A stretch of 64,000 nucleotides of DNA from an uncultured Oligoflexia bacterium (GTDB lineage: Bacteria > Bdellovibrionota > Bacteriovoracia > Bacteriovoracales > Bacteriovoracaceae), in assembly GCA_913058265.1 (NCBI GenBank), contig CAJXPQ010000003.1, positions 124,001 to 188,000 of the forward strand, in the 5' to 3' direction. The notes under the pieces were generated by a model, which was not told the DNA's origin, made no database searches, and was given only the letters and a program-made list of their open reading frames with translations. Both the position numbers and the translations under genes were made by a program. Each line of letters begins with the position of its first letter. Position 1 is the first letter of the stretch. Of this stretch, positions 1 through 64,000 are shown piece after piece.

Positions 1-212
1 GCGAGTTGTTCTTCACTTTTTTCACTCGCATGTAAAATACGATCTGATATCGTTGTCGCCGAGAGCCCTCTTCCATAATCTGTTAGTGGACCATTACCAT
101 ATGGGTTATAATGACACGTTAGACATTTAGAATATCCATACCCTATGAAGTTGGGGTACGCGTACACCTTTGAGAAAGAAATGGTAAATATGATTAAAAT
201 TAAATTTTTCAA
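1..212 (-). CDS. secreted CxxCH (haem c) protein, 3' part outside the window
   Basis: The reading frame is open from a TTG at 212 to the left edge, so only the N-terminus is present. The first ~20 residues (LKNLILIIFTISFSKVYA) look like a signal peptide. They are followed by CLTCHYNPYGNGPLTDYG, in which CLTCH is a haem c attachment motif. The pattern CxxCH-x-NP-x-G-x-G is familiar from secreted cytochrome-like proteins, but I cannot name the family. It is divergent from another CxxCH protein at 271. The start is uncertain because no Shine-Dalgarno sequence precedes the TTG. Confidence 0.6.
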   Translation of the reverse strand, partial: MKNLILIIFTISFSKVYAYPNFIGYGYSKCLTCHYNPYGNGPLTDYGRGLSATTISDRILHASEKSEEQL

Positions 213-270
213 TATATCTAAATCTAGCTTTAAAATTAGGATAATGCTAGTATGTATTTACTGAGGATTT

Positions 271-645
271 ATGAGAATTATTTTAGCTTTATTCACTTCA
301 TTTATATTCGGCTGTGGCCAGGATTTAAACTCAAATTCTTTTGATGAGCTTGAGTCAAAGGTTGTGGAGATTGATACTTCAACTCCCGCAGGAGTCAGGC
401 TAGCTAAAGCTTATGGGGTCTTGAAAGACAATTGTATGAATTGTCACTCCGCCTATCATAGTAATTGGTATGACTATAATACAGATGCTAAATGGCTTGG
501 TGATGGGGTTGTCTTGGAGGGCGATTTTTCAGGGTCTGACCTAATTTCAAGGTTGAAGAATTACGGAGGAGACATGCCCAAAGGCTCCTCGAGCATCTCT
601 CAAGCTGAAATTGATAGCTTACAGGACTGGATAGATAATATTTAG
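271..645 (+). CDS. small monohaem cytochrome c-like lipoprotein
   Basis: A 124-aa protein starting at ATG 271 after a clear TGAGGA ribosome site. Residues 1-15 form a short lipoprotein signal with a lipobox (FIFGC, Cys15). There is one haem c motif, CMNCH, near residue 55, and the C-terminus (SSISQAEIDSLQDWID) is the helix typical of class I cytochrome c domains. A Met in 'GGDMPKGS' is a plausible distal haem ligand. It is probably a membrane-tethered periplasmic electron carrier. The next gene also encodes CxxCH motifs. The redox partner is unknown. Confidence 0.75.
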   Translation: MRIILALFTSFIFGCGQDLNSNSFDELESKVVEIDTSTPAGVRLAKAYGVLKDNCMNCHSAYHSNWYDYNTDAKWLGDGVVLEGDFSGSDLISRLKNYGGDMPKGSSSISQAEIDSLQDWIDNI

Positions 646-716
646 TCACTTTTTGAAATACTTACAATTCAGCCCTTTAAGGGGTCGCTTTTCTACATAA
701 AATGTTAGAATTAACT

Positions 717-1586
717 ATGTATAAATATCTAATTTTACTATTACTCGTTTCATGCTTAGAACGTCCAAACTCTAGTGATGTTACTTTTTCAACTCCTGAT
801 TCTCGACGTGTAGAACGAGAAGCTAGACAAGCAGAAAGAGAGCTTCAAATAGAGCGAGAAAGGGCGATATTTCAAGGGAAAAAAGATGAAGCCTGGAATA
901 AGATCGTATTAGATGCAAAAGAATCTTTCCAGCCAATAAAGCCAATGATGTCCAAAAAATGTTTTGATTGTCATGATAAAAATAGAAGACTTCCACTTTA
1001 TGGACGTATTTTTAGAAGAATAAACCCCGTTTATAAGCATCAAGTTGACGGCTTAAAAGGGTTCGATTTCTCAGAAGAATTTCCTATACGAGCAAACGGC
1101 GCAGAAAATACAGACAATGCTTCAAGCCAAATAGCTTTCTTAAAAGCTTTAAAAAATTCAGCATTAGATCGAAATATGCCACTTCCATCATACAAATTGA
1201 TTTATAGAAGTAGAAAAATTTTTAATCGAGATGAAGCAGCTATTATGGCATGGGCCGATCCAATAATTGAAAACCTTAGCGAGTTCAAAAAGGTTTACGA
1301 GGCAGATCTAGATGATGGTTCAATGAGATATCAGGCCAGGAAAATTTTTGAAGCAAAGTGTTTCCGATGCCATGCGAATGGTAAAAACCGTGGTGGCTTT
1401 GGTGAAATGGAAGATATGGATAAGCTTGCTACTTCAAAATATATTAACCTAGAGAATTATGAAGACTCAGAATTATACAAACAAGTTCTTTCTGGAGAAA
1501 TGCCAACAAATATTCGTGAGCGTTTAACTGAAGAAGAACTAGGCCATGTCTTAGAATGGATTAGGGAAGAGTCTGCGTCTCAATAA
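717..1586 (+). CDS. dihaem cytochrome c-like lipoprotein
   Basis: The start is placed at ATG 717 rather than 702 because it gives a compact lipoprotein signal (MYKYLILLLLVSC). A charged, coiled-coil-prone stretch follows (VEREARQAERELQIERERA). Two haem c motifs are visible, CFDCH (~residue 83) and CFRCH (~residue 218), each in a domain of about 100 residues. The second domain ends in 'MPTNIRERLTEEELGHVLEWI', a common end for class I cytochrome c domains. It resembles planctomycete/bdellovibrio-type cytochrome c proteins. It is likely cotranscribed with the upstream cytochrome. Its function beyond electron transfer cannot be read from the sequence. Confidence 0.7.
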   Translation: MYKYLILLLLVSCLERPNSSDVTFSTPDSRRVEREARQAERELQIERERAIFQGKKDEAWNKIVLDAKESFQPIKPMMSKKCFDCHDKNRRLPLYGRIFRRINPVYKHQVDGLKGFDFSEEFPIRANGAENTDNASSQIAFLKALKNSALDRNMPLPSYKLIYRSRKIFNRDEAAIMAWADPIIENLSEFKKVYEADLDDGSMRYQARKIFEAKCFRCHANGKNRGGFGEMEDMDKLATSKYINLENYEDSELYKQVLSGEMPTNIRERLTEEELGHVLEWIREESASQ

Positions 1587-1944
1587 TTATACTCACTTAA
1601 TTTTCTTTTTAATAAGCTCTCTTTGCTGTTTTTATATTCATCTTGAAACAAATTATTCACCAATTCTTGTAAGTGCCACTATTGGTTTTCTTGGAACACT
1701 CATTCCAATAAAAAAATCAACAAATCTTAATAATATCCCTGAAGCTATTTATTCTGGAAGTTTCCTTGGAATGTGCTCTGCTAATAGAATTGAAAGTTAT
1801 AATGAAATAATTCTTGCCTCAATTGTCGGTGCAATCGCCTTTCACTTTCTAATTAAAAGGTTCAATGGATTCGGGGGGAAATTAGGTAGTATCGCTTTTG
1901 TAGGATCACTTACTCTCTTTATTTTAAAGGAGGTGATAAAGTGA
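1573..1944 (+). CDS. small integral membrane protein with an unclear start
   Basis: The frame is open from just after a TAG near 1552 to TGA 1942-1944, which overlaps the GTG start of the next gene. There is no ATG, GTG or TTG until ATG 1771, which would remove most of the protein. CTG 1573, ATT 1600 or ATA 1612 are possible starts, or the true 5' end was lost by a frameshift. The product is hydrophobic (3-4 membrane segments). Its second half (FLGMCSAN..., GFGGKLGSIAFVG) matches the N-terminal membrane part of the next protein (FIGMSSHL..., GLGGALGFSAFIS), so the two are tandem paralogues. The 4-nt stop/start overlap supports translation of both. The family was not recognised. Confidence 0.5.
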   Translation: MRLNNYTHLIFFLISSLCCFYIHLETNYSPILVSATIGFLGTLIPIKKSTNLNNIPEAIYSGSFLGMCSANRIESYNEIILASIVGAIAFHFLIKRFNGFGGKLGSIAFVGSLTLFILKEVIK

Positions 1945-2756
1945 TAATTCTCCTGACTTCATTACTTGGCTCTCTAATGACTTATGAGTTATCTAAAGTT
2001 TCTTGGCTTGGGAGTATTAGGTCATCTTGTTTGTTAACCCTTATATTTTGGCTTGACCTTAATCTTTTAATCTATTTTGATTTTAGTCTCAGTATCGACC
2101 TCTATCTCGCCGCCTTCTTTGGTGGAACGTTTATTGGTATGTCTTCTCATCTTAAGTTTTCGAGGTCTGATGTCGTTTTTGCGAGTATTATCTATTCTGG
2201 CCTCTTTGTTTATTTTCTTCCTTTAGTTGCAGGACTTGGAGGGGCACTTGGCTTTAGTGCGTTTATATCAATTGGGTGTATCTATCTTGCTAAATTAATA
2301 TATTCAAGCTTACGTCCCCAAAGTCTTTCTTTGCGGAAATTTACTTTAAATGACAAAAAGATTGTTTCTGAAATGTTAAAGCATGCTGAAATGATGAAGA
2401 CAACTGGTTTTGGTAGAGTACAAAGCGATGAAGAAGTCATGAGTCGATTAGAGGAGTGGTCTTTAAGCAATGAGATTTGGTGTGCTGTTGAGGGTGAAGT
2501 CGTTATTGGCTGGGGAATGCTGAAAGAGAGTCATAAGTCTAAAGAGATTGGTTATATGGTTCATTATGACCATTGGAACAAAGGCCATGGTAAGTTAATT
2601 GCTAAAAAGCTTTTAGAATTTACTATGCAGGGAGACCTCGTTACGGCAAAGGTTGATCATAGTAATATTGCATCAATCAAAATTTTAGAAGCACTTGGTT
2701 TTTCTAAAGTGAGTGAAGATGAAAAGTTAAGTCACTTTTCTAAGAAATTTAACTAA
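1941..2756 (+). CDS. membrane domain fused to a GNAT acetyltransferase
   Basis: A 271-aa protein whose GTG start overlaps the upstream stop and follows a strong AAAGGAGG ribosome site. Residues ~1-125 are four or five hydrophobic segments resembling the product of the preceding ORF. Residues ~130-271 form a GNAT N-acetyltransferase domain: 'LRKFTLNDKKIVSEML' opens the fold, 'EIGYMVHYDHWNKGHGKL' holds the acetyl-CoA-binding region (canonical R/Q-x-x-G-x-G/A), and 'NIASIKILEALGF' is the typical C-terminal motif. The HWNKGHGK sequence departs slightly from the consensus. The substrate is unknown. A GNAT domain on a polytopic membrane module is uncommon. Confidence 0.7.
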   Translation: MIILLTSLLGSLMTYELSKVSWLGSIRSSCLLTLIFWLDLNLLIYFDFSLSIDLYLAAFFGGTFIGMSSHLKFSRSDVVFASIIYSGLFVYFLPLVAGLGGALGFSAFISIGCIYLAKLIYSSLRPQSLSLRKFTLNDKKIVSEMLKHAEMMKTTGFGRVQSDEEVMSRLEEWSLSNEIWCAVEGEVVIGWGMLKESHKSKEIGYMVHYDHWNKGHGKLIAKKLLEFTMQGDLVTAKVDHSNIASIKILEALGFSKVSEDEKLSHFSKKFN

Positions 2757-2849
2757 TTATATTATTCTTTTTTCCTTTGTGGGATTTGCTTGGTTGTACT
2801 TTAAATATTAAGCTTAAAGTACTAACAGTCATTATCAATAAGGAAATCT

Positions 2850-3935
2850 ATGTTTAAACTGAGCATTTTACTTTTCTCTCTTATCTCTCTTAACTCTTAT
2901 GGAAAAATAAACCCTAAAAAAGAACTAAGTGCATTTGGAAGAGTTTCAATTATGACTCATTATGAAGACTCTGATCTCTCACTTGAAGACAGTGGCTCGA
3001 GAATTGGATTGTATGCGCAGAAGAAACTTACGAAAAAATTTAGGGCCTACGCTAAAGGGGAGTGGGCATTTAACTCTGTAAATAATACTGCGGATCTGAG
3101 CATTGGAAATGATAATAAGTATACAAGTACAGATGCTGCTCAAACTTTTCGTCGCAGACTTGGATTTGTAGCTTTTGATTTAGATACCTATGGGGAGCTA
3201 CGCTTTGGAAAGCAGTGGTCAGTTTATTCTGATGTTTCACATTACACAGATGATTTTAATTTATTTGGTGGCAGTGCATCTGGAACATATAATCTCAGAA
3301 CAGATGGAGGGCAGAGTGGTACGGGACGAGTGAGTCACGGTGTCACTTATAGAAATCAATTCTGGGGAATAAAATACGGACTTCAGGCAAAACTTATAAA
3401 AAATAAAGAACTCACTCTTGATTCAAATAGTAGTGGAGTTACCGCGAAAGACTCTTACGGTATGATGATCCAGAGGGCCTTTGGAAAATTCCATATGGGC
3501 ATTGCCTACAATCAAATTGATCTAGAAGGCGATGAAAATGCTATCAGTGGTTATGATGGTGGTAATTCTTGGTCTAGTGTTTTAGGTCTTAAATATGTTG
3601 GAGATTTTACAACGATCGCCTTTGTGTATAATCGTTCAAAGAATCATGAAATTGATGATGGTACTACGATCTTTGATGGAGAGGGACAAGAGCTTATATT
3701 GAGTTATAAATTTACTGAGAAGTTAAACTTCAAAATGGGTTATAATCTCTTAGCGGATTTTGACAATGATCTTGAGGATAACGAATACCAAAGAGAGTAC
3801 TATATTGTAGGGGCTTCTTTGAAGCCACATCGAGATATAAAACTCTTTATTGAAGGAAGAAGTAATCAGTCCAAAAGCCTAGACGGTGACAAGGGAAATG
3901 ATAGTGCCGGAGTTGGTGCCGTTCTATACTTCTAG
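2850..3935 (+). CDS. outer-membrane general porin
   Basis: A 361-aa protein with a signal peptide (MFKLSILLFSLISLNSYG) and then alternating-residue beta strands throughout. It opens with 'ELSAFGRVSIMTHYEDSD' and ends in Phe (VGAVLYF), the terminal aromatic signature of outer-membrane barrels. Internal motifs such as 'RLGFVAFDLDTYGELRFGKQWS' are characteristic of the Gram-negative 16-strand trimeric porin family; the loop-3 region lies near residues 120-150. The AAGGAA ribosome site precedes ATG 2850. It probably allows passive diffusion of small solutes. It converges with the RRM gene, and their stop codons overlap in the palindrome CTAG. Confidence 0.85.
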   Translation: MFKLSILLFSLISLNSYGKINPKKELSAFGRVSIMTHYEDSDLSLEDSGSRIGLYAQKKLTKKFRAYAKGEWAFNSVNNTADLSIGNDNKYTSTDAAQTFRRRLGFVAFDLDTYGELRFGKQWSVYSDVSHYTDDFNLFGGSASGTYNLRTDGGQSGTGRVSHGVTYRNQFWGIKYGLQAKLIKNKELTLDSNSSGVTAKDSYGMMIQRAFGKFHMGIAYNQIDLEGDENAISGYDGGNSWSSVLGLKYVGDFTTIAFVYNRSKNHEIDDGTTIFDGEGQELILSYKFTEKLNFKMGYNLLADFDNDLEDNEYQREYYIVGASLKPHRDIKLFIEGRSNQSKSLDGDKGNDSAGVGAVLYF

Positions 3936-4408
3936 TTAGGCTTATTAAGATAGTTTAAAAGAGTATTTAGGCCTCTTTCTTTATCTCTACGTCTAGGTCT
4001 AACAACTTCTTCTATTTCAGGCTCTCTTGAACCTTTCTTAACAGCAGAAGTCGTTTCTATTTTCTTAGGCTTTATCGTCGGAACATATGGTGTGCGCTCT
4101 TTAGCAATACTAACCTTAAGTGTTCTTCCATCAAGTTGAGTACCGTTAAGTCCTTTTATCGCCTTTAAAGCATTCTCTTTATTTTTCATTTGAATAAAAG
4201 CAACACCGCGAACTTTATTTGATACTTCAACGTATCTAACAGGGCCGTACTCAACAAATATTTTTTTTAGGTCGAACTCAGATTTTTCGTAATTAAGGTT
4301 TCCAACATAAATAGTTGTAATTCCAGAGTTGGTTTCCATGCGGCCCAATCGTTTGATTTGAGGCTCTTTAGAGTCAGTTGATTCTAATGTTTTCGTATAC
4401 TTTTTCAT
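3932..4408 (-). CDS. RRM-domain RNA-binding protein
   Basis: A 158-aa protein with one RNA recognition motif. RNP2 is IYVGNL (residues 33-38) and RNP1 is RGVAFIQM (67-74), with the usual spacing and the helix 'DLKKIFVEYGPV' between them. The C-terminal ~55 residues are basic and low complexity (RPRRRDKER), a likely extra RNA contact. Bacterial single-RRM proteins are usually cold- or stress-responsive RNA binders. The usual aromatic at the first key RNP1 position is Val here (RGVAF), which may weaken stacking. An AAAGGTG ribosome site precedes ATG 4408. Confidence 0.85.
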   Translation of the reverse strand: MKKYTKTLESTDSKEPQIKRLGRMETNSGITTIYVGNLNYEKSEFDLKKIFVEYGPVRYVEVSNKVRGVAFIQMKNKENALKAIKGLNGTQLDGRTLKVSIAKERTPYVPTIKPKKIETTSAVKKGSREPEIEEVVRPRRRDKERGLNTLLNYLNKPN

Positions 4409-4504
4409 AATGCACCTTTGTAAAAAGTCTATTTCTCACACTTAATACAACTTAAGAAGTAGGTATGTAAATCTTATAAATAGAAATAGTAGTTTATTGG
4501 AGGC

Positions 4505-4897
4505 TTAGTCTTCGTAGTTTCGAGCGTATTCAATTATGAATTTCTTGATTTCTTTATCTGAGATTTCATCTTCTTCAACAATATCAGCTATATATGAAGC
4601 AATCTCTCTCCTATTTAAAATAGGAAGGTAGAGTTTTTGACCAGGCTCTAGCTTTGTAAGGTCACTGTAGCTGAGACCATTTTTCCACATCGTCAGATGA
4701 ACTGGGTTGAGATGTTTATTCTTGACCTTGTTTCCATAGATATTATGAATTTGATAACTATTTAAAATTTGCCCTAGAGTTTCACCTTTTTTAACAATAT
4801 GGACTAAGGAGCGCTGCTTTGCCTCGAACTCAAGATACGAGTTGGCCATGGTTGAGAGTGATAAAGTGAATAGAGTTGCGATAAGTACAATTTTCAT
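4505..4897 (-). CDS. secreted LysM-domain protein
   Basis: A 130-aa protein with signal peptide MKIVLIATLFTLSLSTMA and one LysM-like module (~residues 32-95). The module opens 'VHIVKKGETLGQIL' and closes 'LEPGQKLYLPI', both classic LysM edges. The middle is longer than the usual ~45 residues. The last 35 residues are acidic and helical. It probably binds peptidoglycan in the periplasm; no catalytic domain is attached. The ribosome site AAAGGTC precedes ATG 4897. It stands alone, divergent from the lipocalin gene. Confidence 0.75.
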   Translation of the reverse strand: MKIVLIATLFTLSLSTMANSYLEFEAKQRSLVHIVKKGETLGQILNSYQIHNIYGNKVKNKHLNPVHLTMWKNGLSYSDLTKLEPGQKLYLPILNRREIASYIADIVEEDEISDKEIKKFIIEYARNYED

Positions 4898-5054
4898 AAG
4901 ACCTTTATCGGCAAAATAAAAATAACTTTAAGTGAAAACGCTGGGTGGAACTTCTCAAGTATGCTCGGAGCTAACGAGCTTACAGCATCCTATCTACCTT
5001 TTCTGTACAATTAAAGTCTACTTCTTAGTTATAAGCATCTGGCATGTCCTAGGG

Positions 5055-5060
5055 TATGCT
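5055..5060 (+). promoter_or_regulatory. -10 element, leaderless arrangement before the lipocalin
   Basis: TATGCT ends exactly 6 nt before ATG 5067, so the transcript would start at or next to the A of ATG. There is no Shine-Dalgarno sequence between them. The -35 is poor (TAAGCA at 17-nt spacing). The call depends on the same spacing recurring at five other ATG starts in this window. Confidence 0.4.
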
Positions 5061-5066
5061 GTATTT

Positions 5067-5576
5067 ATGAAAATCATATTACTAATATTTCTTGTTATGG
5101 GGTGCTCTGTGGGAAAACCTATTAGAACAATTGAGAGTGTCAACTTAGATAAATTTCTAACCAAATGGTATGTTATCGCAGGTCGACTGACTTATTTTGA
5201 GAAAGGTGCTCATAATGCAGTCGAAGATTACTCATGGGCAGAAAATAAAGAGCATATAAAAATTAATTTTTATTTTAATAAGGATGACTATAGCGGTGAA
5301 GTGAAGAGCATACCTCAAAAGGCTTGGGTGTATAACACAACTTCAAATGCCCACTGGAAAGTGAGACCATTTTGGCCGCTAAAATTAGATTATATAATCC
5401 TCGACATTGCCGAAGATTACTCATGGACTGCTGTAGGTGTTCCGAATCAAAACTATCTTTGGATTATGGCGAAAGATTGGAAAATGAGTGATGAGAAACT
5501 TCAGGGAATCATTAAGAGATTAAATAATATTGATTATTCAACAAAAGATATTATTCGCGTTCCTCAGAAGTGGTAA
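5067..5576 (+). CDS. Blc-type lipocalin lipoprotein
   Basis: The start is taken at ATG 5067, not further upstream, because MKIILLIFLVMGCS is a complete lipoprotein signal with lipobox VMGC. The mature protein has bacterial lipocalin signatures: 'NLDKFLTKWYVIAGR' (GxW region, with Thr replacing Gly before Lys-Trp) and 'NYLWIMAKDW' near the end. Bacterial Blc proteins are outer-membrane lipoproteins that bind fatty acids or lysophospholipids, often under stress. A second, unlipidated lipocalin lies at 19884. The 3' end overlaps the convergent PLA2 gene by 26 nt. The function of this copy is inferred. Confidence 0.85.
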   Translation: MKIILLIFLVMGCSVGKPIRTIESVNLDKFLTKWYVIAGRLTYFEKGAHNAVEDYSWAENKEHIKINFYFNKDDYSGEVKSIPQKAWVYNTTSNAHWKVRPFWPLKLDYIILDIAEDYSWTAVGVPNQNYLWIMAKDWKMSDEKLQGIIKRLNNIDYSTKDIIRVPQKW

Positions 5577-6030
5577 GGTAATCTGAAAGATTATTAGCAC
5601 AGTGATAAGCAGGCTTTCCAATAATTCTTAGTGCACGGTATAGGTTTCTCGCCCATTTAAGGCAATGTACTTTGTTTTCATCCTTAAGGTCACAAGCTTT
5701 TTCCATTCCATTTAAAAAGTTCATATCACAAGTTTTTTGTGAGAAGCCATTTGACGCTGGTTCATTGTGGTAGCAGAGATCATGTTGAATACAGCTTGAA
5801 TAAAAGATTTCTTTGTATCCACCTGTTGGGCCTGAGCATCCATTATAAAATTGTGTTTCGTTATGACTATTTTTATAGAAGCATGCCCTTGCAGGAATTG
5901 GAATCTTTGATTTGGGACAAAGATGTCCGCGCACAACAGATCCACTTCGCTTGATACAGCTTTCAAGTAAAAGATCTTTTGCATAAGTCTGTGTTGAAAA
6001 TACAATAAAAAGAAGTATTAAGAACTTCAT
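5551..6030 (-). CDS. secreted phospholipase A2-like enzyme
   Basis: A 159-aa protein with signal peptide MKFLILLFIVFSTQTYA. The segment 'SCIQHDLCYHNE' carries the PLA2 active-site pattern C-x-x-H-D-x-C with catalytic His83 and Asp84. 'CSGPTGGYKE' just before it resembles the calcium loop. Several further cysteines suggest disulfides. Prokaryotic secreted PLA2 hydrolyses the sn-2 ester of phospholipids, which would attack membranes of another cell. The start lies 2 nt after the yebC stop with no ribosome site of its own, so it is probably translationally coupled to yebC. It is a plausible T2SS substrate, but that is not shown. Confidence 0.8.
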   Translation of the reverse strand: MKFLILLFIVFSTQTYAKDLLLESCIKRSGSVVRGHLCPKSKIPIPARACFYKNSHNETQFYNGCSGPTGGYKEIFYSSCIQHDLCYHNEPASNGFSQKTCDMNFLNGMEKACDLKDENKVHCLKWARNLYRALRIIGKPAYHCANNLSDYLTTSEERE

Positions 6031-6032
6031 TA

Positions 6033-6752
6033 TTATTCAGTATCTTCTATGTTGGTGTAAACAGCAACGACGTCTTCATCATCATCTAAGTAGGCTTGAA
6101 GCTTTTCTATTTGTTCCATCGTTTCCGCATCAGCCACCTTCGTAGTTGTAGGAATTCTTTCAAGCCCAGCTTCTTCTGGGGATGTTCCAAGTTCTTGCAG
6201 TTTATTCTGAATACTTCCAAATGAGTCCATTGGTCCAATGATCTCAAATAAATTATCTTCTAGCTCTATATCTTCTGCTCCTGCATCGATCATCTCTAAA
6301 GTGAAGTCATCTTCATCTAGCTCTCCTTGAGGAACAAGAAAAACTGCTTTTCTATCAAAGATAAACTCTAGTGATCCGTCTTTTCCAAGAGTACCACCAC
6401 TTTTATTAAAATAACTTCTAACGTTTGAAACAGTTCTTACAATATTATTTGTAGAGCCTTCAACAAAAACAGCAATACCGTTAGGCCCATAGCCCTCATA
6501 AGTTACATCTTCATAACCTTCGGAATCACCACCAAGACCTTTTTTAATCGCTCGCTCAACATTGTCTTTAGGAACATTAAACTTACGACATCTTTCAAGA
6601 GCAATTTTAAGAGAGAAGTTTGTATCAGGATCTCCACCTCCACCACTTTTAACTGCCTTAGCAACATCATAAAGTGCTTTAGTAAAAACTTGACCTCTTG
6701 CTTTGTCAGCAGCGCCTTTTTTGACGGCAATCTTGGCTGATTTTCTTCCCAT
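6033..6752 (-). CDS. yebC: YebC/PmpR family regulator (TACO1 family)
   Basis: A 239-aa protein matching the family along its length: 'MGRKSAKIAVKKGAADKARG' at the N-terminus, 'NVERAIKKGLGG', 'YEGYGPNGIAVFVEG', and 'RTVSNVRSYFNKSGGTLG'. The central acidic part and the end 'LDDDEDVVAVYTNIED' are also typical. Members were described as DNA-binding regulators; more recent work links several to translation of difficult peptide stretches. In many bacteria yebC lies beside ruvC, but here it precedes a PLA2 gene. An AGGAGCTC ribosome site precedes ATG 6752. Confidence 0.93.
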   Translation of the reverse strand: MGRKSAKIAVKKGAADKARGQVFTKALYDVAKAVKSGGGGDPDTNFSLKIALERCRKFNVPKDNVERAIKKGLGGDSEGYEDVTYEGYGPNGIAVFVEGSTNNIVRTVSNVRSYFNKSGGTLGKDGSLEFIFDRKAVFLVPQGELDEDDFTLEMIDAGAEDIELEDNLFEIIGPMDSFGSIQNKLQELGTSPEEAGLERIPTTTKVADAETMEQIEKLQAYLDDDEDVVAVYTNIEDTE

Positions 6753-6893
6753 TATGAGCTCCTAAAATGACTTGTTTTCTTGATACGGTAAGCAAAAAAT
6801 TTTATAAGGACTTAGTATAGAAGTCAAGAAAGGGGTTTATGACAAGTTGCAACTAAGTCTTAGTATTGAATTTATTTCCTAAACTGTATTTGA

Positions 6894-6913
6894 TTTTCTA
6901 TCATAATAGAAAA
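6894..6913 (+). promoter_or_regulatory. 8-bp inverted repeat touching the ribosome site of the SDR gene
   Basis: TTTTCTAT-CATA-ATAGAAAA is a perfect 8-bp inverted repeat with a 4-nt loop. Its right arm runs into the ribosome site AAAGGA just before ATG 6923. It could be an operator or an RNA hairpin that limits ribosome access. No U-tract follows, so it is not a terminator. Confidence 0.35.
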
Positions 6914-6922
6914 GGATAAATC

Positions 6923-7693
6923 ATGGAAAATAAGTGGGCGCTCATAACAGGTGCAACTTCTGGAATAGGTGAGGCGACTGCCATTAAATTGGCGGCTGAA
7001 GGAGTTAACCTTTTTATCTGTGGACGTAGACTTGAAAGATTAAATAGTTTGAAAATGAAAATTCAAAATGACTATCAGGCGAATGTTGATGTTCAGTTGC
7101 TATCATTTGATATTCAAGACCGCACTCAGATAAAGGATATTTTTTCGAGTCATAAAGAAGAACTCGCAAGGGTCTCTATTCTTGTGAATAATGCGGGGCT
7201 TGCTCGCGGTGTAGATAAGGTAGATGAAGCCGATATTGATGATTGGGAACAGATGATTGATACCAATGTTAAAGGTCTTCTTTATATGACAAGGTTTATG
7301 CTTCCTATTCTTAAAGATCATGGGGGTGCAGATATCATAAATATTGGTTCTGTTTCAGGAAGATGGACATATCCTGGAGGTGCAGTTTATTGTGGAACTA
7401 AGCATGCTGTTCGCGCAATCAGTGAAGGTATAAGACAGGATCTTTGTGGATACAATATTAAAGTCTGTTGTATTGAACCTGGACTTGTACGAACTGAGTT
7501 CTCTCAAGTTAGACTAGAAGATAAGGATAAAGCTGATGCAGTTTATGCAGGTGTAAAAGCTTTAACTGCGACTGATATCGCCGACTCAATTGTTTGGACA
7601 TTAAAAAGACCCGCCCATGTTAATATTCAAGAAATGGTTATCTTTCCTACTGACCAGGCATCCATAACTCAAGTAAACAGAGAAAAAATATGA
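6923..7693 (+). CDS. short-chain dehydrogenase/reductase (YdfG-like)
   Basis: A 256-aa classical SDR. The cofactor loop is TGATSGIGEATA (from residue ~10), and NNAGLA is present. The catalytic region 'INIGSVSGRWTYPGGAVYCGTKHAV' provides the Ser and the Y-x-x-x-K pair. 'CIEPGLVRTEFS' and a C-terminal 'ALTATDIADSIVWTL' match the NADP-dependent 3-hydroxy acid dehydrogenase subgroup (YdfG-like). The Arg pair after strand 2 (CGRRLERL) suggests NADP(H). It overlaps the next gene by 4 nt (ATGA), so the two are an operon. The substrate is unknown. Confidence 0.9.
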   Translation: MENKWALITGATSGIGEATAIKLAAEGVNLFICGRRLERLNSLKMKIQNDYQANVDVQLLSFDIQDRTQIKDIFSSHKEELARVSILVNNAGLARGVDKVDEADIDDWEQMIDTNVKGLLYMTRFMLPILKDHGGADIINIGSVSGRWTYPGGAVYCGTKHAVRAISEGIRQDLCGYNIKVCCIEPGLVRTEFSQVRLEDKDKADAVYAGVKALTATDIADSIVWTLKRPAHVNIQEMVIFPTDQASITQVNREKI

Positions 7694-8526
7694 AAATACT
7701 TTTACTACTTTTTTATTTTTCAACATCTGCCTATGGTAGCTTTATAGGACAGGATATTTTCCTGGATCAAGATGAAATGAAGCCGTTGAAGTCTGTACCA
7801 CTGGATTATCAAGTTATTGTTTCAGATTTTATCCAAAAATTTAGTGGTGAGGTTTTGGCCAGGGGTGGTGAGCTTAAAGTTGAGTTTGATTTAAAAAACT
7901 CTAGAGTTAATGCTTTCGCTAGTAGGGATATGGGTAAGTGGAAAATTACATTTCTTGGAGGATTGATAAAGCATTCTAAAATGAATAGCGAGGTTTTTAC
8001 TGCTATTTTATGTCATGAGTTAGGGCATCATATAGGCGGAGCTCCATATAAATTCCCTGATGATGAAGTGAGAAGCTGGGTTTCTGTTGAGGGGCAATCA
8101 GATTACTATGCCAGTAATATCTGCTTGAAAAGAATTTTTGAATTCCAGGATAATCAATCATTCTTAAAAGCAATAAAAATCTCTCCATTTATGAAAGAAG
8201 CGTGTGAAGCCCATACTTCAAATGAGTCTGAAAAATATATTTGTCTTCGCAGTACTTATATATCTCGTGAGCTAGGTTTATTTCTGGCAACACTTGGGCA
8301 AGGAAGACGTGGCAGGCGAGGTAGAATTCCTCGTTTTGATACTCCTGATACATCACAAGTTAGCAGTACGACGATTCAACACCCAAAAGCTCAGTGCCGG
8401 CTCGACAGTTATTTTCAAGGCTCAATATGTGAGCAATACTATTTCAGGCTTCCAAATGAGCAAAACTGCCCACAAAGAGAGCTAAAGTACTCTGGTTCAA
8501 GGCCGCTATGCTGGTATGCGCCCTAG
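7690..8526 (+). CDS. secreted HExxH metallopeptidase-like protein
   Basis: A 278-aa protein with signal peptide MKILLLLFYFSTSAYG. Residues 109-113 are HELGH, a zinc HExxH site, and Glu134 in 'SVEGQSDYYA' is placed as the third ligand, as in M48-type (gluzincin) peptidases. The rest differs from standard M48 proteins: a ~100-residue N-terminal domain, and a basic Gly/Arg patch (GRRGRRGR, ~residues 204-211) before a Cys-containing tail. The ATG overlaps the SDR stop, so they are cotranscribed. Its target is unknown. It may be exported to the periplasm or by the T2SS. Confidence 0.7.
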   Translation: MKILLLLFYFSTSAYGSFIGQDIFLDQDEMKPLKSVPLDYQVIVSDFIQKFSGEVLARGGELKVEFDLKNSRVNAFASRDMGKWKITFLGGLIKHSKMNSEVFTAILCHELGHHIGGAPYKFPDDEVRSWVSVEGQSDYYASNICLKRIFEFQDNQSFLKAIKISPFMKEACEAHTSNESEKYICLRSTYISRELGLFLATLGQGRRGRRGRIPRFDTPDTSQVSSTTIQHPKAQCRLDSYFQGSICEQYYFRLPNEQNCPQRELKYSGSRPLCWYAP

Positions 8527-8627
8527 TTTCTCTTCGTAAATACAATAGGTTAGATGATTTAAAGACAGGACATATGAATTTTTCATTTAGTTGAAAAAAA
8601 TGCTTCTGTTTTTGGACGAGTCAATAT

Positions 8628-8633
8628 TATAAT
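8628..8633 (+). promoter_or_regulatory. -10 element for the cold-shock gene
   Basis: A consensus TATAAT lies 54 nt before ATG 8687. The best -35 at usable spacing is poor (TTCTGT). The ~45-nt untranslated leader between it and the AAGGAAG ribosome site could form cold-responsive RNA structure, as in other csp genes. That role is inferred. Confidence 0.4.
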
Positions 8634-8686
8634 AATACTTAAGTTCGGTGGATTAGCCGGATCAATTTTAATAAGGAAGAAGTAAC

Positions 8687-8881
8687 ATGAGTACAGGTAC
8701 AGTAAAGTTTTTTAATGAAGGTAAAGGTTTTGGTTTTATTACTCCAGATGACGGAGGAAAGGATCTTTTCGTACACATTTCAGCTGTTGAATCAGGTCAA
8801 TTAAATGATTCTGACAAAGTTGAGTACGAAGTAGGCGAAGGTCAGAAAGGACCATGTGCTGTCCAAGTAAGAAAAATCTAA
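8687..8881 (+). CDS. CspA-family cold-shock protein
   Basis: A 64-aa single cold-shock domain. It begins '[20 protein letters not shown]' and has RNP1 (GKGFGFI) and RNP2 (DLFVHIS). It ends '[10 protein letters not shown]'. Such proteins bind single-stranded RNA and DNA and melt mRNA structure. The length is typical. An AAGGAAG ribosome site precedes the ATG, and a strong terminator follows, so it is a single-gene transcript. Whether it is cold-induced cannot be seen. Confidence 0.95.
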
Positions 8882-8917
8882 TATAGTTTTAATTATATAT
8901 ATAGTTTTAATTATATA
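8882..8917. repeat. 18-bp tandem duplication after the cold-shock gene
   Basis: An AT-only-plus-one-G unit containing TATAGTTTTAATTATATA is present twice in direct tandem (period 18) between the cold-shock stop codon and its terminator. It looks like a simple local duplication in the 3' untranslated region. Confidence 0.6.
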
Positions 8918-8932
8918 TAGAGTTTTTTGAAG

Positions 8933-8958
8933 AGGGAGTTTTTTAACTCCCTTTTTTT
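8933..8958 (+). terminator. intrinsic terminator of the cold-shock gene
   Basis: The stem GGGAGTT (8934-8940) pairs with AACTCCC (8945-8951) around a TTTT loop, followed by seven Ts. This is a textbook Rho-independent terminator. Confidence 0.9.
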
Positions 8959-8961
8959 GTG

Positions 8962-8967
8962 TACACT
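8962..8967 (+). promoter_or_regulatory. -10 element, leaderless arrangement
   Basis: TACACT ends 6 nt before ATG 8974, with no ribosome site between. No good -35 is visible because that region is the T-tract and stem of the preceding terminator. It is supported mainly by the same spacing at other genes in this window. Confidence 0.35.
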
Positions 8968-8973
8968 TTTATA

Positions 8974-9303
8974 ATGATACTATCAATTCTAAAAGTTTTT
9001 ACAGCTGCAATTCTTATTTCATTCGTATCTTGGCTTTCAGGAACACGGACACAACTTGCTGGCTTTCTTACGGCATTCCCATTAACAACCCTGATCGCTC
9101 TTGCTTTTTCTAAGTTGGAATGGAATAGCTCTGAACAATCAGTTGAATATGCGAAGAGTGTCTTTATTGCCATCCCTGTAAGTCTTCTTTTCTTTGTTCC
9201 ATTTTTACTTGCAAGTAAGCTTAACTTGAGTTTTTGGACCTGCTATATTGTTGGGATATTGTTATTAGGAGTAGGATACTTCATTCATAAGGCCGTTGTA
9301 TAG
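8974..9303 (+). CDS. small integral membrane protein (DUF3147-like)
   Basis: From ATG 8974 the protein is 109 aa. A GTG at 8959 is in frame but lies inside the preceding terminator's T-tract, so ATG is preferred. Three or four transmembrane helices are visible, with 'SWLSGTRTQLAGFLTAFPLTTLIAL' in the first half. The pattern of a polar Gly/Thr/Arg turn followed by a Pro-containing helix is like the DUF3147 family. The function is unknown. There is no ribosome site. Confidence 0.55.
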   Translation: MILSILKVFTAAILISFVSWLSGTRTQLAGFLTAFPLTTLIALAFSKLEWNSSEQSVEYAKSVFIAIPVSLLFFVPFLLASKLNLSFWTCYIVGILLLGVGYFIHKAVV

Positions 9304-9306
9304 GGT

Positions 9307-9335
9307 TTGCAAAGTATGAATGTTAACAATTATAC
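9307..9335 (+). promoter_or_regulatory. promoter of the CHI-like/DUF2878-SDR pair
   Basis: TTGCAA (9307-9312) and TTATAC (9330-9335) are separated by 17 nt. The start point would lie about 27 nt before ATG 9370, leaving room for the AGAAGGA ribosome site. Confidence 0.45.
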
Positions 9336-9369
9336 CGATTAGATAAGATAATTGCTAGAAGGATACTTT

Positions 9370-9852
9370 ATGAAAATACTAATTTTATGTTTAATGATGA
9401 CTGCTCAGGTAGTCCACGCAAATAAGCTTCAGCTATTAGGTGAGGGAAGATTAACTTTCTTATTTTTTAAGGTTTATGATGCCAAACTTTTTGCTGAAAA
9501 AAAATCAACTGAGTTTGATCAAAAGCTTCGCTTAGAAATTAGTTATCTGCGCTCTCTTAAGGGTGATGATATTTACGATAGAACACTGACAGAGTGGAAA
9601 GGCATTGGGCTAAGTGAAGAGCGAATTAATGCCATTAAGCCTTTAATCAAAGATAAATTTCCTAATGTTGATGATGGAGATCAAATTATTGCTGAATATG
9701 ATCCTGTCGATGGGTTAAAGGTTGTTCTTAATAAAAAGAAGGTTCTTATCACGAGTAGTGATGTTACCTTTGCAAAAGACTTTATGGGGATATGGCTCTC
9801 ACCTGAAACCAGTGAGAAGAAACTACGGGCCAAACTCTTTGGAGTTGAATAA
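9370..9852 (+). CDS. chalcone isomerase-like domain protein, periplasmic
   Basis: The start is at ATG 9370, after AGAAGGA, because it gives a clean signal peptide (MKILILCLMMTAQVVHA). The body is the bacterial chalcone isomerase-like fold: 'LLGEGRLTFLFFKVYDAKLF' early and 'FAKDFMGIWLSPETSEKKLRAKLFG' at the end. Bacterial members are not expected to act on flavonoids; they are found with DUF2878, SDR, cfa and DUF1365 genes in light or singlet-oxygen stress clusters. The stop overlaps the next start by 1 nt (TAATG), a tight operon. The biochemical role is unknown. Confidence 0.8.
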   Translation: MKILILCLMMTAQVVHANKLQLLGEGRLTFLFFKVYDAKLFAEKKSTEFDQKLRLEISYLRSLKGDDIYDRTLTEWKGIGLSEERINAIKPLIKDKFPNVDDGDQIIAEYDPVDGLKVVLNKKKVLITSSDVTFAKDFMGIWLSPETSEKKLRAKLFGVE

Positions 9853-11249
9853 TGATATTTGCAAAGATTATTTTACTGAATGTTTTTTGGTATGCTGCTG
9901 TATACTTTGGTCCATCAGAATTTGGATTTGTACTATTCCCCATTGCACTCATTTTAACATTTATAAATTTAAAAGTTTATAAACCTGCTGTTGCAAAATC
10001 TCATTATTTTTTTACCCTAGCTTTTTTTATAGTTTATGGTTTTCTTCAAGACTATATCGTTCTTGAATTAGGTCTAATTAATTATAACCAAAGTAGCTTT
10101 CCTTTTTGGCTAACAAGTATGTATGTGGTTTTTATTTGTTATTACGGAGATATTTTTAATAAGTTTCAAAAGCTTCATGCTGGTATTCTTTTTATTGTAG
10201 GGGCCCTGGGGGGTGTCGCTGCCTATTTCGGTGGTGCAAAAATAGCAGGACTTACGATTTATGATTCTACTATTCTTTATTATTGGGGAATAGTTGCTCT
10301 TTCCTGGGGAGTATTTTTTCCCCTAAGTATAAAAATATTTTATGAGGGATTTATGTGGAATAAAATTTTAGATGCATCAATTTATTATAGTTTTGATAAT
10401 TCAGGCTATCTTCGACATGAGAAAAACTTTCCTAAGAACACTTTACCTGCTGAAGGTAAGAATGTTCTTATTACTGGAGGTACATCAGGTATTGGTTTGA
10501 ATTGTGCTGAACATCTGGCCGCAGATAAGGCGAATGTTTTTATTACCGGACGTAGCATTGAGCGAGGTAACTCAATTGCTTCTAATAATGAGTCTATTCA
10601 ATTTAAACAATTGGATATGGCCGATTGGGAAGATATAGACCAGTCAATTTCAGATTTGCCTGTCATGGACCTTGTTGTTCTTAACGCAGGTGGTATGCCA
10701 GAGAGTTTTATAACCAACAAGCAAGGCTATGAGTTGCAAATGGCCTCTCAACTTTTTGGGCACTACTTTCTGCTTAAAAAGTTAAAAGAAACTAGTAAAT
10801 TAAGTCATGGAGCTAGAGTTGTTTGGGTAACTTCTGGTGGGATGTATCTGGCCTCTTTATCACTGGCCAATCTTAAAGAGAATGATAAATATGATAAAGT
10901 TTCCACATATGCTAATGTTAAGCGAGGACAAGTTAGCTTATTAAACAAATTATCTTCAGAGTTCGTAGATCAAAACATAACTGCCATGCACCCTGGTTGG
11001 GTAGACACTCCTGGTGTTGAGAGTGCCATAGGGGGTTTCTATGAAAAAATGCATGGTAAGCTTAGAACTCCCGATCAAGGTTCAGATACAATACTATGGC
11101 TGCTGAGAACAACAGATCTCCCTATAAAGGGTGGTTTATACTTCGACCGTAAAAATGTATCAACTAATTTTTTTCCACATATCAAGGTTAAGCAGGGCGA
11201 TGTGGAGCAATTGTGGCAGTGCATGAATGACGAGTATTCCAAGCTTTAG
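9852..11249 (+). CDS. DUF2878 membrane domain fused to an SDR dehydrogenase
   Basis: A 465-aa fusion. Residues ~1-165 are five or six transmembrane segments resembling DUF2878 ('AKIILLNVFWYAAVYFG', 'FWLTSMYVVFICYYGD'). Residues ~200-465 are a soluble SDR domain: cofactor loop ITGGTSGIGLNCA, NAGGMPES, 'VVWVTSGGMY' with the catalytic Ser, and Y-A-N-V-K as the YxxxK pair. 'MHPGWVDTPGVE' is also typical. The SDR half looks closest to the DHRS12-like group. In other proteobacteria DUF2878 and the SDR are separate neighbouring genes, so the fusion supports a shared task. It is coupled to the CHI-like gene. Confidence 0.8.
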   Translation: MIFAKIILLNVFWYAAVYFGPSEFGFVLFPIALILTFINLKVYKPAVAKSHYFFTLAFFIVYGFLQDYIVLELGLINYNQSSFPFWLTSMYVVFICYYGDIFNKFQKLHAGILFIVGALGGVAAYFGGAKIAGLTIYDSTILYYWGIVALSWGVFFPLSIKIFYEGFMWNKILDASIYYSFDNSGYLRHEKNFPKNTLPAEGKNVLITGGTSGIGLNCAEHLAADKANVFITGRSIERGNSIASNNESIQFKQLDMADWEDIDQSISDLPVMDLVVLNAGGMPESFITNKQGYELQMASQLFGHYFLLKKLKETSKLSHGARVVWVTSGGMYLASLSLANLKENDKYDKVSTYANVKRGQVSLLNKLSSEFVDQNITAMHPGWVDTPGVESAIGGFYEKMHGKLRTPDQGSDTILWLLRTTDLPIKGGLYFDRKNVSTNFFPHIKVKQGDVEQLWQCMNDEYSKL

Positions 11250-11351
11250 AATTTACATCTTTACAGTAGCTTAACCCCTAGGTAGAATTTGTTTAATTTT
11301 TCTTTTGAGGAACAATGAAGTGTCTTAGGAGAAAACGATTGGAGCTACACG

Positions 11352-11819
11352 TTGGATCATTCAGAAATAATTGGTAAATTAGTAATCTCATCAAATTTTG
11401 GAATAGGAACTGTCGTCTCGGTTGAGGATATGACAAATAGTGGTAGAGATTTCTTGGTCATTGAATGTCCTGGAAATGTAAAAAACTTTATTCCAGCGGA
11501 CGATACTGCAAGCTATCGTTTCTTGAGTACTGAAGTTGATATTGGAAAGATTATTTCTAAGTTAGAAAAGACGAGATTAAAGCCGAAAGATTATGGCTCA
11601 AAAAAAGAGCGAATTGAGTACTTTAAAAAAACATCAAAGATGCAAGATATAAATATTATCGCTGATTTATTACTAGAACTTATTTCTCTAGACGATAGAA
11701 GCTCTGCAGAAGATCTTATTATGAATAAATTTGTTGATTCTATTGCACTTGAGCATTCAATAATAACTAAAGCTAAAGAAGAAGACTCTAAAGTCATTAT
11801 TCTTGCAGCAATTAAATAG
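11352..11819 (+). CDS. CarD/CdnL-like transcription factor
   Basis: A 155-aa protein. Residues ~5-60 resemble the RNA-polymerase-interacting domain of CarD/CdnL ('GKLVISSNFGIGTVVSVED', 'FLVIECPGNVKNFIPADD'). The remainder is helical, as in CdnL ('KKERIEYFKKTSKMQDINIIADLLLELISLDD' keeps the R/K..Y..K...D...IA..L..L pattern). CarD-type proteins stabilise open complexes at promoters. Conservation is modest, so it may be a divergent paralogue. The start is taken as TTG 11352, with GGAG about 8 nt upstream. It is followed closely by the carbonic anhydrase gene. Confidence 0.7.
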   Translation: MDHSEIIGKLVISSNFGIGTVVSVEDMTNSGRDFLVIECPGNVKNFIPADDTASYRFLSTEVDIGKIISKLEKTRLKPKDYGSKKERIEYFKKTSKMQDINIIADLLLELISLDDRSSAEDLIMNKFVDSIALEHSIITKAKEEDSKVIILAAIK

Positions 11820-11832
11820 CTAGGAGGTTAAT

Positions 11833-12378
11833 TTGGATATCAGTAAACTTTTAGATAATAATAAAAGCTGGACCAAAGAGATGACAAAGGGGCAAGAAAA
11901 CTTCTTTAAAAATCTATGTGAAGGTCAAGCCCCTCAAGCTTTGTATATTGGATGCTCTGATAGTAGAGTTTCACCGGAGCTCTTTTTATCCTTGAATCCA
12001 GGTGATTTTTTTATTCACAGAAATATTGCAAATCAAGTTATACCTTCTGACAATAACCTTAGTAGCATATTAGAATTCGCAATAGACGTAATTAAGGTCG
12101 AGAATATAATTGTGTGTGGTCACTATGGTTGCGGAGGTGTTGAAGCAGCTTTGAGTGAACTTGAGCCTAATCTGTGTGGTGTTTGGCTTGCAGATTTACA
12201 TGCTCATCTAAAGGCTCAAAAAGTTACCGATTGGAATGAGGCCGTAGAGGTCGGTGTTAAATACCAAACAGCTAAGCTTGTTGAGGTTCCCGTAGTTAAG
12301 AGAGCAATAAATAATAAACAAATTCTTATTCATACTTGGATTTTTGATATGAGCACTGGTGAAGTTATTTCACTTTAA
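11833..12378 (+). CDS. beta-carbonic anhydrase
   Basis: A 181-aa protein, slightly shorter than E. coli Can (220 aa). The zinc ligands are Cys41 (in CSDSRVSPE, with the Asp43/Arg45 dyad), His97 and Cys100 (in CGHYGCGG). It interconverts CO2 and bicarbonate in the cytoplasm. The start is a TTG at 11833 immediately after the strong ribosome site AGGAGG; no better start is in frame. It is 13 nt downstream of the CarD-like gene and probably cotranscribed. Confidence 0.93.
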   Translation: MDISKLLDNNKSWTKEMTKGQENFFKNLCEGQAPQALYIGCSDSRVSPELFLSLNPGDFFIHRNIANQVIPSDNNLSSILEFAIDVIKVENIIVCGHYGCGGVEAALSELEPNLCGVWLADLHAHLKAQKVTDWNEAVEVGVKYQTAKLVEVPVVKRAINNKQILIHTWIFDMSTGEVISL

Positions 12379-12390
12379 AATACCACATTA

Positions 12391-15300
12391 CTAATCATCC
12401 AACTCTTCATATAGTTTAATTTGATCTAAGTATGTTTGAATTTCTCGCGCTCTAATGCTTATATTTGGAGTACCAGCACCATTTCTTATCTGTGAAGTAG
12501 AACCATTGTAGATATAATATAAAAATTGTGACCTATTATCTTCGTTTATATTATTATGTCTTCCTTCCATCCTTTTTAGTTCTGAACTCATCTCTTTGAG
12601 AACAATCATCGTTGCTAATGCTGCATTTCTGGGCTCTGTTAAATTATTTTCATTAATTTCAGGGTAATACTTTTCTGTAAATGAAGTCACATTTTTAATT
12701 TGTGTCAGTCCTCTGGAATTATCAGAGTCATTTCCATCGATCACTTTTTTTGTACTGACAGCAGTTTGACTAATGAATTGTGCGTACTTATCCAAAAGCC
12801 AAGAAGACAGACCCGTAAGAGCGCCTCCAGGTCCTACAGTAGGGATAGAGGCCAAACTTCTTGATATTGAAGTTATCTTTCCTCCTTCTTTTAACTGGTA
12901 GCGTTCTTCCGTTCCAAAGCCACTCTCAACGCCAAAAACGGCATAGGCCATTTGTGCAAGGTCATTATACTCGTTATTTGTTAACCCTAATTTTTCAATC
13001 AGTTCTCTTTTGCTATCTTCTAGAGTTTGAATATATTCTAGGGCGATTGGGTTTCCAGCATGAACAGGATTCATGACAACAAGGTCAATGTCTTTAATTT
13101 TCTCATTTTCTAAAGGAGAGTAGTAATAGTCTCTATTACAAATTTCTCCGGTTGAGCATCGAGATCTAGATGTAGGAGTAAATATAAGCTGACCATCAAC
13201 AACTTTCATTCTACTTACTCTTGTTCCGTCTGCGTTCTCTTCTTCAGGAAGAATGTAGACAGGACAACCTTGATCTGGGAATTCGTTCTTGTATGATTCG
13301 AAATCCTCTTGAGTAAGGTTTAGACAGCCATTGGTGGTTTTATTATCTTCATCATTCCCGTTATTGTACATGGTGTTTCTATGTTCGAGACCAACTGGTG
13401 TTTGATGCATTGCCATAACTGTTTCATATTGGTTATCTGCATTTAGAGGTCCATTAAAGGCCCCTTTTTCAGTTACGAGGGCAAGTAAATTATTATTATA
13501 ATATTCATAATAATCATCATTTGTACTATCTCTAAATTTATAGCTATAGAAAATTCCTGCTGATGTTTTTCCGTTGGTCGCTCGACGACCATCATTATAT
13601 AATTCCTCTAAAAAGATCGTTCTTTTATCACCACTATTAGCACCTAATAAAATTTCTCTTTCAAATAAAACAACTCCTGATTTGTTGTAAACAAAAAGCA
13701 TATGTTTCTTTTTATCTATAATTGTGTAGTAATCACAATCTTCTTTAGTTTTGAAGTTTTTGTGAAACTCAATAATGAGATTTTTATCATCCAAGGCATT
13801 AAGTTGCTCTTCAACATTTTTATATTCTCCATAGTCAATCATATCTGAAGGAGTTCTTTCTAGTCTTTCAGTGATGGGTAAACCTGTAAGAGTACTATAT
13901 CTTTGATCATTATCTTGAAAATTTCTTTCTCCGTTAGTCATGGCGGAATACCACGAGTTTGTATACTGTCTCGATTGAGGCACACTACTAGGTGGTGTTA
14001 AGTTGTTTGCCTCCTGAAAATTTTCTATGGCAGAAGTTTGATCTGTAAGTGGAATTGATCTTAATGTAAGAGGGTTTATCACTTCTGTATCAAGAATAAT
14101 CGCTTTCTTTCCCTCGATTAGAGCTTGCGCCACTATTTGCCTCTCTTCTTGATCAGTGCTTGCGTTAGTTGTTATCAAAGCACTTATTCGACTTGTAATT
14201 TCATCGTCACTTAATCTCGTTCTATTCTCGAGCACATTATTTGTATCTACTTGTGAATGTGAATTTGTATGAAGTTTGTTTTCATAAACATATGTTTTGT
14301 TATTTTCAATTGCTGAAGCTATGGCGTTATTTCTTTGCTCTGTAGATAATTCTGTATACCTTTCAATTGGAGCTTTTTGCTCAACACTTTCTGTTGTGGG
14401 GTAAGATGTAAGTCCTACTATGGATCTATCTATAGCCTGACCAGTGCTGGTATCATATAGTGCACCTCTAAATTCAAAAGATTTTTGTTTGATCTCACCA
14501 TCATTTGCAGCGATAAGACTATAAAGAAATTCGTCATTGAGATCCTTTAAGACCTCTTCTTTATTTGGACCATTATCAATGCCTGCTCCAAAATCTGGAA
14601 TTAGTTTTCTGTAATCATTATATTTACGTTTTAAATTTTCAAACATAGCGACATGTTGAAGATTAAGTCGTCTGTCCATGGCCGTAATTGATGAGGAATT
14701 CATAATACTTTTATATATTTTTTCACCATTAGCTTTTAAATCGCTCAAGTTATATGATTCTGGGAGGTAATAAATTTTATCTTGATATTGAAAGTTTCTT
14801 TCTCGAGAATCAAGAGCTTGAGCAATAGCAAGTAATAGCTCCTTGTTCCCGATAAGGTCTTCTTTGCTCAGAAAATAGGGGTATCTATCAAGAACTGATT
14901 GAGCAAGCTTATCAAAATATTCATCTTGATACGGGAGCAATTCAATTTGAATAATTTTCTCCTGTCCGTCACTACCAATTATCGAGATCTCTTCTGTTGC
15001 AATTGCAGGAAGTATGATGGGTTCTCTTTGGTCTTCTTGATTTATAACTGGCGGGTCTTCCGATGGCATTCTTGAATCATTTGGAATATACTTTTTACCC
15101 ACATGAAGCCAAAAGTCATCATACTTTAAAACCTCTGTCTTATTGAAATCTTGCATATCCTCTATGAAGTTTAATATTGTATTCTCCAATATAGCTTTTT
15201 GATTGTTTTCACCACATTGATTTAATATCATATCCTTACAAGGTCTAGACAAAGGGAGCTTTTCAACAGCTATTGCCAACTCGCTTGTTAAGCTTTCAAT

Positions 15301-15897
15301 TTGCTGCTCAAATGAGCTGATTGAGTCCTTAATTTTCCTATTTTTCATGGAGGAGTTTATCACTTTCGTAAAGTTGAGGATGGATTGATCTTTATTTGTA
15401 TGTTTAAAGAGCCTATGATCAAGAAGTCCATCGGATCTTACGCCTTCTTTTTCGGCCAAAATGGATAGTAATTTTATATCCGACATTTGAATAATGTATT
15501 TTTTTCTCTTTTTAGTATCTGTGATTTTATTTTGTTCGTTTAATATATCTCGAACATAAGGAAGAATTCTTGCAAGTGCAGTTCGAGATAATTTATTTTT
15601 TCGATAGAGCTCTCTTGCTTTTATAAACTCTGGATCTTGGTTTGTATCTATACTCGTGAGAATTTCATCAATTCTATTCTCTAGTTCAAAACTTACAGTA
15701 TCTTCTTTACCTTGTGAGGATGCCCAAGCGAGTCTATGAAGAGTAAGCTTTCCTTGAAGTTTTAATAGCTTTTTTAATTGGGGATGATTAATCTCATTTT
15801 CCATCAGGGTCTTGAGCGCCTCATTACATTCTTCTAGGGTTTCAGCTATTGCCAAACCCTGAAATAATATAAATATAGTAAGTACGATTACCTTCAT
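12391..15897 (-). CDS. giant secreted protein with L,D-transpeptidase-like and lytic-transglycosylase-like regions
   Basis: The start is taken at ATG 15897 because it opens directly with a signal peptide (MKVIVLTIFILFQGLAIA); an in-frame ATG at 15930 would add 11 residues. The mature protein is ~1150 aa. Residues ~20-710 are mostly helical and unrecognised. Residues ~720-890 look like a YkuD-type L,D-transpeptidase: 'YYTIIDKKKHMLFVYNKSG', then 'MAMHQTP' (His831) and 'TTNGCLNL' (Cys858), matching the H...(S/T)xGCxxL catalytic pattern. Residues ~960-1150 look like a lysozyme-fold transglycosylase: 'YAVFGVESGFGT' (Glu991), 'RGLTQIKN' and 'YIYNGS'. Both regions act on peptidoglycan in known families. 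It ends 12 nt after the convergent carbonic anhydrase stop. Confidence 0.7.
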   Translation of the reverse strand: MKVIVLTIFILFQGLAIAETLEECNEALKTLMENEINHPQLKKLLKLQGKLTLHRLAWASSQGKEDTVSFELENRIDEILTSIDTNQDPEFIKARELYRKNKLSRTALARILPYVRDILNEQNKITDTKKRKKYIIQMSDIKLLSILAEKEGVRSDGLLDHRLFKHTNKDQSILNFTKVINSSMKNRKIKDSISSFEQQIESLTSELAIAVEKLPLSRPCKDMILNQCGENNQKAILENTILNFIEDMQDFNKTEVLKYDDFWLHVGKKYIPNDSRMPSEDPPVINQEDQREPIILPAIATEEISIIGSDGQEKIIQIELLPYQDEYFDKLAQSVLDRYPYFLSKEDLIGNKELLLAIAQALDSRERNFQYQDKIYYLPESYNLSDLKANGEKIYKSIMNSSSITAMDRRLNLQHVAMFENLKRKYNDYRKLIPDFGAGIDNGPNKEEVLKDLNDEFLYSLIAANDGEIKQKSFEFRGALYDTSTGQAIDRSIVGLTSYPTTESVEQKAPIERYTELSTEQRNNAIASAIENNKTYVYENKLHTNSHSQVDTNNVLENRTRLSDDEITSRISALITTNASTDQEERQIVAQALIEGKKAIILDTEVINPLTLRSIPLTDQTSAIENFQEANNLTPPSSVPQSRQYTNSWYSAMTNGERNFQDNDQRYSTLTGLPITERLERTPSDMIDYGEYKNVEEQLNALDDKNLIIEFHKNFKTKEDCDYYTIIDKKKHMLFVYNKSGVVLFEREILLGANSGDKRTIFLEELYNDGRRATNGKTSAGIFYSYKFRDSTNDDYYEYYNNNLLALVTEKGAFNGPLNADNQYETVMAMHQTPVGLEHRNTMYNNGNDEDNKTTNGCLNLTQEDFESYKNEFPDQGCPVYILPEEENADGTRVSRMKVVDGQLIFTPTSRSRCSTGEICNRDYYYSPLENEKIKDIDLVVMNPVHAGNPIALEYIQTLEDSKRELIEKLGLTNNEYNDLAQMAYAVFGVESGFGTEERYQLKEGGKITSISRSLASIPTVGPGGALTGLSSWLLDKYAQFISQTAVSTKKVIDGNDSDNSRGLTQIKNVTSFTEKYYPEINENNLTEPRNAALATMIVLKEMSSELKRMEGRHNNINEDNRSQFLYYIYNGSTSQIRNGAGTPNISIRAREIQTYLDQIKLYEELDD

Positions 15898-15961
15898 ATT
15901 ATCTCTATCGGATGATATGGATTGATACATGAGTTTTTTGCTTAGGTTGCTGTCTAAACTT

Positions 15962-15990
15962 TTGACACCACCTTTGATGATATATAGTAT
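15962..15990 (+). promoter_or_regulatory. tag promoter, leaderless arrangement
   Basis: TTGACA (15962-15967), a 17-nt spacer and TAGTAT (15985-15990) end exactly 6 nt before ATG 15997. There is no ribosome site. This is the best -35/-10 pair among the leaderless candidates. Confidence 0.65.
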
Positions 15991-15996
15991 CTGTTT

Positions 15997-16596
15997 ATGA
16001 AAAACAGGTGTCTGTGGCTTAAGCTTTCTAATAAGTTATATGTTGATTATCATGACTCTGAGTGGGGAAGGCCTGTTCATGACGATCAATTACTTTTTGA
16101 AATGTTAATTTTAGAGGGGGCGCAAGCGGGACTTAGTTGGGAAACCGTACTGAATAAGAGAGAGCACTATAAAAAAGTATTCCTGGACTTTGATATAGTG
16201 AAAGTATCAAAAATGTCTCAAAAAAAAGTTGAAAAATTACTCCAAGACCCGGGCATTATTCGAAACCGACTTAAAGTTGAATCAACGATTTCTAATGCAA
16301 AAATATTTTTACAAATACAGAAAGAATATGGATCATTTGATAAATACCTTTGGGCCTTTGTTAAAAATAAGCCAATCATAAATCACTTTGAATCATTAAA
16401 AGACTACCCTTCAAGAACTGACATAAGCGATATCATATCAAAAGATATGAAAAAGAAAGGTTTACGTTTTGTTGGAAGCACTATTGTCTACGCTTATATG
16501 CAGGCGACTGGGATGGTGCAAGATCATGGAGTTGATTGTTACCTCTATCAAAAGAAATTTAGAACACGGAGAGCCAATTTGGTGTCTAAAAAATAG
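15997..16596 (+). CDS. tag: DNA-3-methyladenine glycosylase I
   Basis: A 199-aa protein, the usual length for Tag. It has the N-terminal zinc Cys (MKNRCLWL), 'YVDYHDSEWGRPVHDDQLLFEML', and 'EGAQAGLSWETVLNKRE', whose Trp and Glu lie in the base pocket. C-terminal 'MVQDHGVDCYLYQ' supplies the other zinc ligands. It excises 3-methyladenine in base-excision repair. It is divergent from the large peptidoglycan-active protein. Translation probably begins at the first nucleotides of the mRNA, since the -10 is 6 nt before ATG. Confidence 0.95.
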   Translation: MKNRCLWLKLSNKLYVDYHDSEWGRPVHDDQLLFEMLILEGAQAGLSWETVLNKREHYKKVFLDFDIVKVSKMSQKKVEKLLQDPGIIRNRLKVESTISNAKIFLQIQKEYGSFDKYLWAFVKNKPIINHFESLKDYPSRTDISDIISKDMKKKGLRFVGSTIVYAYMQATGMVQDHGVDCYLYQKKFRTRRANLVSKK

Positions 16597-16706
16597 TCAG
16601 TTCAACTGATTTACCTCACAAAAGATTGATATTTCAATTATATATAGTCTCGAGAATAGCATTAAATTTTCTCCATATAGTATGAATAAACTTTTATGAG
16701 GTAATT

Positions 16707-18822
16707 ATGCTTAAACGTCTGTTTTTTCAGTTCACTATCACTGGTCTTGCTATTGGAGCTAGTACATCTAATGTATTTGCAATCTCTATGAATGACCTTG
16801 AAATTATTCCCAGAGAGGAGATGAAGGTTTGTCCTTTAGTTGGAACAAGATATCAAGAAATACTAAATTAAACTGGTCACCGCGAGCTATGATAGAGCCT
16901 GTGCATCTAAGGCTTTAACAACATTAGGTAACTTACAAAGTAATATAAAATCCATAAGCGCACTCTCTGAAAATGTTGATGCTTCAGATACAGAGAGTGG
17001 GATTAATATTGATGCCGAGCGGCTGCTTCCATTAATGGGCCCTTGGGAAATGTTTCCCAATTGCTTGCTGACAGGAAATGCCGAGATGAGTACGTTGAGA
17101 ATGGTTCCTTGCCAATTATTGCGGGTACTGTTTAGTCTATTTCAAATGTCGCCTTACTTGTTCCAAGTTCAAATAGTCTTACTATTGGAATCACTGGAAA
17201 TCTTCTTGCAACAACCTTAAATGTTTTGAATGACATTTGTACCCCCGACTTTGTCTGGGCCAAGGAAGAGGATAGAAAAGCCTTTTTAAGTTTTAATTGC
17301 TCATTTTGGGCGGTCAGAAAAAAAAATGAGAAATCTGGAATATTTAATATTAAAGATTATGAATACGAAAATAAGATTAAGACCTTAGAAGAAGAGCTTG
17401 CCGTTTTGCAGACAGATCGAAATGCAAGGTTCCCAAGAAGTATTGAATTAGAAGTTTTATTTATTAAAGAAAAAGAAGAGATTTTAAAGGCGCAGCAAGA
17501 GTTTGAAAAAAATACAATTTTACTCGTAAGCTCTACAGATGATGTTGAAGAGTTTTCAAGAATGAGTAGCAGAATCTCTGACTTACGTTCAAGTATTGAG
17601 GACTTAATAAAGGCTAAAGGTACTAGTTCCAATGAACTTAATTCAATGAAGTCAGTTGTGTTAACAAAATTGATTGCAACTTCTGCATTTATATCTGAAG
17701 CCATAAGCACTATTGAGCCTCAATAATCCAATTTTGGTGATCAAATTCGATATAATGTTGCTTTAGATTTCTTCGCAAAACAAACAGTCGAGGCTGCAAC
17801 GATATTATATAAAGCTGATTTGTCCAAGTTTTCGGAATTACTCGATGTTATTACAGGTCATGACTTTGCATTGAAAGAAATTTATCAAAACGGAATTTCA
17901 AATCGACTTCTTTTTGCAATTGTAGATAAGTTATATAATCAGAATAAAGTGATTGAGGATATTGCAAACAAGTTTGAAGGCGAAAGAGAGCGGTATCAAG
18001 ATGTTTATAGAGAAGAGCTAGACCTTGAGGTCGCTAGTCTTGCAAAACTCGATTTCCAAGTAGGAATGACGACTCAAAAAATTGCAGCATTCAAAGAAAT
18101 TATCGTTAGTGTCAGTGATGATAGCTATTCTATAAGTGATGAAAGCTCTAATGATTTACAGTCAATAGTAGATCTAGAAAAAAGAATACTAAACGTATTT
18201 ATGAAGTTTTCGGCTTTGACTATATTAATTATCTTGTAAATCTAAGTAAGACTGAGATATCAAATTTAAATAAGTATTACGAGGATCTAGATGTAGTTAA
18301 TACAATATCAAACTTTGAATACTTGAGACAAGATGAGCAAGTCAGAATGTGTAATGATTTTCGAAGAATGCATCGAATGTATGCTGGCAGTAATTTATCC
18401 TACGGAAGGAGCATTCGACTTTGCAATTACAAACCTAGATCTTTTTCACGGTGTTTACGATACAACATTTAGTTTTACTGATGATAGAAAGAAATTGAGA
18501 GATCATGCCTTCTCAGCTCTTTATGCTAGGCCCTTAATCCAGAAATTTAAAGATAGAAATGATTCTGATATCTCCGATATGGAAGATCTTACAAACGCTG
18601 CTGAAAATTTAGTTTACCCAATTAAAAAAGAAAAATGTCGCCTTGAGCGCAATAAAAAGGGCTCAGTTATTTATAAGAACGCGAATTTGTTCTGAAGAAT
18701 ATGATGCTGTGATATTCAAGAATTCAGATGGTATGGAAATGATAAAAAATGAAAAAGCTCGATCTAAAGTATTAAAGATTCAGAGAGCTATACAGAATAA
18801 ATGTTCTAAGCACATTATTTAG
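16707..18822 (+). pseudogene. decayed gene for a secreted helical protein of ~700 aa
   Basis: ATG 16707 opens with a good signal peptide (from MLKRLFFQ to NVFAIS), but the frame ends at TAA ~16867. Protein-like sequence continues in other frames. One runs from 16870 (VTASYDRACASKALTTLG). Another runs from ~17138 (NVALLVPSSNSLTIGITG) through 17226-17723 and, after TAA 17724-17726, in the same frame (SNFGDQIRYNVALDFF) to ~18190. Further shifts occur near 18200, 18370 and 18660. The last frame ends at TAG 18820-18822 (QNKCSKHII). That is about five frameshifts and one nonsense codon. Middle parts are coiled-coil-like (ENKIKTLEEELAVLQ). The family was not recognised. Confidence 0.75.
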
Positions 18823-18851
18823 TTGCCTGTTAACGCTGTGTTGAATATACT
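18823..18851 (+). promoter_or_regulatory. promoter of the B12-binding MerR gene, leaderless arrangement
   Basis: TTGCCT (18823-18828), 17 nt, TATACT (18846-18851), then 6 nt to ATG 18858. No ribosome site is present. A TGTTAAC-containing spacer may hold regulator sites, but no clear operator repeat is visible. Confidence 0.6.
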
Positions 18852-18857
18852 ACTCGC

Positions 18858-19817
18858 ATGAATAACTATAGTATCCAAGTAGTTTCACGTATGACTGGTA
18901 TAGGAATTCACACTCTTAGAGCTTGGGAGCGTAGGTACCAAGCAGTAGTCCCTGCCAGGCTAGATAATGGTCGACGTGCTTATAGTGAAGTCGATGTTGA
19001 GAAACTGCAACTTCTGGCCGAATTAACAAGGTTTGGGCATTCCATTAGTGATATCGCTAATCATGATATTGAGAAGTTAAAAAATGTATTAGAGCAAGTC
19101 AGCTCAAGTATTAATAATATTGAATCTTCATCTAACGATGCATCAGATAAAACTATTGATAGTGAATTCTCTCGTAGTGCCGAGGAAATTGTACAGCATA
19201 TCGTTATGGCAATTTCTGGCTATAAGCTTGATATTGTTTCTCATGAACTGCATAAGCTCAGGTACTTAACAGAACCAAAAGTACTCGTTTTTGATATACT
19301 TATTCCCTTAATTCGTGACATTGGTCTAAGAGTTGACCGTAAGGAGCTAAGTATTGCTCAAGAGCATGCGCTAACTTCTATTCTAAAGTCCCATATTGGA
19401 ACATACCTCTATCAAAGTTATGAGAGTAAAAAACATGCTAAAAATGTAAAAGTTTTATTTGCTACTCCTCAGGGGGATTTACATGAATTTGGAATCCAAC
19501 TGGCCGCTATGCTTGCTGTAGAGCATGATTTAGAATTTTATGTATTAGGACCCAACTTGCCGGCCCAAAGTCTAATTGAAGCTTCTGTTGGGCTTAACGC
19601 AGACATTATAATTTTAGGAACTACAGGCTCTACTCAATCTCCATCTGCCTATGAACTAAACAAATATTTTGATGATATCCTCATAAATCTTGGTGCGAGG
19701 CAGCAATTGTGGGTTGGTGGTACGGGCGTTTATGATTATGATGCTTATAAAGATGTTCCAAACTTTAAGGCGATCCTTAGTCTTGAACAACTTAATGAAG
19801 AGTTGACCATAGTCTAA
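18858..19817 (+). CDS. MerR-family regulator with cobalamin-binding domain (CarH/LitR-like)
   Basis: A 319-aa protein. Residues 1-75 are a MerR winged helix ('VVSRMTGIGIHTLRAWERRY'). Residues ~105-190 are the helical cap of B12-binding regulators, with Glu169-His170 in 'IAQEHALTS' matching E141-H142 of Thermus CarH. Residues ~197-315 are a cobalamin Rossmann domain, with the lower-ligand motif D-x-H-x-x-G as DLHEFG (His209). CarH-type proteins repress in the dark with adenosylcobalamin and release DNA in light. Here the Trp that covers the upper face of B12 (10 residues before the Glu) is Val159, so light sensing may be altered or lost. The next gene is a lipocalin, a common LitR target. Confidence 0.85.
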   Translation: MNNYSIQVVSRMTGIGIHTLRAWERRYQAVVPARLDNGRRAYSEVDVEKLQLLAELTRFGHSISDIANHDIEKLKNVLEQVSSSINNIESSSNDASDKTIDSEFSRSAEEIVQHIVMAISGYKLDIVSHELHKLRYLTEPKVLVFDILIPLIRDIGLRVDRKELSIAQEHALTSILKSHIGTYLYQSYESKKHAKNVKVLFATPQGDLHEFGIQLAAMLAVEHDLEFYVLGPNLPAQSLIEASVGLNADIIILGTTGSTQSPSAYELNKYFDDILINLGARQQLWVGGTGVYDYDAYKDVPNFKAILSLEQLNEELTIV

Positions 19818-19829
19818 CTTTTGTATAAT
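19803..19829 (+). promoter_or_regulatory. promoter of the second lipocalin
   Basis: TTGACC (19803-19808) and a consensus TATAAT (19824-19829) are 15 nt apart and begin inside the last codons of the regulator gene. A 15-nt spacer is short for sigma-70 but is usual for promoters activated by MerR-type distortion in the opposite sense, so regulation is possible but not shown. Confidence 0.45.
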
Positions 19830-19883
19830 GCGGTGTAGCTTATCTCGTAGGGACATGCTATATGCTTATTGTACGGAGGTTCT

Positions 19884-20399
19884 ATGAAAAAAATTACTTT
19901 AATTTCAATGTTTTTAATGTCATTCCAATTATTTGCAGCAAAGCCACTACCAACTGTGGATTATGTAGACTTAGATAAGTTTGTAGGGAAGTGGGTTACT
20001 ATAACCTCATTACCACAAATCTTTACTAGAGGTTGCTTGTACCAAACAGCAGATTATGCAATCAATGAGGAATCAAACGTTAGTGTTTTGAATACTTGTA
20101 TAAAAAGAAATAAGTTAAAGAAAATTTGGGGTGTTGCAACTGTTGATGATTTAACAACCAATGCAGATCTTACAGTTCACTTTCGCTTATTCTGGGGACT
20201 TCTAAACGTAGAGGGTGACTATAAAGTTATTGCTCTTGATGATGAGTACAAATACATAATGGTTGGGGGAGAGGATAGAAAATCTCTTTGGATCATGTCT
20301 CGAGATAAAACTATTCCTGCAGAAGTCCTGGAAGAGTATAAAGATATCGCTGAAGGTTATGGATTTAATACAAAAAGGTTATCAGACTCTATTTTTTAA
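19884..20399 (+). CDS. periplasmic Blc-type lipocalin, not lipidated
   Basis: The start is at ATG 19884 after the strong ribosome site GGAGG. The signal peptide MKKITLISMFLMSFQLFA has no lipobox Cys, unlike the lipocalin at 5067. 'VDLDKFVGKWVTITSLPQ' carries the lipocalin GxW motif and 'KYIMVGGEDRKSLWIMSRD' the C-terminal signature. Two cysteines (GCLYQ, NTCIK) could form a disulfide. It probably binds lipids in the periplasm. It follows the B12-binding regulator and overlaps the downstream convergent pseudogene by 11 nt. Confidence 0.85.
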   Translation: MKKITLISMFLMSFQLFAAKPLPTVDYVDLDKFVGKWVTITSLPQIFTRGCLYQTADYAINEESNVSVLNTCIKRNKLKKIWGVATVDDLTTNADLTVHFRLFWGLLNVEGDYKVIALDDEYKYIMVGGEDRKSLWIMSRDKTIPAEVLEEYKDIAEGYGFNTKRLSDSIF

Positions 20400-21130
20400 T
20401 AAAGTCTTCTTTTTTTGTATTGATAAATAAACTCCATATTTTATCAAACTCAGTGTATCTGGCCATCAGCTCTAATGTTCTACCAATTGCATGGCGGCCA
20501 AATACCACTTCTTGAAACTCTTCATGAGTCTCTAGTAGTGGCAATTCTTGTCGAATCTTATCGGTAATTATACCATCTTTTAATTCTGGAAACTCTGACT
20601 CAAGGATACGAAGCATGTTTTTTGCGTTCCTTTTTGGAGCGAGATAAGCCTTCATCAATTTATAGAATAAATAACCACAAAGCTTTCTCTTCCAGCTCGC
20701 AGCATCGTTATAAAATGCATCAAGAAAAATTTCATCCATTTGGTGGTGTCTAATTTCATCTTTCATATGAAAGTAATGGACCTGCCAGAATTGTAAATCA
20801 AGTTTCGTCTTATCCTTTTGATAAGACTTTTGATACTTTTTGGAAAAATCTAATGTTCTTTCTTCAAAGAACAATGCCAACCAAATCCATACAAGAAATT
20901 TTTGATTATATTTAGTAATAGTATCAAAGAAAAAGGCCTGTATCCAATGAAAGAAGTATCGGCTCTCTATGAGATTCTACTCTCTCGCTAATATTTTTAG
21001 CAAAGAGCTGGGATTTCTCGATAATATCTGAGTAGTTTAAGGCATGGGTGAGTTGATATCTTTCATAGAAATGTGTCAGTTCAGCATCTGAACTTTTATT
21101 GTTTAATAAAATATCAATAATATTACTCAA
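20389..21130 (-). pseudogene. AurF-like di-iron oxygenase, broken by one frameshift
   Basis: Two frames together make ~245 aa. The first starts at TTG 21130, whose first codons overlap the stop of the HMG-CoA reductase gene, and stays in frame to about 20975. The second continues NLIESRYFFHWIQAFFFDTI through 'ALFFEERTLDF' to the end at 20389. The join falls near a GAGAGAG run, a likely slip site. Di-iron ligand candidates are Glu in FFEERT and the H-x3-E-x2-H set in 'HMKDEIRHH', as in p-aminobenzoate N-oxygenase AurF. Known relatives oxidise amines or aliphatic carbons. If the frameshift is a sequencing error, this is an intact enzyme. It lies downstream of the HMGR fusion in the same operon. 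Confidence 0.5.
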
Positions 21131-23459
21131 GCTCTTTCTCCAAAATATCAATTAACTTTATAGTTGAAAAATAAACATGTTGTAGGAAAGGGTATTGGTT
21201 AATAATATTTCCGATCATGTAGAATGTGACTCTATCAATTAAGAACTCATATGCACAAACAAGCACACCTTTCTTCCAGTCCTTAAGAGACATCTCAACA
21301 TCAGTGTGATTAGAAAAAACACTATAGTGTCTCTTTATGAGGTGATCAATTTCTTCAAAAGTTGTATGCTCACTTATCGTAAACGCCATAAACTCGAAGA
21401 AATCTCTTTGAGGAGGTCCTACTTCACAAAGCTCCCAATCATAAATACAAGGAATATTATCTTTTAAACAAATATTTCGAGGACTACAATCGTTATGGAT
21501 AAAAGTCCTTGGAAGTTCAGCGTAGTCCTCATACCAAGTGTCGATAGATGAGATAATATTTATGATTCTATCTCTGTCTAGATCCGTAAGCCATGATAGG
21601 GCACTATGAGCTTCATTTGTGATCATGACATAGAAAGGTGCTAGCTTTATTTTTTCTTCTAATTCTAAAAGAGAACTCGTGATTGGTGGCGGGGAGTTAT
21701 AGTAATCACCGTGAATTTCACCAATGGCAGTGATAACTTTTTCTTTGTCTTCAATGGACCAAGATTCAGGATTATTTTCTGAATTTAAATGTGTAATATT
21801 AGTATCTAGATATTCCATCAGTACTGCATGAATCTCTCTCTCTGGTATCTGAGCTATACCCCAAATTTTAGGGATATACTGTGAATGAGTATTCGAAAGA
21901 GATTTGTAAGCAATGATTTCTTTTTTATGTGAGTGCTTAAAAGCATTTTTATCTTTCCAAAGGAGACCATATGATTTCTTCAGTTCTGGTGAAACTAGAC
22001 CAGCGATAATTTCAAAGCCTTGGAGAATCTCGTCATCAAGAGGCTTTAGTTTTAAGATTACTTTCGCTTTTACTTTATCTTTAAAGTTTAGCTGGAATGG
22101 GTAGAAGCCTATGGGTTTATTTGAAACCTTTGATGTTATTTCAGATACGATACCATTACTAACCATAAAATCTTCGGTCCTATTTGCAATTTCAAGGTTT
22201 TCTATTGCAAAATGCGTAGCTAAGAAATTAGTGTCTAGCTCAAATTCTTTGAGCCATTCAATAGGTCTATTCCTCCCAAGCCTTTCGTGAGAGGTTGCAA
22301 ATTGACCACTCACTACAGCCGACATTGTTGAGAGCTCTAGGCCGAGAGCGTAGCCAGCGATAATCTTTGCCAGCCTCTTTACTTTACCTTTACCGTCACA
22401 TCCTAAAACTTTTAACACTTCTTTTGGACCCACCAAGCCTGTTCCGCCACCAACGGTTCCGATAACTAGTGATGGAAGAGTTATAGCGCAGTAAAGTCCA
22501 GTCTCAGTAAGCTCCATTTGTAGAATACCAACGGCTGACTCATGGATACAGGCCAAGTCTTGCCCTGTCGATGCGAAGAATGCAGCAATGGCGTTAGCTA
22601 CATTCACGTTATAACCAATCATCCCGTCATTTATGGCAACGGCATTGGCCTTAAGATACAATTCTAAAATGTTTTTTGAACTAGTTTTTAATACCGTTTG
22701 AATCACATTTTCAGAAACATGGCAATCAGCTATAACTCTAATTCCACGAGTACTTATTCGTGACTTAGCGCTAAGCTTTTTATCACTTGAGCCATTGGCT
22801 TCGATTAAAAACTTATGTATTTCATCTTGATTATTGCATTTTTCATTATAAGTTTTCTCAATCCAGAGGCAGGCATTCCAGGTACAAGTAGTGGTCATAT
22901 TCTGTCCGCTAGCATCGCCAGTCTCATAATCAAATTTTAGATGAATATCTCGCCCATAAATTTGAGGATCAAGTTGTACAAGCTCAGCATAGTTGGAATA
23001 TTTCTTTGTTTCTGCTTTTATACGATCATAATTTTCGCTGATCCACTGTGCAAAATTTTCTGCATTAACCATGATATTAAAACTAAATACTGGACACCTT
23101 GACATTCGTTGTCTTATGACTTTACCGTAATAGCCACCTGAGAGTGTTATAGCAAATGCACCTCTACTCATAGAGGCCACTAGTGCTCCTTCGCTTGTGG
23201 CAACTGGTGCATGAATCATTTCACTGGATCCATCTTTGTGATTTAGCTTTATGGGACTGAGCATACCGATAGGAATTTCAATACCACCGATAAACCCTTC
23301 AATATTTCCACTAATTTTTTTTATGTCAAAATCAGTTTTTTTGATATGTTTTAGCTCATACCCAGTGTGAGATTCAACGAAGTTGATGCGATCAACTCTT
23401 CCTTCTTCGGTATTTGCCATATTCATTTTCGGTGCTTTTGTTTCTTTTTTACTAGTCAT
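21123..23459 (-). CDS. HMG-CoA reductase fused to an aminoglycoside-phosphotransferase-like kinase
   Basis: A 778-aa fusion. Residues ~45-400 are a class I-like HMG-CoA reductase with all four catalytic residues: Glu90 (TSEGALVAS), Lys227 (SSDKK), Asp301 (TGQDLA) and His391 (ATSHERLG). The strongly conserved 'LPSLVIGTVGGGTGL' is also present. It would reduce HMG-CoA to mevalonate. Residues ~450-778 are an APH/choline-kinase-like domain: 'VLMEYLDTN', catalytic 'IHNDCSPRN' (Asp657) and 'CIYDWELCEVGPPQRDF' for Mg2+. I know no described HMGR with this partner. The gene lies between a small gene and the AurF-like pseudogene, all on the minus strand. Confidence 0.85.
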   Translation of the reverse strand: MTSKKETKAPKMNMANTEEGRVDRINFVESHTGYELKHIKKTDFDIKKISGNIEGFIGGIEIPIGMLSPIKLNHKDGSSEMIHAPVATSEGALVASMSRGAFAITLSGGYYGKVIRQRMSRCPVFSFNIMVNAENFAQWISENYDRIKAETKKYSNYAELVQLDPQIYGRDIHLKFDYETGDASGQNMTTTCTWNACLWIEKTYNEKCNNQDEIHKFLIEANGSSDKKLSAKSRISTRGIRVIADCHVSENVIQTVLKTSSKNILELYLKANAVAINDGMIGYNVNVANAIAAFFASTGQDLACIHESAVGILQMELTETGLYCAITLPSLVIGTVGGGTGLVGPKEVLKVLGCDGKGKVKRLAKIIAGYALGLELSTMSAVVSGQFATSHERLGRNRPIEWLKEFELDTNFLATHFAIENLEIANRTEDFMVSNGIVSEITSKVSNKPIGFYPFQLNFKDKVKAKVILKLKPLDDEILQGFEIIAGLVSPELKKSYGLLWKDKNAFKHSHKKEIIAYKSLSNTHSQYIPKIWGIAQIPEREIHAVLMEYLDTNITHLNSENNPESWSIEDKEKVITAIGEIHGDYYNSPPPITSSLLELEEKIKLAPFYVMITNEAHSALSWLTDLDRDRIINIISSIDTWYEDYAELPRTFIHNDCSPRNICLKDNIPCIYDWELCEVGPPQRDFFEFMAFTISEHTTFEEIDHLIKRHYSVFSNHTDVEMSLKDWKKGVLVCAYEFLIDRVTFYMIGNIINQYPFLQHVYFSTIKLIDILEKELE

Positions 23460-23467
23460 ATTGAGAC

Positions 23468-23845
23468 CTAAAATTCCTTTATATAAAGAGCATATTCTTT
23501 CGTATGATCAGAAAATTCTTTGGCAAGCATTGCAGGGTAGTTATCTTCTGCCATAAGACAACAGACATACTTTTTATAGTGTTGAAACGCATTGGGAGTA
23601 ATCTCTAACATCATTCTAATAAGTAAAAAACCCATGTTTGCATGTTCTTTCACCATTCCCACTGTTTTTAGTAAGAGAGTTGCTTCTTCTGCATTATCAA
23701 TATAGTTTTTGAAGTTCAGGTCAGTTATACCAAACCCTTTTCTTATTAGATCATAATAGTTTGGAAAATTGATAATTGTGCCAACAATTTCACCGTTATA
23801 ACTCATAATAAAGGAACCTTTTTTATTATTATGCCTATATCGCAA
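23468..23845 (-). CDS. hypothetical protein, possibly a degenerate GNAT domain
   Basis: A 125-aa protein 8 nt upstream of the HMGR fusion and presumably cotranscribed with it. 'GSFIMSYNGEIVGTIINFPNYYDLIRKG' resembles the strand-turn-strand of GNAT acetyltransferases (usually 'xxxVAExxGxxVGFxxGLPD'), and 'NAFQHYKKYVCCLMAEDNYPAM' could be the last strands. The acetyl-CoA loop (R/QxxGxG/A) is not seen; 'EHANMGFLLIRMM' sits in its place. It may be a non-catalytic relative or a 5'-truncated gene. The start is uncertain. I do not assign a function. Confidence 0.45.
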   Translation of the reverse strand: MRYRHNNKKGSFIMSYNGEIVGTIINFPNYYDLIRKGFGITDLNFKNYIDNAEEATLLLKTVGMVKEHANMGFLLIRMMLEITPNAFQHYKKYVCCLMAEDNYPAMLAKEFSDHTKEYALYIKEF

Positions 23846-23850
23846 AGCTT

Positions 23851-23879
23851 TTACTATTAGTATTTTATCTTGTTATAAT
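23851..23879 (+). promoter_or_regulatory. promoter of the AMP-ligase gene, nearly leaderless
   Basis: TTACTA (23851-23856), 17 nt, and consensus TATAAT (23874-23879). The TTG at 23885 begins 5 nt after the -10, so RNA synthesis would start about at the initiation codon. No ribosome site is present. Confidence 0.45.
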
Positions 23880-23884
23880 TAGTT

Positions 23885-25466
23885 TTGGATATTGAAGATT
23901 TACGAGATAAGCTAGAGCATTCTGGGATTCCAAATAATAATAATTATTATGCTTTTAAGCAAATTAATGCACACCCTGACAAGGTTGCCTTAAAATATCC
24001 AACCATTGAAAATAATAATGTTATATACAGAGAACTTACCTTTAACCAGTTTCGTACAGAGTCTTTGAGATGGGCAAATGGCCTAATATTAGAAGGGTTT
24101 AAGGTCGGTGATAGAATCATTCTTCTTTTTCCTGTTTCAGTTGAGTTGTACCAAGTCATTTTTGCTTGCTTCCATCTTGGTATCACACCAGTCTTTGTTG
24201 ATTTAAGTATGGGAACAAGAAAATTAATTCAGGCAATAAAGGATTCTAAGGCAAAAGGAATCTTCTCCATTGATAAGCTTTTAAAATTCAAATATTTCAT
24301 TCCTGCTATGTGGGGGAAAAAATGTTTTAGCCTAGATCGTAAACGCTTTTTGATAAAGAATCTTTCAGATCTTTACACAGACAGTTGCTACTCGAAAAAT
24401 CAATTAGAATTAGATAACAAGACGACAGCACTCATTACTTTTACCAGTGGATCTACTGGAAAGCCTAAGGGTGCAAACAGGACAATAGAAGTTTTATTAA
24501 ATCAAAAAATCGTATCTGAATATATGTGGCCACATAATAAAAATGAAATTGATATGCCGGCTTTCCCTATGATTGTCCTACAAAATCTAGGTTGTGGAGT
24601 GAGCTCTGTCTTACCAGCGATAGATTTTCAGAACTTTTTAGAGATGAAGCCTGAGATCGTATATTCACAGCTACTGAATCAAAAAGTTTCTAGATTTAGT
24701 GCTCAACCTTTTTTTATTGAGCATCTCTGTGACTATATGCTCGAATCTAAACTCGACACCCCAACATCTATTAGGTCCATTGTTATTGGTGGGGCCGTAG
24801 TATCTAAAAGACTGTGTAAAAAAATTCAATCTGCATTTAGTAATATTGAAGTTAATATCGTTTATGGCTCAACTGAAGCGGAACCGATTGCACATGCAAG
24901 TATTGAAGAATTTTTAAGTAGCGATTCAAGGGGGCTGCTTCTAGGAAAAGTTGTTGAATCTCTGAGAGTTAAAATTCTAAGTATTAATAAAGAGCCGATT
25001 GATATTTCTGATGATTGCTACTGGCAAAATTGGAGAAATTATTTTATGTGGCCCTCATGTGATCACAGAGTATATTGATCGTCATCCAGCTAATGATGAG
25101 CTAAAGCTTAAGGACAGTAACGGCAATATCTGGCATCGTACAGGAGATATAGGGTATTTCTGTGAATCTGGGAATCTCTGGTTAGTTGGAAGGATAAAAG
25201 ATCAAATAACATCAAAGTCAGGACCCATCCCTTGTTATGACCTAGAAGAGGATTTATCATGGAAACTGAATATTGATAAATCAGCATTTGTTGATTCTTT
25301 GAATACTTTATTTATTCAGGGGCATTATAATGAAGCAGAAGTTCTATCTTTCCTGAAAGACCATGGCATTGAGCACTTTAAAATTCATTCAGTGGATAAC
25401 ATTCCCGTTGATAAAAGACATTTCTCTAGAGTTGATCGATCAGAGTTAATAAAACTATTTAGTTAA
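23885..25466 (+). pseudogene. OleC-like AMP-dependent acyl ligase, broken by one frameshift
   Basis: The first frame (TTG 23885 to ~25015) and the second (~25015 to 25466) together give ~526 aa, a normal length for the family. A one-base loss in 'GATGATTGCTACTGG' breaks the join; the unshifted reading would continue ATGKIGEIILCGP. The ANL motifs are complete: P-loop 'TFTSGSTGKPKGANRT', 'VYGSTEAEP', 'HRTGDIGYF' and 'GRIKDQI'. The end 'PVDKRHFSRVDRSEL' resembles the PVDxRHxxK element of OleC, the beta-lactone synthetase/ligase of olefin biosynthesis, rather than the usual GK lysine. It is divergent from the HMGR operon. If the frameshift is an error, the enzyme is intact. Confidence 0.65.
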
Positions 25467-27372
25467 ATCTTTGTACACAAGTGGAACTGAATTAATCATG
25501 TCTCTCACAAATGCCTCATCCATTTCATTGTTTAACTTTTCATCCGTACAAATAACAGTATTCTCAAAGGCATGATCAGTAGCATTGTGATGAAGGTTGT
25601 ATAACCCAATACTTACTGCAACACGGTCAAAGTAAAAAACTTTTGGGTGAGTGAAGCTAATATGTATCCATATATCTACATTCTTTAAAGTAACATAGTC
25701 CTTTATTAGGTGATTATAGTGAGGACGTCTATAGTCGTTATTCCAAAAGTTTGTCAGTTTTATTTTCGTGTTTGCAGTTCTTGTCTTTCCATTTGCTATA
25801 TCTTTTCTTATTTGCTCCAGAAGTATGGCAACACCTTCATTCCCAGCGACTTCAGGACCACTTGTTAGTAAATCAATTTGCATGTTATCGTCATTACTCA
25901 TCAATTGTATCTTGTCGTGAAGTTTATTGTACATTTCAAAGTTATCAAATTTCTCAATAAGAGGTCTATCCTTTCTGCTTAGATACTTTGTATCTAAAAG
26001 CTCTAGAGTCATAATCCCGAGATAAGACTTTGTATTGTCCAGGTATTTTAAGTAGCCTTTACCGATGCTTGTTCTATCATTATAAGATGATTGTTGGAGA
26101 AAACGGCAGACACCTTTCATTCTTAGATCTTTGTTAGAAAGAACTTCGTCATAAAGCTCTTGTCCTCTTTTACCTGTATCATTTTCATTCTTTAGTATTG
26201 CTTCTAGAGTTTCTCTTTGATTAGCAATCGAGAATTCTTTCCAATTTTCTAAGCTTCTTTTGGCCGAGCGAATTTGAATCGCTCTTTTTCCATATATTCG
26301 ATTCGCTTTACGTATCTTTTGCTTAAGTTTCTTATTATAAAAATGCTCATAGTCCTCAATAAATCCTTTTGCAATATCAGTCACAACAGGACCCTTAGCA
26401 TAAAGATCTAAGTCTCTATTTTTAAAGTCAGTCCCATTTGATAGATTGTCAGCGTTAAGCATATTATGTCCACCAATAATGGCTTCATTAAAGTCTACAA
26501 TTAACTTTTTACTATGGTAGATGGCGTTTCCTTCATACTTGAAAGCATCATTACCACTGATAAATTTAATACCAGCTTTTTTCATCATTTTAGGACACTC
26601 TTTATGCCATAGAAGTGTTGAGATTAGGCTATCATGCATAACATATACAGAAACACCTGATTCCGCTTTCTTTATTAGTTCTAAGGTCAGCGCCTTAGTC
26701 GATTTATCACAGACAAAAACGAGTGAACTCATAAAAATTGATGATTTTGCACTTTTTATGAGATTCAACTTTCCAATATAAGCTTCATTATCTTCTAGTA
26801 CTTCTAGTTCATTTCCAAATGATAATTCTGATTGTGTTATCTGATCTATCTCTAAATTGAAGTCTGTATCAAAAAATTTCGATTCAACTTCGTTATAGTT
26901 AATAGGAGAGAAGTTCTTAGAGTAGAAACCTAGATTCTCTACTTGCTTATGTTGTGGAGGATGATTTAATCCACCCCATTCCTTGAAGAATACTAATTCT
27001 TCTTCATGAAACATCTTCTTAGTATTAAATGTTAGTGAAGAGTAATAATTCTGCTTGGCCTCATTGAACGTCTCACCTGGAAATACTGACAGGTATTTAT
27101 TCATATCAAGAGTATAGTTTTGTTGTAATTCAAACCAATCATATGAGAACCAATTTTTAATTTGGAATTGCTTTCTAAAAAATTTTCTTATAAGACGTTT
27201 TGAGGAAACTATCACGTAAGCCTATATAACCTAGGCCCTGCCCATCGAGTTGATTTTCAATCTCCTCTTTGGAGTAGTCATAGTCACCAAGCTCACTTAT
27301 AAGCTTTGGCGCAGCATATGAGCTACTAGATAATAGAGTTGTAAACAGCGTAAGATTTAGATATTTTTTCAT
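25455..27372 (-). pseudogene. secreted phospholipase D/cardiolipin synthase-like protein, frameshifted near its N-terminus
   Basis: A signal peptide (MKKYLNLTLFTTLLSSSSYA) starts at ATG 27372, but its frame ends at 27175. The remaining ~580 aa are in the next frame. The break is at an A-run near 27193: one extra A turns the reading 'SFLKRLIRKFFRKQF' into 'SFLKTSYKKIF' and stop. The long part has two HKD phospholipase D motifs: 'HSKKLIVD' and 'HPKVFYFD', each followed by a Gly-rich/Asn segment. It would hydrolyse or transfer phospholipid head groups outside the cytoplasm. It overlaps the ligase pseudogene by 12 nt. A GTG at 27215 could still start a shortened, non-exported product. Confidence 0.75.
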
Positions 27373-27498
27373 ATACTAAGATTAACTCATTAAATTTATA
27401 TAATTTGTTTATTTGAAACTTCTACGGCCATATATTGGCTTTTGACAATTATGATTGTTGATAGTAAGTTGTTGAAATTACTTTCCTTGAGAGGTGTT

Positions 27499-27990
27499 AT
27501 GAGTGAAATAAAAGCAACATTAGTCTATGTCATGGATACCCAGGAAGACAAAGTTTTGATGATTCATCGAAACCGTAAGCCTGGTGATGAGCATAAAGGC
27601 AAATACAACGGACTTGGTGGAAAACTGGAATTAGGTGAGACTCATTACGATTGTGCCGTTAGAGAGGTTAAGGAGGAGAGTGGTTTAGATATCTCAGATC
27701 TTGAGTTTAAAGGAGAGGTACTTTTTCCTGAGTTTGATAAAAAGCTAAATGATTGGCGTGTATTCGTTTACCGCGCTGATAGTTTTTCAAATACATTAAT
27801 AGAGAAAAATAGAGAAGGTGACCTTAAGTGGATTTTGAAAAAGGATATTCTTTCATTGAATCTATGGGAAGGAGATAAGTTCTTTCTTCCAAAAGTATTT
27901 GAAAGCGGAAGCTTTATGGGCACAATTTTCTATAAAAACGGTGCACTTGATCCAAGTAAGCCTATCGAGCTTAAGAAGGTACAGGTCTAA
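27499..27990 (+). CDS. Nudix hydrolase (MutT/NUDT1-like)
   Basis: The start is at ATG 27499 after GAGAGGTG; an ATG further upstream at 27442 is in frame but lacks a ribosome site. The protein is 163 aa. The Nudix box is complete: 'GGKLELGETHYDCAVREVKEES' fits G-x5-E-x7-R-E-U-x-E-E. 'KYNGLGGKLE' just before it resembles the 8-oxo-dGTP diphosphatase subgroup. It probably removes oxidised nucleotides. It is 3 nt from ung, so a small DNA-repair operon is likely. Confidence 0.85.
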   Translation: MSEIKATLVYVMDTQEDKVLMIHRNRKPGDEHKGKYNGLGGKLELGETHYDCAVREVKEESGLDISDLEFKGEVLFPEFDKKLNDWRVFVYRADSFSNTLIEKNREGDLKWILKKDILSLNLWEGDKFFLPKVFESGSFMGTIFYKNGALDPSKPIELKKVQV

Positions 27991-27993
27991 TCC

Positions 27994-28722
27994 GTGGAAC
28001 TTGAGCTGAATAAAATTCAACTTGATTGGAATGAGCTGCTAAAAAGCGAGTTTGAAAAAGATTACATCAAAGATATCTTTGAATTTCTTGAGAAAGAAAA
28101 AAAGAATAATAAGACCATCCATCCTATTGATAAAGATATATTCTCTGCTTTTAAGTACTGTCCTTTAAAGGACATTAAGGTCGTTATTATAGGTCAAGAT
28201 CCTTATCACGGCGAGAATCAAGCTCATGGTCTTGCATTCTCTGTTCTGCCAGGAGTAAAGATCCCTCCATCGTTACGAAATATTTATAAAGAGCTTTCTA
28301 CAGATATGAATTGTGAACCCGTCTCTCACGGTTATCTGGAATCTTGGGCGAAACAAGGTGTACTGCTTATAAATAATATTTTAACAGTTGAGCAATCATT
28401 GGCAAATTCTCATAAAAAGATTGGATGGCAACAATTTACTGATAGAGTGGTAAGTATTTTAAACGATCAGTGCTCAGGACTTGTATTTATTTTATGGGGA
28501 GGGCATGCACAGAAGAAAGGAAAGGGTATAGACCAGAAAAAACATCTCGTCATAGAAGGGCATCATCCTTCTCCTTTATCTTCGTATAGAGGCTTTTTCG
28601 GTAGTAAACCATTCTCAAAGACCAATACTTATTTGAAATCTATAAATAAAAAACCAATTGACTGGCAGCTACCAGAACTTAGTAAAGAAAGTTCTGGTGA
28701 ATATACTCAACTGTCTTTCTAA
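27994..28722 (+). CDS. ung: uracil-DNA glycosylase, family 1
   Basis: A 242-aa protein (usual length ~225-230). It has the water-activating loop 'IIGQDPYHGENQAHGLAFSV' (Asp69) and the minor-groove loop 'EGHHPSPLSSYRGFFG' with the catalytic His. 'FILWGGHAQKKG' supplies the uracil-binding region. It removes uracil from DNA. The start is GTG 27994, 3 nt after the Nudix stop. Its 3' end overlaps hemE by 44 nt in convergent orientation. Confidence 0.96.
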   Translation: MELELNKIQLDWNELLKSEFEKDYIKDIFEFLEKEKKNNKTIHPIDKDIFSAFKYCPLKDIKVVIIGQDPYHGENQAHGLAFSVLPGVKIPPSLRNIYKELSTDMNCEPVSHGYLESWAKQGVLLINNILTVEQSLANSHKKIGWQQFTDRVVSILNDQCSGLVFILWGGHAQKKGKGIDQKKHLVIEGHHPSPLSSYRGFFGSKPFSKTNTYLKSINKKPIDWQLPELSKESSGEYTQLSF

Positions 28723-29716
28723 CATTGGCTTGAGGTGTATGTTGAAGTACACCATGACCAAGGCCGCATATCCATCTAGAGAAATCAACGTTGCCATCAA
28801 CTAATTCCCTATGAAATGTATTTAATTTATCCTCTAGTTGACTCCACTCTAAGTGTAGCCAGCATGGATCAAAGTTTCCTTGAATATAATAATCTTTTGA
28901 AAATTCATTAAGAACGTCTGCAAGGTTATGTCTCCAGTCTACTCCTAGCACATCAATATTATCGTCTTGAATTTCACGTAAATGCTTAACATGAGTATTT
29001 CGAGAGTAATAAATGACCTTAGTATCTGGATATGACTTTTTAAATTCAGATGTAAGGTATCTAAGCTTTGGAAGCGCGATATTCTTGTAATCATTTAAAG
29101 TGAGTTCACCAACAGCAGTATCAAAAATACAAACAGCATCAGCTCCAGCTTCCGCTTGAATCTTCATCTCATGTAATACATTAGGCAATAATAATTCACA
29201 AAAACCTTCAAAACGTCCATCAAAAAGACCCTTCTTTGAGCTTAGTAGTGCTCCGGCGTGTGAGCCCTCAACAGCATATGCGTAAAGTGTAAAGGGAGCT
29301 CCTACAAACCCTAGAAGTGTTTTAGACTCTGGCAGAGTTTTCTTAAGGAGTTTACATGCATCCGCTTGAAAGTTAAAAAAGTCTTGGTCTGCTTTTTTGT
29401 TTAGCTTATTCAAGTCTGCTGTATTATCAATCTTAAATCCAAGTTTTGGCCCAGGATTATAGACGAGATCCATACCAAGTTGTTCTAGAGGAAAAAGTAA
29501 GTCTGAGAATAAAATAGCAGCATCAAACTTGAATTCATCCATTGGTCCCATAGTGACTTCACATGCAAGCTCAGGAGTCTTACAAAGTTCCATGAAGGTA
29601 TTGGTCTTTTTCATGTTTTGGTAATGATCATGATACCTTCCGGCCTGTCTCATAAACCACACTGGGACTTGTGTTTTTCCATTAAATGTTGAGCGATTCT
29701 CAAAAATATTATTCAT
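28679..29716 (-). CDS. hemE: uroporphyrinogen decarboxylase
   Basis: A 345-aa protein of standard length. 'PVWFMRQAGRYHDHY' carries the substrate-anchoring Arg residues, and 'FSDLLFPLEQLGMDL' the catalytic Asp region. 'VLGVDWRHNL' and 'WICGLGHGVLQHTPQANVRK' complete the family signature. It converts uroporphyrinogen III to coproporphyrinogen III in the cytoplasm. It is the last gene of the haem operon and overlaps the response-regulator gene by 8 nt. Confidence 0.96.
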   Translation of the reverse strand: MNNIFENRSTFNGKTQVPVWFMRQAGRYHDHYQNMKKTNTFMELCKTPELACEVTMGPMDEFKFDAAILFSDLLFPLEQLGMDLVYNPGPKLGFKIDNTADLNKLNKKADQDFFNFQADACKLLKKTLPESKTLLGFVGAPFTLYAYAVEGSHAGALLSSKKGLFDGRFEGFCELLLPNVLHEMKIQAEAGADAVCIFDTAVGELTLNDYKNIALPKLRYLTSEFKKSYPDTKVIYYSRNTHVKHLREIQDDNIDVLGVDWRHNLADVLNEFSKDYYIQGNFDPCWLHLEWSQLEDKLNTFHRELVDGNVDFSRWICGLGHGVLQHTPQANVRKTVEYIHQNFLY

Positions 29717-30413
29717 GACTTTCCTTTATACTAAGTTGGTAACCAACGCCTCTAACTGACTTTATTTCAATTGGTTTTGATATATCTGTTTCTATCCATT
29801 TTCTTAACTTTACAATGTAGTTATCGACCGTCCTGTTGGTAGGATAAGCATCACTTCCCCAGATGGTTTCGATAATATGATCTCTACTTATGACTTCATT
29901 CTTGTGAGTATAAAGTAACTCTAGAATCGCACATTCTTTCTGACTAAGACTTGTGATTTTTCCATTAGCGTCTTTAACTTCATAGCGATCAAATAAAATC
30001 TCTAGTTGTCCAAGTTGGATGCTTTTATTTCTTGCCATGATTAAACTGTGGGACTTAAGAGCTTTTTCTAGCCTTAATGTAAGCTCTCTTAAATCAAACG
30101 GTTTTGTTATATAGTCCTCAGCTCCTAGCTCGAGTCCTGCTAGCTTTGTTTGTGGATCGTTTTGAGCAGATAGAAATAGAAGTAAGAAGTCTTTTCTTAT
30201 GGAGCGTAGATCTTTTGCCAAATCTATTCCATTACCGTCTGGTAGACCAACATCCATAAGAACAATTGAGACTTTGTTTGTGAATTTATTTTTTGCCTCA
30301 GCACAACTAGTAGCAAGTGAGCACTTAAAATCTTTATCAATAAGGTACTCTAGGAGTGTTAACCCGAGGTTCTTCTCATCTTCGACAATTAAAATTTCTA
30401 AGATTTCACTCAC
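29709..30413 (-). CDS. OmpR-family response regulator in the haem operon
   Basis: A 234-aa protein. The receiver domain (1-120) has phospho-acceptor Asp54 (LMDVGLPDG), acidic pocket Glu11/Asp12 and Lys in 'DYITKPFDL'. Residues ~130-230 are an OmpR winged helix ('LSQKECAILELLYTHKNEV', 'RTVDNYIVKLRKWIE', 'RGVGYQL'). The ATG overlaps the kinase stop by 4 nt, and the 3' end overlaps hemE. It is therefore made with haem enzymes and may control them or respond to their products. The signal is unknown. Confidence 0.92.
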   Translation of the reverse strand: MSEILEILIVEDEKNLGLTLLEYLIDKDFKCSLATSCAEAKNKFTNKVSIVLMDVGLPDGNGIDLAKDLRSIRKDFLLLFLSAQNDPQTKLAGLELGAEDYITKPFDLRELTLRLEKALKSHSLIMARNKSIQLGQLEILFDRYEVKDANGKITSLSQKECAILELLYTHKNEVISRDHIIETIWGSDAYPTNRTVDNYIVKLRKWIETDISKPIEIKSVRGVGYQLSIKESHE

Positions 30414-31318
30414 TGTTCACCTCTTTGAAAACTCAGGTAAAAAATGAGTCCATTGGTGTTTATTATTTTAAGCTCCCCATTCATTGCCTTTAAGAGCATT
30501 CTAATTATATAGAGCCCAAGTCCTGAACCATTGGGAGAATTAAATTTATAGAAAAGATTTCCAAGTTGAGTTGTGTCTCCGTTAAAAACTCCGATATTGT
30601 CCTGATATACCAATTTGTATTCATTAATATCCCAACCCAGAATTACTTCTAGAGATTCAGCTTTAGAGTGGTCTAATGAGTTTTTAAAGAGATTTCTGAA
30701 AATGGTTCTGAGAGCAAAGTCATCCGCCATAATTTCTACATTTGTTGGTATATTAATTTTAGCATCAAAGTGTTCTTGGAATGACTTGTACTCATTAGTT
30801 ATGAAATCAAAAAGATTAATAGGTCTAATATTTAAGTTTGCGTTTTGCTCAATCCTGCTCAGTTGCAGATGATTCTCTAATTGATCCTCAAGTCTATGAT
30901 TATCTTGAACAAGTCTTTTGATATAGCGAAAGACTTTCTCTTTTTGATCTTTATCTATATCAAGAGAACTTACTTGATCCTCGATGACCTCGGCCTGTAG
31001 TCTCATACTGGCAAGAGGAGTTTTAAGTTCATGTGTTAATGAAGAAAAGAAAACTTGTAAGGTTTTTGCTTTTTTTGAGTCTTGGATATACAAATACAAT
31101 AGTGTAAACATGAGCAGGGTAAGTAGAACTATAAACGTCAGACCTTCCCATTTAACCATGCTTATTAAGTTCCCATCTATTGCTGAGAGGTTAAGCTCCG
31201 ATAGTTTTAAAGAGAGTTTGAATATTAGGTAGAGCCACCATGAACCTAATGTCATAATAAATGTCATCGTAAATATGACAACTATATAATAAATGTTTTG
31301 ACGTCTTTTTAACCCCAT
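30410..31318 (-). CDS. membrane sensor histidine kinase in the haem operon
   Basis: A 302-aa protein. Two transmembrane helices (~11-35 and ~58-78) enclose a short periplasmic loop of about 25 residues, too small for a ligand domain. The H-box is 'SSLTHELKTPLASMR' (His96). The N-box is 'FRNLFKNSLDHSKA', and the ATPase end is 'NGSGLGLYIIRMLL'. The small sensor part suggests it senses the membrane itself or a partner protein. It overlaps hemL upstream by 10 nt and the response-regulator gene downstream by 4 nt. Confidence 0.92.
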   Translation of the reverse strand: MGLKRRQNIYYIVVIFTMTFIMTLGSWWLYLIFKLSLKLSELNLSAIDGNLISMVKWEGLTFIVLLTLLMFTLLYLYIQDSKKAKTLQVFFSSLTHELKTPLASMRLQAEVIEDQVSSLDIDKDQKEKVFRYIKRLVQDNHRLEDQLENHLQLSRIEQNANLNIRPINLFDFITNEYKSFQEHFDAKINIPTNVEIMADDFALRTIFRNLFKNSLDHSKAESLEVILGWDINEYKLVYQDNIGVFNGDTTQLGNLFYKFNSPNGSGLGLYIIRMLLKAMNGELKIINTNGLIFYLSFQRGEQ

Positions 31319-32568
31319 AATCTCTCTTTCAGATCATCTTGTACTTTTTTATCATGAGCGATACTTACGAATCCAACTTCGTATGCATTAGGACTTAGGT
31401 AGATCCCCTTATCAAGTAAAACTTGAAAGAGTTTGTGAAATCTTTCCATCAGGCTACTGGGAATCATGTTTGGGTTATTTATAGGGGATTTTAACGGCAG
31501 AGGCCAAAAGAGTGAATGGGAGTGTTTAATATCATAATCCTCAAATTCATTTTGATTCATCCACTCAGAAAAAATACTAAGAATATTTTCTGTATTTTGA
31601 TTCAGTTCACTATAGAAATCTGGTGTGAGCTGTTTTAAGTTTACTAGGCCTGCGACCATCGCAACAGGATTTGCACTCAAAGTTCCTGCTTGGTAGACAT
31701 CTCCAATAGGTGCCAGAACATCCATTACCTCAGCTTTTCCAGCGACGGCCCCAACTGGGAATCCTCCACCAATAATTTTTCCATAGGTTACAATATCAGG
31801 TTCAATACCTGTGATCTCGGCCATACCACCAAAAGCAACTCTAAAACCAGAGATGACTTCATCAAAAACGAGCAGAGCATTATGCTTTTTACAAAGGTCT
31901 CTAAGTGCTATTAAGTATTCTTGACCTTGCTCAAGTAATCCATTGTTGGCCGGTAGTGGCTCAATAAAGACGGCGGCAATTTCTCCGGAGTGTTCTTTAA
32001 ATATATCCTCAACTTTTTGAATGTCTCCAAGTTCACATATTAATGTATCATGGCTTACTTGATCGCTGACTCCTGCAGACGAGGAAGTACTTGTTCCCGC
32101 TAGTCCGGAGCCTGCTTTAATTAACATGGCATCAGTGTGTCCGTGATAGCAACCATCAAATTTTATGATTTTATTTTTTCCAGTATAACCTCTTGCGATT
32201 CTTATTGCGGTCATGACGGCCTCAGTTCCCGAATTAACAAAACGTATTTTATTAATAAAAGGGATCTTATTAATAAGAAACTCTGCAAGTTCTAACGAGT
32301 ATCTTTCACAGGCTCCGTAACTCCATCCATTATCGAGTGCTGCAGTTACGGCTTGTTTTACTTGTGGGTTTTGGTGCCCAAGAATAAGGGGACCAAATGA
32401 CATACAAAAATCGATATATTCTTTGTCTTCTTCATCTTTTATGTATGCACCCTTGGCATACTTCATAAATCTTGGGGTCGTATGTAAACCTTTAAAGCTT
32501 CTTACAGGAGAGTGAACTCCACCTGGTACGTAGTTTAATGACTTTTCAAATAAGCTATTTGAGTTCAT
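31309..32568 (-). CDS. hemL: glutamate-1-semialdehyde 2,1-aminomutase
   Basis: A 419-aa PLP enzyme of family length. 'YVPGGVHSPVRSFKGL' and 'FVNSGTEAVMTAIRIARG' are GSA-specific. The PLP lysine is in 'VTYGKIIGGGFPVGA', and 'VFDEVISGFRVAFGG' supplies the cofactor Asp. It converts glutamate-1-semialdehyde to 5-aminolevulinate in the C5 pathway, matching hemA upstream. An AAGGATAG ribosome site precedes ATG 32568, 2 nt after the hemC(D) stop. Confidence 0.96.
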   Translation of the reverse strand: MNSNSLFEKSLNYVPGGVHSPVRSFKGLHTTPRFMKYAKGAYIKDEEDKEYIDFCMSFGPLILGHQNPQVKQAVTAALDNGWSYGACERYSLELAEFLINKIPFINKIRFVNSGTEAVMTAIRIARGYTGKNKIIKFDGCYHGHTDAMLIKAGSGLAGTSTSSSAGVSDQVSHDTLICELGDIQKVEDIFKEHSGEIAAVFIEPLPANNGLLEQGQEYLIALRDLCKKHNALLVFDEVISGFRVAFGGMAEITGIEPDIVTYGKIIGGGFPVGAVAGKAEVMDVLAPIGDVYQAGTLSANPVAMVAGLVNLKQLTPDFYSELNQNTENILSIFSEWMNQNEFEDYDIKHSHSLFWPLPLKSPINNPNMIPSSLMERFHKLFQVLLDKGIYLSPNAYEVGFVSIAHDKKVQDDLKERLWG

Positions 32569-32570
32569 AT

Positions 32571-34079
32571 CTATCCTTTTATGATCTTTTCTAAATGCTT
32601 TATATCGATGACAGGAAGAGGTTTATAACTTTTTAAGGCAGTATAAGTTTTTCCAAGTCCTGTAATGTGAGTTCTCTTCTCTAACTCAGGGTATTTTTGA
32701 ATATAGTTTTTAAACTGAATTTCACTTGCCCAGTAAATAGCTTCTGATTCTAGAAGTTTAGTCACAAGTTCGTGTCCATCTGTATTGATTATATTATGCT
32801 TATAACTTGGCAGTAATTGGCCAAAGGCGATGCTTGCATTGTCATGACTTAATACCATCCAATTAATATCAGGATAAAGAATTTTTACTAAGTTTGAATT
32901 CGAAAAGTTTTCAATTTCAGCATGACCAAAACCTTCAGCGCTTCCATTAACCCAATGTCCAGCTTCAATCAGCTTTGTCATTGTCGTGTTTCCAGATGAC
33001 CAGATTGTCTTAGCATTTGAGATATTATGAAAACAATGTGAGCTTGTAACGAAGAGGTGAGATTGTTCTGAAGTCTTAGGGGTGTGTACTATCTTTTGGC
33101 GCTCAAGCAAAAAGTCATTTTCTTTATTCATTATATAAACTGACTTGTTTTTTAATATTGAATAATCAATGCCTTCAATATATGTCTTAAAGATATGTTT
33201 TTTATCGGATATACCTTTTTCAATCGTAACAAAGTAGTCGTGCACTTTTTTTGTGTGAATACCGACAGCTAAATGACAACCACCTCCATAGCTTGCAAAG
33301 ATAGAGCGCTCTTTTTCCATTACCGCGCGAGTTTCAAGGCAATTTACAGTTTCTAAAATAGGTAATAGTTGATCCGAAAACTTCTCGCTGTATTCAACAG
33401 CTAATGCTCCCTGTGAGGATGCAGGGGGGAAGTCTTTTACTGGTAAAACCATAAAGTTGAGGTCTTGCATTAACTCTTTCAGGACTTTCGCTGATTCAGG
33501 ATAGCTTGCTAATCTCTCTAGTCCTGCATAGGCCAAAATAATGGCATCATATTCATCATTTATAAGCTTCTCTATTCTGGAGTTAACATTACCACGAAGC
33601 ATTTTACAGGAGATTTTAGCATTCTTGGCAATATAATGATTAAGGCCATTTTCAGTATTTACAATTCTTCGAGGTGAACTTGTTCCAACTATAAACTCCT
33701 GACGGTTCGATAGTTCTTTGATCGTCTTTTTCTTGATGAGTAAAATATCATGAGGGTATTTTCGCTTAGTTATAGCGCCAAGCTTTATGCCTTCAGGTCT
33801 TTCGCTTCCTAAATCTTTGTAGGAGTGTATAACAAAATTAACCTCTTCTTTAAGTAATGCTATATCGAGCTCTTTGGTAAAAAAATCTTTACCCTCTAGC
33901 TGCCAAAGGGGCTTATCAATTATTTGGTCACCTTGAGTTTTAATTTTTTTTAGATCTAATTTGATTGGATTTTTAGATTCAAGCTCGTTTTTGAGGAGTG
34001 TTGATTGAGTTACGGCAAGAAGGCTTCCTCTCGTACCGATAATCAACTCATTAGTTTTAGTTTTGTCTGTAGATTTCAT
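32571..34079 (-). CDS. hemC: porphobilinogen deaminase fused to a uroporphyrinogen-III synthase-like domain
   Basis: A 502-aa protein, ~190 aa longer than HemC. Residues ~10-310 are porphobilinogen deaminase: 'IIGTRGSLLAVTQ', 'IHSYKDLGSERPEG', 'VGTSSPRR', 'KMLRGNVNSRIEKL', and the dipyrromethane cofactor Cys268 in 'YGGGCHLAVG'. Residues ~315-502 look like a divergent HemD: repeated beta-alpha segments with 'WVNGSAEGFGHAEI' and 'GLGKTYTALKSY' (canonical HemD ends 'IGxxTAxAL'). HemD has low conservation, so the second assignment rests on size, context and that motif. It would make hydroxymethylbilane and close it to uroporphyrinogen III. It overlaps hemA by 23 nt. Confidence 0.88.
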   Translation of the reverse strand: MKSTDKTKTNELIIGTRGSLLAVTQSTLLKNELESKNPIKLDLKKIKTQGDQIIDKPLWQLEGKDFFTKELDIALLKEEVNFVIHSYKDLGSERPEGIKLGAITKRKYPHDILLIKKKTIKELSNRQEFIVGTSSPRRIVNTENGLNHYIAKNAKISCKMLRGNVNSRIEKLINDEYDAIILAYAGLERLASYPESAKVLKELMQDLNFMVLPVKDFPPASSQGALAVEYSEKFSDQLLPILETVNCLETRAVMEKERSIFASYGGGCHLAVGIHTKKVHDYFVTIEKGISDKKHIFKTYIEGIDYSILKNKSVYIMNKENDFLLERQKIVHTPKTSEQSHLFVTSSHCFHNISNAKTIWSSGNTTMTKLIEAGHWVNGSAEGFGHAEIENFSNSNLVKILYPDINWMVLSHDNASIAFGQLLPSYKHNIINTDGHELVTKLLESEAIYWASEIQFKNYIQKYPELEKRTHITGLGKTYTALKSYKPLPVIDIKHLEKIIKG

Positions 34080-34956
34080 CTCTTTTATTTTTCTTTGTTA
34101 AGTGATCCATTCGTCTTACAACAAGTTGATCAATTGCTTCTTTAGCATTTTTGATTTGTTTTAATTTGTATTCTTCATGAATGGCACCGGCCTTAAAAAT
34201 ATCATCAAGCCTTAAAACTCCACACTGGTCACCTAGATTAGTCTCAATACAAGAGGGTGAGCCTAAATCAATAAATAACCTTTGGTTGTTTATGTTTTTC
34301 CATTCATCAAAAAATGATGGCCCCAATATGACATCATCAGTACCGATTGTATTGACGATATAAGGCATAGTGGAGATATTTAAGACTTCAGACCACGGAA
34401 GCGCCTGAATATCGTGTTGTTCGACTAAACTCTGAGCTCTTGCATCATTTCTGGCAATGAGGTGAACATTTGTTTTCTTTTTAAATTGATTGATAAGGTC
34501 CTCAGCTAACTGCCCTGAGCCAAGTATAATGACATTTTGTACATCTAGTTGCTTGCACATAATGCGTCTAGTTATGGACGAGTAGGTTTTTTGACTCAGC
34601 CCAAGTAGATATTTAGTTCGAATTTCTTTTGAATCTTTTAGGAGCTTTTCCAGTATACCAACTATGATAGAGCTTCTTGACTGACTTAATAGGTAGGAAT
34701 GATAGGCTTCTTTGAGTTGTCCTACAATCTCACTTTCTCCAAGCAGCTTACTTTGTAATCCACATGTCATCTCTAATAAGTAAGTATAAGCTTCATTTCC
34801 ACTAAGTTTTACGCATGACTCAAGATCAGATTCCGGCATAGCAGACAGTACAAGGCTTCTTTGACATGTTTTAAGTACAAATGCCCCCTCAGGAGGGAGA
34901 GAATTTAGCTGTTTGTGTGAAGAAAAATTGTTTAGGTAAAAGTACTGGTTATTCAT
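34057..34956 (-). CDS. hemA: short glutamyl-tRNA reductase
   Basis: From ATG 34956 the protein is 299 aa, against ~410-430 in E. coli. The catalytic Cys is kept (LKTCQRS, residue ~31), as is 'LLGESEIVGQLKEAY'. The NADPH domain begins 'VIILGSGQLAEDLINQF'. About 20 residues are missing before the catalytic Cys, and most of the C-terminal dimerisation helix is absent ('KNAKEAIDQLVVRRMDHL' is the only remnant). It reduces glutamyl-tRNA to glutamate-1-semialdehyde, the first committed step of haem synthesis. It is the first gene of the operon and has no ribosome site; see the -10 at 34963. Confidence 0.88.
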   Translation of the reverse strand: MNNQYFYLNNFSSHKQLNSLPPEGAFVLKTCQRSLVLSAMPESDLESCVKLSGNEAYTYLLEMTCGLQSKLLGESEIVGQLKEAYHSYLLSQSRSSIIVGILEKLLKDSKEIRTKYLLGLSQKTYSSITRRIMCKQLDVQNVIILGSGQLAEDLINQFKKKTNVHLIARNDARAQSLVEQHDIQALPWSEVLNISTMPYIVNTIGTDDVILGPSFFDEWKNINNQRLFIDLGSPSCIETNLGDQCGVLRLDDIFKAGAIHEEYKLKQIKNAKEAIDQLVVRRMDHLTKKNKRDEIYRQN

Positions 34957-34962
34957 TATCAA

Positions 34963-34968
34963 AATATA
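34963..34968 (-). promoter_or_regulatory. -10 element of the haem operon, leaderless arrangement
   Basis: On the minus strand TATATT ends exactly 6 nt before ATG 34956. The -35 is weak: ATGACA at 19-nt spacing or GACAAA at 17. There is no ribosome site. Confidence 0.45.
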
Positions 34969-35109
34969 CTCAAATATGCTTAAGTTTTGTCATAGATGTG
35001 TCATATAGTTACGAAATAAACAAGTATAAAACTCAGATTATAGTTATACAATATGTGATTAATTTTTTATAGTCTGAAAAATATTTTAAATAAATAATAA
35101 AGGAAAGTA

Positions 35110-36780
35110 ATGGAGAATTTGGATACTTTTAAAATCATCTATACCGTGATGGGTGGACTTGGAATTTTCTTCTATGGAATGAGAATGATGAGTGATGCTC
35201 TTCAACAAGCAGCAAGTGATGTGATTACAAATGTCATTAACTCACTAACTTCAAATCGAATTTTGGCTGTTGTAGTTGGTATGATTGTTACCATGATTGT
35301 ACAGAGTTCATCTGTTACTACTGTTATGGTTGTTGGTTTTGTAAATGCTGGGTTAATGCAATTAACTCAAGCTATCGGAGTGATCTTCGGTTCAAATATT
35401 GGTACAACAATTACTGGTTGGATAATTTCAATTAAGGTTGGAAAGTACGGCTTGCTTTTAATAGGTCTTGGTATTTTTCCAGCACTTTTCTCAAAGAATC
35501 CAAAATTTCAAACTGCTGGTAAAGTTTTCTTTGGTATCGGTATGGTCTTTATGGGACTTGAGCTTATGAGTGGAGCCTTCAAACCTCTTAGGTCAAACTC
35601 AGAGTTTTTAAATATGATTAGTTACTTCTCTGGAGATCATTATGGTGCTTATTTTGCATCTATCTTAACCGGATGTTTACTAACAATTATTGTTCAATCA
35701 TCTTCGGCCATGCTTGGTATTACAATTGCTTTAGCTTCTTCTGGAGTTATTGGATTTAATACAGCTGCAGCTCTTGTTCTAGGTGAAAACATTGGAACAA
35801 CTATCACAGCAATTTTAGCTTCAGTAGGAACAACTACGAACGCTAAGCGTGCGGCACGGGCCCATGCTTTTTTCAATATCTTTGGTGTTGTTGTCGTCTT
35901 CTCTTTCTTACCATTTTATATAAACTTTATAGAGTGGTTAATTCCAGGTATGGCAGACTTTGTAGACGCGAGTGGAGATAAGCCAAATATTGCTACACAT
36001 ATTGCTGCCTCTCATACATTCTTTAACGTTACATCAACGCTTCTTTTCCTTCCGTTTTTGGGAGTACTTGCGAGATTCGTTACAAGAATTACTCCAGATC
36101 AAGAAAATGAAGGTAATCACTTAATATTCGTTGGTGAGGTAAGCGATACACTTCCAGCAACTGCGATTGTACAAGCCTCTTCAGAGGTTAAGAAGATGAA
36201 GGATGTTCTAGATAGAATGTTTAAAGCAACTAAAGGTTATCTACATAATCCTGATCCATCTGTTTTAGCTAAAATTCAAGATTACGAAAGAATCACTGAT
36301 AATATGCAAAAAGAGGTGACAGTTTTTCTATGTAAAGTGATGGAAAGACCAATGAGTGAACATCAGTCTAAGCAGTCACAGTCGATGATTAAAATTGTTG
36401 ATGAATTTGAGTCAATTGCTGATTACTTAGATCGTATAGCTAGATACAAATCAAAATATAAAAATCAAGTCCTGCCTGAAGAAATTAAAACCCAGTATTT
36501 TACTTATATGGATGATGTTTGGGACTTCGTTAATCTATGTTCTGCAGGAATTTACGATGGTGGAAACCATCATTTAGAATTGAGCTATAAAAAGAGTGAA
36601 GAACTTAGATTACTTGCTGATGATATGAGAGATCAACACTTAGTGAAGGTTTCTTCTGGAGATTACGACCCTCTAAGTGCACTTACTCATTCAGATATGG
36701 TAGTTGCAGTTAGAAAAATTAGAGCTCACGCGATGAACGTATCAACAGCAGTTGATTTAAGTCATCAAGCTGACTCTTAA
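35110..36780 (+). CDS. Na+/phosphate symporter with PhoU-like domain
   Basis: A 556-aa protein. Residues ~10-320 are 8-9 membrane segments holding two inverted repeats with the family motif: 'VQSSSVTTVMVVGFVNAG' and 'VQSSSAMLGITIALASSG'. Each is followed by a 'GxNIGTTIT' copy (GSNIGTTITG, GENIGTTITA). Residues ~350-550 are a helical PhoU-like domain. The family (NptA/PNaS) takes up phosphate with sodium, consistent with a marine habitat. An AAAGGAAAG ribosome site precedes the ATG. gshA follows by 9 nt, so they may share a transcript. Confidence 0.93.
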   Translation: MENLDTFKIIYTVMGGLGIFFYGMRMMSDALQQAASDVITNVINSLTSNRILAVVVGMIVTMIVQSSSVTTVMVVGFVNAGLMQLTQAIGVIFGSNIGTTITGWIISIKVGKYGLLLIGLGIFPALFSKNPKFQTAGKVFFGIGMVFMGLELMSGAFKPLRSNSEFLNMISYFSGDHYGAYFASILTGCLLTIIVQSSSAMLGITIALASSGVIGFNTAAALVLGENIGTTITAILASVGTTTNAKRAARAHAFFNIFGVVVVFSFLPFYINFIEWLIPGMADFVDASGDKPNIATHIAASHTFFNVTSTLLFLPFLGVLARFVTRITPDQENEGNHLIFVGEVSDTLPATAIVQASSEVKKMKDVLDRMFKATKGYLHNPDPSVLAKIQDYERITDNMQKEVTVFLCKVMERPMSEHQSKQSQSMIKIVDEFESIADYLDRIARYKSKYKNQVLPEEIKTQYFTYMDDVWDFVNLCSAGIYDGGNHHLELSYKKSEELRLLADDMRDQHLVKVSSGDYDPLSALTHSDMVVAVRKIRAHAMNVSTAVDLSHQADS

Positions 36781-36789
36781 GGCTAGAAC

Positions 36790-38316
36790 TTGTTTCTTCA
36801 AGAGCCTGAGCTGGCAATTCATATTAGGCAAGGGCTAGAGCGGGAAGCCTTAAGGTCTTTGCCAAGTGGAATGACTTCTCAGGTCTCACATCCTAGTGAG
36901 CTTGGTAGTAAGCTTACTCACGCTCATATCACAACTGATTACGCTGAAAACCTGCTAGAATTTATCACTGCGGTCCATCATAATACTAGTGGCTTATTAG
37001 ACGAACTATTATCTTTGCAGTCATTTACTCAAAAAAATATCGGTAATGAACTTATTTGGCCGACAAGTATGCCATGTGCGCTGCCAGTAGATGAGGGGAA
37101 TATTCCACTTGCCTATTATGGAGAGTCTAACGTTGGGAAACTTAAAACTCTCTACCGCAAAGGCCTCGGCCACCGTTATGGAAGACAAATGCAATCTATT
37201 GCAGGAGTTCATTATAATTTCTCATTAACTGACAGTTTTTGGGAACATAAGCATGAACAGGAGAAATCACTTCTTTCGCTTGCAGATTACAAAAGTGAAA
37301 ACTACTTCTCAATTATTAGAAATTTTCATAAGTATAAATGGATCCTTATGTACTTATTTGGGGCTTCACCTTTAGTAGATAAATCTTTTTTAACCGGTAG
37401 AGAACACAAATTAGAAAAATTAAACGATCATACATACTTTTCTCCAGAGGGTACTTCTTTACGTATGGGAGGACTTGGCTATACAAGTCAGGCTCAGGAA
37501 TCAATAGGTATATGTTATAATCAATTGGATACTTATATCAAAACCTTGGAGGAGGCTCGCTTACAGTCATTCCCTGAGTATGAGAGTCTTGGTTTAAAAA
37601 GTGGATCTGAACTTTTACAATTAAACACAAATATTTTACAAATTGATAATGAGTTCTACTCTACAATAAGACCTAAGAATATTGCACTTACAAGAGAAAG
37701 TGCTCTTATGGCCTTACACCACAGAGGTATAGAATATATTGAGATAAGATTGCTTGATCTTGATCCCTATTCAATTACTGGGATTGGAAAAGAGCAGATT
37801 TATTTTTTACACCTGTTCCTTCTCCATTGTTTAATTGAGGAATCACCTAAAATTTCTAATGAAGACTGTAGTGAGTTCGATAGCAATTTTAAGAAAGTTG
37901 TCACTCATGGGCGAGCTAAGACAGTTCAACTGTCGAACAAAGGGCAAAGTATATCTATGCATGATTGGATGGAAAACCTTTTTGATAGTCTGAGTCCTCT
38001 AGTTGACTCCCTTTCTACAGTAGATCCTTATTATAAGGTTGCATTTGACTTCCAAAGACGAAAAATTACCAATTTAGATTTATTGCCTTCACAGAAAATG
38101 ATTAATGATATGCATGGGAAGAAATTTGTAGATTACGGCTTAAACTTATCTTCCAACTATAAAAATCAATATCAGGAGTGTCTTAGTGCTTTTGAAAAGT
38201 TAAAAGATATGGCCAAAGAATCGTTTGAGGCGCAAAAAATTATAGAAGGAAATGATAAGTTATCATTTGAAGACTTCTTAGTTGAATACTTTGAAAACAT
38301 TAAAATAAAGTTTTAG
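36790..38316 (+). CDS. gshA: glutamate-cysteine ligase (E. coli GshA type)
   Basis: A 508-aa protein. 'IRQGLEREALRSLPSGMTS' and 'LTHAHITTDYAENLLEFIT' match the start of proteobacterial GshA. 'YGRQMQSIAGVHYNFSL' (ATP/substrate region), 'GTSLRMGGLGYTSQ' and 'IEYIEIRLLDLDPYS' are also diagnostic. It makes gamma-glutamylcysteine, the first step of glutathione synthesis. The start is TTG 36790 with no good ribosome site; the conserved region begins ~12 residues in, so little is missing. No gshB is in the window. It is followed after 6 nt by a hypothetical gene. Confidence 0.94.
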   Translation: MFLQEPELAIHIRQGLEREALRSLPSGMTSQVSHPSELGSKLTHAHITTDYAENLLEFITAVHHNTSGLLDELLSLQSFTQKNIGNELIWPTSMPCALPVDEGNIPLAYYGESNVGKLKTLYRKGLGHRYGRQMQSIAGVHYNFSLTDSFWEHKHEQEKSLLSLADYKSENYFSIIRNFHKYKWILMYLFGASPLVDKSFLTGREHKLEKLNDHTYFSPEGTSLRMGGLGYTSQAQESIGICYNQLDTYIKTLEEARLQSFPEYESLGLKSGSELLQLNTNILQIDNEFYSTIRPKNIALTRESALMALHHRGIEYIEIRLLDLDPYSITGIGKEQIYFLHLFLLHCLIEESPKISNEDCSEFDSNFKKVVTHGRAKTVQLSNKGQSISMHDWMENLFDSLSPLVDSLSTVDPYYKVAFDFQRRKITNLDLLPSQKMINDMHGKKFVDYGLNLSSNYKNQYQECLSAFEKLKDMAKESFEAQKIIEGNDKLSFEDFLVEYFENIKIKF

Positions 38317-38322
38317 GTAGAT

Positions 38323-38955
38323 ATGGTTCGGTATTTAAAATTAATTATAATTATATTTGGTTCAATAGGGATTATTGCCGCTAGCTTTTTCTATTTCCAA
38401 AATAAAACAGATATATCTTATGCCTTAGAGTACGGGGATAAAATTGATTATGCTGAACTAGCGAAAAGTTGTCCTGATGGTTATATTTATCCGTGCTTAA
38501 GAGATGTCTTCGAAAGCTATTTGGCAGAAGTCTCCTTAACAGGAACGAGCATGGGCCTGAAAATGGTTTTCTCTGTGATGGATTATGATAAGGATAGAAC
38601 AAAGCGTTTTAAGTCTGAACAACATCGTGACCTTCAATATTCGATTAACTATTTAGAAATTAATAATATGGCGATTAAAAATCCAATTAAAAGGTACCAT
38701 GGCTTTGATAGTCTTTATGGAGGCTATATTGCAACTCTTACCAGGTATTACGACAAGGCTTACCACTTTAGTGATAATATCATTATTGGACTTGAAGGGT
38801 ATGAGGGAATCAAAACTCTTAATGATAAAGCACTAGAAGCAGACTTAACGCAGCAACTAGAAGTTTTGAAAAATGACTACTATAGCACCAAGCAAGTAGT
38901 CGAGATTTTTCTAGAGGCTGAGTTAAATAAGATTGACGCAAGGCGCGATAAGTGA
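38323..38955 (+). CDS. hypothetical protein with one membrane anchor
   Basis: A 210-aa protein with a single N-terminal hydrophobic helix (YLKLIIIIFGSIGIIAASFFYF), which could be an uncleaved signal anchor. The rest is mostly helical, with two Cys (SCPDGYIYPC) early that might form a disulfide in the periplasm. No domain was recognised. It lies 6 nt after gshA and is probably the last gene of that transcript, since a promoter follows for the next gene. Confidence 0.65.
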   Translation: MVRYLKLIIIIFGSIGIIAASFFYFQNKTDISYALEYGDKIDYAELAKSCPDGYIYPCLRDVFESYLAEVSLTGTSMGLKMVFSVMDYDKDRTKRFKSEQHRDLQYSINYLEINNMAIKNPIKRYHGFDSLYGGYIATLTRYYDKAYHFSDNIIIGLEGYEGIKTLNDKALEADLTQQLEVLKNDYYSTKQVVEIFLEAELNKIDARRDK

Positions 38956-38981
38956 GCCGTATATTACGGTAGATAAAATAC

Positions 38982-39010
38982 TTATCAATTTCTGTCTAAA
39001 AAGATATAAT
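38982..39010 (+). promoter_or_regulatory. promoter of the IMPDH/GMP reductase-type gene
   Basis: TTATCA (38982-38987) and consensus TATAAT (39005-39010) with a 17-nt spacer, ~35 nt before ATG 39045. A small CCGTA-TAT-TACGG inverted repeat at 38958-38970 lies just upstream. Confidence 0.6.
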
Positions 39011-39044
39011 CGGCACTCACGCAAACACAAACTTGGAGAAACAT

Positions 39045-40103
39045 ATGGGTTTAATGTTTAAGTCAACAGAGATAACTGAGAGAAATGTAGGTCTAACTTA
39101 TGATGATGTACTATTAATGCCTCGTCACTGCGAAATAGAATCTAGAAAGACTCCAAGTTTAGAAGCACGGCTTACTAAAAATAAAAAAATGGGACTTCCT
39201 TTTATTGCTGCCAATATGGATACAGTTACAGAGACTGAAATGGCGATGAAGATGGCAGAGATTGGGGCCCATGCAATACTTCACCGCTTTATGGACACAG
39301 AAGCTCAAATCGTAATGGTTAAGCAGCTTCTCGAGATGCGTGGGAAGTTTCCTCACTTGCATGTTTCAGCAAGTGTTGGAGTAAAAGAAGAGGGAATGAG
39401 AAGAGCGGATGCTCTTGCAGATGCTGGAATTGAAATTCTTACCCTCGATATTGCTCATGGTGATTCTGTCATGATGATGGATACTCTTAATTATATTAAG
39501 AAAACCCATCCCCATATTGATGTTATTGCTGGAAATGTGGCAATGCCGGATGGTGTGAAGAGATTCATTGACGCTGGAGCAGATGCAGTGAAAGTTGGAA
39601 TTGGCCCTGGCTCTATGTGTACAACTCGAATCATTACTGGATGTGGTGTTCCTCAACTTACTGCTGTTGCGCTTTGTGTGGCAGAAGCTAAGAAACATAA
39701 TATTCCAGTTATTGCAGATGGTGGGATTAAGACATCAGGGGATATAGTTAAAGCTCTTGCAGCTGGAGCAGAGACTGTTATGCTAGGTTCAATGCTTTCA
39801 GGAGCTCTTGAAACTCCAGGCGAGCTTCAGGGTGGAATGAAAAAATATCGTGGTATGGCCTCAAAAGATGCTCAAGTCTCTTGGAGAGGAAATATGCAAA
39901 AAGGTATGGCACCTGAAGGTGAGTCTAGATTGATTCCTTGTAAAGGTTCTGTTGAAAATATTATTGATGAGCTTTCCGGTGGAGTAAGGTCAGGAATGAC
40001 TTACCTAAATGCTACAAACTTATCAGAGATTTGTGAAAATGCTCTTTTCATGGAGATGTCTACTAATGGTATTTCAGAGTCAAGACCTCACGGTATGAAA
40101 TGA
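39045..40103 (+). CDS. IMP dehydrogenase/GMP reductase family enzyme without CBS domains
   Basis: The start is at ATG 39045, 6 nt after a GGAG site. The protein is 352 aa, GMP reductase size. The TIM barrel opens '[18 protein letters not shown]' and has '[15 protein letters not shown]'. The catalytic loop '[20 protein letters not shown]' contains the nucleophilic Cys. '[10 protein letters not shown]', '[20 protein letters not shown]' and the end 'ESRPHG' resemble IMPDH. The missing CBS pair and length suggest GMP reductase (guaC), yet the loop and C-terminus are IMPDH-like. I leave the direction of the reaction open. Confidence 0.88.
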
Positions 40104-40119
40104 TAGATAATCTAAGGAT

Positions 40120-41895
40120 ATGTCATTGAAAAGTGTTTACGACATTGTTTGTTCCTACGAAAAAGTAAAACTACATTTAGAGAAATTTCCAGACGATAAA
40201 AAGAAAGTTTATAAGTGTATTGATGAAATTAAGGGTGGCTATAGTAAGAATGCAGTCGCCGGTCTTGAAAAATTTTTAGATAAAACATTTGTGAAACTCT
40301 ATGATGGAGTAAACCTTGAAGTCCCAGAGGGCTTTGAATTAAAAGAAGTCCTCGAGAATTATCATGTGGTGATATGTCCTAATCACCAGTCCCATGCAGA
40401 CTATATTGCCATTCAATATGTTCTTTATAAAAGATATCGATTACCTGTTTTTATCGCTGCCGGAATTAATCTTAATATTTTTCCAATTGGAGATCTTTTT
40501 AAGAAGTGTGGAGCATTCTTTATTCGAAGAAGATTTGATGATGAGATATATAAGATCGCTTTTCAGGGCTATATTTATTATCTTTTAAAAACAGATAAAG
40601 TTGTTGAGTTCTTCTTTGAAGGCGGGCGAACCAGAACTGGAAAACTACTTCCGCCGAAATTTGGTTTGTTTAGTATGATACTTGATGCTCACACTAAGTT
40701 TGGTGATAATAAAAAGCCACTAATGTTTATTCCAGTTTCAATCGCTCACGAACATATCCCTGAAGAAGGGGCACACGCAAAAGAGCTAAGTGGCGCAAAG
40801 AAAGAAAAAGAAAAACCAACTCAATTATTAAAGCTTTTTAAACTATTTAGTAAAAAACTTGGGACTGTTCATATTAGGTTTAGTGAAGGGATCATTGTTG
40901 AAGATAATGAGTTTGATTTAAAGAAAAAAACACAAGATCTTGCCTTCGAAACATTTAGACGCGTAGGTAAGGCCATGCCTATAACTCCGTCTGCTTTGCT
41001 CTCATTGATTATGCTCGATGAGGCCGCAGGTGCTTTGACTTGGAAGCAGATTGAGTCCAAAGCATTGGATGTAATTAACTACTGTGAATTCATGGATATC
41101 ACACTTACTAAGTCTCTCCTTGGTGATGAAGCATTACAGTCTTTAAGGACTGCAATGGATATGTTCATTAACAATAAAAAAGTAGAGCTAATTAAGAAAG
41201 AAAAACTGAACCAAGTTTTTTATAAAGTTCAAGATAATAGTCGTGTGCACCTTCTTTATCACAAAAATATGATTGTCCATCACTTCTTTGTGCCTACAAT
41301 TATTAATTCCACATGGTTTAATATATTTAATGGAAGTATCAAAACAGAGCTTGCTCTTAAGAAGTTTCTACTTGTGAAGCGTAAAGAGTTGAAATATGAG
41401 TTCTATCTTCCACAGACTACAGAAATGATTTCTGAGGGGCTTAAAATTATTGAGTATGCTGTAGGTAGAAAGGTAATTGGGCTAGGAGAGTTTTTAAACT
41501 TGAGTATGGATGATCTCTATAAAATTGCGACTAAAGTGAGGCGCTTCTCAACAGCACTAAGTTATATTTATGAGGCCTACTATATCAGCGCTGTTACCGT
41601 AAAATATCTTGGAGAAACTAAATTTACTGAGGAGAAATACCTTCAGGTGTCTGAAGAGTTATTTTTGATGGAAAAAGAGCATGGACGAGTCGTAAAGTAC
41701 TCAGAAGCATTCACTATACCAAAAATGAAGTCGACCCTGAACTATCTTGAAAATTTAAAACTTATCTCAAAAAATGATAAGAATGAGTACGAGGTTATTG
41801 ATCATAAAAAAGTAAACACACTTATTGAGAAATTCAATCGCGATATCAATGATCAGGTGGCGATCAATATTAAATTTAACTCAGATGAAAACTAG
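40120..41895 (+). CDS. glycerol-3-phosphate acyltransferase, PlsB-like
   Basis: A 591-aa protein. The acyltransferase motifs are in order: I 'VVICPNHQSHADYIA' (His89, Asp94 of HX4D), II 'FPIGDLFKKCGAFFIRRRF', III 'EFFFEGGRTRTGKLLPPKFG', IV 'LMFIPVSIAHEHI'. The extra ~300 C-terminal residues are helical, as in PlsB and DHAP acyltransferases; full PlsB is ~800 aa, so this is a shorter form. It starts phospholipid synthesis at the inner membrane. An AAGGAT ribosome site precedes ATG 40120. Its end overlaps the next gene by 11 nt. Confidence 0.88.
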   Translation: MSLKSVYDIVCSYEKVKLHLEKFPDDKKKVYKCIDEIKGGYSKNAVAGLEKFLDKTFVKLYDGVNLEVPEGFELKEVLENYHVVICPNHQSHADYIAIQYVLYKRYRLPVFIAAGINLNIFPIGDLFKKCGAFFIRRRFDDEIYKIAFQGYIYYLLKTDKVVEFFFEGGRTRTGKLLPPKFGLFSMILDAHTKFGDNKKPLMFIPVSIAHEHIPEEGAHAKELSGAKKEKEKPTQLLKLFKLFSKKLGTVHIRFSEGIIVEDNEFDLKKKTQDLAFETFRRVGKAMPITPSALLSLIMLDEAAGALTWKQIESKALDVINYCEFMDITLTKSLLGDEALQSLRTAMDMFINNKKVELIKKEKLNQVFYKVQDNSRVHLLYHKNMIVHHFFVPTIINSTWFNIFNGSIKTELALKKFLLVKRKELKYEFYLPQTTEMISEGLKIIEYAVGRKVIGLGEFLNLSMDDLYKIATKVRRFSTALSYIYEAYYISAVTVKYLGETKFTEEKYLQVSEELFLMEKEHGRVVKYSEAFTIPKMKSTLNYLENLKLISKNDKNEYEVIDHKKVNTLIEKFNRDINDQVAINIKFNSDEN

Positions 41896-42265
41896 CGCTC
41901 AAATTGGAAATTTACGTTGTATTGTAAAAGAGATCTTAAGGCCGACTTTTGCTTCAAAAGAGCTTGAACAGATTGATAATATCCTTAATGAATCCTCCCA
42001 AGTCTCTTTATCTCATACAGATGCTTGCTTCTACAAAATTGAAGGTAAGTACTTTGTTGGGCGTGAGGTCTTGGGCTTTGCTGGTAACATCTCAATGATT
42101 GATAATATTTCCGTTTTAGACTTAAAGTCAGCTGATTATGGTTACCAACTTCAGCTATTTAATGATTATAGTGAGCTTTATCAGTATTTGGACTCTTGTA
42201 ATCAGTCGATTGTACGCATAAAAGTTAAGGGTTTTGAATTTCATTGTTTTGTGTGCGATGCGTAG
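41885..42265 (+). CDS. hypothetical protein coupled to the acyltransferase
   Basis: A 126-aa protein from ATG 41885, which lies inside the last codons of the acyltransferase (11-nt overlap). This start is preferred to the upstream in-frame codons because it is an ATG with coupling. The sequence is soluble and mixed alpha/beta, without signal or membrane segment. 'CFYKIEGKYFVGREVLGFAG' and 'IVRIKVKGFEFHCFVC' are beta-strand-rich. No family was recognised. The overlap suggests a link with lipid synthesis, but that is only context. Confidence 0.6.
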   Translation: MKTSAQIGNLRCIVKEILRPTFASKELEQIDNILNESSQVSLSHTDACFYKIEGKYFVGREVLGFAGNISMIDNISVLDLKSADYGYQLQLFNDYSELYQYLDSCNQSIVRIKVKGFEFHCFVCDA

Positions 42266-42321
42266 AGCTTTTTTTTGTAATGTTTAATTATTTTAATTGG
42301 TTAATTACAGAAGAGTTGCTA

Positions 42322-42327
42322 TATAAT
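42322..42327 (+). promoter_or_regulatory. -10 element before infC
   Basis: A consensus TATAAT lies 36 nt before the infC start. TTGGTT at 42297-42302 would be a -35 with a long 19-nt spacer. A second option is TTGCTA (42316-42321) with TAGTAT (42338-42343). Either would drive infC-rpmI-rplT. Confidence 0.4.
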
Positions 42328-42362
42328 TATAGGTATTTAGTATATATGTTTGGAGGTATATC

Positions 42363-42905
42363 ATATCAAAGTTTAGTAGAGGTTATAAAGAGCAAGGACC
42401 AAGAGTAAATGATCAAATTAGAGTTACTGAAGTTAGGTTAATAACTGACACTGGTGAGCCTCTTGGAGTTGTTAGTATAGCAGCTGCAAAAGAAAGGGCC
42501 GATGAGGTTGGACTTGATTTAGTAGAGGTTTCTCCCAATGCTAAACCACCTGTAGTAAAGATTATTGATTATGGTAAATATAAGTATCAGCAACAAAAGA
42601 AAGCTGCTGAAGCTAAGAAGAAGCAAGTCACAATTCAGGTTAAAGAAGTTAAATTCAGACCTGCTATCGATATTCATGATTTAAATGTAAAGCTTAAGAA
42701 TGTTGCCCGTTTCCTTGAGCAAGGTGACAAGGTCAAATTACTTATGCAATTTCGCGGTAGAGAGATGGCCCATAGAGATATTGGTCTTGGCCGCTTTAGA
42801 GAGATCATTAAAGGAATCGTTGATGAATACGAAGCCGTTATTGAGTCTCCTCTTAAGATGATGGGAAATAGAGCAATTTGTATGATTGCCCCGAAAAAGA
42901 AGTAA
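42363..42905 (+). CDS. infC: translation initiation factor IF-3 with an ATA start codon
   Basis: A 180-aa protein that is IF-3 from end to end: 'GYKEQGPRVNDQIRVTEVRL' (N-domain), 'GEPLGVVSIAAAKERADEVG', 'DLVEVSPNAKPPVVKIIDYGKYKYQ', then the C-domain 'VKEVKFRPAIDIHDLNVKL' and 'FRGREMAHRDIG'. There is no ATG, GTG or TTG at the front. A strong GGAGG (42352-42356) lies 6 nt before ATA 42363, which gives (M)SKFSRGYKEQ, a complete IF-3 N-terminus. E. coli infC uses ATT, which lets IF-3 repress its own translation; ATA would do the same. The operon infC-rpmI-rplT is classical. Confidence 0.95.
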   Translation: MSKFSRGYKEQGPRVNDQIRVTEVRLITDTGEPLGVVSIAAAKERADEVGLDLVEVSPNAKPPVVKIIDYGKYKYQQQKKAAEAKKKQVTIQVKEVKFRPAIDIHDLNVKLKNVARFLEQGDKVKLLMQFRGREMAHRDIGLGRFREIIKGIVDEYEAVIESPLKMMGNRAICMIAPKKK

Positions 42906-43014
42906 AACCTACAAAACCACTTACTTTTATGGAATTTTTTCTTTGCCTATCAATATAGTCGTGATAGATATATCTAGCTAAAAATTTAAGTTATACATGT
43001 TTAGGAGTATACCA

Positions 43015-43215
43015 ATGCCAAAAATGAAGACAAGAAGAGCTGTTGCTAAGAGAATTAGTGTAACTGCTTCTGGAAAAGTTAAAATAAAAAAAGCTAATCT
43101 TAGACACATTCTAACTAAGAAAAAGCAAAAAAATAAAGTTTCGGCCAGAAAAGCGGGATATTTGAACGCTAAAGATGGACAAAATATGTTAAAGGCAGCT
43201 CCTTACGTAAAGTAA
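43015..43215 (+). CDS. rpmI: 50S ribosomal protein L35
   Basis: A 66-aa protein from ATG 43015 after TAGGAG. 'MPKMKTRRAVAKRISVTASGKVK' and 'RHILTKKKQKNK' are the L35 signature. The length is normal. It lies between infC and rplT, the standard order. Confidence 0.97.
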   Translation: MPKMKTRRAVAKRISVTASGKVKIKKANLRHILTKKKQKNKVSARKAGYLNAKDGQNMLKAAPYVK

Positions 43216-43240
43216 GCAGCTTATAATAATCTAAGCAATT

Positions 43241-43271
43241 GTAGGGATCAAAGCGATATTTATCCTCCTAC
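43241..43271 (+). promoter_or_regulatory. possible hairpin in the rpmI-rplT gap
   Basis: GTAGGGAT (from 43241) can pair imperfectly with ATCCTCCTAC (to 43271) across a 13-nt loop. It is 28 nt before the rplT start, where L20 autoregulatory structures sit in other bacteria. The pairing includes a bulge or wobble, so the call is tentative. Confidence 0.3.
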
Positions 43272-43298
43272 CGTTCACCACTAACTGAGGAGTTATTT

Positions 43299-43643
43299 AT
43301 GTCTAGAGTAAGACGTGGTTTTAAAGCAAGAAGAAGAAGAAATAAAGTATTAAAACTTGCTAAAGGTTTTCACTTCGACCGTAGAAGAAAGTACAAGCAC
43401 ACTGCAGAGACAGTTAAAAGAGCACTTCACAACATGTACAAGGGAAGAAGACTTCTCAAAAGAGACATGAGAAGACTTTGGATTGTACGTATTAATGCAG
43501 CCTCTAAAGCAGTTGGAACATCATACTCAAAGTTTATGAGTAGTCTTAAAAAGAACGATGTTACGCTGAATAGAAAAATGCTTGCAGAGATTGCTGCAAG
43601 AGATTTTGAAGGTTTTAAGGCAATTCATTCCGCTTTAAAATAA
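43299..43643 (+). CDS. rplT: 50S ribosomal protein L20
   Basis: A 114-aa protein with 'MSRVRRGFKARRRRNKVLKLAKG' at the N-terminus, then 'RRKYKHTAETVKRALHNMYKGRR' and 'LWIVRINAASKAVG', all L20 features. It binds 23S rRNA early in assembly and represses its own operon in several bacteria. The ribosome site is TGAGGAG. A strong terminator follows 33 nt later. Confidence 0.97.
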   Translation: MSRVRRGFKARRRRNKVLKLAKGFHFDRRRKYKHTAETVKRALHNMYKGRRLLKRDMRRLWIVRINAASKAVGTSYSKFMSSLKKNDVTLNRKMLAEIAARDFEGFKAIHSALK

Positions 43644-43676
43644 AATTTATTTAATTTTGCGTTAAATATACATAAG

Positions 43677-43713
43677 CTCCCGATTTTTTTACATAAATCG
43701 GGAGTTTTTTTTT
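43677..43713 (+). terminator. intrinsic terminator of infC-rpmI-rplT
   Basis: The stem CTCCCGATTT (43677-43686) pairs with AAATCGGGAG (43695-43704), a perfect 10-bp stem with an 8-nt loop, followed by nine Ts. Confidence 0.95.
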
Positions 43714-43786
43714 GTAAAAAATTTACTTGTCTGATAACCTAATAATAAGAACTTAGATCATTTTGTTTAAATCATGGAGGATTTGA

Positions 43787-44179
43787 ATGAGCGTCACAAA
43801 AGCGGACATAGTAGAAAGAGTTTACAAGGAAGCAGGGTTTTCAAAAAAAGAAGCTGCAGACTTAGTAGACTTAATCTTTAAGGTAATTAAAGATACTCTT
43901 GCAAGAGGAGAGAAAGTTAAAATCTCAGGATTTGGAAACTTCTCTATCAGAGACAAAGCAACTAGAGTAGGGAGAAATCCTCAGACTGGTGAAGCTATGA
44001 ATATCTCAGCAAGAAGGGTATTAACTTTCAAGCCATCTCAGATTTTAAGAGATGATATTACTGAAAGGTACAAGCACAGAATTGATAAGGATGGAAAAGA
44101 AGATAAATCTATTCCTGCGAAAGAAGGAAAGCCTAGGGCCCTTAGTTCGTTCTTAAATAATATAGAAGACGAAGATTAA
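43787..44179 (+). CDS. ihfA: integration host factor alpha-like DNA-binding protein
   Basis: A 130-aa protein. Residues 1-95 are the HU/IHF fold: 'MSVTKADIVERVYKEAGFSKKEAADLVDLIF', 'GEKVKISGFGNFSIRDKATRVGRNPQTGEAM' and 'RRVLTFKPSQILRDDI'. The Pro in 'GRNPQTG' intercalates into DNA. The spacing and 'KISGFGNF' favour IHF-alpha over HU. An extra ~30-residue charged tail follows. It bends DNA. Following the L20 operon and preceding a MerR gene is the order seen in other bacteria. Confidence 0.9.
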   Translation: MSVTKADIVERVYKEAGFSKKEAADLVDLIFKVIKDTLARGEKVKISGFGNFSIRDKATRVGRNPQTGEAMNISARRVLTFKPSQILRDDITERYKHRIDKDGKEDKSIPAKEGKPRALSSFLNNIEDED

Positions 44180-44198
44180 TCGTCTCATTGAGGATTAA

Positions 44199-44744
44199 AT
44201 GAATTTTGAAGGTCACACGTCTGAAAAGTCTGAGTATAAGTTTAACGAGGTAACATCTATTACTGGTGTGAAGCCTTATGTACTTAGATTTTGGGAAACT
44301 GAATTTGAAGAAATCAGTCCTAAGATTAATGAAGATGGTGATAAGTTCTATTCCAAAACAGATCTAGATAAAATTAAAAGAATAAAAGCATTGCTCTTCG
44401 CAGACAAACTCTCTATTCCTGAAGCAAAATTAGCGCTTTGTAAGGAACTGGAGAGCATAAAGGTAGCAGAAGCAGTTGCAGAAACGATTGCTATAGAAGA
44501 GACGGGCGTCTCTTCTGTTGGTCAAGTTACTAACTTAGATACAGCAAGTAAAAATGTGGCAACTCAGTTAAGTTCTCTTGATATGATGAAGGCCGCACTA
44601 GAGCAGGACTTATCTGAGCATCAAAGAGTGGCCTATAAGAGCCAAATTAATGACCAGGAAGTTCTTAAGTTGGTTCAGGCAAAAAAGAAACTTTCATCTG
44701 TTCTAACGAAAGTGAATCAAATCATTACTGATAACCAGTGGTAA
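44199..44744 (+). CDS. MerR-family regulator
   Basis: A 181-aa protein. Residues ~15-80 are a MerR winged helix ('YKFNEVTSITGVKPYVLRFWETEFEEISP', 'FYSKTDLDKIKRIKALLF', 'LSIPEAKLAL'). The remaining ~100 residues are helical and acidic with no Cys cluster or ligand domain, so it is not a metal sensor. MerR genes placed after ihfA are common. The target is unknown. Confidence 0.85.
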   Translation: MNFEGHTSEKSEYKFNEVTSITGVKPYVLRFWETEFEEISPKINEDGDKFYSKTDLDKIKRIKALLFADKLSIPEAKLALCKELESIKVAEAVAETIAIEETGVSSVGQVTNLDTASKNVATQLSSLDMMKAALEQDLSEHQRVAYKSQINDQEVLKLVQAKKKLSSVLTKVNQIITDNQW

Positions 44745-44819
44745 CAATCTAAAAAGTATCGGTCAAACTCATTTCAATTTATATTATTATGCTTTGGTTG
44801 GTATTCGTAAACAGCTTGT

Positions 44820-45758
44820 TTACCTTGCAGATGTAAATTTAGGTGAGCCAAACTTTCCTGAAACTTCAATTTGATAGTAATTATCTTTTTTATCAAACTT
44901 TCCAAGTAAAATATTTGTCCAAGCGTATTTCTCTTGAAACTTAGGGGATAGCGCCAGTTCACCTCTTATTTTGAGAGTAGACTCTTTAATCCTTCTCATT
45001 TTGAGTTTACTAGAACCTTTAAAGTTAGCAATAATAGCTGATCCGTCCTTACCAAGTGTAAACTGCTTTAGTTCAAGACTAGATCCATTTTTGAGCTCAG
45101 CTTGAAGAAGCATATTTCCAATATCAATTGTTCCAATCTTAAAAATCTGAATATTTTGTCCCGGAATCTTAAAGTCCTTAGAGGCCACATTAAGTTTTAA
45201 GTTTGCAATTTGACCAGCGTAAGTAAGTTGGGTGTAAACATTGGACAGGTGAATATGGCCTGCAACCTTAAAGTTTTTTTGAAGTTTACCTATATCTGCA
45301 AGATTAATAACATTCCAGTTTTGTTGATCCTTAGGATCATTTTTTATATGAACTGTAATGGATGAAAAACCTACAATAAGCTTAGCATCGATTGGTGACG
45401 TACCATATTGAGTTTTTAGTCTCATGGCAAAACCCAGAGGAGAAAAACTTGGACCTTGAAGGTAGAGTGCCGTTTTTTCTAGGTTTATATCTTGGGAGAG
45501 GTTGGTACACCTTCTTGGAATTAAAAGGTTACTGAGTTCAATTCTTGGGGCAAAAAATTTAAACTCATAATTCGAATATTTTATTGGGCAACCACTGGAC
45601 GTGATAGCCTTTTGAATAACAGCATCAAACTTATCACCAATGGGGATTACGCTTACGAGCACAAGAAAGCAAATACACAGTGCTGTGATTATCCATTTAG
45701 CCTTAAAAAGATGTTTGTATGTATAGTCAATGTTATCTAGGTCTTGATTCTGATCCAT
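44820..45758 (-). CDS. gspN: type II secretion protein GspN-like
   Basis: A 312-aa protein with one N-terminal membrane helix (~20-44) and a large periplasmic beta-rich domain ('IELSNLLIPRRC', 'INLEKTALYLQGPSFSPL'), as in GspN of delta-type T2SS. It ends the operon, 5 nt after gspM. GspN is an accessory inner-membrane protein and is absent from many systems. Sequence conservation is low, so the name rests partly on position and size. Confidence 0.7.
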   Translation of the reverse strand: MDQNQDLDNIDYTYKHLFKAKWIITALCICFLVLVSVIPIGDKFDAVIQKAITSSGCPIKYSNYEFKFFAPRIELSNLLIPRRCTNLSQDINLEKTALYLQGPSFSPLGFAMRLKTQYGTSPIDAKLIVGFSSITVHIKNDPKDQQNWNVINLADIGKLQKNFKVAGHIHLSNVYTQLTYAGQIANLKLNVASKDFKIPGQNIQIFKIGTIDIGNMLLQAELKNGSSLELKQFTLGKDGSAIIANFKGSSKLKMRRIKESTLKIRGELALSPKFQEKYAWTNILLGKFDKKDNYYQIEVSGKFGSPKFTSAR

Positions 45759-45763
45759 ATATC

Positions 45764-46390
45764 TTATTCTTCTTCATTCAATTGAACTTTACTATAGTGT
45801 CCAACACCTAACTCGCCACGAAGCAAGTTGTTATCTTTAAATTTTTCAATGTGAAATGTATTAATTTTATAATTATCAATGAAAAGAAGTCTTCGCATAA
45901 ATGCAAAAAGATTATTATCAGTTAGATCCTTGAATGCAATAGTGGCCGTGACTTCATTAACGCCATCGATTTCAACTAAGTTAAAGTCCGTAATATTTGC
46001 ATTAGCAGCATCAACTCCAACAGCACCTAGTATTGATGATAGTTTTGAGTTGAGGATACCTTTGTTTGTTACCGGTTGACCAAAAACAGAATTTGCTTTG
46101 GAGTGTAATTGTTTTGTCTGACTTGTGATTGTGGCAGCATCTGAGATATATGATTCATATCGGGCCAATTCAGATTTTTTTCCAGAATAGTATGAGTAGC
46201 TAATTAATAAAAAAATGAGTGGGATAAGAAAGGTAAGTACCATTAAAACGAACTTAGAAATGGCTTGTTGCCATTCTTCTAGGACATTATATTGATCAAC
46301 AACTTTTTGATGCATGGGAAGAGCTTTGAATTTCTCTACAAGATCAAATGAAAAAATATCAATGTTCTTCATAATTAAGAACTTTTTCAT
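45764..46390 (-). CDS. gspM: type II secretion protein GspM-like
   Basis: A 208-aa bitopic protein. A cytoplasmic segment of ~50 residues is followed by a membrane helix (FVLMVLTFLIPLIFLLISYSYY), a short coiled coil and a ferredoxin-like periplasmic domain ('ITDFNLVEIDGVNEVTATIAFKDL'). GspM partners GspL in the inner-membrane platform. GGAGGAAAATA precedes ATG 46390, whose A overlaps the gspL stop (TAATG). Confidence 0.8.
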   Translation of the reverse strand: MKKFLIMKNIDIFSFDLVEKFKALPMHQKVVDQYNVLEEWQQAISKFVLMVLTFLIPLIFLLISYSYYSGKKSELARYESYISDAATITSQTKQLHSKANSVFGQPVTNKGILNSKLSSILGAVGVDAANANITDFNLVEIDGVNEVTATIAFKDLTDNNLFAFMRRLLFIDNYKINTFHIEKFKDNNLLRGELGVGHYSKVQLNEEE

Positions 46391-48006
46391 TATTTTCCTC
46401 CAGAGGCTGCAAGTATTAAAGTCATATCTTCTTTGTTTAGCTCTATGGTCCAGCCAAGTTTTTTGTCATTCTCAAACTTGGTTTGAATTGACTTTAAAGT
46501 TGGCTCATCATTGCCTTTTATAATAAGGTTGATCTCTTTATCCTCATCAACAATAAACTTAATAATTTCGATCTCTGTTGATTCAATTGCAGAAATTACG
46601 GACGCGAAGAAAGTTAGTGCTCCAGGCTTAAGAGTATCCTTGATAATAGCAACTTCTTTTTGTATCGCTAATTTTTTTCTCTTAAATAGTTTTTCAACCT
46701 TTAAGAGATCATTTGGGCTAACTTTTTTTCTTGCAAATGCTTTCTTCAGTTTACTGTTAGTATTTAATTGTTTGTCCTGCATTCTTTGATGAACAACTTT
46801 CTTTGCTTTATCTATATTTCCATTTAGACCGAAGCCTTGAACAATAAAAAAGAATGATAGCATAAGAGTTAGAATTGCAACTCTTGTGGATACAAAAGCC
46901 ATACTATGAAGAGGTAAGTCGGTAGATGATTCCAGTACATAGTCATCTTTTAAGAAATTAATCATCTTTGATTTTGTAGGAACATTTAATACTAAAGCTA
47001 CAACTTGAGAGAAACGATTTCGATATTTAGGGTCGGCTTCTATATTAGAATCATTTACAAATTTATAGGGATCAAAGAATTGCACCGAACTATTGATTTT
47101 TGAGGATAGATAGTTTTGTATGTTTTTAATATTTGCAGATCCACCACAAATATAAACTTCCTGAACTCTTACCCCGTGAGTTACTCGATACCCAATATCC
47201 CAGCGCTTAATTTCGTGCATTAAAGGCTGGAGAGTTGCATCCATCATTTTTGCAAATTCTCTTTGGTTATCATTTACTTGTTCATATTGGTCTTCTAGTA
47301 ATAGAAAAGAGTTTTGATGTTTATATAGTGTAGCTTCTTCTGTTGAAATCGAATATGTTTTACTTATGGATTCAGTAATAGTAACCCCTGCCACATATGA
47401 GTGGTGGTTACTAACTAGCTTGCCCTTATAGAAGTAAAAACTTCGTGTGGCATGGTGACCTATGTCAATAATACAAAAAGATTCCGGAAAAGAATCAATG
47501 TTTTGTGTAACTAAACCTGCAAGCGATGACACATCCGTTGTTAAAACTTTTGGCTTAATCGTTTTTGCTCTTAGTATATTGAAAAAGCTATCAAAGTTAG
47601 CTCTCTTGACGACTGCAACAACTGCTTCTGAGTTTGTCTTTCCAACATTTAAACTTTCGGCCCAGTGACAATCTTGAAGTGAGAAAGGTAAGTCTTCTTC
47701 AATTTGAAAAGGGAGCATCGCCAAGGCAGTTTTCTTGTTTTTTACAGGTAGAGATAGAAAGCGTGTAGAAATAATATCTGGTGGAAGAGTCATAAAAATT
47801 TGAATGTCTTCATCAAACTTTACTATGTACTCTGTGATAATATCAATCTGATTTGTCCATAGCTTGTCAGCTTCAAGACTAGGGGCGAGGGAATTGTAGT
47901 CAGTAACTATCTCATCAGACTCAAGTAATATAATGTCTTTTCTATCAATTTGATAGGTGAGAAATTTAACTGAATAACTACCAAGTTCTATTGCAATTCC
48001 AAGCAT
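46390..48006 (-). CDS. gspL: type II secretion protein GspL/PilM-like
   Basis: A 538-aa protein. Residues ~1-310 are an actin-like ATPase fold resembling PilM and the GspL cytoplasmic domain ('GIAIELGSYSVKFLTYQI', 'FCIIDIGHHATRSFYFYKG', 'VYICGGSANIKNIQNYL'). A membrane helix follows (~360-385, 'ILTLMLSFFFIVQGFG'), then coiled coil and a small periplasmic domain. GspL anchors the GspE ATPase to the inner membrane. The PilM-like phosphate motifs are better kept than in typical GspL. It sits between gspK and gspM. Confidence 0.85.
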   Translation of the reverse strand: MLGIAIELGSYSVKFLTYQIDRKDIILLESDEIVTDYNSLAPSLEADKLWTNQIDIITEYIVKFDEDIQIFMTLPPDIISTRFLSLPVKNKKTALAMLPFQIEEDLPFSLQDCHWAESLNVGKTNSEAVVAVVKRANFDSFFNILRAKTIKPKVLTTDVSSLAGLVTQNIDSFPESFCIIDIGHHATRSFYFYKGKLVSNHHSYVAGVTITESISKTYSISTEEATLYKHQNSFLLLEDQYEQVNDNQREFAKMMDATLQPLMHEIKRWDIGYRVTHGVRVQEVYICGGSANIKNIQNYLSSKINSSVQFFDPYKFVNDSNIEADPKYRNRFSQVVALVLNVPTKSKMINFLKDDYVLESSTDLPLHSMAFVSTRVAILTLMLSFFFIVQGFGLNGNIDKAKKVVHQRMQDKQLNTNSKLKKAFARKKVSPNDLLKVEKLFKRKKLAIQKEVAIIKDTLKPGALTFFASVISAIESTEIEIIKFIVDEDKEINLIIKGNDEPTLKSIQTKFENDKKLGWTIELNKEDMTLILAASGGK

Positions 48007-48049
48007 ATATATATTCTAGTTGATGCATTGTGCTTATAAAAGAAAAAAA

Positions 48050-49420
48050 TTAACTTATAATGATTTCTACGATTCGAGGCTCTAGTAGTTGAGTCTTTTG
48101 TTCAGTCTCGGTTCCACCCTCTGTTCCGCTTTCTGTTCCGCTTTCTGTTCCGCTTTCAGTTTCACTTTCGGTTCCACTCTCGGTTTCACTCTCGGTTCCA
48201 CTCTCAGTTCCACTTTCAGTCTCTCCTTCTGCGTCAGCTTTTTTCTTTCTTGGGAGAGGCTGCGCCGGTATGACTACATATGCAGTGATTGTGTAAGACG
48301 CTCTATCATTCTTAGCAGAGCTAATAATTTTAAAGAGAGTGGGTGTAGGTCCAAACTCAATACCTAGCTTTTTAAAGCTTGCAAATAGTTCATCAAAAGT
48401 AGATTCAGTTACAATAGTTCCTATCTTAACGATATAATTTTTAAAGTCTTCAATGCCATTATAATACTTTGGATCTTCTGGATCATCTTTGTACTTAAAA
48501 TACTCTGCAACTTCATCTTCTGTAATTTCCGGGAAGAGGAGTTTAAGCATTTTGTCCGTTAGCTGGTTAAGATCAATCATTATTGCACCATGAACAGTAA
48601 ATTCATTTTGAACGAGTCCTACAAGGTCATCTGTCCAACTTGGAAGCGTATACAACTCACTAAAGCTAACCAATGGAGAGAACTTTGGCCTGATGGAAAT
48701 TCTTGTGAAGTTGGATATGGCCCCTCCAGAATCTTCAAGAGAATCTTTGTCGCTGATATAGACTTTGAGCTCATTCATAAGGTCGTTAACATCGAGAGCA
48801 CTGTATTTTGCATAAAAAACATCATCAGTTTCAGACTTTTGCTTGATACTATTATTTAGAGAAGTATAGAGTTGGTTCTCTGCAGAGTACTCCTCTGTTT
48901 CTTCTTGAGTTGGCTTTTGATCTTCTGGAATGTCAGTGCTTTGCGCCTCAAGTAACATTGAGAAGCGTAGCATATTAATATTAATCTTATTTGAAATATT
49001 ATTTATTGTGAGTTGGAATGTTCCATCTAGAGTAACGTCTTCATGAAATTTCTTAATAGCATCTTTTTGAATCGCGTTCATAGTTGAAGTAACAGGGATA
49101 GGATAAATAAAGGGAAAGTTCCAGATGATGTCTAAAGTTTCTTGCTTCACATTTTTTTTAGCCGCTTCATTTTTTTGTAGGAAGTTAAAGGCTTCTTTAT
49201 AGAGTCTAAGTCTTGTCATCGCAAACTTTAGACCAGACTCTGCAGTTAACCTTGATTTAGCTTTTTTTTCAATATTATAAACTTTTAACTTAGAGATATT
49301 TGTGTCAAATGTGAAGTTGATCATTATTGGAGCAAGTAATGCCACTGCAGAAAGAACCATCATAATGGCCACGCTTCCATTTGAGTTGTCGAGAATCGTT
49401 TGCTTTTTCAGCTTATTCAC
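48050..49420 (-). CDS. gspK: type II secretion minor pseudopilin GspK with a repeat tail
   Basis: The start is taken at GTG 49420, preceded by GAGGG and overlapping the gspJ stop; a GTG at 49453 would add 11 residues. The N-terminus has the pseudopilin helix 'NSNGSVAIMMVLSAVALLAPIMI'. The large central domain has the GspK pattern ('INNISNKININMLRF', 'FSELYTLPSWTDD'). The last ~55 residues are dominated by ESGTESGTESET repeats encoded by a 12-nt tandem tract. GspK caps the pseudopilus tip with GspI and GspJ. The acidic Ser/Thr tail is not usual. Confidence 0.85.
   Translation of the reverse strand: MNKLKKQTILDNSNGSVAIMMVLSAVALLAPIMINFTFDTNISKLKVYNIEKKAKSRLTAESGLKFAMTRLRLYKEAFNFLQKNEAAKKNVKQETLDIIWNFPFIYPIPVTSTMNAIQKDAIKKFHEDVTLDGTFQLTINNISNKININMLRFSMLLEAQSTDIPEDQKPTQEETEEYSAENQLYTSLNNSIKQKSETDDVFYAKYSALDVNDLMNELKVYISDKDSLEDSGGAISNFTRISIRPKFSPLVSFSELYTLPSWTDDLVGLVQNEFTVHGAIMIDLNQLTDKMLKLLFPEITEDEVAEYFKYKDDPEDPKYYNGIEDFKNYIVKIGTIVTESTFDELFASFKKLGIEFGPTPTLFKIISSAKNDRASYTITAYVVIPAQPLPRKKKADAEGETESGTESGTESETESGTESETESGTESGTESGTEGGTETEQKTQLLEPRIVEIIIS
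48109..48228. repeat. 12-nt tandem repeat inside gspK
   Basis: About ten imperfect copies of a 12-nt unit (variants of CTGTTCCGCTTT and CGGTTCCACTCT on the plus strand) encode E-S-G-T/E-S-E-T on the minus strand. Three adjacent units (48121-48156) are identical, so the tract may still be changing length. The 12-nt period keeps the frame. Confidence 0.9.
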
Positions 49421-50318
49421 TTTCACCCTCGCTATTTGTCCCGGAGTCTCCACTCGTACTGGATGTTCCTGTCCCTCCAGTAGTCGTCTTATTTAAAAAC
49501 TTATACATATCTTCCGGAGTAAAGTCAGGAAAGAGTGGTCTGAAAATTCTTTCAGTAACCTTTTCAAGATTATCAGTATCCATGTACTTCAGATTTACTT
49601 TTACCGCCCTAATTAAGTTCGCGCCATTCTTTATAATATCGAGATTGTCTGTGAATTTTTGTGTTTCAGCATTCCAGAATTCAAACTCAAGGCTTATGAC
49701 TTTTCTCATTAAAACTTGTTGTTTGATATCATCCCAGTCGATTTTTTCATCGGAGAAAATATCATTAGGTTGAAAATTACGAATAAGTTTGAAGGTTCCT
49801 TTCGAGGTCTCCTCATCGGCATTGCCCTCATCGTTGCGATCATCATCATTCTCAATAGTATATCGAATCCAAGCAAAATGTGATTGCTTGATATCTTGAA
49901 ATTTTCTTCTATTACTTAAGCTTAAGAATTCAAATGTGCTTTTTTCTGGATTTTTGAAAAGTGGAATGGGGATACCTTCATAACTGACAGTAGAGAAGCG
50001 ACTATTGTTTGTATATGAATCAATAATTCTATTATAGGCTTCGCCTTCTTCTTCTGTCATACCTGCTGGACTCATTGCTTGGCTGAAGTAAAGGGGAGTA
50101 TACAGCTGAGATATGTCCCATTCTAGTCGGGCCATTGCTGTTTCTACTTGTAAAAGCTCTCTGTCTTCTTCTGTGACACGTATCACAGTATCTTGGGATG
50201 ATTGCGTAAACTGAATGATTGTTAGCATAATCATTGAGATTATTGTAAGGCCTATAAGTACTTCTATTAAAGATAGCCCTTTGTTGTTTCGAATTTTAAA
50301 TAAGTTTACATTCTTCAT
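49413..50318 (-). CDS. gspJ: type II secretion minor pseudopilin GspJ
   Basis: A 301-aa protein. The class III signal is RNNKG|LSLIEVLIGLTIISMI, with Glu at position +5. 'ITVRVTEEDRELLQVETAMARLEWDISQLYTPL'-type sequence follows, as in GspJ. The C-terminus has a Thr/Gly/Ser-rich tail (TTTGGTGTSSTSGDSG), echoing the repeat tail of GspK. It is adjacent to gspI (no gap) and overlaps gspK. Confidence 0.88.
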   Translation of the reverse strand: MKNVNLFKIRNNKGLSLIEVLIGLTIISMIMLTIIQFTQSSQDTVIRVTEEDRELLQVETAMARLEWDISQLYTPLYFSQAMSPAGMTEEEGEAYNRIIDSYTNNSRFSTVSYEGIPIPLFKNPEKSTFEFLSLSNRRKFQDIKQSHFAWIRYTIENDDDRNDEGNADEETSKGTFKLIRNFQPNDIFSDEKIDWDDIKQQVLMRKVISLEFEFWNAETQKFTDNLDIIKNGANLIRAVKVNLKYMDTDNLEKVTERIFRPLFPDFTPEDMYKFLNKTTTGGTGTSSTSGDSGTNSEGESE

Positions 50319-50864
50319 TTATAACCCAAAATTTGTATCAAGCTTAGCATCTTTATTCTCAACCCAAGCATTAAGCTCATACTCTTCTCCCGTTAGAGAG
50401 TTAGTAATAATGACTTTTACTTGCCATAGAACCCCTTCGATATTCTTTTTGAGCTTTTCGAAAACCATTTTTTCTAATCTCTTGGAGCCTGAATCTTCTT
50501 CGTAAGGATTATCATCTTCTGATTTACCCATTATCGCCGATAGGTCAGGAAGTAACATCTTCTTATACTCAATTGTGTATTTATAGTTTTCATAACCTTC
50601 AACTTCGATCTCACCTGTATCAGGATCATTTTCAGTTGCATTGGTAAATTTAAGTCTTGAAATCAAGACTTCATTCATTTTTAATTCTGCAAGATTATGT
50701 AGTGCCAGGTCTTCAGCAAGTATCGCTGAGCTTGTAACATTAGATGATTGGATAGATATGATACTGACTGCAAATACAGAAAAAATAAGTAGCGCTATCA
50801 TGACCTCAACTAAAGCAAAGCCTGTTTGTGCAATTTTAAGATTTATTTTTAATCCTTTAACCAT
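50319..50864 (-). CDS. gspI: type II secretion minor pseudopilin GspI
   Basis: A 181-aa protein. The prepilin signal is 'AQTG|FALVEVMIALLIFSVF' with the +5 Glu. 'SAILAEDLALHNLAELKMNEVL' matches the second conserved helix of GspI. An acidic insertion (KSEDDNPYEEDSGSK) makes it longer than the usual ~125 aa. It overlaps gspH by 16 nt. Confidence 0.88.
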   Translation of the reverse strand: MVKGLKINLKIAQTGFALVEVMIALLIFSVFAVSIISIQSSNVTSSAILAEDLALHNLAELKMNEVLISRLKFTNATENDPDTGEIEVEGYENYKYTIEYKKMLLPDLSAIMGKSEDDNPYEEDSGSKRLEKMVFEKLKKNIEGVLWQVKVIITNSLTGEEYELNAWVENKDAKLDTNFGL

Positions 50865-51553
50865 TTATCTACTACTTCCTTACTTTTTACTTCGAGACTG
50901 TATTCCATATTGTTTAGCTCCGTCTCTGATAGGAGATAGAACTCTGTTTGTGTTCTATCCTCAAAAGGAGAAACTGATAAAGTCGCAACCTCTTGTTCAT
51001 TATAAAATACAATTAAGGCGCTGTCTCTTTCTCCTGTGGGGTAAAAGTAAATATTTGCATGTCCTGAGTCAATAATGTCAGGAGTGTAGGTGGTCACAAG
51101 TCCGTATACTGAGACCCCTTCATCTAAAAGCTCGTTGGATGATTGAAATTCTTCAACTTTAATAAACTGAGAGTCTAGTTTTTCCATTTTTTTGAGCTGA
51201 GTTTCTCGCTCTTTTATAGAAAGTCTAGAGAGGTCTACAGTTTGAGGAAGTACGAGGTCAGCTCCTTGTCCATACTCAATGGAGTACTCTACGGGCTCGG
51301 CATCAAGGTCGATATGAATTCTGACAATTGAATTTCTTAGAATTGATTCATTAGTTGCAAACCTTATGGCGCGCTCAATTTTAGAGATAGAGTTCTCAAG
51401 GTACTCTCTTGATGAACCACTAACATTTGCAACGAGTGTGAATATAAGACCTATTAATGATAGAGCAACAAGGATTTCAACGATTGTGAATCCCTTGTTG
51501 CTTTTAAGTGTATTTTTAAAAATCTTAGAGATCGTTACTGTTAATATCGGCAT
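50849..51553 (-). CDS. gspH: type II secretion minor pseudopilin GspH
   Basis: The start is taken at ATG 51553 (MPILTVTISKIFKN...), which overlaps the end of gspG; an in-frame start at 51568 would add 5 residues. The prepilin motif is 'SNKG|FTIVEILVALSLIGLIFTL'. The body is beta-rich ('LRNSIVRIHIDLDAEPVEYSIEYG'). At ~234 aa it is longer than E. coli GspH (~170). Confidence 0.82.
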   Translation of the reverse strand: MPILTVTISKIFKNTLKSNKGFTIVEILVALSLIGLIFTLVANVSGSSREYLENSISKIERAIRFATNESILRNSIVRIHIDLDAEPVEYSIEYGQGADLVLPQTVDLSRLSIKERETQLKKMEKLDSQFIKVEEFQSSNELLDEGVSVYGLVTTYTPDIIDSGHANIYFYPTGERDSALIVFYNEQEVATLSVSPFEDRTQTEFYLLSETELNNMEYSLEVKSKEVVDKWLKD

Positions 51554-51974
51554 CCCAGCCTTCACCACCTTCTAGACCATCAACGCCTAAAGAGATAATT
51601 GTATATTTTCTACCATCTGATTCATATTCATAAGGAGTTCCCCATGGATCATCAGGGATTTTACCGTCTTGGATGAATCCGTTTGGTGGATATCTTTTAC
51701 ATAGTCTTCCACTAGTAGGAGCTGCAGTAAGAGCTTCTAGTCCTTGATCAGAGTCAGGGTAACTTAAACATTTTCTTTTATAATCTAAAAGGATTTTTCC
51801 TAGATTTTTAATTTGGAGCTTTGTTGTTTCTGTTTCACCTTCTCGAAGGCTATCCATAACATTACTCACAACCAGGGTACCAACAACACCTAGTAAGGTG
51901 ATGGCAATGAGGATTTCAACTAAACTCATCCCCACTTGGCTTCTGAGCATTGTCTTTACATTGTTCTTGAGCAT
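51525..51974 (-). CDS. gspG: type II secretion major pseudopilin GspG
   Basis: A 149-aa protein, standard length. The prepilin site is 'SQVG|MSLVEILIAITLLGVVG'. The major-pseudopilin signature is clear: 'YPDSDQGLEALTAAP', 'GFIQDGKIPDDPWGTPYEY', 'IISLGVDGLEGGEGWDADI'. The last part carries the calcium-binding loop. It forms the pseudopilus shaft. It is 18 nt after gspF. Confidence 0.95.
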   Translation of the reverse strand: MLKNNVKTMLRSQVGMSLVEILIAITLLGVVGTLVVSNVMDSLREGETETTKLQIKNLGKILLDYKRKCLSYPDSDQGLEALTAAPTSGRLCKRYPPNGFIQDGKIPDDPWGTPYEYESDGRKYTIISLGVDGLEGGEGWDADINSNDL

Positions 51975-51992
51975 AACTGTCTCCTATGTGTT

Positions 51993-53204
51993 CTATCTTG
52001 CTTGGTTAAGTTTCATCATTGGAAGTATAACAGAAAGAACAATAAAGAACACTGTAATTCCCATACCAACAATCATGAATGGCTCTAATAGTGACGTTAA
52101 TCCATTAATTTTTGAATCAACCTGGTTTTCGTAATTATCTGAAACTATAGTTAGCATTTCTTCAACTTCACCTGATCGTTCACCTAGAGTAATCATATGT
52201 GTAACCATACTTGGAAAATAACCACTATCGGCAAGTGGAGTAGCAAGAGATCTACCTTCTTTAACAGATTCAGCTGCACTATCCACGGCCGCTTTCATAT
52301 GAACGTTAGGGATTAAGTTTTTAACAATTCTTAAGGCGACTAGGATTGGTACTCCAGAACCTAGAAGTGTTGATAGAGTTGAGCAAAAGCGACTGACATT
52401 AACCATTTGTACAATAGTTCCAAAAACAGGAACGACTAGCGTGAACTTATGCCACTTCAATTCACCTTTCTCGGTGTGCTTCCATTTAATAAATAACCAT
52501 GTAAGAGAAAAGAGTATAATAGGAATTGCCCACCAATAATTAAGCATGAAATTCGAGATCGCGATGCTTATTTTGGTTGGCACTGGAAGTTCCATTTTCA
52601 TAGATGTAAATATTTTTGCCAACTTTGGAATGACGAAAATGAAGATACCAGAAATTAATAGAAAACCTACCACTATCATAACGATAGGGTACATCATGGC
52701 ACCTTTAATTTTACTTATTAATTTCATCTGTGCTTCGGTGAAGTCTGCAAGCCTTAAGAGAACAATTTCTAGATTCCCGGACTCTTCTCCGGCCTCAACC
52801 ATGTTTACATATACATTGGTGAAGACTTTCGGATGTTTGGCAAGTGCTTGAGCAAGGGAAGCCCCTTCATTAACATCTTGTTTAATTTCTGAAAGAACTA
52901 TTTTTAAATGTTCGTTATCAACTTGATCTTGAAGTGCTGAAAAAGCCTCAACAATCTGAATTTTTGCTTTTATGAGAGTTGCTAGTTGCCTTGTCATTAA
53001 AGCGAGGTCTTCAACTCCAACTTTTTTACTAAATGTGACTGTGGATTTCGATTGACCATCTTTAGATTTTTTTTCTGAGATGGTAACAATCATCACGCCT
53101 TCTGCGCGCACTTTTTGCTTTGCCTGCAAAACACTCTCAGCAGTAACAGTGCTCTTTACTTCTTTTCCGCTTGAATTAATCCCTTTATATTGGAACATTG
53201 GCAT
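51993..53204 (-). CDS. gspF: type II secretion inner-membrane protein GspF
   Basis: A 403-aa protein with two copies of the T2SSF domain. The N-terminal cytoplasmic part ('FQYKGINSSGKEVKSTVTAES') is followed by 'LALMTRQLATLIKAKIQIVEA' and later 'FCSTLSTLLGSGVPILVAL'. There are three membrane helices, the last ending 'PFMIVGMGITVFFIVLSVILPMM'. It is the platform core that couples GspE to pseudopilus growth. It starts 2 nt after gspE. Confidence 0.95.
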   Translation of the reverse strand: MPMFQYKGINSSGKEVKSTVTAESVLQAKQKVRAEGVMIVTISEKKSKDGQSKSTVTFSKKVGVEDLALMTRQLATLIKAKIQIVEAFSALQDQVDNEHLKIVLSEIKQDVNEGASLAQALAKHPKVFTNVYVNMVEAGEESGNLEIVLLRLADFTEAQMKLISKIKGAMMYPIVMIVVGFLLISGIFIFVIPKLAKIFTSMKMELPVPTKISIAISNFMLNYWWAIPIILFSLTWLFIKWKHTEKGELKWHKFTLVVPVFGTIVQMVNVSRFCSTLSTLLGSGVPILVALRIVKNLIPNVHMKAAVDSAAESVKEGRSLATPLADSGYFPSMVTHMITLGERSGEVEEMLTIVSDNYENQVDSKINGLTSLLEPFMIVGMGITVFFIVLSVILPMMKLNQAR

Positions 53205-53206
53205 AG

Positions 53207-54940
53207 TTAGTTCTCTTCGTCAGCTTCAGAAATTATCGCTCTTAAGATTTCTTCTACAGAGGTAATACCTGAGAAAATTTTCTCTAAGGCATCAACAGCA
53301 AGGCTGGTCATTCCTTCTTCGATGGCAGCTTTTTTTATTTGACCGGAATCAACTTTTTGTAATATTAAAGATTTTATCCTGTCAGTAATAAGTAATAGTT
53401 CAGCAACGACAGTCATTCCACTATAGCCTGTGTGAGAACATTTCTCACAACCTACAGGCTTGAAGACTGTCGCTCCTAGAGGTGCTGAGTGAACATCGAG
53501 CATCTCCATTTCATATTGAGTCAATTCAGTTTCTTCCTTACAATTTCCACAGAGTGTTCTGACAAGTCTTTGGGCCAAGACACCTACTAGTGATGAAGAA
53601 ATTAGAAAGGGTTGAACTCCCATATCAATTAATCTGGTCGGTGCCGAAGAGGCATCATTTGTATGAAGGGTAGAGAGAACAAAGTGACCTGTTAGTGAAG
53701 CCTGTATTGCCATTTCTGCAGTTTCCATATCTCTAGTTTCCCCAACCATAACCACGTCTGGGTTTTGTCGTAGGATTGATCTTAGTGCCACAGCGAAACT
53801 TAAATCTATCTTTGAGTTAACTTGAATCTGAGAGATTCCTGATATTTCATATTCCACTGGGTCTTCTACAGTGATAATCATTCTGTCTGGAGTGTTCATT
53901 CTATCTAGGATGGCAAAGAGTGTTGTTGTTTTTCCATGCCCAGTAGGACCTGTAACGTAGAGTACGCCATGCTTTTTAGTCGAAAGCTCTTGCAGTCCTT
54001 GAAGAGTTTTTCCATGAAAACCAAGTTTTTCCAGTTCAAGTACAGTATTTGTTTTTTCAAGAACCCTCATAACTATTCTTTCTCCATTTTGGACAGGAAC
54101 AGTACTTAGTCTGATATCTATATCTTTACCAGCAATCTTTATTTTAATTCTTCCATCTTGTGGGAGTCTCTTTTCAGCGATATCAAGCTTTGCCATAACT
54201 TTTATACGAGAACTTACCGCCGCGTGTGTTTTCTTAGGCTGCCGTAAGATTTCAGTCATAACTCGGTTAATCCTAAAACGATAGACAACTTCTTTTTCGT
54301 AGGGCTCGATATGAATATCTGATGCTCGCTCTTTTACTGCTCTAAAGATGATTGAGTTAACAAAACGAATAACTGGCGCTTCATCAGCTGAGGCATCAAG
54401 AATATCAATAGGACCGTCTAAATCTAGATTTTCTTCAAATTCGTCCTCAATACTATCAACCATATTTCTATTAGCTTTCTCATAGACTTTATTAATGGCA
54501 TCTTGAATTTTTAATGGAGTCGATACAAGAATATTAACTTTTTTCTTAAAAATACCATTTAAATCATTGATGGCATTAAAGTCAAAAGGGTCGCTCAATA
54601 TTGCCGTCACTGAATAATCAGATTCTAGAATAGGAAGCACTTCATGATGTTTAGCATAGGTGATGGAAATATCTCTTACGACTAACGGATCTATTTCATC
54701 CACTTTAATTTCGTTAATATAAGGTATTTCTATTTGATGGCATAGGACCTTAATAATATCGTGAGGGTGAATATAGTTTTTCTTTAAAAGTATATCACCA
54801 AGCAGATGATGCTCTTCGCTCTGAATCTTCAGCGCTTCACTAAGCTGCTCTTCAGTTAAAGAAGTATATTGAAGTAATAGCTCACCAATTTTTAATTTAT
54901 GGGCTTCAACTTTATTTAAATGTTCCGCGCTTACTTTCAT
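53207..54940 (-). CDS. gspE: type II secretion ATPase GspE
   Basis: A 577-aa protein. An MshEN-type N-domain ('KIGELLLQYTSLTEEQLSEAL') is followed by the secretion-ATPase core. Walker A is 'GPTGHGKTTT', the Asp box 'VEDPVEY', and 'NPDVVMVGETRDMETAEMA' holds Walker B and 'SLTGHFVLSTLHTND' the His box. The zinc tetracysteine is C-x2-C (CGNC) plus C-x2-C (CEKC). It powers the system. ATG overlaps the gspD stop by 1 nt (TAATG). Confidence 0.96.
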   Translation of the reverse strand: MKVSAEHLNKVEAHKLKIGELLLQYTSLTEEQLSEALKIQSEEHHLLGDILLKKNYIHPHDIIKVLCHQIEIPYINEIKVDEIDPLVVRDISITYAKHHEVLPILESDYSVTAILSDPFDFNAINDLNGIFKKKVNILVSTPLKIQDAINKVYEKANRNMVDSIEDEFEENLDLDGPIDILDASADEAPVIRFVNSIIFRAVKERASDIHIEPYEKEVVYRFRINRVMTEILRQPKKTHAAVSSRIKVMAKLDIAEKRLPQDGRIKIKIAGKDIDIRLSTVPVQNGERIVMRVLEKTNTVLELEKLGFHGKTLQGLQELSTKKHGVLYVTGPTGHGKTTTLFAILDRMNTPDRMIITVEDPVEYEISGISQIQVNSKIDLSFAVALRSILRQNPDVVMVGETRDMETAEMAIQASLTGHFVLSTLHTNDASSAPTRLIDMGVQPFLISSSLVGVLAQRLVRTLCGNCKEETELTQYEMEMLDVHSAPLGATVFKPVGCEKCSHTGYSGMTVVAELLLITDRIKSLILQKVDSGQIKKAAIEEGMTSLAVDALEKIFSGITSVEEILRAIISEADEEN

Positions 54941-57303
54941 TATCTCTCTTGTGTTTCATTCATTATAGATTGGTAATCAGGAGTACTTCCATCATTTAAC
55001 TGTGGTCCGATCCCGTCTAAGCTATTGTTTTCACGTTGAAATTGGTTTGGTGATGAGTCATATAATGGACCCTCACTTTGTTTATTTAGTTTTGCTGATA
55101 ATTGCTTAACTTTATTCTTGTGAGGATCATCTGTCTCGTCATCTAAAACTTCTTTTAAGCTTTTTGTTCTATCTTCAAGTCTTGCTAAAGAGTTTTGAGC
55201 AGCTTCATTATCGTATGGAGAAATAATTGTAGGAGTTAGAAACATCAGAAGATTAACTTTTTCAATTTTTCTACCTTTACTCTTGAATAACCAACCAAGA
55301 ACTGGAATATCACCAAGGAGCGGAACTTTACTAACAGAAACAGTTTCCTTATCTCTAAGGAGACCACCCATAGCAATTGTATCTTTATCTCTAACTATGA
55401 CTTCAGTTACGGCCGACCTAGTTGTTGTCGCTTGACCGTTTCCTGAAGTATCTAAATCTCCAAGAAAGTCATTGAATGATTGATTTATTTGAAGTTTAAC
55501 AAATCGAGTAACTTTATTAATTTGCGGGGTAATCTTTAAACTCATCTTAGCTTCTTGATTCGTAACATTACTATTAGTCGTACTATTTGTTGTACTCAGA
55601 TTTCTAACTGGTACTGTTCGTCCAACTTCAAATTCCGCCTCGGTATTATCTAAGGCCAGGATTTGCGGTGTTGCTAAAACGTTAGAGTTCGTATTTGATG
55701 CTACTGCTTTTATTAAAGCATTCACACTGTTAATCTTAACTGTATTACCACCAATATCAAACTCTGTTGGACTTTTGTTTGGACCACCGACACCTGCAAA
55801 GAAGCCACTTAAACTTGTTGGGTCTCCACCAAGTAAGTTAACAAGGTCATTGCCTTCAACAAATCCTGCTCTCTGAGCATTACCTTTTCCATAGGCCCCA
55901 AGAAAATTGACACCAAAGCTTCTGACTTTTGTTAATGTTGTCTCCATTATAAGACCTTCAACATAGACTTGATCTCTTGGAATATCTAATTTTGCAATAA
56001 CACTTTGAATTGTTAGCCAGTCCGTTGGAGCTGCTGTAACGACGAGTGCATTATTATTTTTATCCGCAGTAATTTTTACTTCGCCGTTAAATAGGGTAGA
56101 GCCATTAGAAGCCGGGATAAAGGTTCTACCGCCGGTTCTCGCTCGAGCATTACCTGAAGACCTTGAACCAGATACGAGCGTAGATAATGTCTTAGATAAC
56201 TCTTCAGCATTCCCATAATTTAAATAAAGAACATGAATTTTATCAGAGTTAGTTGAAGTGAACTTAACATCAAGCTTATCGATAAGATTTCTTAGTTGTT
56301 CAGCACCAGCTGAATTTGCCATGGCTATTATTGAGTTAGTTCTAGGCTCAGCAATAATTTTAGAAATATTTTGTTGACTAGATTTTGCAGTGGTACTTCC
56401 TTTCGTAAATCTTTTGGAAGTTCTTGAGCTCGATCTACTTGATCCACTATTTCCACCACCTTGAAGAATCTCATCTACCAGTTTTGCAATTTCAGATGCT
56501 GAAGTATTTTTTACGGGAATGATTTGAAGACTTTCTTCGTGTCCCGGAACATCTAAGAACTTAATAAGTTTTTCAAGCCTAGAAACATTATTACCAGTAT
56601 CAGAAACAATGACTGTGTTAGTTTGTTTTAAATCAATAATTCTTCCGTACCTAGACATGAACGGTCTAAAATTTCTAGAAATTTCTGAGGCATCAACATT
56701 CTTCAGAGCCATGATCTTCATAATATGAGTATCAGTTTCTGGAGTATAGTTCCCAGTATAAATCTTTGTTGGAGAATACCTTACATCCCTAGCGTTTATA
56801 ATTTTGTAGAAAGCTCCTGATTTGACTAAAGTAAAGCCGGCCATTTCTAGTGCCGTAAGATAAGCCTTCCACGCATCACCTACAGTAATTGGTGTTGGCG
56901 CGGTGATTGAAACTTTTCCTTTTACATCCTTTCCAAGAATAAGATTAATTCCTGTTAACTTTTGCATATCCTTAGTCATTTCCATGATGTCTGTGTCAGG
57001 ATAGTCAAAGTTCTCTACAACTTCAGGGCCGAAAGCTGTTTCCGGATTTAAGTTTACAAATTTAGACTTTGGGATCGGAGGAAGACTTTTTGTTCTGTTA
57101 CCGAAAGTATTCTTATTATTTGTGTCGTCAGTAAATGAGTCTTTAGATTCTTGATTAGGAGCATTGCCGAAACGAGACTTGGATTTAAATGATTTGAATT
57201 GGCCAAAAGCGGGTAGCGTTATACATACTGCCAAAGTTGTGACAAATATATGCCTTACTGTTAAACATCTTTGAGGGGTCTTCCGTAATCCACTAGTTTT
57301 CAT
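54940..57303 (-). CDS. gspD: type II secretion outer-membrane secretin GspD
   Basis: A 787-aa protein. A signal peptide (~15-35) is followed by an unusual ~60-residue low-complexity stretch, then N0 (LNPETAFGPEVVENFDYPDT...), N1-N3 domains ('HIMKIMALKNVDASEISRNFRPF', 'IIAEPRTNSIIAMA') and the secretin core. The core ends with 'DTIAMGGLLRDKETVSVSKVPLLGDIPVLGWLF'. The N3 loop is Ser/Arg-rich (SGSSRSSSRTSKR). It forms the outer-membrane channel. No pilotin gene is recognisable nearby. Confidence 0.95.
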   Translation of the reverse strand: MKTSGLRKTPQRCLTVRHIFVTTLAVCITLPAFGQFKSFKSKSRFGNAPNQESKDSFTDDTNNKNTFGNRTKSLPPIPKSKFVNLNPETAFGPEVVENFDYPDTDIMEMTKDMQKLTGINLILGKDVKGKVSITAPTPITVGDAWKAYLTALEMAGFTLVKSGAFYKIINARDVRYSPTKIYTGNYTPETDTHIMKIMALKNVDASEISRNFRPFMSRYGRIIDLKQTNTVIVSDTGNNVSRLEKLIKFLDVPGHEESLQIIPVKNTSASEIAKLVDEILQGGGNSGSSRSSSRTSKRFTKGSTTAKSSQQNISKIIAEPRTNSIIAMANSAGAEQLRNLIDKLDVKFTSTNSDKIHVLYLNYGNAEELSKTLSTLVSGSRSSGNARARTGGRTFIPASNGSTLFNGEVKITADKNNNALVVTAAPTDWLTIQSVIAKLDIPRDQVYVEGLIMETTLTKVRSFGVNFLGAYGKGNAQRAGFVEGNDLVNLLGGDPTSLSGFFAGVGGPNKSPTEFDIGGNTVKINSVNALIKAVASNTNSNVLATPQILALDNTEAEFEVGRTVPVRNLSTTNSTTNSNVTNQEAKMSLKITPQINKVTRFVKLQINQSFNDFLGDLDTSGNGQATTTRSAVTEVIVRDKDTIAMGGLLRDKETVSVSKVPLLGDIPVLGWLFKSKGRKIEKVNLLMFLTPTIISPYDNEAAQNSLARLEDRTKSLKEVLDDETDDPHKNKVKQLSAKLNKQSEGPLYDSSPNQFQRENNSLDGIGPQLNDGSTPDYQSIMNETQER

Positions 57304-57320
57304 GTTTAATCATCCTTCTC

Positions 57321-58727
57321 TTAATCAATTGTGTAATTTTGGGTGACACTCTCGCCGCTACGGTTAATCGTAAGGTTTAGCTTTGATAGAGTGCTTACTT
57401 TTCCGAAAAGGTTCATGACTTCATTCATGTCTCTTATCGGTTCTCCGTTTATTTCTGAGATGACATCGCCATCTTCAACTCCCAGGTATGAGAAAACTCC
57501 GCCTGGTTCAATGTCTACAATCTTAAATGAATATGAACCATCAGGGTTTCTTAATGGAATACCTTTAGCTTGGGTTAGCATATCTTGAATATTTGATAAC
57601 TTATCTTTTAAATAATCTTTTTTGATTTTAAAATTATTCCCGTCATTTTCAATTCCTGAGATTTTCTTAAGCTGCTTTTTATAGCTTTTACTTTGACTTG
57701 GACTCTTAACATCAATAGGACTGCGTCTTTTATTTGCTTTTTCAAACTTAGCATTTTCAATATATTCACAATCACCAGTTGATAGGTTTTTAACGATGAG
57801 TCTTAATCTTTCAATGCGATCAATTTTAATTTTGCTTAGAAGATTTTCACCTTCACGAATTTGCTTTAGTGCTCGCTCAGATCTAATTTGAACACTGGCC
57901 ATAGACTTAACAGAGTCTTGTAAGACAATAGTGTTTACAAGCTTAACGTTTACTCTTGATTTTCTAGTCGCTTTCTTGCAAACTTGTGTTGTGTTGATAG
58001 TTTTCTTTGGCCCTGTTTGTGTTTTCTGGTCTGTCTTAAAAACCTGAGCTGACTTGATTTGTTCTAAATCATCTTTACTAAATTGATTCGCAGTATTGAT
58101 ATTTATTGTGTCTGATTTAGAAACTTTTTTATAGTCAGGCGTCCCCTGAATGAAGTTGGAAGCAATCTTTGTTACGACAAATAATGAGGCAAGAAGAAGG
58201 GAGACTTGGAAAGTCTTATGTAATTTATTTCTATTATCCTTACTGAAAAATTCGTTTGGAATATTGCCCCAATTAATTTGAGTCGCCTTACCTTTAAGCT
58301 GCGAGAGATCAATCTTCTTTTTCGAACTTGATGGGCCAGGTTTCTTGAAGGCTTTATTTAAATCTTTTGTTCGAAGACTGGTAAACTTATCTTTTATTCT
58401 TACACCTAATAGGTCGACTTTATCCTTTAGTGTTACTTCTGTGCTATCGAGATCTATTTCACTATCTGTTGTGGCAGTAAAGTCTTCATCAAGAATTTCA
58501 TCATCAATAAAACTTTCACTTACAATGTCATCCTCTTCTTCAACATCAATTAGAATATCTTCGTCTTCTGCAATGTGATCATTTTCAACTAATGCTTCAA
58601 GAGTTTCTTCACTCTCTTCATAGTTCTCATGATCATCAAAGATATCATCTAAATCTTGAGAGCTTTTGTTTTTTTTGAATATCTTATCAATTAAGTTACG
58701 AATTTTACTCATATAATATATTCTCAT
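57321..58727 (-). CDS. gspC: type II secretion protein GspC-like with PDZ domain
   Basis: Start options are ATG 58727 or ATG 58712; I list the longer. An unusually acidic cytoplasmic region of ~150 residues is followed by one membrane helix ('VSLLLASLFVVTKIASNF'), a periplasmic part, and a C-terminal PDZ domain ('DIEPGGVFSYLGVEDGDVISEINGEPI'). GspC links GspD to the inner platform. Typical GspC has only a short cytoplasmic tail, so the acidic extension is odd. It is the first gene of the 12-gene operon. Confidence 0.82.
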   Translation of the reverse strand: MRIYYMSKIRNLIDKIFKKNKSSQDLDDIFDDHENYEESEETLEALVENDHIAEDEDILIDVEEEDDIVSESFIDDEILDEDFTATTDSEIDLDSTEVTLKDKVDLLGVRIKDKFTSLRTKDLNKAFKKPGPSSSKKKIDLSQLKGKATQINWGNIPNEFFSKDNRNKLHKTFQVSLLLASLFVVTKIASNFIQGTPDYKKVSKSDTININTANQFSKDDLEQIKSAQVFKTDQKTQTGPKKTINTTQVCKKATRKSRVNVKLVNTIVLQDSVKSMASVQIRSERALKQIREGENLLSKIKIDRIERLRLIVKNLSTGDCEYIENAKFEKANKRRSPIDVKSPSQSKSYKKQLKKISGIENDGNNFKIKKDYLKDKLSNIQDMLTQAKGIPLRNPDGSYSFKIVDIEPGGVFSYLGVEDGDVISEINGEPIRDMNEVMNLFGKVSTLSKLNLTINRSGESVTQNYTID

Positions 58728-58823
58728 AAAATTTTTAACATTGTGCAAGTAATTATAATGTAAAGATTTAGTTAATTCTAGAACTCAGGTACTCAGGTAC
58801 TATGAATTATGATTCAGATTCTC

Positions 58824-58829
58824 TATACT
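58824..58829 (+). promoter_or_regulatory. -10 element, leaderless arrangement
   Basis: TATACT ends exactly 6 nt before ATG 58836, with no ribosome site between. The -35 is poor. An 8-bp direct repeat (ACTCAGGT twice, 58783-58798) lies upstream and could be a regulator site, shared with the divergent T2SS operon. Confidence 0.45.
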
Positions 58830-58835
58830 ATGTAG

Positions 58836-60605
58836 ATGTTTAGAATGTTTTTGATACTATTTTTTGGAATGAGTCTATTTTCCTGTTCTACTACCAGGGA
58901 AGAGAGACCTCCTTTCGACCTTGATATAGGGCTTGATGGTATTAATAATGATATTGAAAAGCGTGGTTCTAAACAAAATTTCTTCAAGGATAAGACTGTA
59001 GATTATGGTCTTGGTTCTATTACCGCCTACAATTTTAATGTTGTTGATATTAACGGAGATAATTACTCTGATATAGTAGTCATACCATCTTTTTATTCTG
59101 AGCCAGAGTTTTACTATTTTAATGTTAATCAGAAGAAATTTATTAAGGGTGCTAATCCTTTCAATAAAACTATAAAGGCTTCTTTTTTACTTTTCTATGA
59201 TTTGAACAAAGACGACGTTCTCGATGTTATCTCGGGTGTACTCAACCAAAAGACAGAATTATCAAAAGACCCTTTGCGCGTATTTCATGGGAAAAAGAGT
59301 AAGCAAGGTCAGCTTTCATTTATTGAAAAAGAAAGCTTTCTTAACTCGAGTCCAAATTCATCTATTGGATTAATTGATTATGACCTGAATGGCACTTTAG
59401 ATTTATATGTTGGCAATTGGTTCAAGCGAATAAAGAACTCGCCTTATCCTGCTCACGATGAGTTTTTTGTAAATAACGGAAAAAAATTCGTTAAAAAAAC
59501 AGTACTACTTGAAGGAGAGTCTAAGCAGAATTTAGATCAGACTATGTTTATTAATGCGACTCCAACTTATGGTGTACAGGTTTGTGATATGGATCAAGAC
59601 GGTTATCCAGATATTCTTACTGCCACAACTAATTCTTATCAAAATAAGCTTTGGATGAATCGATTCAGATTTAGAGAGGAGATGCGCTATTTTACTAATA
59701 TTGCTCAATCTGTTGGCTACGCCGGAGACGCAGAAGGACTCATAAACTCTCAGGGCGGAGGAAGGACCTTTGGTCTCGCCTGCGCCGATTATAATAATGA
59801 TGGAATCATGGATGTTTTTTTAGGGGAGCTTGCTCATAACTATGATAACGAGGGTGTTGATAAATCTAGTATCCTTACTGGTCGCTCATTTAGATATCCG
59901 CCAAGTTTTTATCGGACAGAATATTTTCGTGATACTTACGACCCTAATTGGCATCAAGCTGACAGAAGAGGTATATGGGCAGATTTTAATAATGATGGTC
60001 TATTAGATCTTTTAGTTGATAATTCAGGTTATCCACCTTATACGAGAATGATTCTTTTTCAACAGCATTCAGATCATTCTTTTGAAAACATGTCTTCAAA
60101 GTATGGCATAGATATCATTAATCCCATTGGGAGTGTTATTGCTGACTTTAATCGTGACGGAAAAATGGATATCCTTACCTCTCAATCAAATATTCGAGAT
60201 GAGAGTATTACGCCACGTATTTATCTCTTTGAAAATTCAATGGACTTAAAGAAAAACAGGAGTATTCGTTTTTATTTAAGAGGGAGCCTTGCTAATTACC
60301 ACGGTCTTGGAGCGATGATTATCATTAAGGTCAGAAAAGAAGGTAAGATTGAAACAAGAAGACAATCAGTATCATATTCTTATGGTGCACTCTCACCTCA
60401 AAACGAAGAAGGTGTTCAATTTGGATTAAATGAAGGGGAGAGATTGATCTCTGTAAAGGTCAGATGGCCTTTTTCTGACAGACTAAATACTGCCAGAAAT
60501 AACCTTGAAAAAACATATACCATAAAAACTGAATTTTCTGATTTTATCAATGTCACTCTCTGTGAGAATGGGGATTACTTGCTCGGTAGACGTACCTGCT
60601 TATAA
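58836..60605 (+). CDS. FG-GAP/VCBS-repeat lipoprotein with UnbV-like C-terminus
   Basis: A 589-aa protein with lipobox signal MFRMFLILFFGMSLFSC. Several FG-GAP/VCBS repeats carry calcium-type Asp motifs: 'DINGDNYSD', 'DLNKDDVLD', 'DMDQDGYPD', 'DYNNDGIMD', 'DFNNDGLLD' and 'DFNRDGKMD'. This is a beta-propeller. Residues ~480-560 resemble the ASPIC/UnbV domain ('YHGLGAMIIIKVRKEG', 'FGLNEGERLISVKVRWP'). Such proteins are surface or periplasmic and bind proteins or glycans. It is divergent from gspC across ~110 nt, so it may be linked with secretion. The function is unknown. Confidence 0.8.
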   Translation: MFRMFLILFFGMSLFSCSTTREERPPFDLDIGLDGINNDIEKRGSKQNFFKDKTVDYGLGSITAYNFNVVDINGDNYSDIVVIPSFYSEPEFYYFNVNQKKFIKGANPFNKTIKASFLLFYDLNKDDVLDVISGVLNQKTELSKDPLRVFHGKKSKQGQLSFIEKESFLNSSPNSSIGLIDYDLNGTLDLYVGNWFKRIKNSPYPAHDEFFVNNGKKFVKKTVLLEGESKQNLDQTMFINATPTYGVQVCDMDQDGYPDILTATTNSYQNKLWMNRFRFREEMRYFTNIAQSVGYAGDAEGLINSQGGGRTFGLACADYNNDGIMDVFLGELAHNYDNEGVDKSSILTGRSFRYPPSFYRTEYFRDTYDPNWHQADRRGIWADFNNDGLLDLLVDNSGYPPYTRMILFQQHSDHSFENMSSKYGIDIINPIGSVIADFNRDGKMDILTSQSNIRDESITPRIYLFENSMDLKKNRSIRFYLRGSLANYHGLGAMIIIKVRKEGKIETRRQSVSYSYGALSPQNEEGVQFGLNEGERLISVKVRWPFSDRLNTARNNLEKTYTIKTEFSDFINVTLCENGDYLLGRRTCL

Positions 60606-61226
60606 AGCACCAGATCTTTCTTTATCATCACATAAATTCATAATTTCATTACTAGAATTTATTTTTTTGATGCAAAGTGAACTCAAAATGTTGAAGTTTG
60701 GTTTTTCTTGATCTGTTGCCGTGAAATCAAGTTTATATTTCGTAAAGTAACTTGCAATAGTATTCATTACATCTTTATTATAAAATTCATCTCCATGTGA
60801 AAGGTCACAGTTTAAAGAGTAAATATTATGAACATTTTCTTCAAAGTCTATATTAACACTAATGCTTGGTGTGTCTGTAAATTGAATAACATAATTCCCA
60901 GAGTCATTATCTAAAATTTCATATTCTTTAACTTTTAAAGTGGTATTACTTTGAAATGTTCTATCAAAGTTAGAGTATTCATAATTTAGCTGACAATAGC
61001 CAACTAGTTCATCATCGTTACCTTCAATTTGTGCCATCCCAAGTTCATCACTAAAGGCTTTTATCATAAAGCTATTAGGGAAGCTAATTGAAGCATTACT
61101 AATTGTTTTTAGCGCCTTTGTCTCTTTTGATTTATCATCCTTTTTATCATAGTTATTATTTGTTTCAGTTGAGTTATTACAGGCAATTGTTGTTAATAGG
61201 GTGCAAGTTAATAATAAATATTTCAT
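60600..61226 (-). CDS. hypothetical lipoprotein
   Basis: The start is at ATG 61226 after GGAGATAA, giving a lipoprotein signal (MKYLLLTCTLLTTIAC). A linker rich in Asn, Asp and Lys follows (NNSTETNNNYDKKDDK). The body is a ~160-residue alpha/beta domain with four Cys (GYCQL, LNCDL, SSLCIK, MNLCDD) that could form disulfides. No family was recognised. It overlaps the convergent FG-GAP gene by 6 nt and lies downstream of the lipase-like gene. Confidence 0.65.
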   Translation of the reverse strand: MKYLLLTCTLLTTIACNNSTETNNNYDKKDDKSKETKALKTISNASISFPNSFMIKAFSDELGMAQIEGNDDELVGYCQLNYEYSNFDRTFQSNTTLKVKEYEILDNDSGNYVIQFTDTPSISVNIDFEENVHNIYSLNCDLSHGDEFYNKDVMNTIASYFTKYKLDFTATDQEKPNFNILSSLCIKKINSSNEIMNLCDDKERSGAL

Positions 61227-61242
61227 TTTTATCTCCATGTTT

Positions 61243-62535
61243 TTATTTTCTTAAGTTCACATTGGTACTTAAATGAGTTACAAGACCTTTTTCAATATAG
61301 ATATCTATAATACGTGAAGATACTTCAGGTTGAAAAATTTTAACCCTTATTATGTTGCTCTCTATTTTAGAAAAGATAGATCCCTTCAAAAGAAAGAATG
61401 CTTGGCCATTACTAACGTTGATTGAGGAAACGTTTGTACCTTTAAACCTATAGTTACTCATGACTAGACCAGACTCAAAGTTATTTAAAACTTTAACTCT
61501 TAAATCATTCTTGTTTTTCATACCTTTAGGTAGCTGAACTTTAATTTGAGCTTCAAAGCCCTTAACTATATCTTTAACTTCTAAGTTAGATTTAACAATA
61601 CCATTAACAAGAAATTGGTACAGCGACAGGTACCCTGGGTGGTCACATCTTGCGAGGTTAATACATCTTCGTGGAACGTCTATAATTCCATATCCTGGAG
61701 CATCAAAGTTAGCATCAATATGGGTACCTATGGCATAGGCTTGCTCAGAAAGCTTTGAACTCTTATGCATAGGTCTATCAACAGCATTATTATTATATTT
61801 CTTTTTGGTTTCAATTTGAATCGAGTTGAGTGTCATACTAGGAGTATTCACCACAAGATCACCTTCAAAAAACTGATGTGAAAACTCACTTGGTAGGTTT
61901 CTTGAGTACGGTGCCATGCCAGATATATTAAGAGTTTTAAGACCTTTAAAGTATTTGATAAAGTCATTATTACTTTTATTGGATAATGCAGCCGAGAGTT
62001 TTTGGTTGCTTAGACTGCCGTATTTCATATCATTAAGCTGGATTGCACCGAAGGGTGAAAACAAGTTCTCATCAATACCTGGCCCAAATAATATTTCCTT
62101 TCCCATAAGAGCAAAGTCAGAGCCCCAGAAAGGAGTTGATGCTGATACATAAGAATTCAAGCGTTCAAGGTCAGTTTTCTCAAAACCATTTCTATTATCA
62201 TATGAATTCATAATATAGGTTAATCCAACGATTCCACCTTGTGAGTGCATGATGAGATTAATTTCTTTTTGTTTTTGCTTTGGAATTTTCGCAATAAAAG
62301 CTTTGAGACTTTTGGCAAAATCGAGAGTGCTCAAATTGCTATTAGCTGTATCATAACTAAATTCATAAACCCTGGCACAAGGAAGTTGTCTTTCAATAGC
62401 TGTACCCATATGGCCAAAATCTTTTGGTGTTCCACCAATTCCATGAATTAAAATGTAATTATTGGGAAGGCACTCATTAGCAAAGCTAAACTGAGCCGCG
62501 CCAAGGGTAATCATAATGATTAAGAGATATTTCAT
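61243..62535 (-). CDS. secreted alpha/beta-hydrolase (lipase-like)
   Basis: The start is at ATG 62535 after AAGGA, giving signal peptide MKYLLIIMITLGAAQFSFA. 'YILIHGIGGTPKDFGHM' is the oxyanion-hole segment. 'INLIMHSQGGIVGLTY' has the nucleophile Ser98 in an x-H-S-Q-G elbow. A later 'AIGTHIDANFD' or nearby His may complete the triad. Residues ~330-430 are a separate beta-rich domain. It resembles secreted triacylglycerol lipases and PGAP1-like esterases. It is a candidate T2SS substrate. The lipoprotein gene follows by 16 nt. Confidence 0.78.
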   Translation of the reverse strand: MKYLLIIMITLGAAQFSFANECLPNNYILIHGIGGTPKDFGHMGTAIERQLPCARVYEFSYDTANSNLSTLDFAKSLKAFIAKIPKQKQKEINLIMHSQGGIVGLTYIMNSYDNRNGFEKTDLERLNSYVSASTPFWGSDFALMGKEILFGPGIDENLFSPFGAIQLNDMKYGSLSNQKLSAALSNKSNNDFIKYFKGLKTLNISGMAPYSRNLPSEFSHQFFEGDLVVNTPSMTLNSIQIETKKKYNNNAVDRPMHKSSKLSEQAYAIGTHIDANFDAPGYGIIDVPRRCINLARCDHPGYLSLYQFLVNGIVKSNLEVKDIVKGFEAQIKVQLPKGMKNKNDLRVKVLNNFESGLVMSNYRFKGTNVSSINVSNGQAFFLLKGSIFSKIESNIIRVKIFQPEVSSRIIDIYIEKGLVTHLSTNVNLRK

Positions 62536-62624
62536 TCCTTGATGATATAGGAGAGTAGGAAAAACATCCTTCAATTTGAATTATTTATAGCGAGTGTTAA
62601 AAAAGTATACGGCCTAGGTGGTTG

Positions 62625-63020
62625 TTATACTATAGGAGGAGCTTTACTCTCATCTTTAAAGAATTTCCCACGGTATTGCTTTTCATTATCATTCTCAAAG
62701 ATAAATCCTTGTGAATCATTTTCAATATCCTGAACAAAGTCCACAACACCTTTTTTACTATAGAAGGCAGTAAAGGGGTCTATATAATAACTAAGCTTAT
62801 CGTCGGTGTTAGGAATAATAACATTGATATCACCGTCAAACTTTTCAGTAAATCCAAGGGCATAGTCAAAACCGTTACATCCTTTACCATCAATCTTTAA
62901 TCTGAAGATCATATTCTCAAATGTGTAGTCATTTTCTATGATGATACCTAATTGATCAATTGCATCTTGAGTAAACTTAATATCTATATCTGCTGGGTCT
63001 GTTGGACTTACTTTTTCCAT
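62625..63020 (-). CDS. A-type Fe-S carrier-like protein lacking the CxC pair
   Basis: The start is taken at ATG 63020 (a TTG 11 codons upstream is in frame). The protein is 131 aa. It follows the HesB/IscA fold: 'IKFTQDAIDQLGIIIENDY', 'IFRLKIDGKGCNGFDYALGF' with the first cluster Cys. The C-terminal C-G-C motif found in IscA/ErpA is replaced by 'NDNEKQYRGKFF', so two of three cluster ligands are missing. It may not carry a cluster by the normal mode. There are no isc or suf genes nearby. Confidence 0.75.
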   Translation of the reverse strand: MEKVSPTDPADIDIKFTQDAIDQLGIIIENDYTFENMIFRLKIDGKGCNGFDYALGFTEKFDGDINVIIPNTDDKLSYYIDPFTAFYSKKGVVDFVQDIENDSQGFIFENDNEKQYRGKFFKDESKAPPIV

Positions 63021-63110
63021 AATTATCGCCTTAGTATTAGTCAAAATCTTCAAAGTTAGATAGCTTTATAGCGCGTATATATCGAATTTTAAATAGAAAT
63101 GGAGAATTTA

Positions 63111-64000
63111 ATGCAATGTAAGTATCTTGTAGAAGTCATGGAGCCTCAGACGCATATCGTTAAGGTGAAGATTGAGGCCAGTAGAGCGGATAATGACTCT
63201 TTAGTATTCTTCTTACCAAGTTGGTCTCCAGGATCATATTTAATGCGAGAGTATTCACGCAATATCAGAACCTTAAAGGCACTTAGCGCAAATGGTGAGT
63301 ATTTAAATTATGAGCAAACTTCGAAAAATGAGTGGCTAATTGATTTTAAAAACTCAGATCTCAAGTCGGATTGCACTAATTTCTCAGTAGAATATGAAGT
63401 TTTCTGCCATGAACTCACTGTTAGGACAAGTCATGTGGATGAGTCGCACGCATTTTTACACGGCCCAAGTTATTTAATGGGGGTTAAAGATAAAGATATA
63501 GCACCAGTAATTGAATTTAAGTTTTCTGGCCTATGGTCAAAGCTTCACACAGGCCTTACTGATATCTCTACCAAGCGTGAACAGTTTATTTATAGTGCTG
63601 AGAACTATGATGTTCTTATAGACGCCCCCGTAGAAATAGGTTGTCATGATTCTGATGGTTTTATGGTTGCAGGTAAAGAGCACCACCTTATTTGGTATGG
63701 CGAAGAGTATCCTCATAATAATAATTTAAAAGCAGATATAAAGAAAATTGTTGAGACAGTATCTGAACATTTCTCATCCATTCCCTATGAGCAATATACA
63801 TTCATGACTCATCTGAAAAAAGACTTGTATGGAGGATTAGAGCATTTAAATTCTACTGCACTACAGTTTGATGGCAGAAAATTTGCTGTTCGTGCTGACT
63901 ATGTCAATTGGCTTGCACTTGTGGCCCATGAGTATTTTCATACATGGAATGTTAAGCGCATAAGACCAATTGAATTGGGACCATTTGATTATCTAAGTGA
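63111..64000 (+). CDS. M61-family peptidase, 5' part only
   Basis: The gene starts at ATG 63111 after GGAG and runs off the right edge. The 296 visible residues contain the N-terminal beta domain of M61 proteins ('LVFFLPSWSPGSYLMREYSRNI', 'HAFLHGPSYLMG') and the start of the catalytic domain: 'GGLEHLNSTALQ' and the zinc motif 'VAHEYFHTWNVKRIRP' (HEYFH, His273). Family members are glycyl aminopeptidases, often with a C-terminal PDZ domain that would lie beyond the window. No signal peptide is seen, so it is cytoplasmic. Confidence 0.92.
   Translation, partial: MQCKYLVEVMEPQTHIVKVKIEASRADNDSLVFFLPSWSPGSYLMREYSRNIRTLKALSANGEYLNYEQTSKNEWLIDFKNSDLKSDCTNFSVEYEVFCHELTVRTSHVDESHAFLHGPSYLMGVKDKDIAPVIEFKFSGLWSKLHTGLTDISTKREQFIYSAENYDVLIDAPVEIGCHDSDGFMVAGKEHHLIWYGEEYPHNNNLKADIKKIVETVSEHFSSIPYEQYTFMTHLKKDLYGGLEHLNSTALQFDGRKFAVRADYVNWLALVAHEYFHTWNVKRIRPIELGPFDYLS

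Follow-up and report, generated by a model that had tools for sequence, protein, structure and literature searches.

A DUF2878-SDR fusion adjoining a CHI-like gene recurs among the Bacteriovoracaceae

DUF2878 and the CHI-like family Chalcone_3 are orphan members of photo-oxidative stress clusters. What, then, is a DUF2878 domain doing in one polypeptide with an SDR, directly behind a CHI-like gene? The question is raised by two adjacent genes of an uncultured Oligoflexia bacterium of the family Bacteriovoracaceae, located within a 64,000-nucleotide stretch of DNA that we analysed as a whole and refer to as the window (Table 1). Fusions of this Halobacteriovorax type have been kept, often next to genes thought to counter photodamage to membrane lipids, and offer a handle on the role of both orphan parts.

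The first-pass annotation of this DNA held that a single polypeptide combines a DUF2878-like membrane part with an SDR and that its start overlaps the stop of the CHI-like gene; the Pfam matches and the TAATG overlap bear this out. Residues 4–158 of the fusion frame match DUF2878 (PF11086; 54.3 bits against a cut-off of 27, profile positions 3–154 of 154), so that the assignment of the membrane half, on which the reading had been staked beforehand, stands, and residues 203–390 match adh_short (PF00106; 60.1 bits against 26.6). The upstream product matches PF16036 with 53.1 bits (cut-off 27) and a family model with 189.6 bits and, judging by eye from its signal-peptide-like N-terminus, is probably periplasmic. 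GGAG lies directly 5′ of the fusion ATG; given this and the one-base overlap, the two genes are likely to be translationally coupled. The source genome holds exactly one DUF2878 match, that of the fusion. None of the 277 matching plasmid records covers 80% of the fusion in one place, positions 3900–21000 of the window contain no Rfam match, and a PDB sequence search with the CHI-like protein returned none at E 1.

Table 1. Features of the gene pair and of the lipocalin and regulator genes discussed in the text (positions within the window)
Feature	Position	Strand	Remarks
CHI-like protein (Chalcone_3, PF16036)	9370..9852	+	160 aa; first gene of the pair
DUF2878-SDR fusion frame	9852–11249	+	465 aa; Pfam
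Fusion start codon	9852..9854	+	one-base overlap with the CHI stop TAA 9850–9852 (TAATG)
DUF2878 half	9852..10346	+	residues 1–165; six predicted membrane helices
Junction	10353..10430	+	residues 168–193; motif LD-x5-SFD-x2-G-x2-RH-x3-F from residue 173
Classical-type SDR half	10440..11249	+	TGGTSGIG; R234 (NADP-type); NAG 278–280; Q300/S328/Y353/K357
LIPO1 lipocalin	5067..5576	+	PF08212, 81.3 bits, cut-off 24; lipobox-like LVMGC by eye
B12-MerR (CarH/LitR-like)	18858..19817	+	MerR_1 and B12-binding_2 over cut-off; B12-binding below (28.4 against 32.1)
LIPO2 lipocalin	19884..20399	+	PF08212, 116 bits, cut-off 24; 66 bases after the MerR gene

The trivial explanation, that an assembly or frame artefact has joined two adjacent genes, can practically be dismissed. 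One genome (G084, locus L047) does carry the two halves in overlapping frames, but 16 aligned genomes share one open frame with the same junction, and the recurrence of the window's fusion as the same fused frame in 15 other genomes (37–53% identity) argues against chance or assembly error. Across 95 genomes of the same family, DUF2878 is found in 36, at 37 places, 18 of which lie in frames of 429–495 aa and 19 in frames of 166–226 aa; one of the short frames (G058), interrupted by the edge of its contig, has the look of a truncated fusion. By this distribution, the fusion is an old one. Sixteen of the 18 long frames align end to end as one family with 77 invariant columns. Over the phylum, DUF2878 is matched in 80 of 368 genomes (76 over the cut-off), and frames of at least 429 aa occur in 20 genomes, all within the window's own family, which accounts for 44 of the 80, as against none of the 36 matching genomes outside it; G097 and G099, which likewise have long frames, were left out of the locus comparison below. 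Among named records, this fusion is found mainly in Halobacteriovorax and Bacteriovoracaceae. Two contigs labelled SAR324, one with a frame open from within the DUF2878 half onward (L102) and the other with a fused gene broken by stops in the frame read (L134), may have been transferred, mis-binned or poorly sequenced.

In the remaining 2 of the 18 long frames (G050, G081), DUF2878 is joined to a different SDR. The SDR of this second (type-2) fusion, of 426 aa (L036, 115–1395; L037, 8087–9367), is most like the SDR encoded at 6923–7693 of the window, which is nearest to YdfG, and no cluster genes were found beside it at either locus. In an SDR tree of 63 rows, 19 fused proteins, 12 standalone ones and one split gene form a clade (98/74) nested within a broader group of standalone SDRs that spans several phyla. 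The fused label requires 8 changes on this tree, which makes a single fusion, with the DUF2878 half lost several times afterwards, likely, albeit not proven; the rows L115 and L118, scored as standalone, reach the edges of their contigs and could be fusions cut short there. In the DUF2878 tree, 18 fused proteins, 6 standalone ones and the split L047 likewise group together (99/97), with the second fusion placed elsewhere. Given that the two trees agree, at least two separate joinings of DUF2878 to an SDR are the most likely history. DUF2878/SDR pairs that overlap without being fused also exist, at L055 and, with the SDR gene first, in L141, a Calditrichia MAG. A standalone DUF2878 on the minus strand of L038 (2522–3052) ends in the junction letters of the fusion, YEGLLWNK, which suggests a fusion minus its SDR half. 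Possible further fusions and links are a 626-aa frame from Myxococcales (L139, 6936–8816), whose C-terminal part is an SDR of the fused type, and a 686-aa frame from Actinomycetes (L148, 5876–8963) that ends in a DUF1365 domain beside a fused-type SDR.

AlphaFold2 models of the full fusion (mean pLDDT 91.6, pTM 0.81) and of DUF2878 alone (mean pLDDT 96.3, pTM 0.88) predict helices at residues 2–19, 25–43, 49–72, 85 to 107 (in two pieces), 110–132 and 138–165, which would leave both ends of DUF2878 on one side; judged by eye, the basic residues, located between helices 2 and 3 as well as at the end of helix 4, fit a cytosolic position. The predicted succession of six helices and an SDR agrees with the earlier proposal that the SDR acts at the membrane. 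Structural comparison of DUF2878 with VIA-align placed the Insig homolog MvINS (4xu4/4xu6) well ahead of the next row (Z 8.2 against 4.0; rmsd 3.1 over 120 residues), in a match that spans residues 45–165 only and has a score in the range, under ~13, that is common for helical bundles according to the warning of the tool. Foldseek with DUF2878 returned 29 weak matches and nothing at E 0.001 or better, the Pfam and PDB profiles contain no sequence link between DUF2878 and Insig, and a PDB sequence search with DUF2878 found none at E 10. We treat a possible Insig-like fold of DUF2878 as a lead only.

The SDR half displays the classical-SDR features TGxxxGxG, NAG, S and Y-x3-K, and TGxxxGxG, R234, NAG, S328, Y353 and K357 are invariant in all 19 fused rows of the SDR alignment. 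The catalytic Asn of the N-S-Y-K tetrad is absent; at position 300, equated by alignment only, there is a Gln, as in 19/19 fused and 27/33 standalone rows, with Asn instead in the three type-2 rows and in each of the 6 operon-SDR rows (5 from Pseudomonadota, and L051). The letters of the junction motif are likewise invariant in the 19 fused rows, each is kept in 19 to 32 of the 33 standalone rows, and the SDRs of the Pseudomonadota operons have no letters at these positions in the alignment. As aligned, therefore, residues 168–193 belong to the SDR family, standalone relatives included, leaving little or no spare linker at the join. The best PDB sequence match of the SDR is 3rd5 (E 3.7e-20), which also matches the predicted model (Z 28.5), as do LPOR entries (Z 25.0–26.9); the best NCBIfam match is PRK06196, with 106 bits, under its cut-off. 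Fused-type SDRs (53 rows together with the standalone ones) are split from the Pseudomonadota operon SDRs by a long branch with 98/100 support, in a tree in which the tool flags long branches among the operon rows. By this tree, the fused SDR does not belong to the subfamily of the SDR neighbour of DUF2878 in the Pseudomonadota operons examined; thus, the fusion is not simply that neighbour joined to DUF2878. DHRS12/SDR40C, to our knowledge without DUF2878, presumably resembles the SDR of the fusion in further motifs beyond its two printed signatures. The latter, given for DHRS12 (SDR40C1) as GGNSGIG and YAQNK in the available excerpt of PMC9859523, differ by one and two letters from GGTSGIG and YANVK of the fusion, the signatures alone being compared.

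Gene neighbourhoods were compared between 18 fusions of the window's type (16 plus L103 and L116, the window counted; two on stretches shorter than 10 kb) and 20 other places in the family with DUF2878 (among them two type-2 fusions; in seven cases the stretch is shorter than 10 kb). A CHI-like gene is nearby in 13/18 fusions as against 0/20 other loci, FAD, DUF1365 and Cfa in 7/18 each as against 0/20, NTF2 in 9/18 as against 1/20, DUF3833 in 6/18 as against 1/20, and photolyase in 3/18 as against 0/20; within ~8 kb, and with the window included, a lipocalin accompanies 7/18 fusions and a B12-MerR gene 4/18, as against 0/20 for both, all these counts resting on family models that were built partly from the counted loci and are thus biased towards genes present in them. 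In L064, FAD, Cfa, SnoaL/NTF2 and DUF3833 are confirmed by Pfam, as is DUF1365 at the corresponding place in G083. The full set of DUF2878, SDR, CHI, FAD, DUF1365, Cfa, NTF2 and DUF3833 is present in L064, L065, L103 and L116, and L057 and L060 lack DUF3833 only; in the latter two, the entire series of genes as far as the fusion begins with a B12-MerR gene. The genus of the window also includes L053, where photolyase, lipocalin, B12-MerR, DUF1295, a second B12-MerR, CHI and the fusion lie together. CHI is not an obligatory partner, being missing from the stretch read around 5 of the 18 fusions. Nine further genomes with the fusion have no DUF1365 match (G043, G007, G016, G053, G065, G071, G073, G076 and G009, some of them only 81–82% complete genomes), and CHI lies near the fusion in 6 of these, being absent in G016, G065 and G076. 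Thus, the fusion, often with CHI, persists without the methylase-oxygenase branch.

The source genome itself has no DUF1365 match. Six matches to the Cfa family (PF02353) include a best one of 35.1 bits over 61–187 of 273 positions (cut-off 27), and, among the matches listed, three exceed the cut-off but are partial, with 31 to 35 bits as against 250–313 for the full copies of relatives; these could conceivably include a distant methylase. DUF3833 also has no match in this genome, an uninformative result given that its control matched nowhere. As DUF1365 is missing and the Cfa matches are partial and weak, the product here is unlikely to be a furan fatty acid. The DUF1295 and photolyase genes of the genome sit elsewhere, away from the pair: two adjacent genes of the cryptochrome/photolyase type occupy 5162–8058 of L166 (on contig C2), and a third photolyase is on C3.

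The first-pass annotation had further suggested that two lipocalins, HMGR and the B12 regulator of the window are dispersed members of the same response. Synteny supports this for the lipocalins and the B12-MerR. LIPO1 has its closest relatives next to the fusion (L041) or next to the pair of CHI and fusion (L044, L045 and L049); the MerR-lipocalin pair recurs in L053; and relatives of the B12-MerR stand first in the full operon of L057 and L060 and adjoin CHI and the fusion in L053. These genes, spread in the window over 15 kb (LIPO1 from 5067, the CHI-fusion pair from 9370, MerR-LIPO2 from 18858), can thus be regarded as putative module members. Synteny does not support it for HMGR: the other neighbourhoods searched (L031–L066, L090–L151 and L155) contain no HMGR match. 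The HMG-CoA reductase itself (21123–23459, minus strand; 344.6 bits) carries a C-terminal APH-type phosphotransferase domain in the same frame (36.9 bits, cut-off 23.2), and an AMP-binding enzyme is encoded at 23885–25078. At the other end, a secreted-looking product of the minus strand (5551–6030), near prokaryotic phospholipase A2 (28.6 bits, cut-off 29.4), overlaps with its end the end of the LIPO1 gene.

Light control of the window genes is suggested by synteny. The product of 18858–19817 matches CarH (5c8d; phmmer E 9.1e-16) and keeps DxHxxG (as DLHEFG) and EH (as QEH). The adenosyl-capping Trp of CarH is the Trp of the Wx9EH motif; the MerR of the window has Val at the position aligned with it, as does, by eye, the product of L053 5101–6123. 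Half-sites TTGTNTA are paired at the MerR promoters of L053, L057 and L113, but the MerR promoter of L060 has none; of the window genes, CHI and LIPO2 have one each, and MerR and LIPO1 lack them. As a shared operator, this motif, chosen post hoc, was rejected as not significant, with at least one copy in 5/24 window controls and 41/254 over all loci. Control by sigmaE-ChrR in this genome was rejected as well: the Cupin_7 gene has as its neighbour a 1025-aa gene, transporter-like by eye, and no sigma factor was recognised from the first 60 residues of its neighbours.

Taken together, these observations lead us to propose that the two-gene unit is a membrane SDR system of a photo-oxidative lipid response, an explanation to which, as a whole, we would give an even chance. 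The CHI-like protein would be periplasmic and probably lipid-binding, and the six-helix DUF2878 would anchor a cytosolic, NADP(H)-dependent SDR of the classical type at the inner membrane, perhaps presenting substrate to it. The pair would belong to a photo-oxidative membrane-lipid response that, in Pseudomonadota, appears to be governed by ChrR-sigma or MerR-family regulators. To judge from the neighbours, the SDR would act on a lipid or isoprenoid damaged by light or oxygen, reducing (or oxidising) one of its carbonyls or alcohols, and CHI and the two lipocalins would carry lipid in the envelope. Since the genome has no DUF1365 and no full Cfa, the reaction would constitute a separable second module, not a step of furan fatty acid synthesis.

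A more prosaic possibility, which we consider rather unlikely but worth keeping in view, is plain anchoring, with the SDR performing a housekeeping reaction on a hydrophobic substrate and the light-cluster neighbours being a functionless inherited context in this genome, from which the greater part of the cluster has disappeared. The lack of DUF1365 and DUF3833 matches (the latter with its uninformative control), the partial and weak Cfa and the remote photolyases fit this interpretation, as do close standalone SDRs that have neither DUF2878 nor CHI in the stretch (L104, L106–L109, L111 and L112; L106 has a lipocalin nearby). Against it speak the one-base overlap of CHI and fusion and the relatives of LIPO1 and B12-MerR that stay within 8 kb; moreover, the cluster is tied to the fused forms and not to other DUF2878 loci, as the distribution of CHI illustrates.

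Two further alternatives concern the role of one half each. Instead of anchoring the SDR, DUF2878 might have an Insig-like fold and serve as a lipid sensor, either controlling the SDR or using it to signal membrane damage. The lead of MvINS over the next structural match is in favour of such a sensor, and so is the altered porin expression of Vibrio cholerae upon loss of VC1123, a DUF2878 protein (excerpt of PMC12971978), but the Z score in the helical-bundle range over residues 45–165 only, the failure of Foldseek at E 0.001 and the missing sequence link to Insig make this improbable. That the substrate is of the isoprenoid, quinone or retinal type, in the manner of LPOR or retinol dehydrogenases, and not a damaged acyl lipid, appears very improbable: LPOR is among the best fold matches, and the DHRS12 signatures resemble those of the fusion (excerpt of PMC9859523), but closeness of SDR folds does not show the substrate, and the neighbours in the full operons are enzymes of the acyl-lipid type (Cfa, FAD and DUF1365 families). 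The preferred reading of a membrane SDR in a photo-oxidative lipid response can be taken further, to an Insig-like DUF2878 that hands oxidised bilayer lipids to the SDR, was welded to it at least twice and, in Bacteriovoracia, works without Cfa/UfaD/UfaO as a stand-alone repair enzyme for photo-oxidised lipids; in this full form, the scenario is speculative and has a slim chance of being correct.

Two independent fusions that involve different SDR subfamilies imply that DUF2878 works with an SDR, whereby the identity of the SDR is changeable and the membrane partner constant. The reduced two-gene form, without DUF1365 or full Cfa, separates this accessory module from furan fatty acid synthesis and, in the source genome, provides a minimal system for a direct biochemical test.

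The same families recur in the annotated clusters of Pseudomonadota. In Aeromonas (L152), the order is MerR-phrB-NTF2-SDR-FAD-DUF1365-cfa-DUF2878-(Trp-rich)-CHI-DUF3833; in Pseudoalteromonas (L153), sigma-ChrR-DUF523-phrB is followed by nearly the same run; and Plesiomonas (L156) is like Aeromonas from the SDR on. A Cupriavidus record also includes lipocalin, DUF1295 and photolyase, and a Burkholderia record holds a looser set of the cluster families. These records bear out the statement of the first-pass annotation that the families are separate neighbours in other proteobacteria: DUF2878, SDR, CHI, cfa, DUF1365, DUF3833 and, in one case, lipocalin are separate genes of the same cluster, with photolyase and ChrR or MerR present in some clusters. 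In the operons of Aeromonas, Pseudoalteromonas and Plesiomonas, DUF2878 adjoins CHI or, in L152, is one small gene apart from it, and photolyase stands at the operon head together with a MerR-family gene (L152) or sigma-ChrR (L153). There are differences as well: DUF2878 and SDR are separate in these operons, with three genes between them, and fused in the window; the best NCBIfam match of the L152 operon SDR is PRK06101 (below the cut-off), in contrast to PRK06196 for the fusion; and only CHI and the fusion remain together in the source genome.

The comparison with functionally characterised systems draws on available excerpts of the cited papers. In R. sphaeroides, furan fatty acids are made by UfaM, UfaD and UfaO, the last a DUF1365 protein, and the operon genes RSP1087-1089 are not needed for these products (PMC7380195), so that the accessory genes in clusters of this kind may have other targets. 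Genes of the Cfa, FAD and DUF1365 types, likened to this pathway by family and not by orthology, lie near 7 of the 18 fusions, all in relatives, whereas DUF1365 is absent and the Cfa-family matches are only partial in the source genome. A chrR mutant of S. maltophilia upregulates a lipocalin, two Cfa and inner-membrane genes more than 100-fold (PMC11832516), cluster genes go down together in a riboflavin experiment with Aeromonas salmonicida (PMC10012899), and blue light acts via ChrR and MerR in V. cholerae (PMC5241685). VC1123 belongs to the regulon of the MerR-type PhrR, and its loss phenotype comprises porin expression and colonisation (PMC12971978); it has DUF2878 in common with the fusion, and an SDR is not mentioned in the excerpt of that source. 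The PhrR of PMC5343134, by the excerpt of that paper, is a TyrR-family protein and not the MerR-type PhrR. Our literature search on DUF2878 found no report of a fusion in the excerpts available. The DUF2878-SDR fusion of the Bacteriovoracaceae is a new architecture inside a known kind of cluster.

Follow-up and report, generated by a model that had tools for sequence, protein, structure and literature searches.

The protein encoded on the minus strand of the window (the 64,000-nucleotide stretch of DNA that was analysed) is best explained, with slightly better than even confidence, as a secreted peptidoglycan remodelling enzyme that carries two active sites on one chain. Its C-terminal domain (Glu991), most likely a lytic transglycosylase, would cut the glycan strand, and its YkuD domain (Cys858/His831) would take a tetrapeptide stem and re-link it at the third residue as an L,D-transpeptidase (LDT). 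Being tethered, the two domains may work on the same patch of wall, first opening it locally and then re-linking it. This is a new domain architecture built from known enzyme kinds, and it is both conserved and mobile. A search of non-subscription literature yielded no description of a YkuD-SLT fusion.

LD-crosslinks are inhibitory to lytic transglycosylases, those of phages and predatory bacteria included, and lysozymes are not affected (PMC11390936). An LDT tied to such a cutter was therefore unexpected. The architecture makes it testable whether one molecule can cut and re-link the wall and whether an LDT regulates its own cutter, and the conserved cassette of predator relatives and crAss-like phages, with its lineages in which one half has been silenced, offers natural mutants for both questions.

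Organization of the gene and its product

Re-reading of the sequence gave the 1168-aa open reading frame, its frame and the numbering of His831, Cys858 and Glu991 as in the initial annotation. The frame starts at the ATG at 15897, and the N-terminus, MKVIVLTIFILFQGLAIA, is signal-peptide-like by sequence. An alternative in-frame ATG lies 33 bases upstream and is less likely, because 11 residues would then precede the signal peptide. The features are listed in Table 1.

Table 1. Features of the gene for the putative two-domain wall enzyme in the window
Feature	Positions	Strand	Residues	Basis or remark
Whole gene, secreted LDT and lytic-transglycosylase-like protein	12391..15897	-	1168 aa	
Signal-peptide-like start	15844..15897	-	1-18	From sequence
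Conserved N-terminal domain	15055..15840	-	about 20-281	Recurs in other secreted proteins of relatives
Repeat copy 1	14740..14835	-	355-386	
Repeat copy 2	14425..14526	-	458-491	
Repeat copy 3	14233..14325	-	525-555	
Repeat copy 4	14044..14136	-	588-618	
Repeat copy 5	13864..13956	-	648-678	
YkuD L,D-transpeptidase domain (predicted)	13180..13773	-	about 709-906	Pfam and model m343c1989370a, YkuD Z 12.1
Predicted LDT catalytic histidine	13405..13407	-	His831	Invariant in seven-relative alignment
Predicted LDT catalytic cysteine in (S/T)xGCxN	13324..13326	-	Cys858	Invariant in seven-relative alignment
Lytic-transglycosylase-fold domain	12400..13074	-	about 942-1166	Model m14b4c094f077 vs Cj0843, MltC, MltF, MltE
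Predicted catalytic acid of ES motif	12925..12927	-	Glu991	Sole invariant column, 50 relatives
Possible second acid	12886..12888	-	Glu1004	Kept in 41/43 relatives
NSRGLTQIK motif	12694..12720	-	1060-1068	Where lytic transglycosylases have GLMQI

The region of ~690 residues ahead of the two centres, described as helical in the initial annotation, is present; it is better described as a conserved N-terminal domain and, behind it, a ~31-residue motif in five degenerate copies. Repeat copies outside the seed set were matched in relatives with E values down to 5e-10, the best of 200 shuffles giving 0.022, and no copy above shuffles was found in the phage protein discussed below. The N-terminal domain and the repeat region probably position the protein; that the repeats do so on the wall is a guess. 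The N-terminal domain was also found at the C-terminus of other secreted proteins of relatives (L026, L030, L036 and L038).

The gene stands alone between carbonic-anhydrase-like and DNA-3-methyladenine-glycosylase-like genes (named by eye) on the other strand. Neighbouring genes were not conserved across the genus, so that synteny was uninformative, and an Rfam search of the window gave no match. The genome that holds the window comprises 3.23 Mb. Elsewhere in the window (23885-25466), an AMP-binding-ligase-like gene seems to be broken up, as a frameshift would do, into one frame at 23885-25078 and an overlapping one at 24999-25466.

The YkuD domain

The YkuD-like centre proposed in the initial annotation was confirmed. 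The Pfam profile PF03734 (YkuD) matched residues 723-874 with an E value of 9.4e-6 and a score of 26.7 bits, which exceeds the curated cut-off (23.4 bits). Seven diverse cassettes that keep the LDT site, phage included, were aligned, and His831, Arg840, Gly857, Cys858 and Asn860 were invariant among them. A two-domain model of residues 690-1168 was built (pLDDT 76.7, pTM 0.50, so that the placement of the domains relative to each other is uncertain; pLDDT of the LDT region 42-95 by block). Foldseek matched this model to LdtMt2 (E 5e-5, probability 1.0). For model residues 20-217, VIA-align 2 gave Z scores of 12.1 with YkuD, 11.5 with Csd6, 11.3 with Pgp2, 10.7 with LdtMt2 and 10.6 with Bd1075. 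YkuD and Csd6 are tied within one Z unit, and at this model quality the loops by which LDTs and LD-carboxypeptidases differ give no discrimination.

In Bd1075, Pgp2, Csd6 and the other YkuD protein of the genome, a Trp stands two positions before the catalytic His, and in Csd6 this residue (Trp158) has been termed LD-carboxypeptidase-specific (PMC10653827). In the seven-cassette alignment this position is Ala or Ser, and in this respect the cassette differs from the Csd6/Pgp2/Bd1075 type. The cassette motif R-x-S/T-x-G-C-x-N agrees with TRGSHGCIN of Ldtfm. The missing Trp and the GCxN motif therefore favour a transpeptidase over an LD-carboxypeptidase, as judged from these residues.

The genome contains two YkuD proteins at a threshold of E 1e-3. 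The second, L178 (G000:C2:302674-303099), is a relative of Bd1075 (E 4e-46), and since it is a Bd1075-like LD-carboxypeptidase, the fusion is the only candidate L,D-transpeptidase of the genome at this threshold. The initial annotation pointed to the many LDTs of predatory Bdellovibrio, a remark at odds with a genome of two YkuD proteins. For LD-carboxypeptidases of the Bd1075 type, the substrate is the wall of the predator itself (PMC8938487).

The predicted glycan-cutting domain

The second domain was sought with sequence profiles (Pfam, NCBIfam, PHROGs and PDB), and no match was obtained. The Pfam SLT profile PF01464 did not match the window protein and matched one of 50 relatives, with an E value of 0.089. 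Foldseek alone, run on a model of residues 915-1168 (43 aligned sequences; pLDDT 82.9, pTM 0.77), gave weak MltF matches amid noise. Because the profiles were blank and the Foldseek result was weak, a second look with VIA-align 2 was needed. It gave Z scores of 10.5 with Cj0843 (3.1 A, 123 residues), 10.2 with MltC, 9.8 with MltF and 8.3 with MltE, unrelated folds scoring 2.8 or less, and residues 253-477 of the two-domain model matched MltF with Z 10.0. The domain is therefore of lytic-transglycosylase fold without belonging to the family that Pfam defines. The check suggested in the initial annotation, modelling with comparison of the folds, thus supported both the YkuD and the SLT fold.

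The motifs follow each other as in the lytic transglycosylase family: ES at a helix end, GLTQI, then Y..Y.G. A long insert (about 1005-1058) separates ES from GLTQI. Glu991, named as a transglycosylase-like centre in the initial annotation, holds the sole invariant column among 50 relatives. When the domain was compared by hhalign with the genome's own SLT domains, Glu991 fell in register, with a match (P 0.013) too weak to count by itself. The invariance of NSRG.TQIK is partly an artefact, since it served as a search pattern; profile searches recovered TSRGFTQIK variants. Taken by fold and motifs, the cutter is most likely a lytic transglycosylase. It follows the LDT domain in the chain, with Glu991 some 130 residues on from the LDT site.

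Distribution of the cassette

Relatives were collected with a profile run over whole genomes and by scanning 84,980 species genomes as well as viral contigs. The LDT and the cutter form a conserved cassette of ~470 residues. In the species-genome scan, the closest named match of the window protein was a Halobacteriovoraceae MAG (L041). Of the 129 genomes of Bacteriovoracia, 49 contain the cutter domain and about 16 keep both sites; the latter include most of one genus (G027 and relatives, about 935-960 aa), L066/G076, G100, G103, the window genome and G003. The gene is missing from two of the three genus mates of the window genome. The copy of the genus mate G003 (C310; L024/L041) has an in-frame stop just before the LDT histidine, and that of L027 (G012:C8) has one between the N-terminal domain and the remainder; each may be real or an assembly error.

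The cassette was also found in two MAGs not named as Bdellovibrionota, from sheep rumen (L079) and from Kiruna (L078, LDT part incomplete), and in crAss-like phage contigs (L084:2687-4558, L082:2156-4558 and L086:1859-4615), where LysM and YkuD were recognized by Pfam. The phage gene sits between the portal gene and that of the major head protein, the latter being 35-38% identical to Crassvirales ones. In the same gene slot, the crAss-like phage cr56_1 has other content, with neither LDT nor cutter, and tblastn against INPHARED phage records found none with the cassette. In BFVD, the two-domain model found its best match in the LysM protein of Virus NIOZ-UU157 (A0A7S9XDV9; Foldseek E 3.8e-15, 609 columns). 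A further phage contig (L040:3281-6958) encodes a 1226-aa protein that matches the cutter domain (ESEYG..., E 1e-16) and is without an LDT. The 1484-aa relative L154:2-4453 (G016) combines live-type LDT residues, a divergent cutter and an added Amidase_2 domain, that is, three wall enzyme domains in one chain.

Loss and division of the LDT domain

Most Halobacteriovorax-type relatives and B. bacteriovorus kdesi (L064) keep the cutter, whereas their LDT is shortened to a shell that lacks both His and Cys, and the short Bdellovibrionaceae proteins of the family have no LDT. Because many relatives keep the protein despite having lost the LDT residues, the LDT is dispensable in those lineages. The family tree, built from 63 rows, has four changes of LDT presence, of which well-supported branches force at least three, and in it the phage/rumen/Kiruna clade is sister to the window-protein clade (98/84).

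In G074:C76 (L152) two genes, 1311-3317 and 3307-6552, share 14 bases. Of their products, the first (669 aa) combines intact LDT residues (HGIP...STGCVN) with a truncated cutter, and the second (1082 aa) combines an intact cutter with a dead LDT, in which S stands at the His and G at the Cys position. This reciprocal split, a single case read from sequence, suggests a need for the two functions together, although they can act from separate chains. The same description, a live LDT with a dead cutter, was considered for L153 and L154 and withdrawn: they retain the Glu, the rest being divergent, and a clear truncation was seen in the first G074 gene alone.

Proposed mechanism and alternative explanations

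Both domains are real, their catalytic residues are kept and they form a joint conserved cassette; therefore, cutting and re-linking is the natural reading. The initial annotation had proposed such a single enzyme, and it stands as far as the domains, the residues and the cassette are concerned; from sequence and models we infer that both domains are active and that cutting comes before re-linking. Since LD-crosslinks inhibit lytic transglycosylases, the LDT would tend to silence the cutter to which it is joined, unless they work in different places or at different times. Either the LDT limits its own cutter, as a self-limiting remodeller, or it re-links behind the cutter, as a cut-and-reseal device, or the cutter is hydrolytic. 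The last option would make the cutter a two-acid lysozyme like DslA, with an LDT that may crosslink the same wall without inhibiting it, lysozymes being spared by LD-crosslinks (PMC11390936); it differs from the best explanation in cutter chemistry only. DslA has two Glu 11 residues apart (PMC7511926), and the conservation of Glu1004 is in line with this. However, Glu1004 is replaced by Lys or Gln in two relatives, so that Glu991 is the only invariant acid, and the nearest folds are lytic transglycosylases; we regard a hydrolytic cutter as rather unlikely. A similarly modest probability is given to a purely degradative double cutter, in which the YkuD domain would be an LD-carboxypeptidase, an endopeptidase or a DpaA-like amidase. 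The hydrolases Csd6, Pgp2 and Bd1075 fit the model about as well as transpeptidases do, the phage copies with LysM belong to a virion gene block, a setting that usually calls for degradation, and L154 has its extra Amidase_2 domain; against this, the cassette lacks the Trp that the genome's other YkuD protein has, and its Cys motif is GCxN, as in Ldtfm.

It is improbable that the glycan cutter alone matters and that the LDT is mainly a structural or peptide-binding module with optional catalysis. The dead or missing LDT of most relatives, next to an intact cutter, and the repeated changes of state on the tree would agree with it. Yet the window protein, about 15 further genomes and phages retain the His and Cys together with the flanking R, S/T, G and N, and this conservation across divergent lineages implies selection for catalysis; moreover, the G074 pair retains an intact-site LDT in a separate overlapping gene. 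The prey wall, named as a possible target in the initial annotation, received no particular support. Some predators of the phylum do open a porthole in the prey and close it again (PMC8938487), and the enzyme could be delivered into prey for opening and resealing the hole of entry. However, it is patchy in the class and among genus mates, most Halobacteriovorax-type relatives and B. bacteriovorus kdesi keep the cutter without the LDT, and phages and two MAG bacteria of unstated phylum carry the cassette as well, so we consider this use doubtful. A cut-and-reseal tool for wall passage, which Bdellovibrio relatives would apply to their own or the prey wall and crAss-like phages would carry in the virion entry block, is a speculative extension of the cut-and-relink reading. 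The substrate of the proposed remodelling enzyme is at least as likely to be the own wall as the prey wall.

Comparison with known systems

With the YkuD-family transpeptidases LdtMt2, Ldtfm and B. subtilis YkuD, the window protein has in common the fold (Z 10-12), the catalytic His and Cys and the motif (S/T)xGCxN. Unlike them, it is fused to a glycan cutter, and it is the sole candidate LDT in its genome. Its His-to-Cys spacing is 27 residues, whereas LdtMt2 has a shorter one of 18. The YkuD fold is also common to Bd1075, Csd6 and Pgp2, from which the fusion differs by lacking the LD-carboxypeptidase Trp and any match to their C-terminal part, and by having GCxN.

The cutter resembles the GH23-type enzymes Cj0843, MltC, MltF and MltE in fold (Z 8-10.5), in ES at a helix end, in a GL.QI-like motif and in Y..Y.G near the end. 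It differs from them in lying below Pfam, NCBIfam and PDB detection, in its long insert and in having an LDT partner in the chain. DslA (Bd0314), the deacetylation-specific lysozyme of B. bacteriovorus, is, like the cutter, a divergent member of the lysozyme superfamily from the same phylum, with an ES motif and a possible second Glu; DslA itself is a short lipoprotein without an LDT domain. It was not among the fold matches of the cutter model, which is no evidence against the likeness. The protein of Virus NIOZ-UU157 is viral, has LysM in place of the N-terminal domain of the window protein and is annotated as LysM only.
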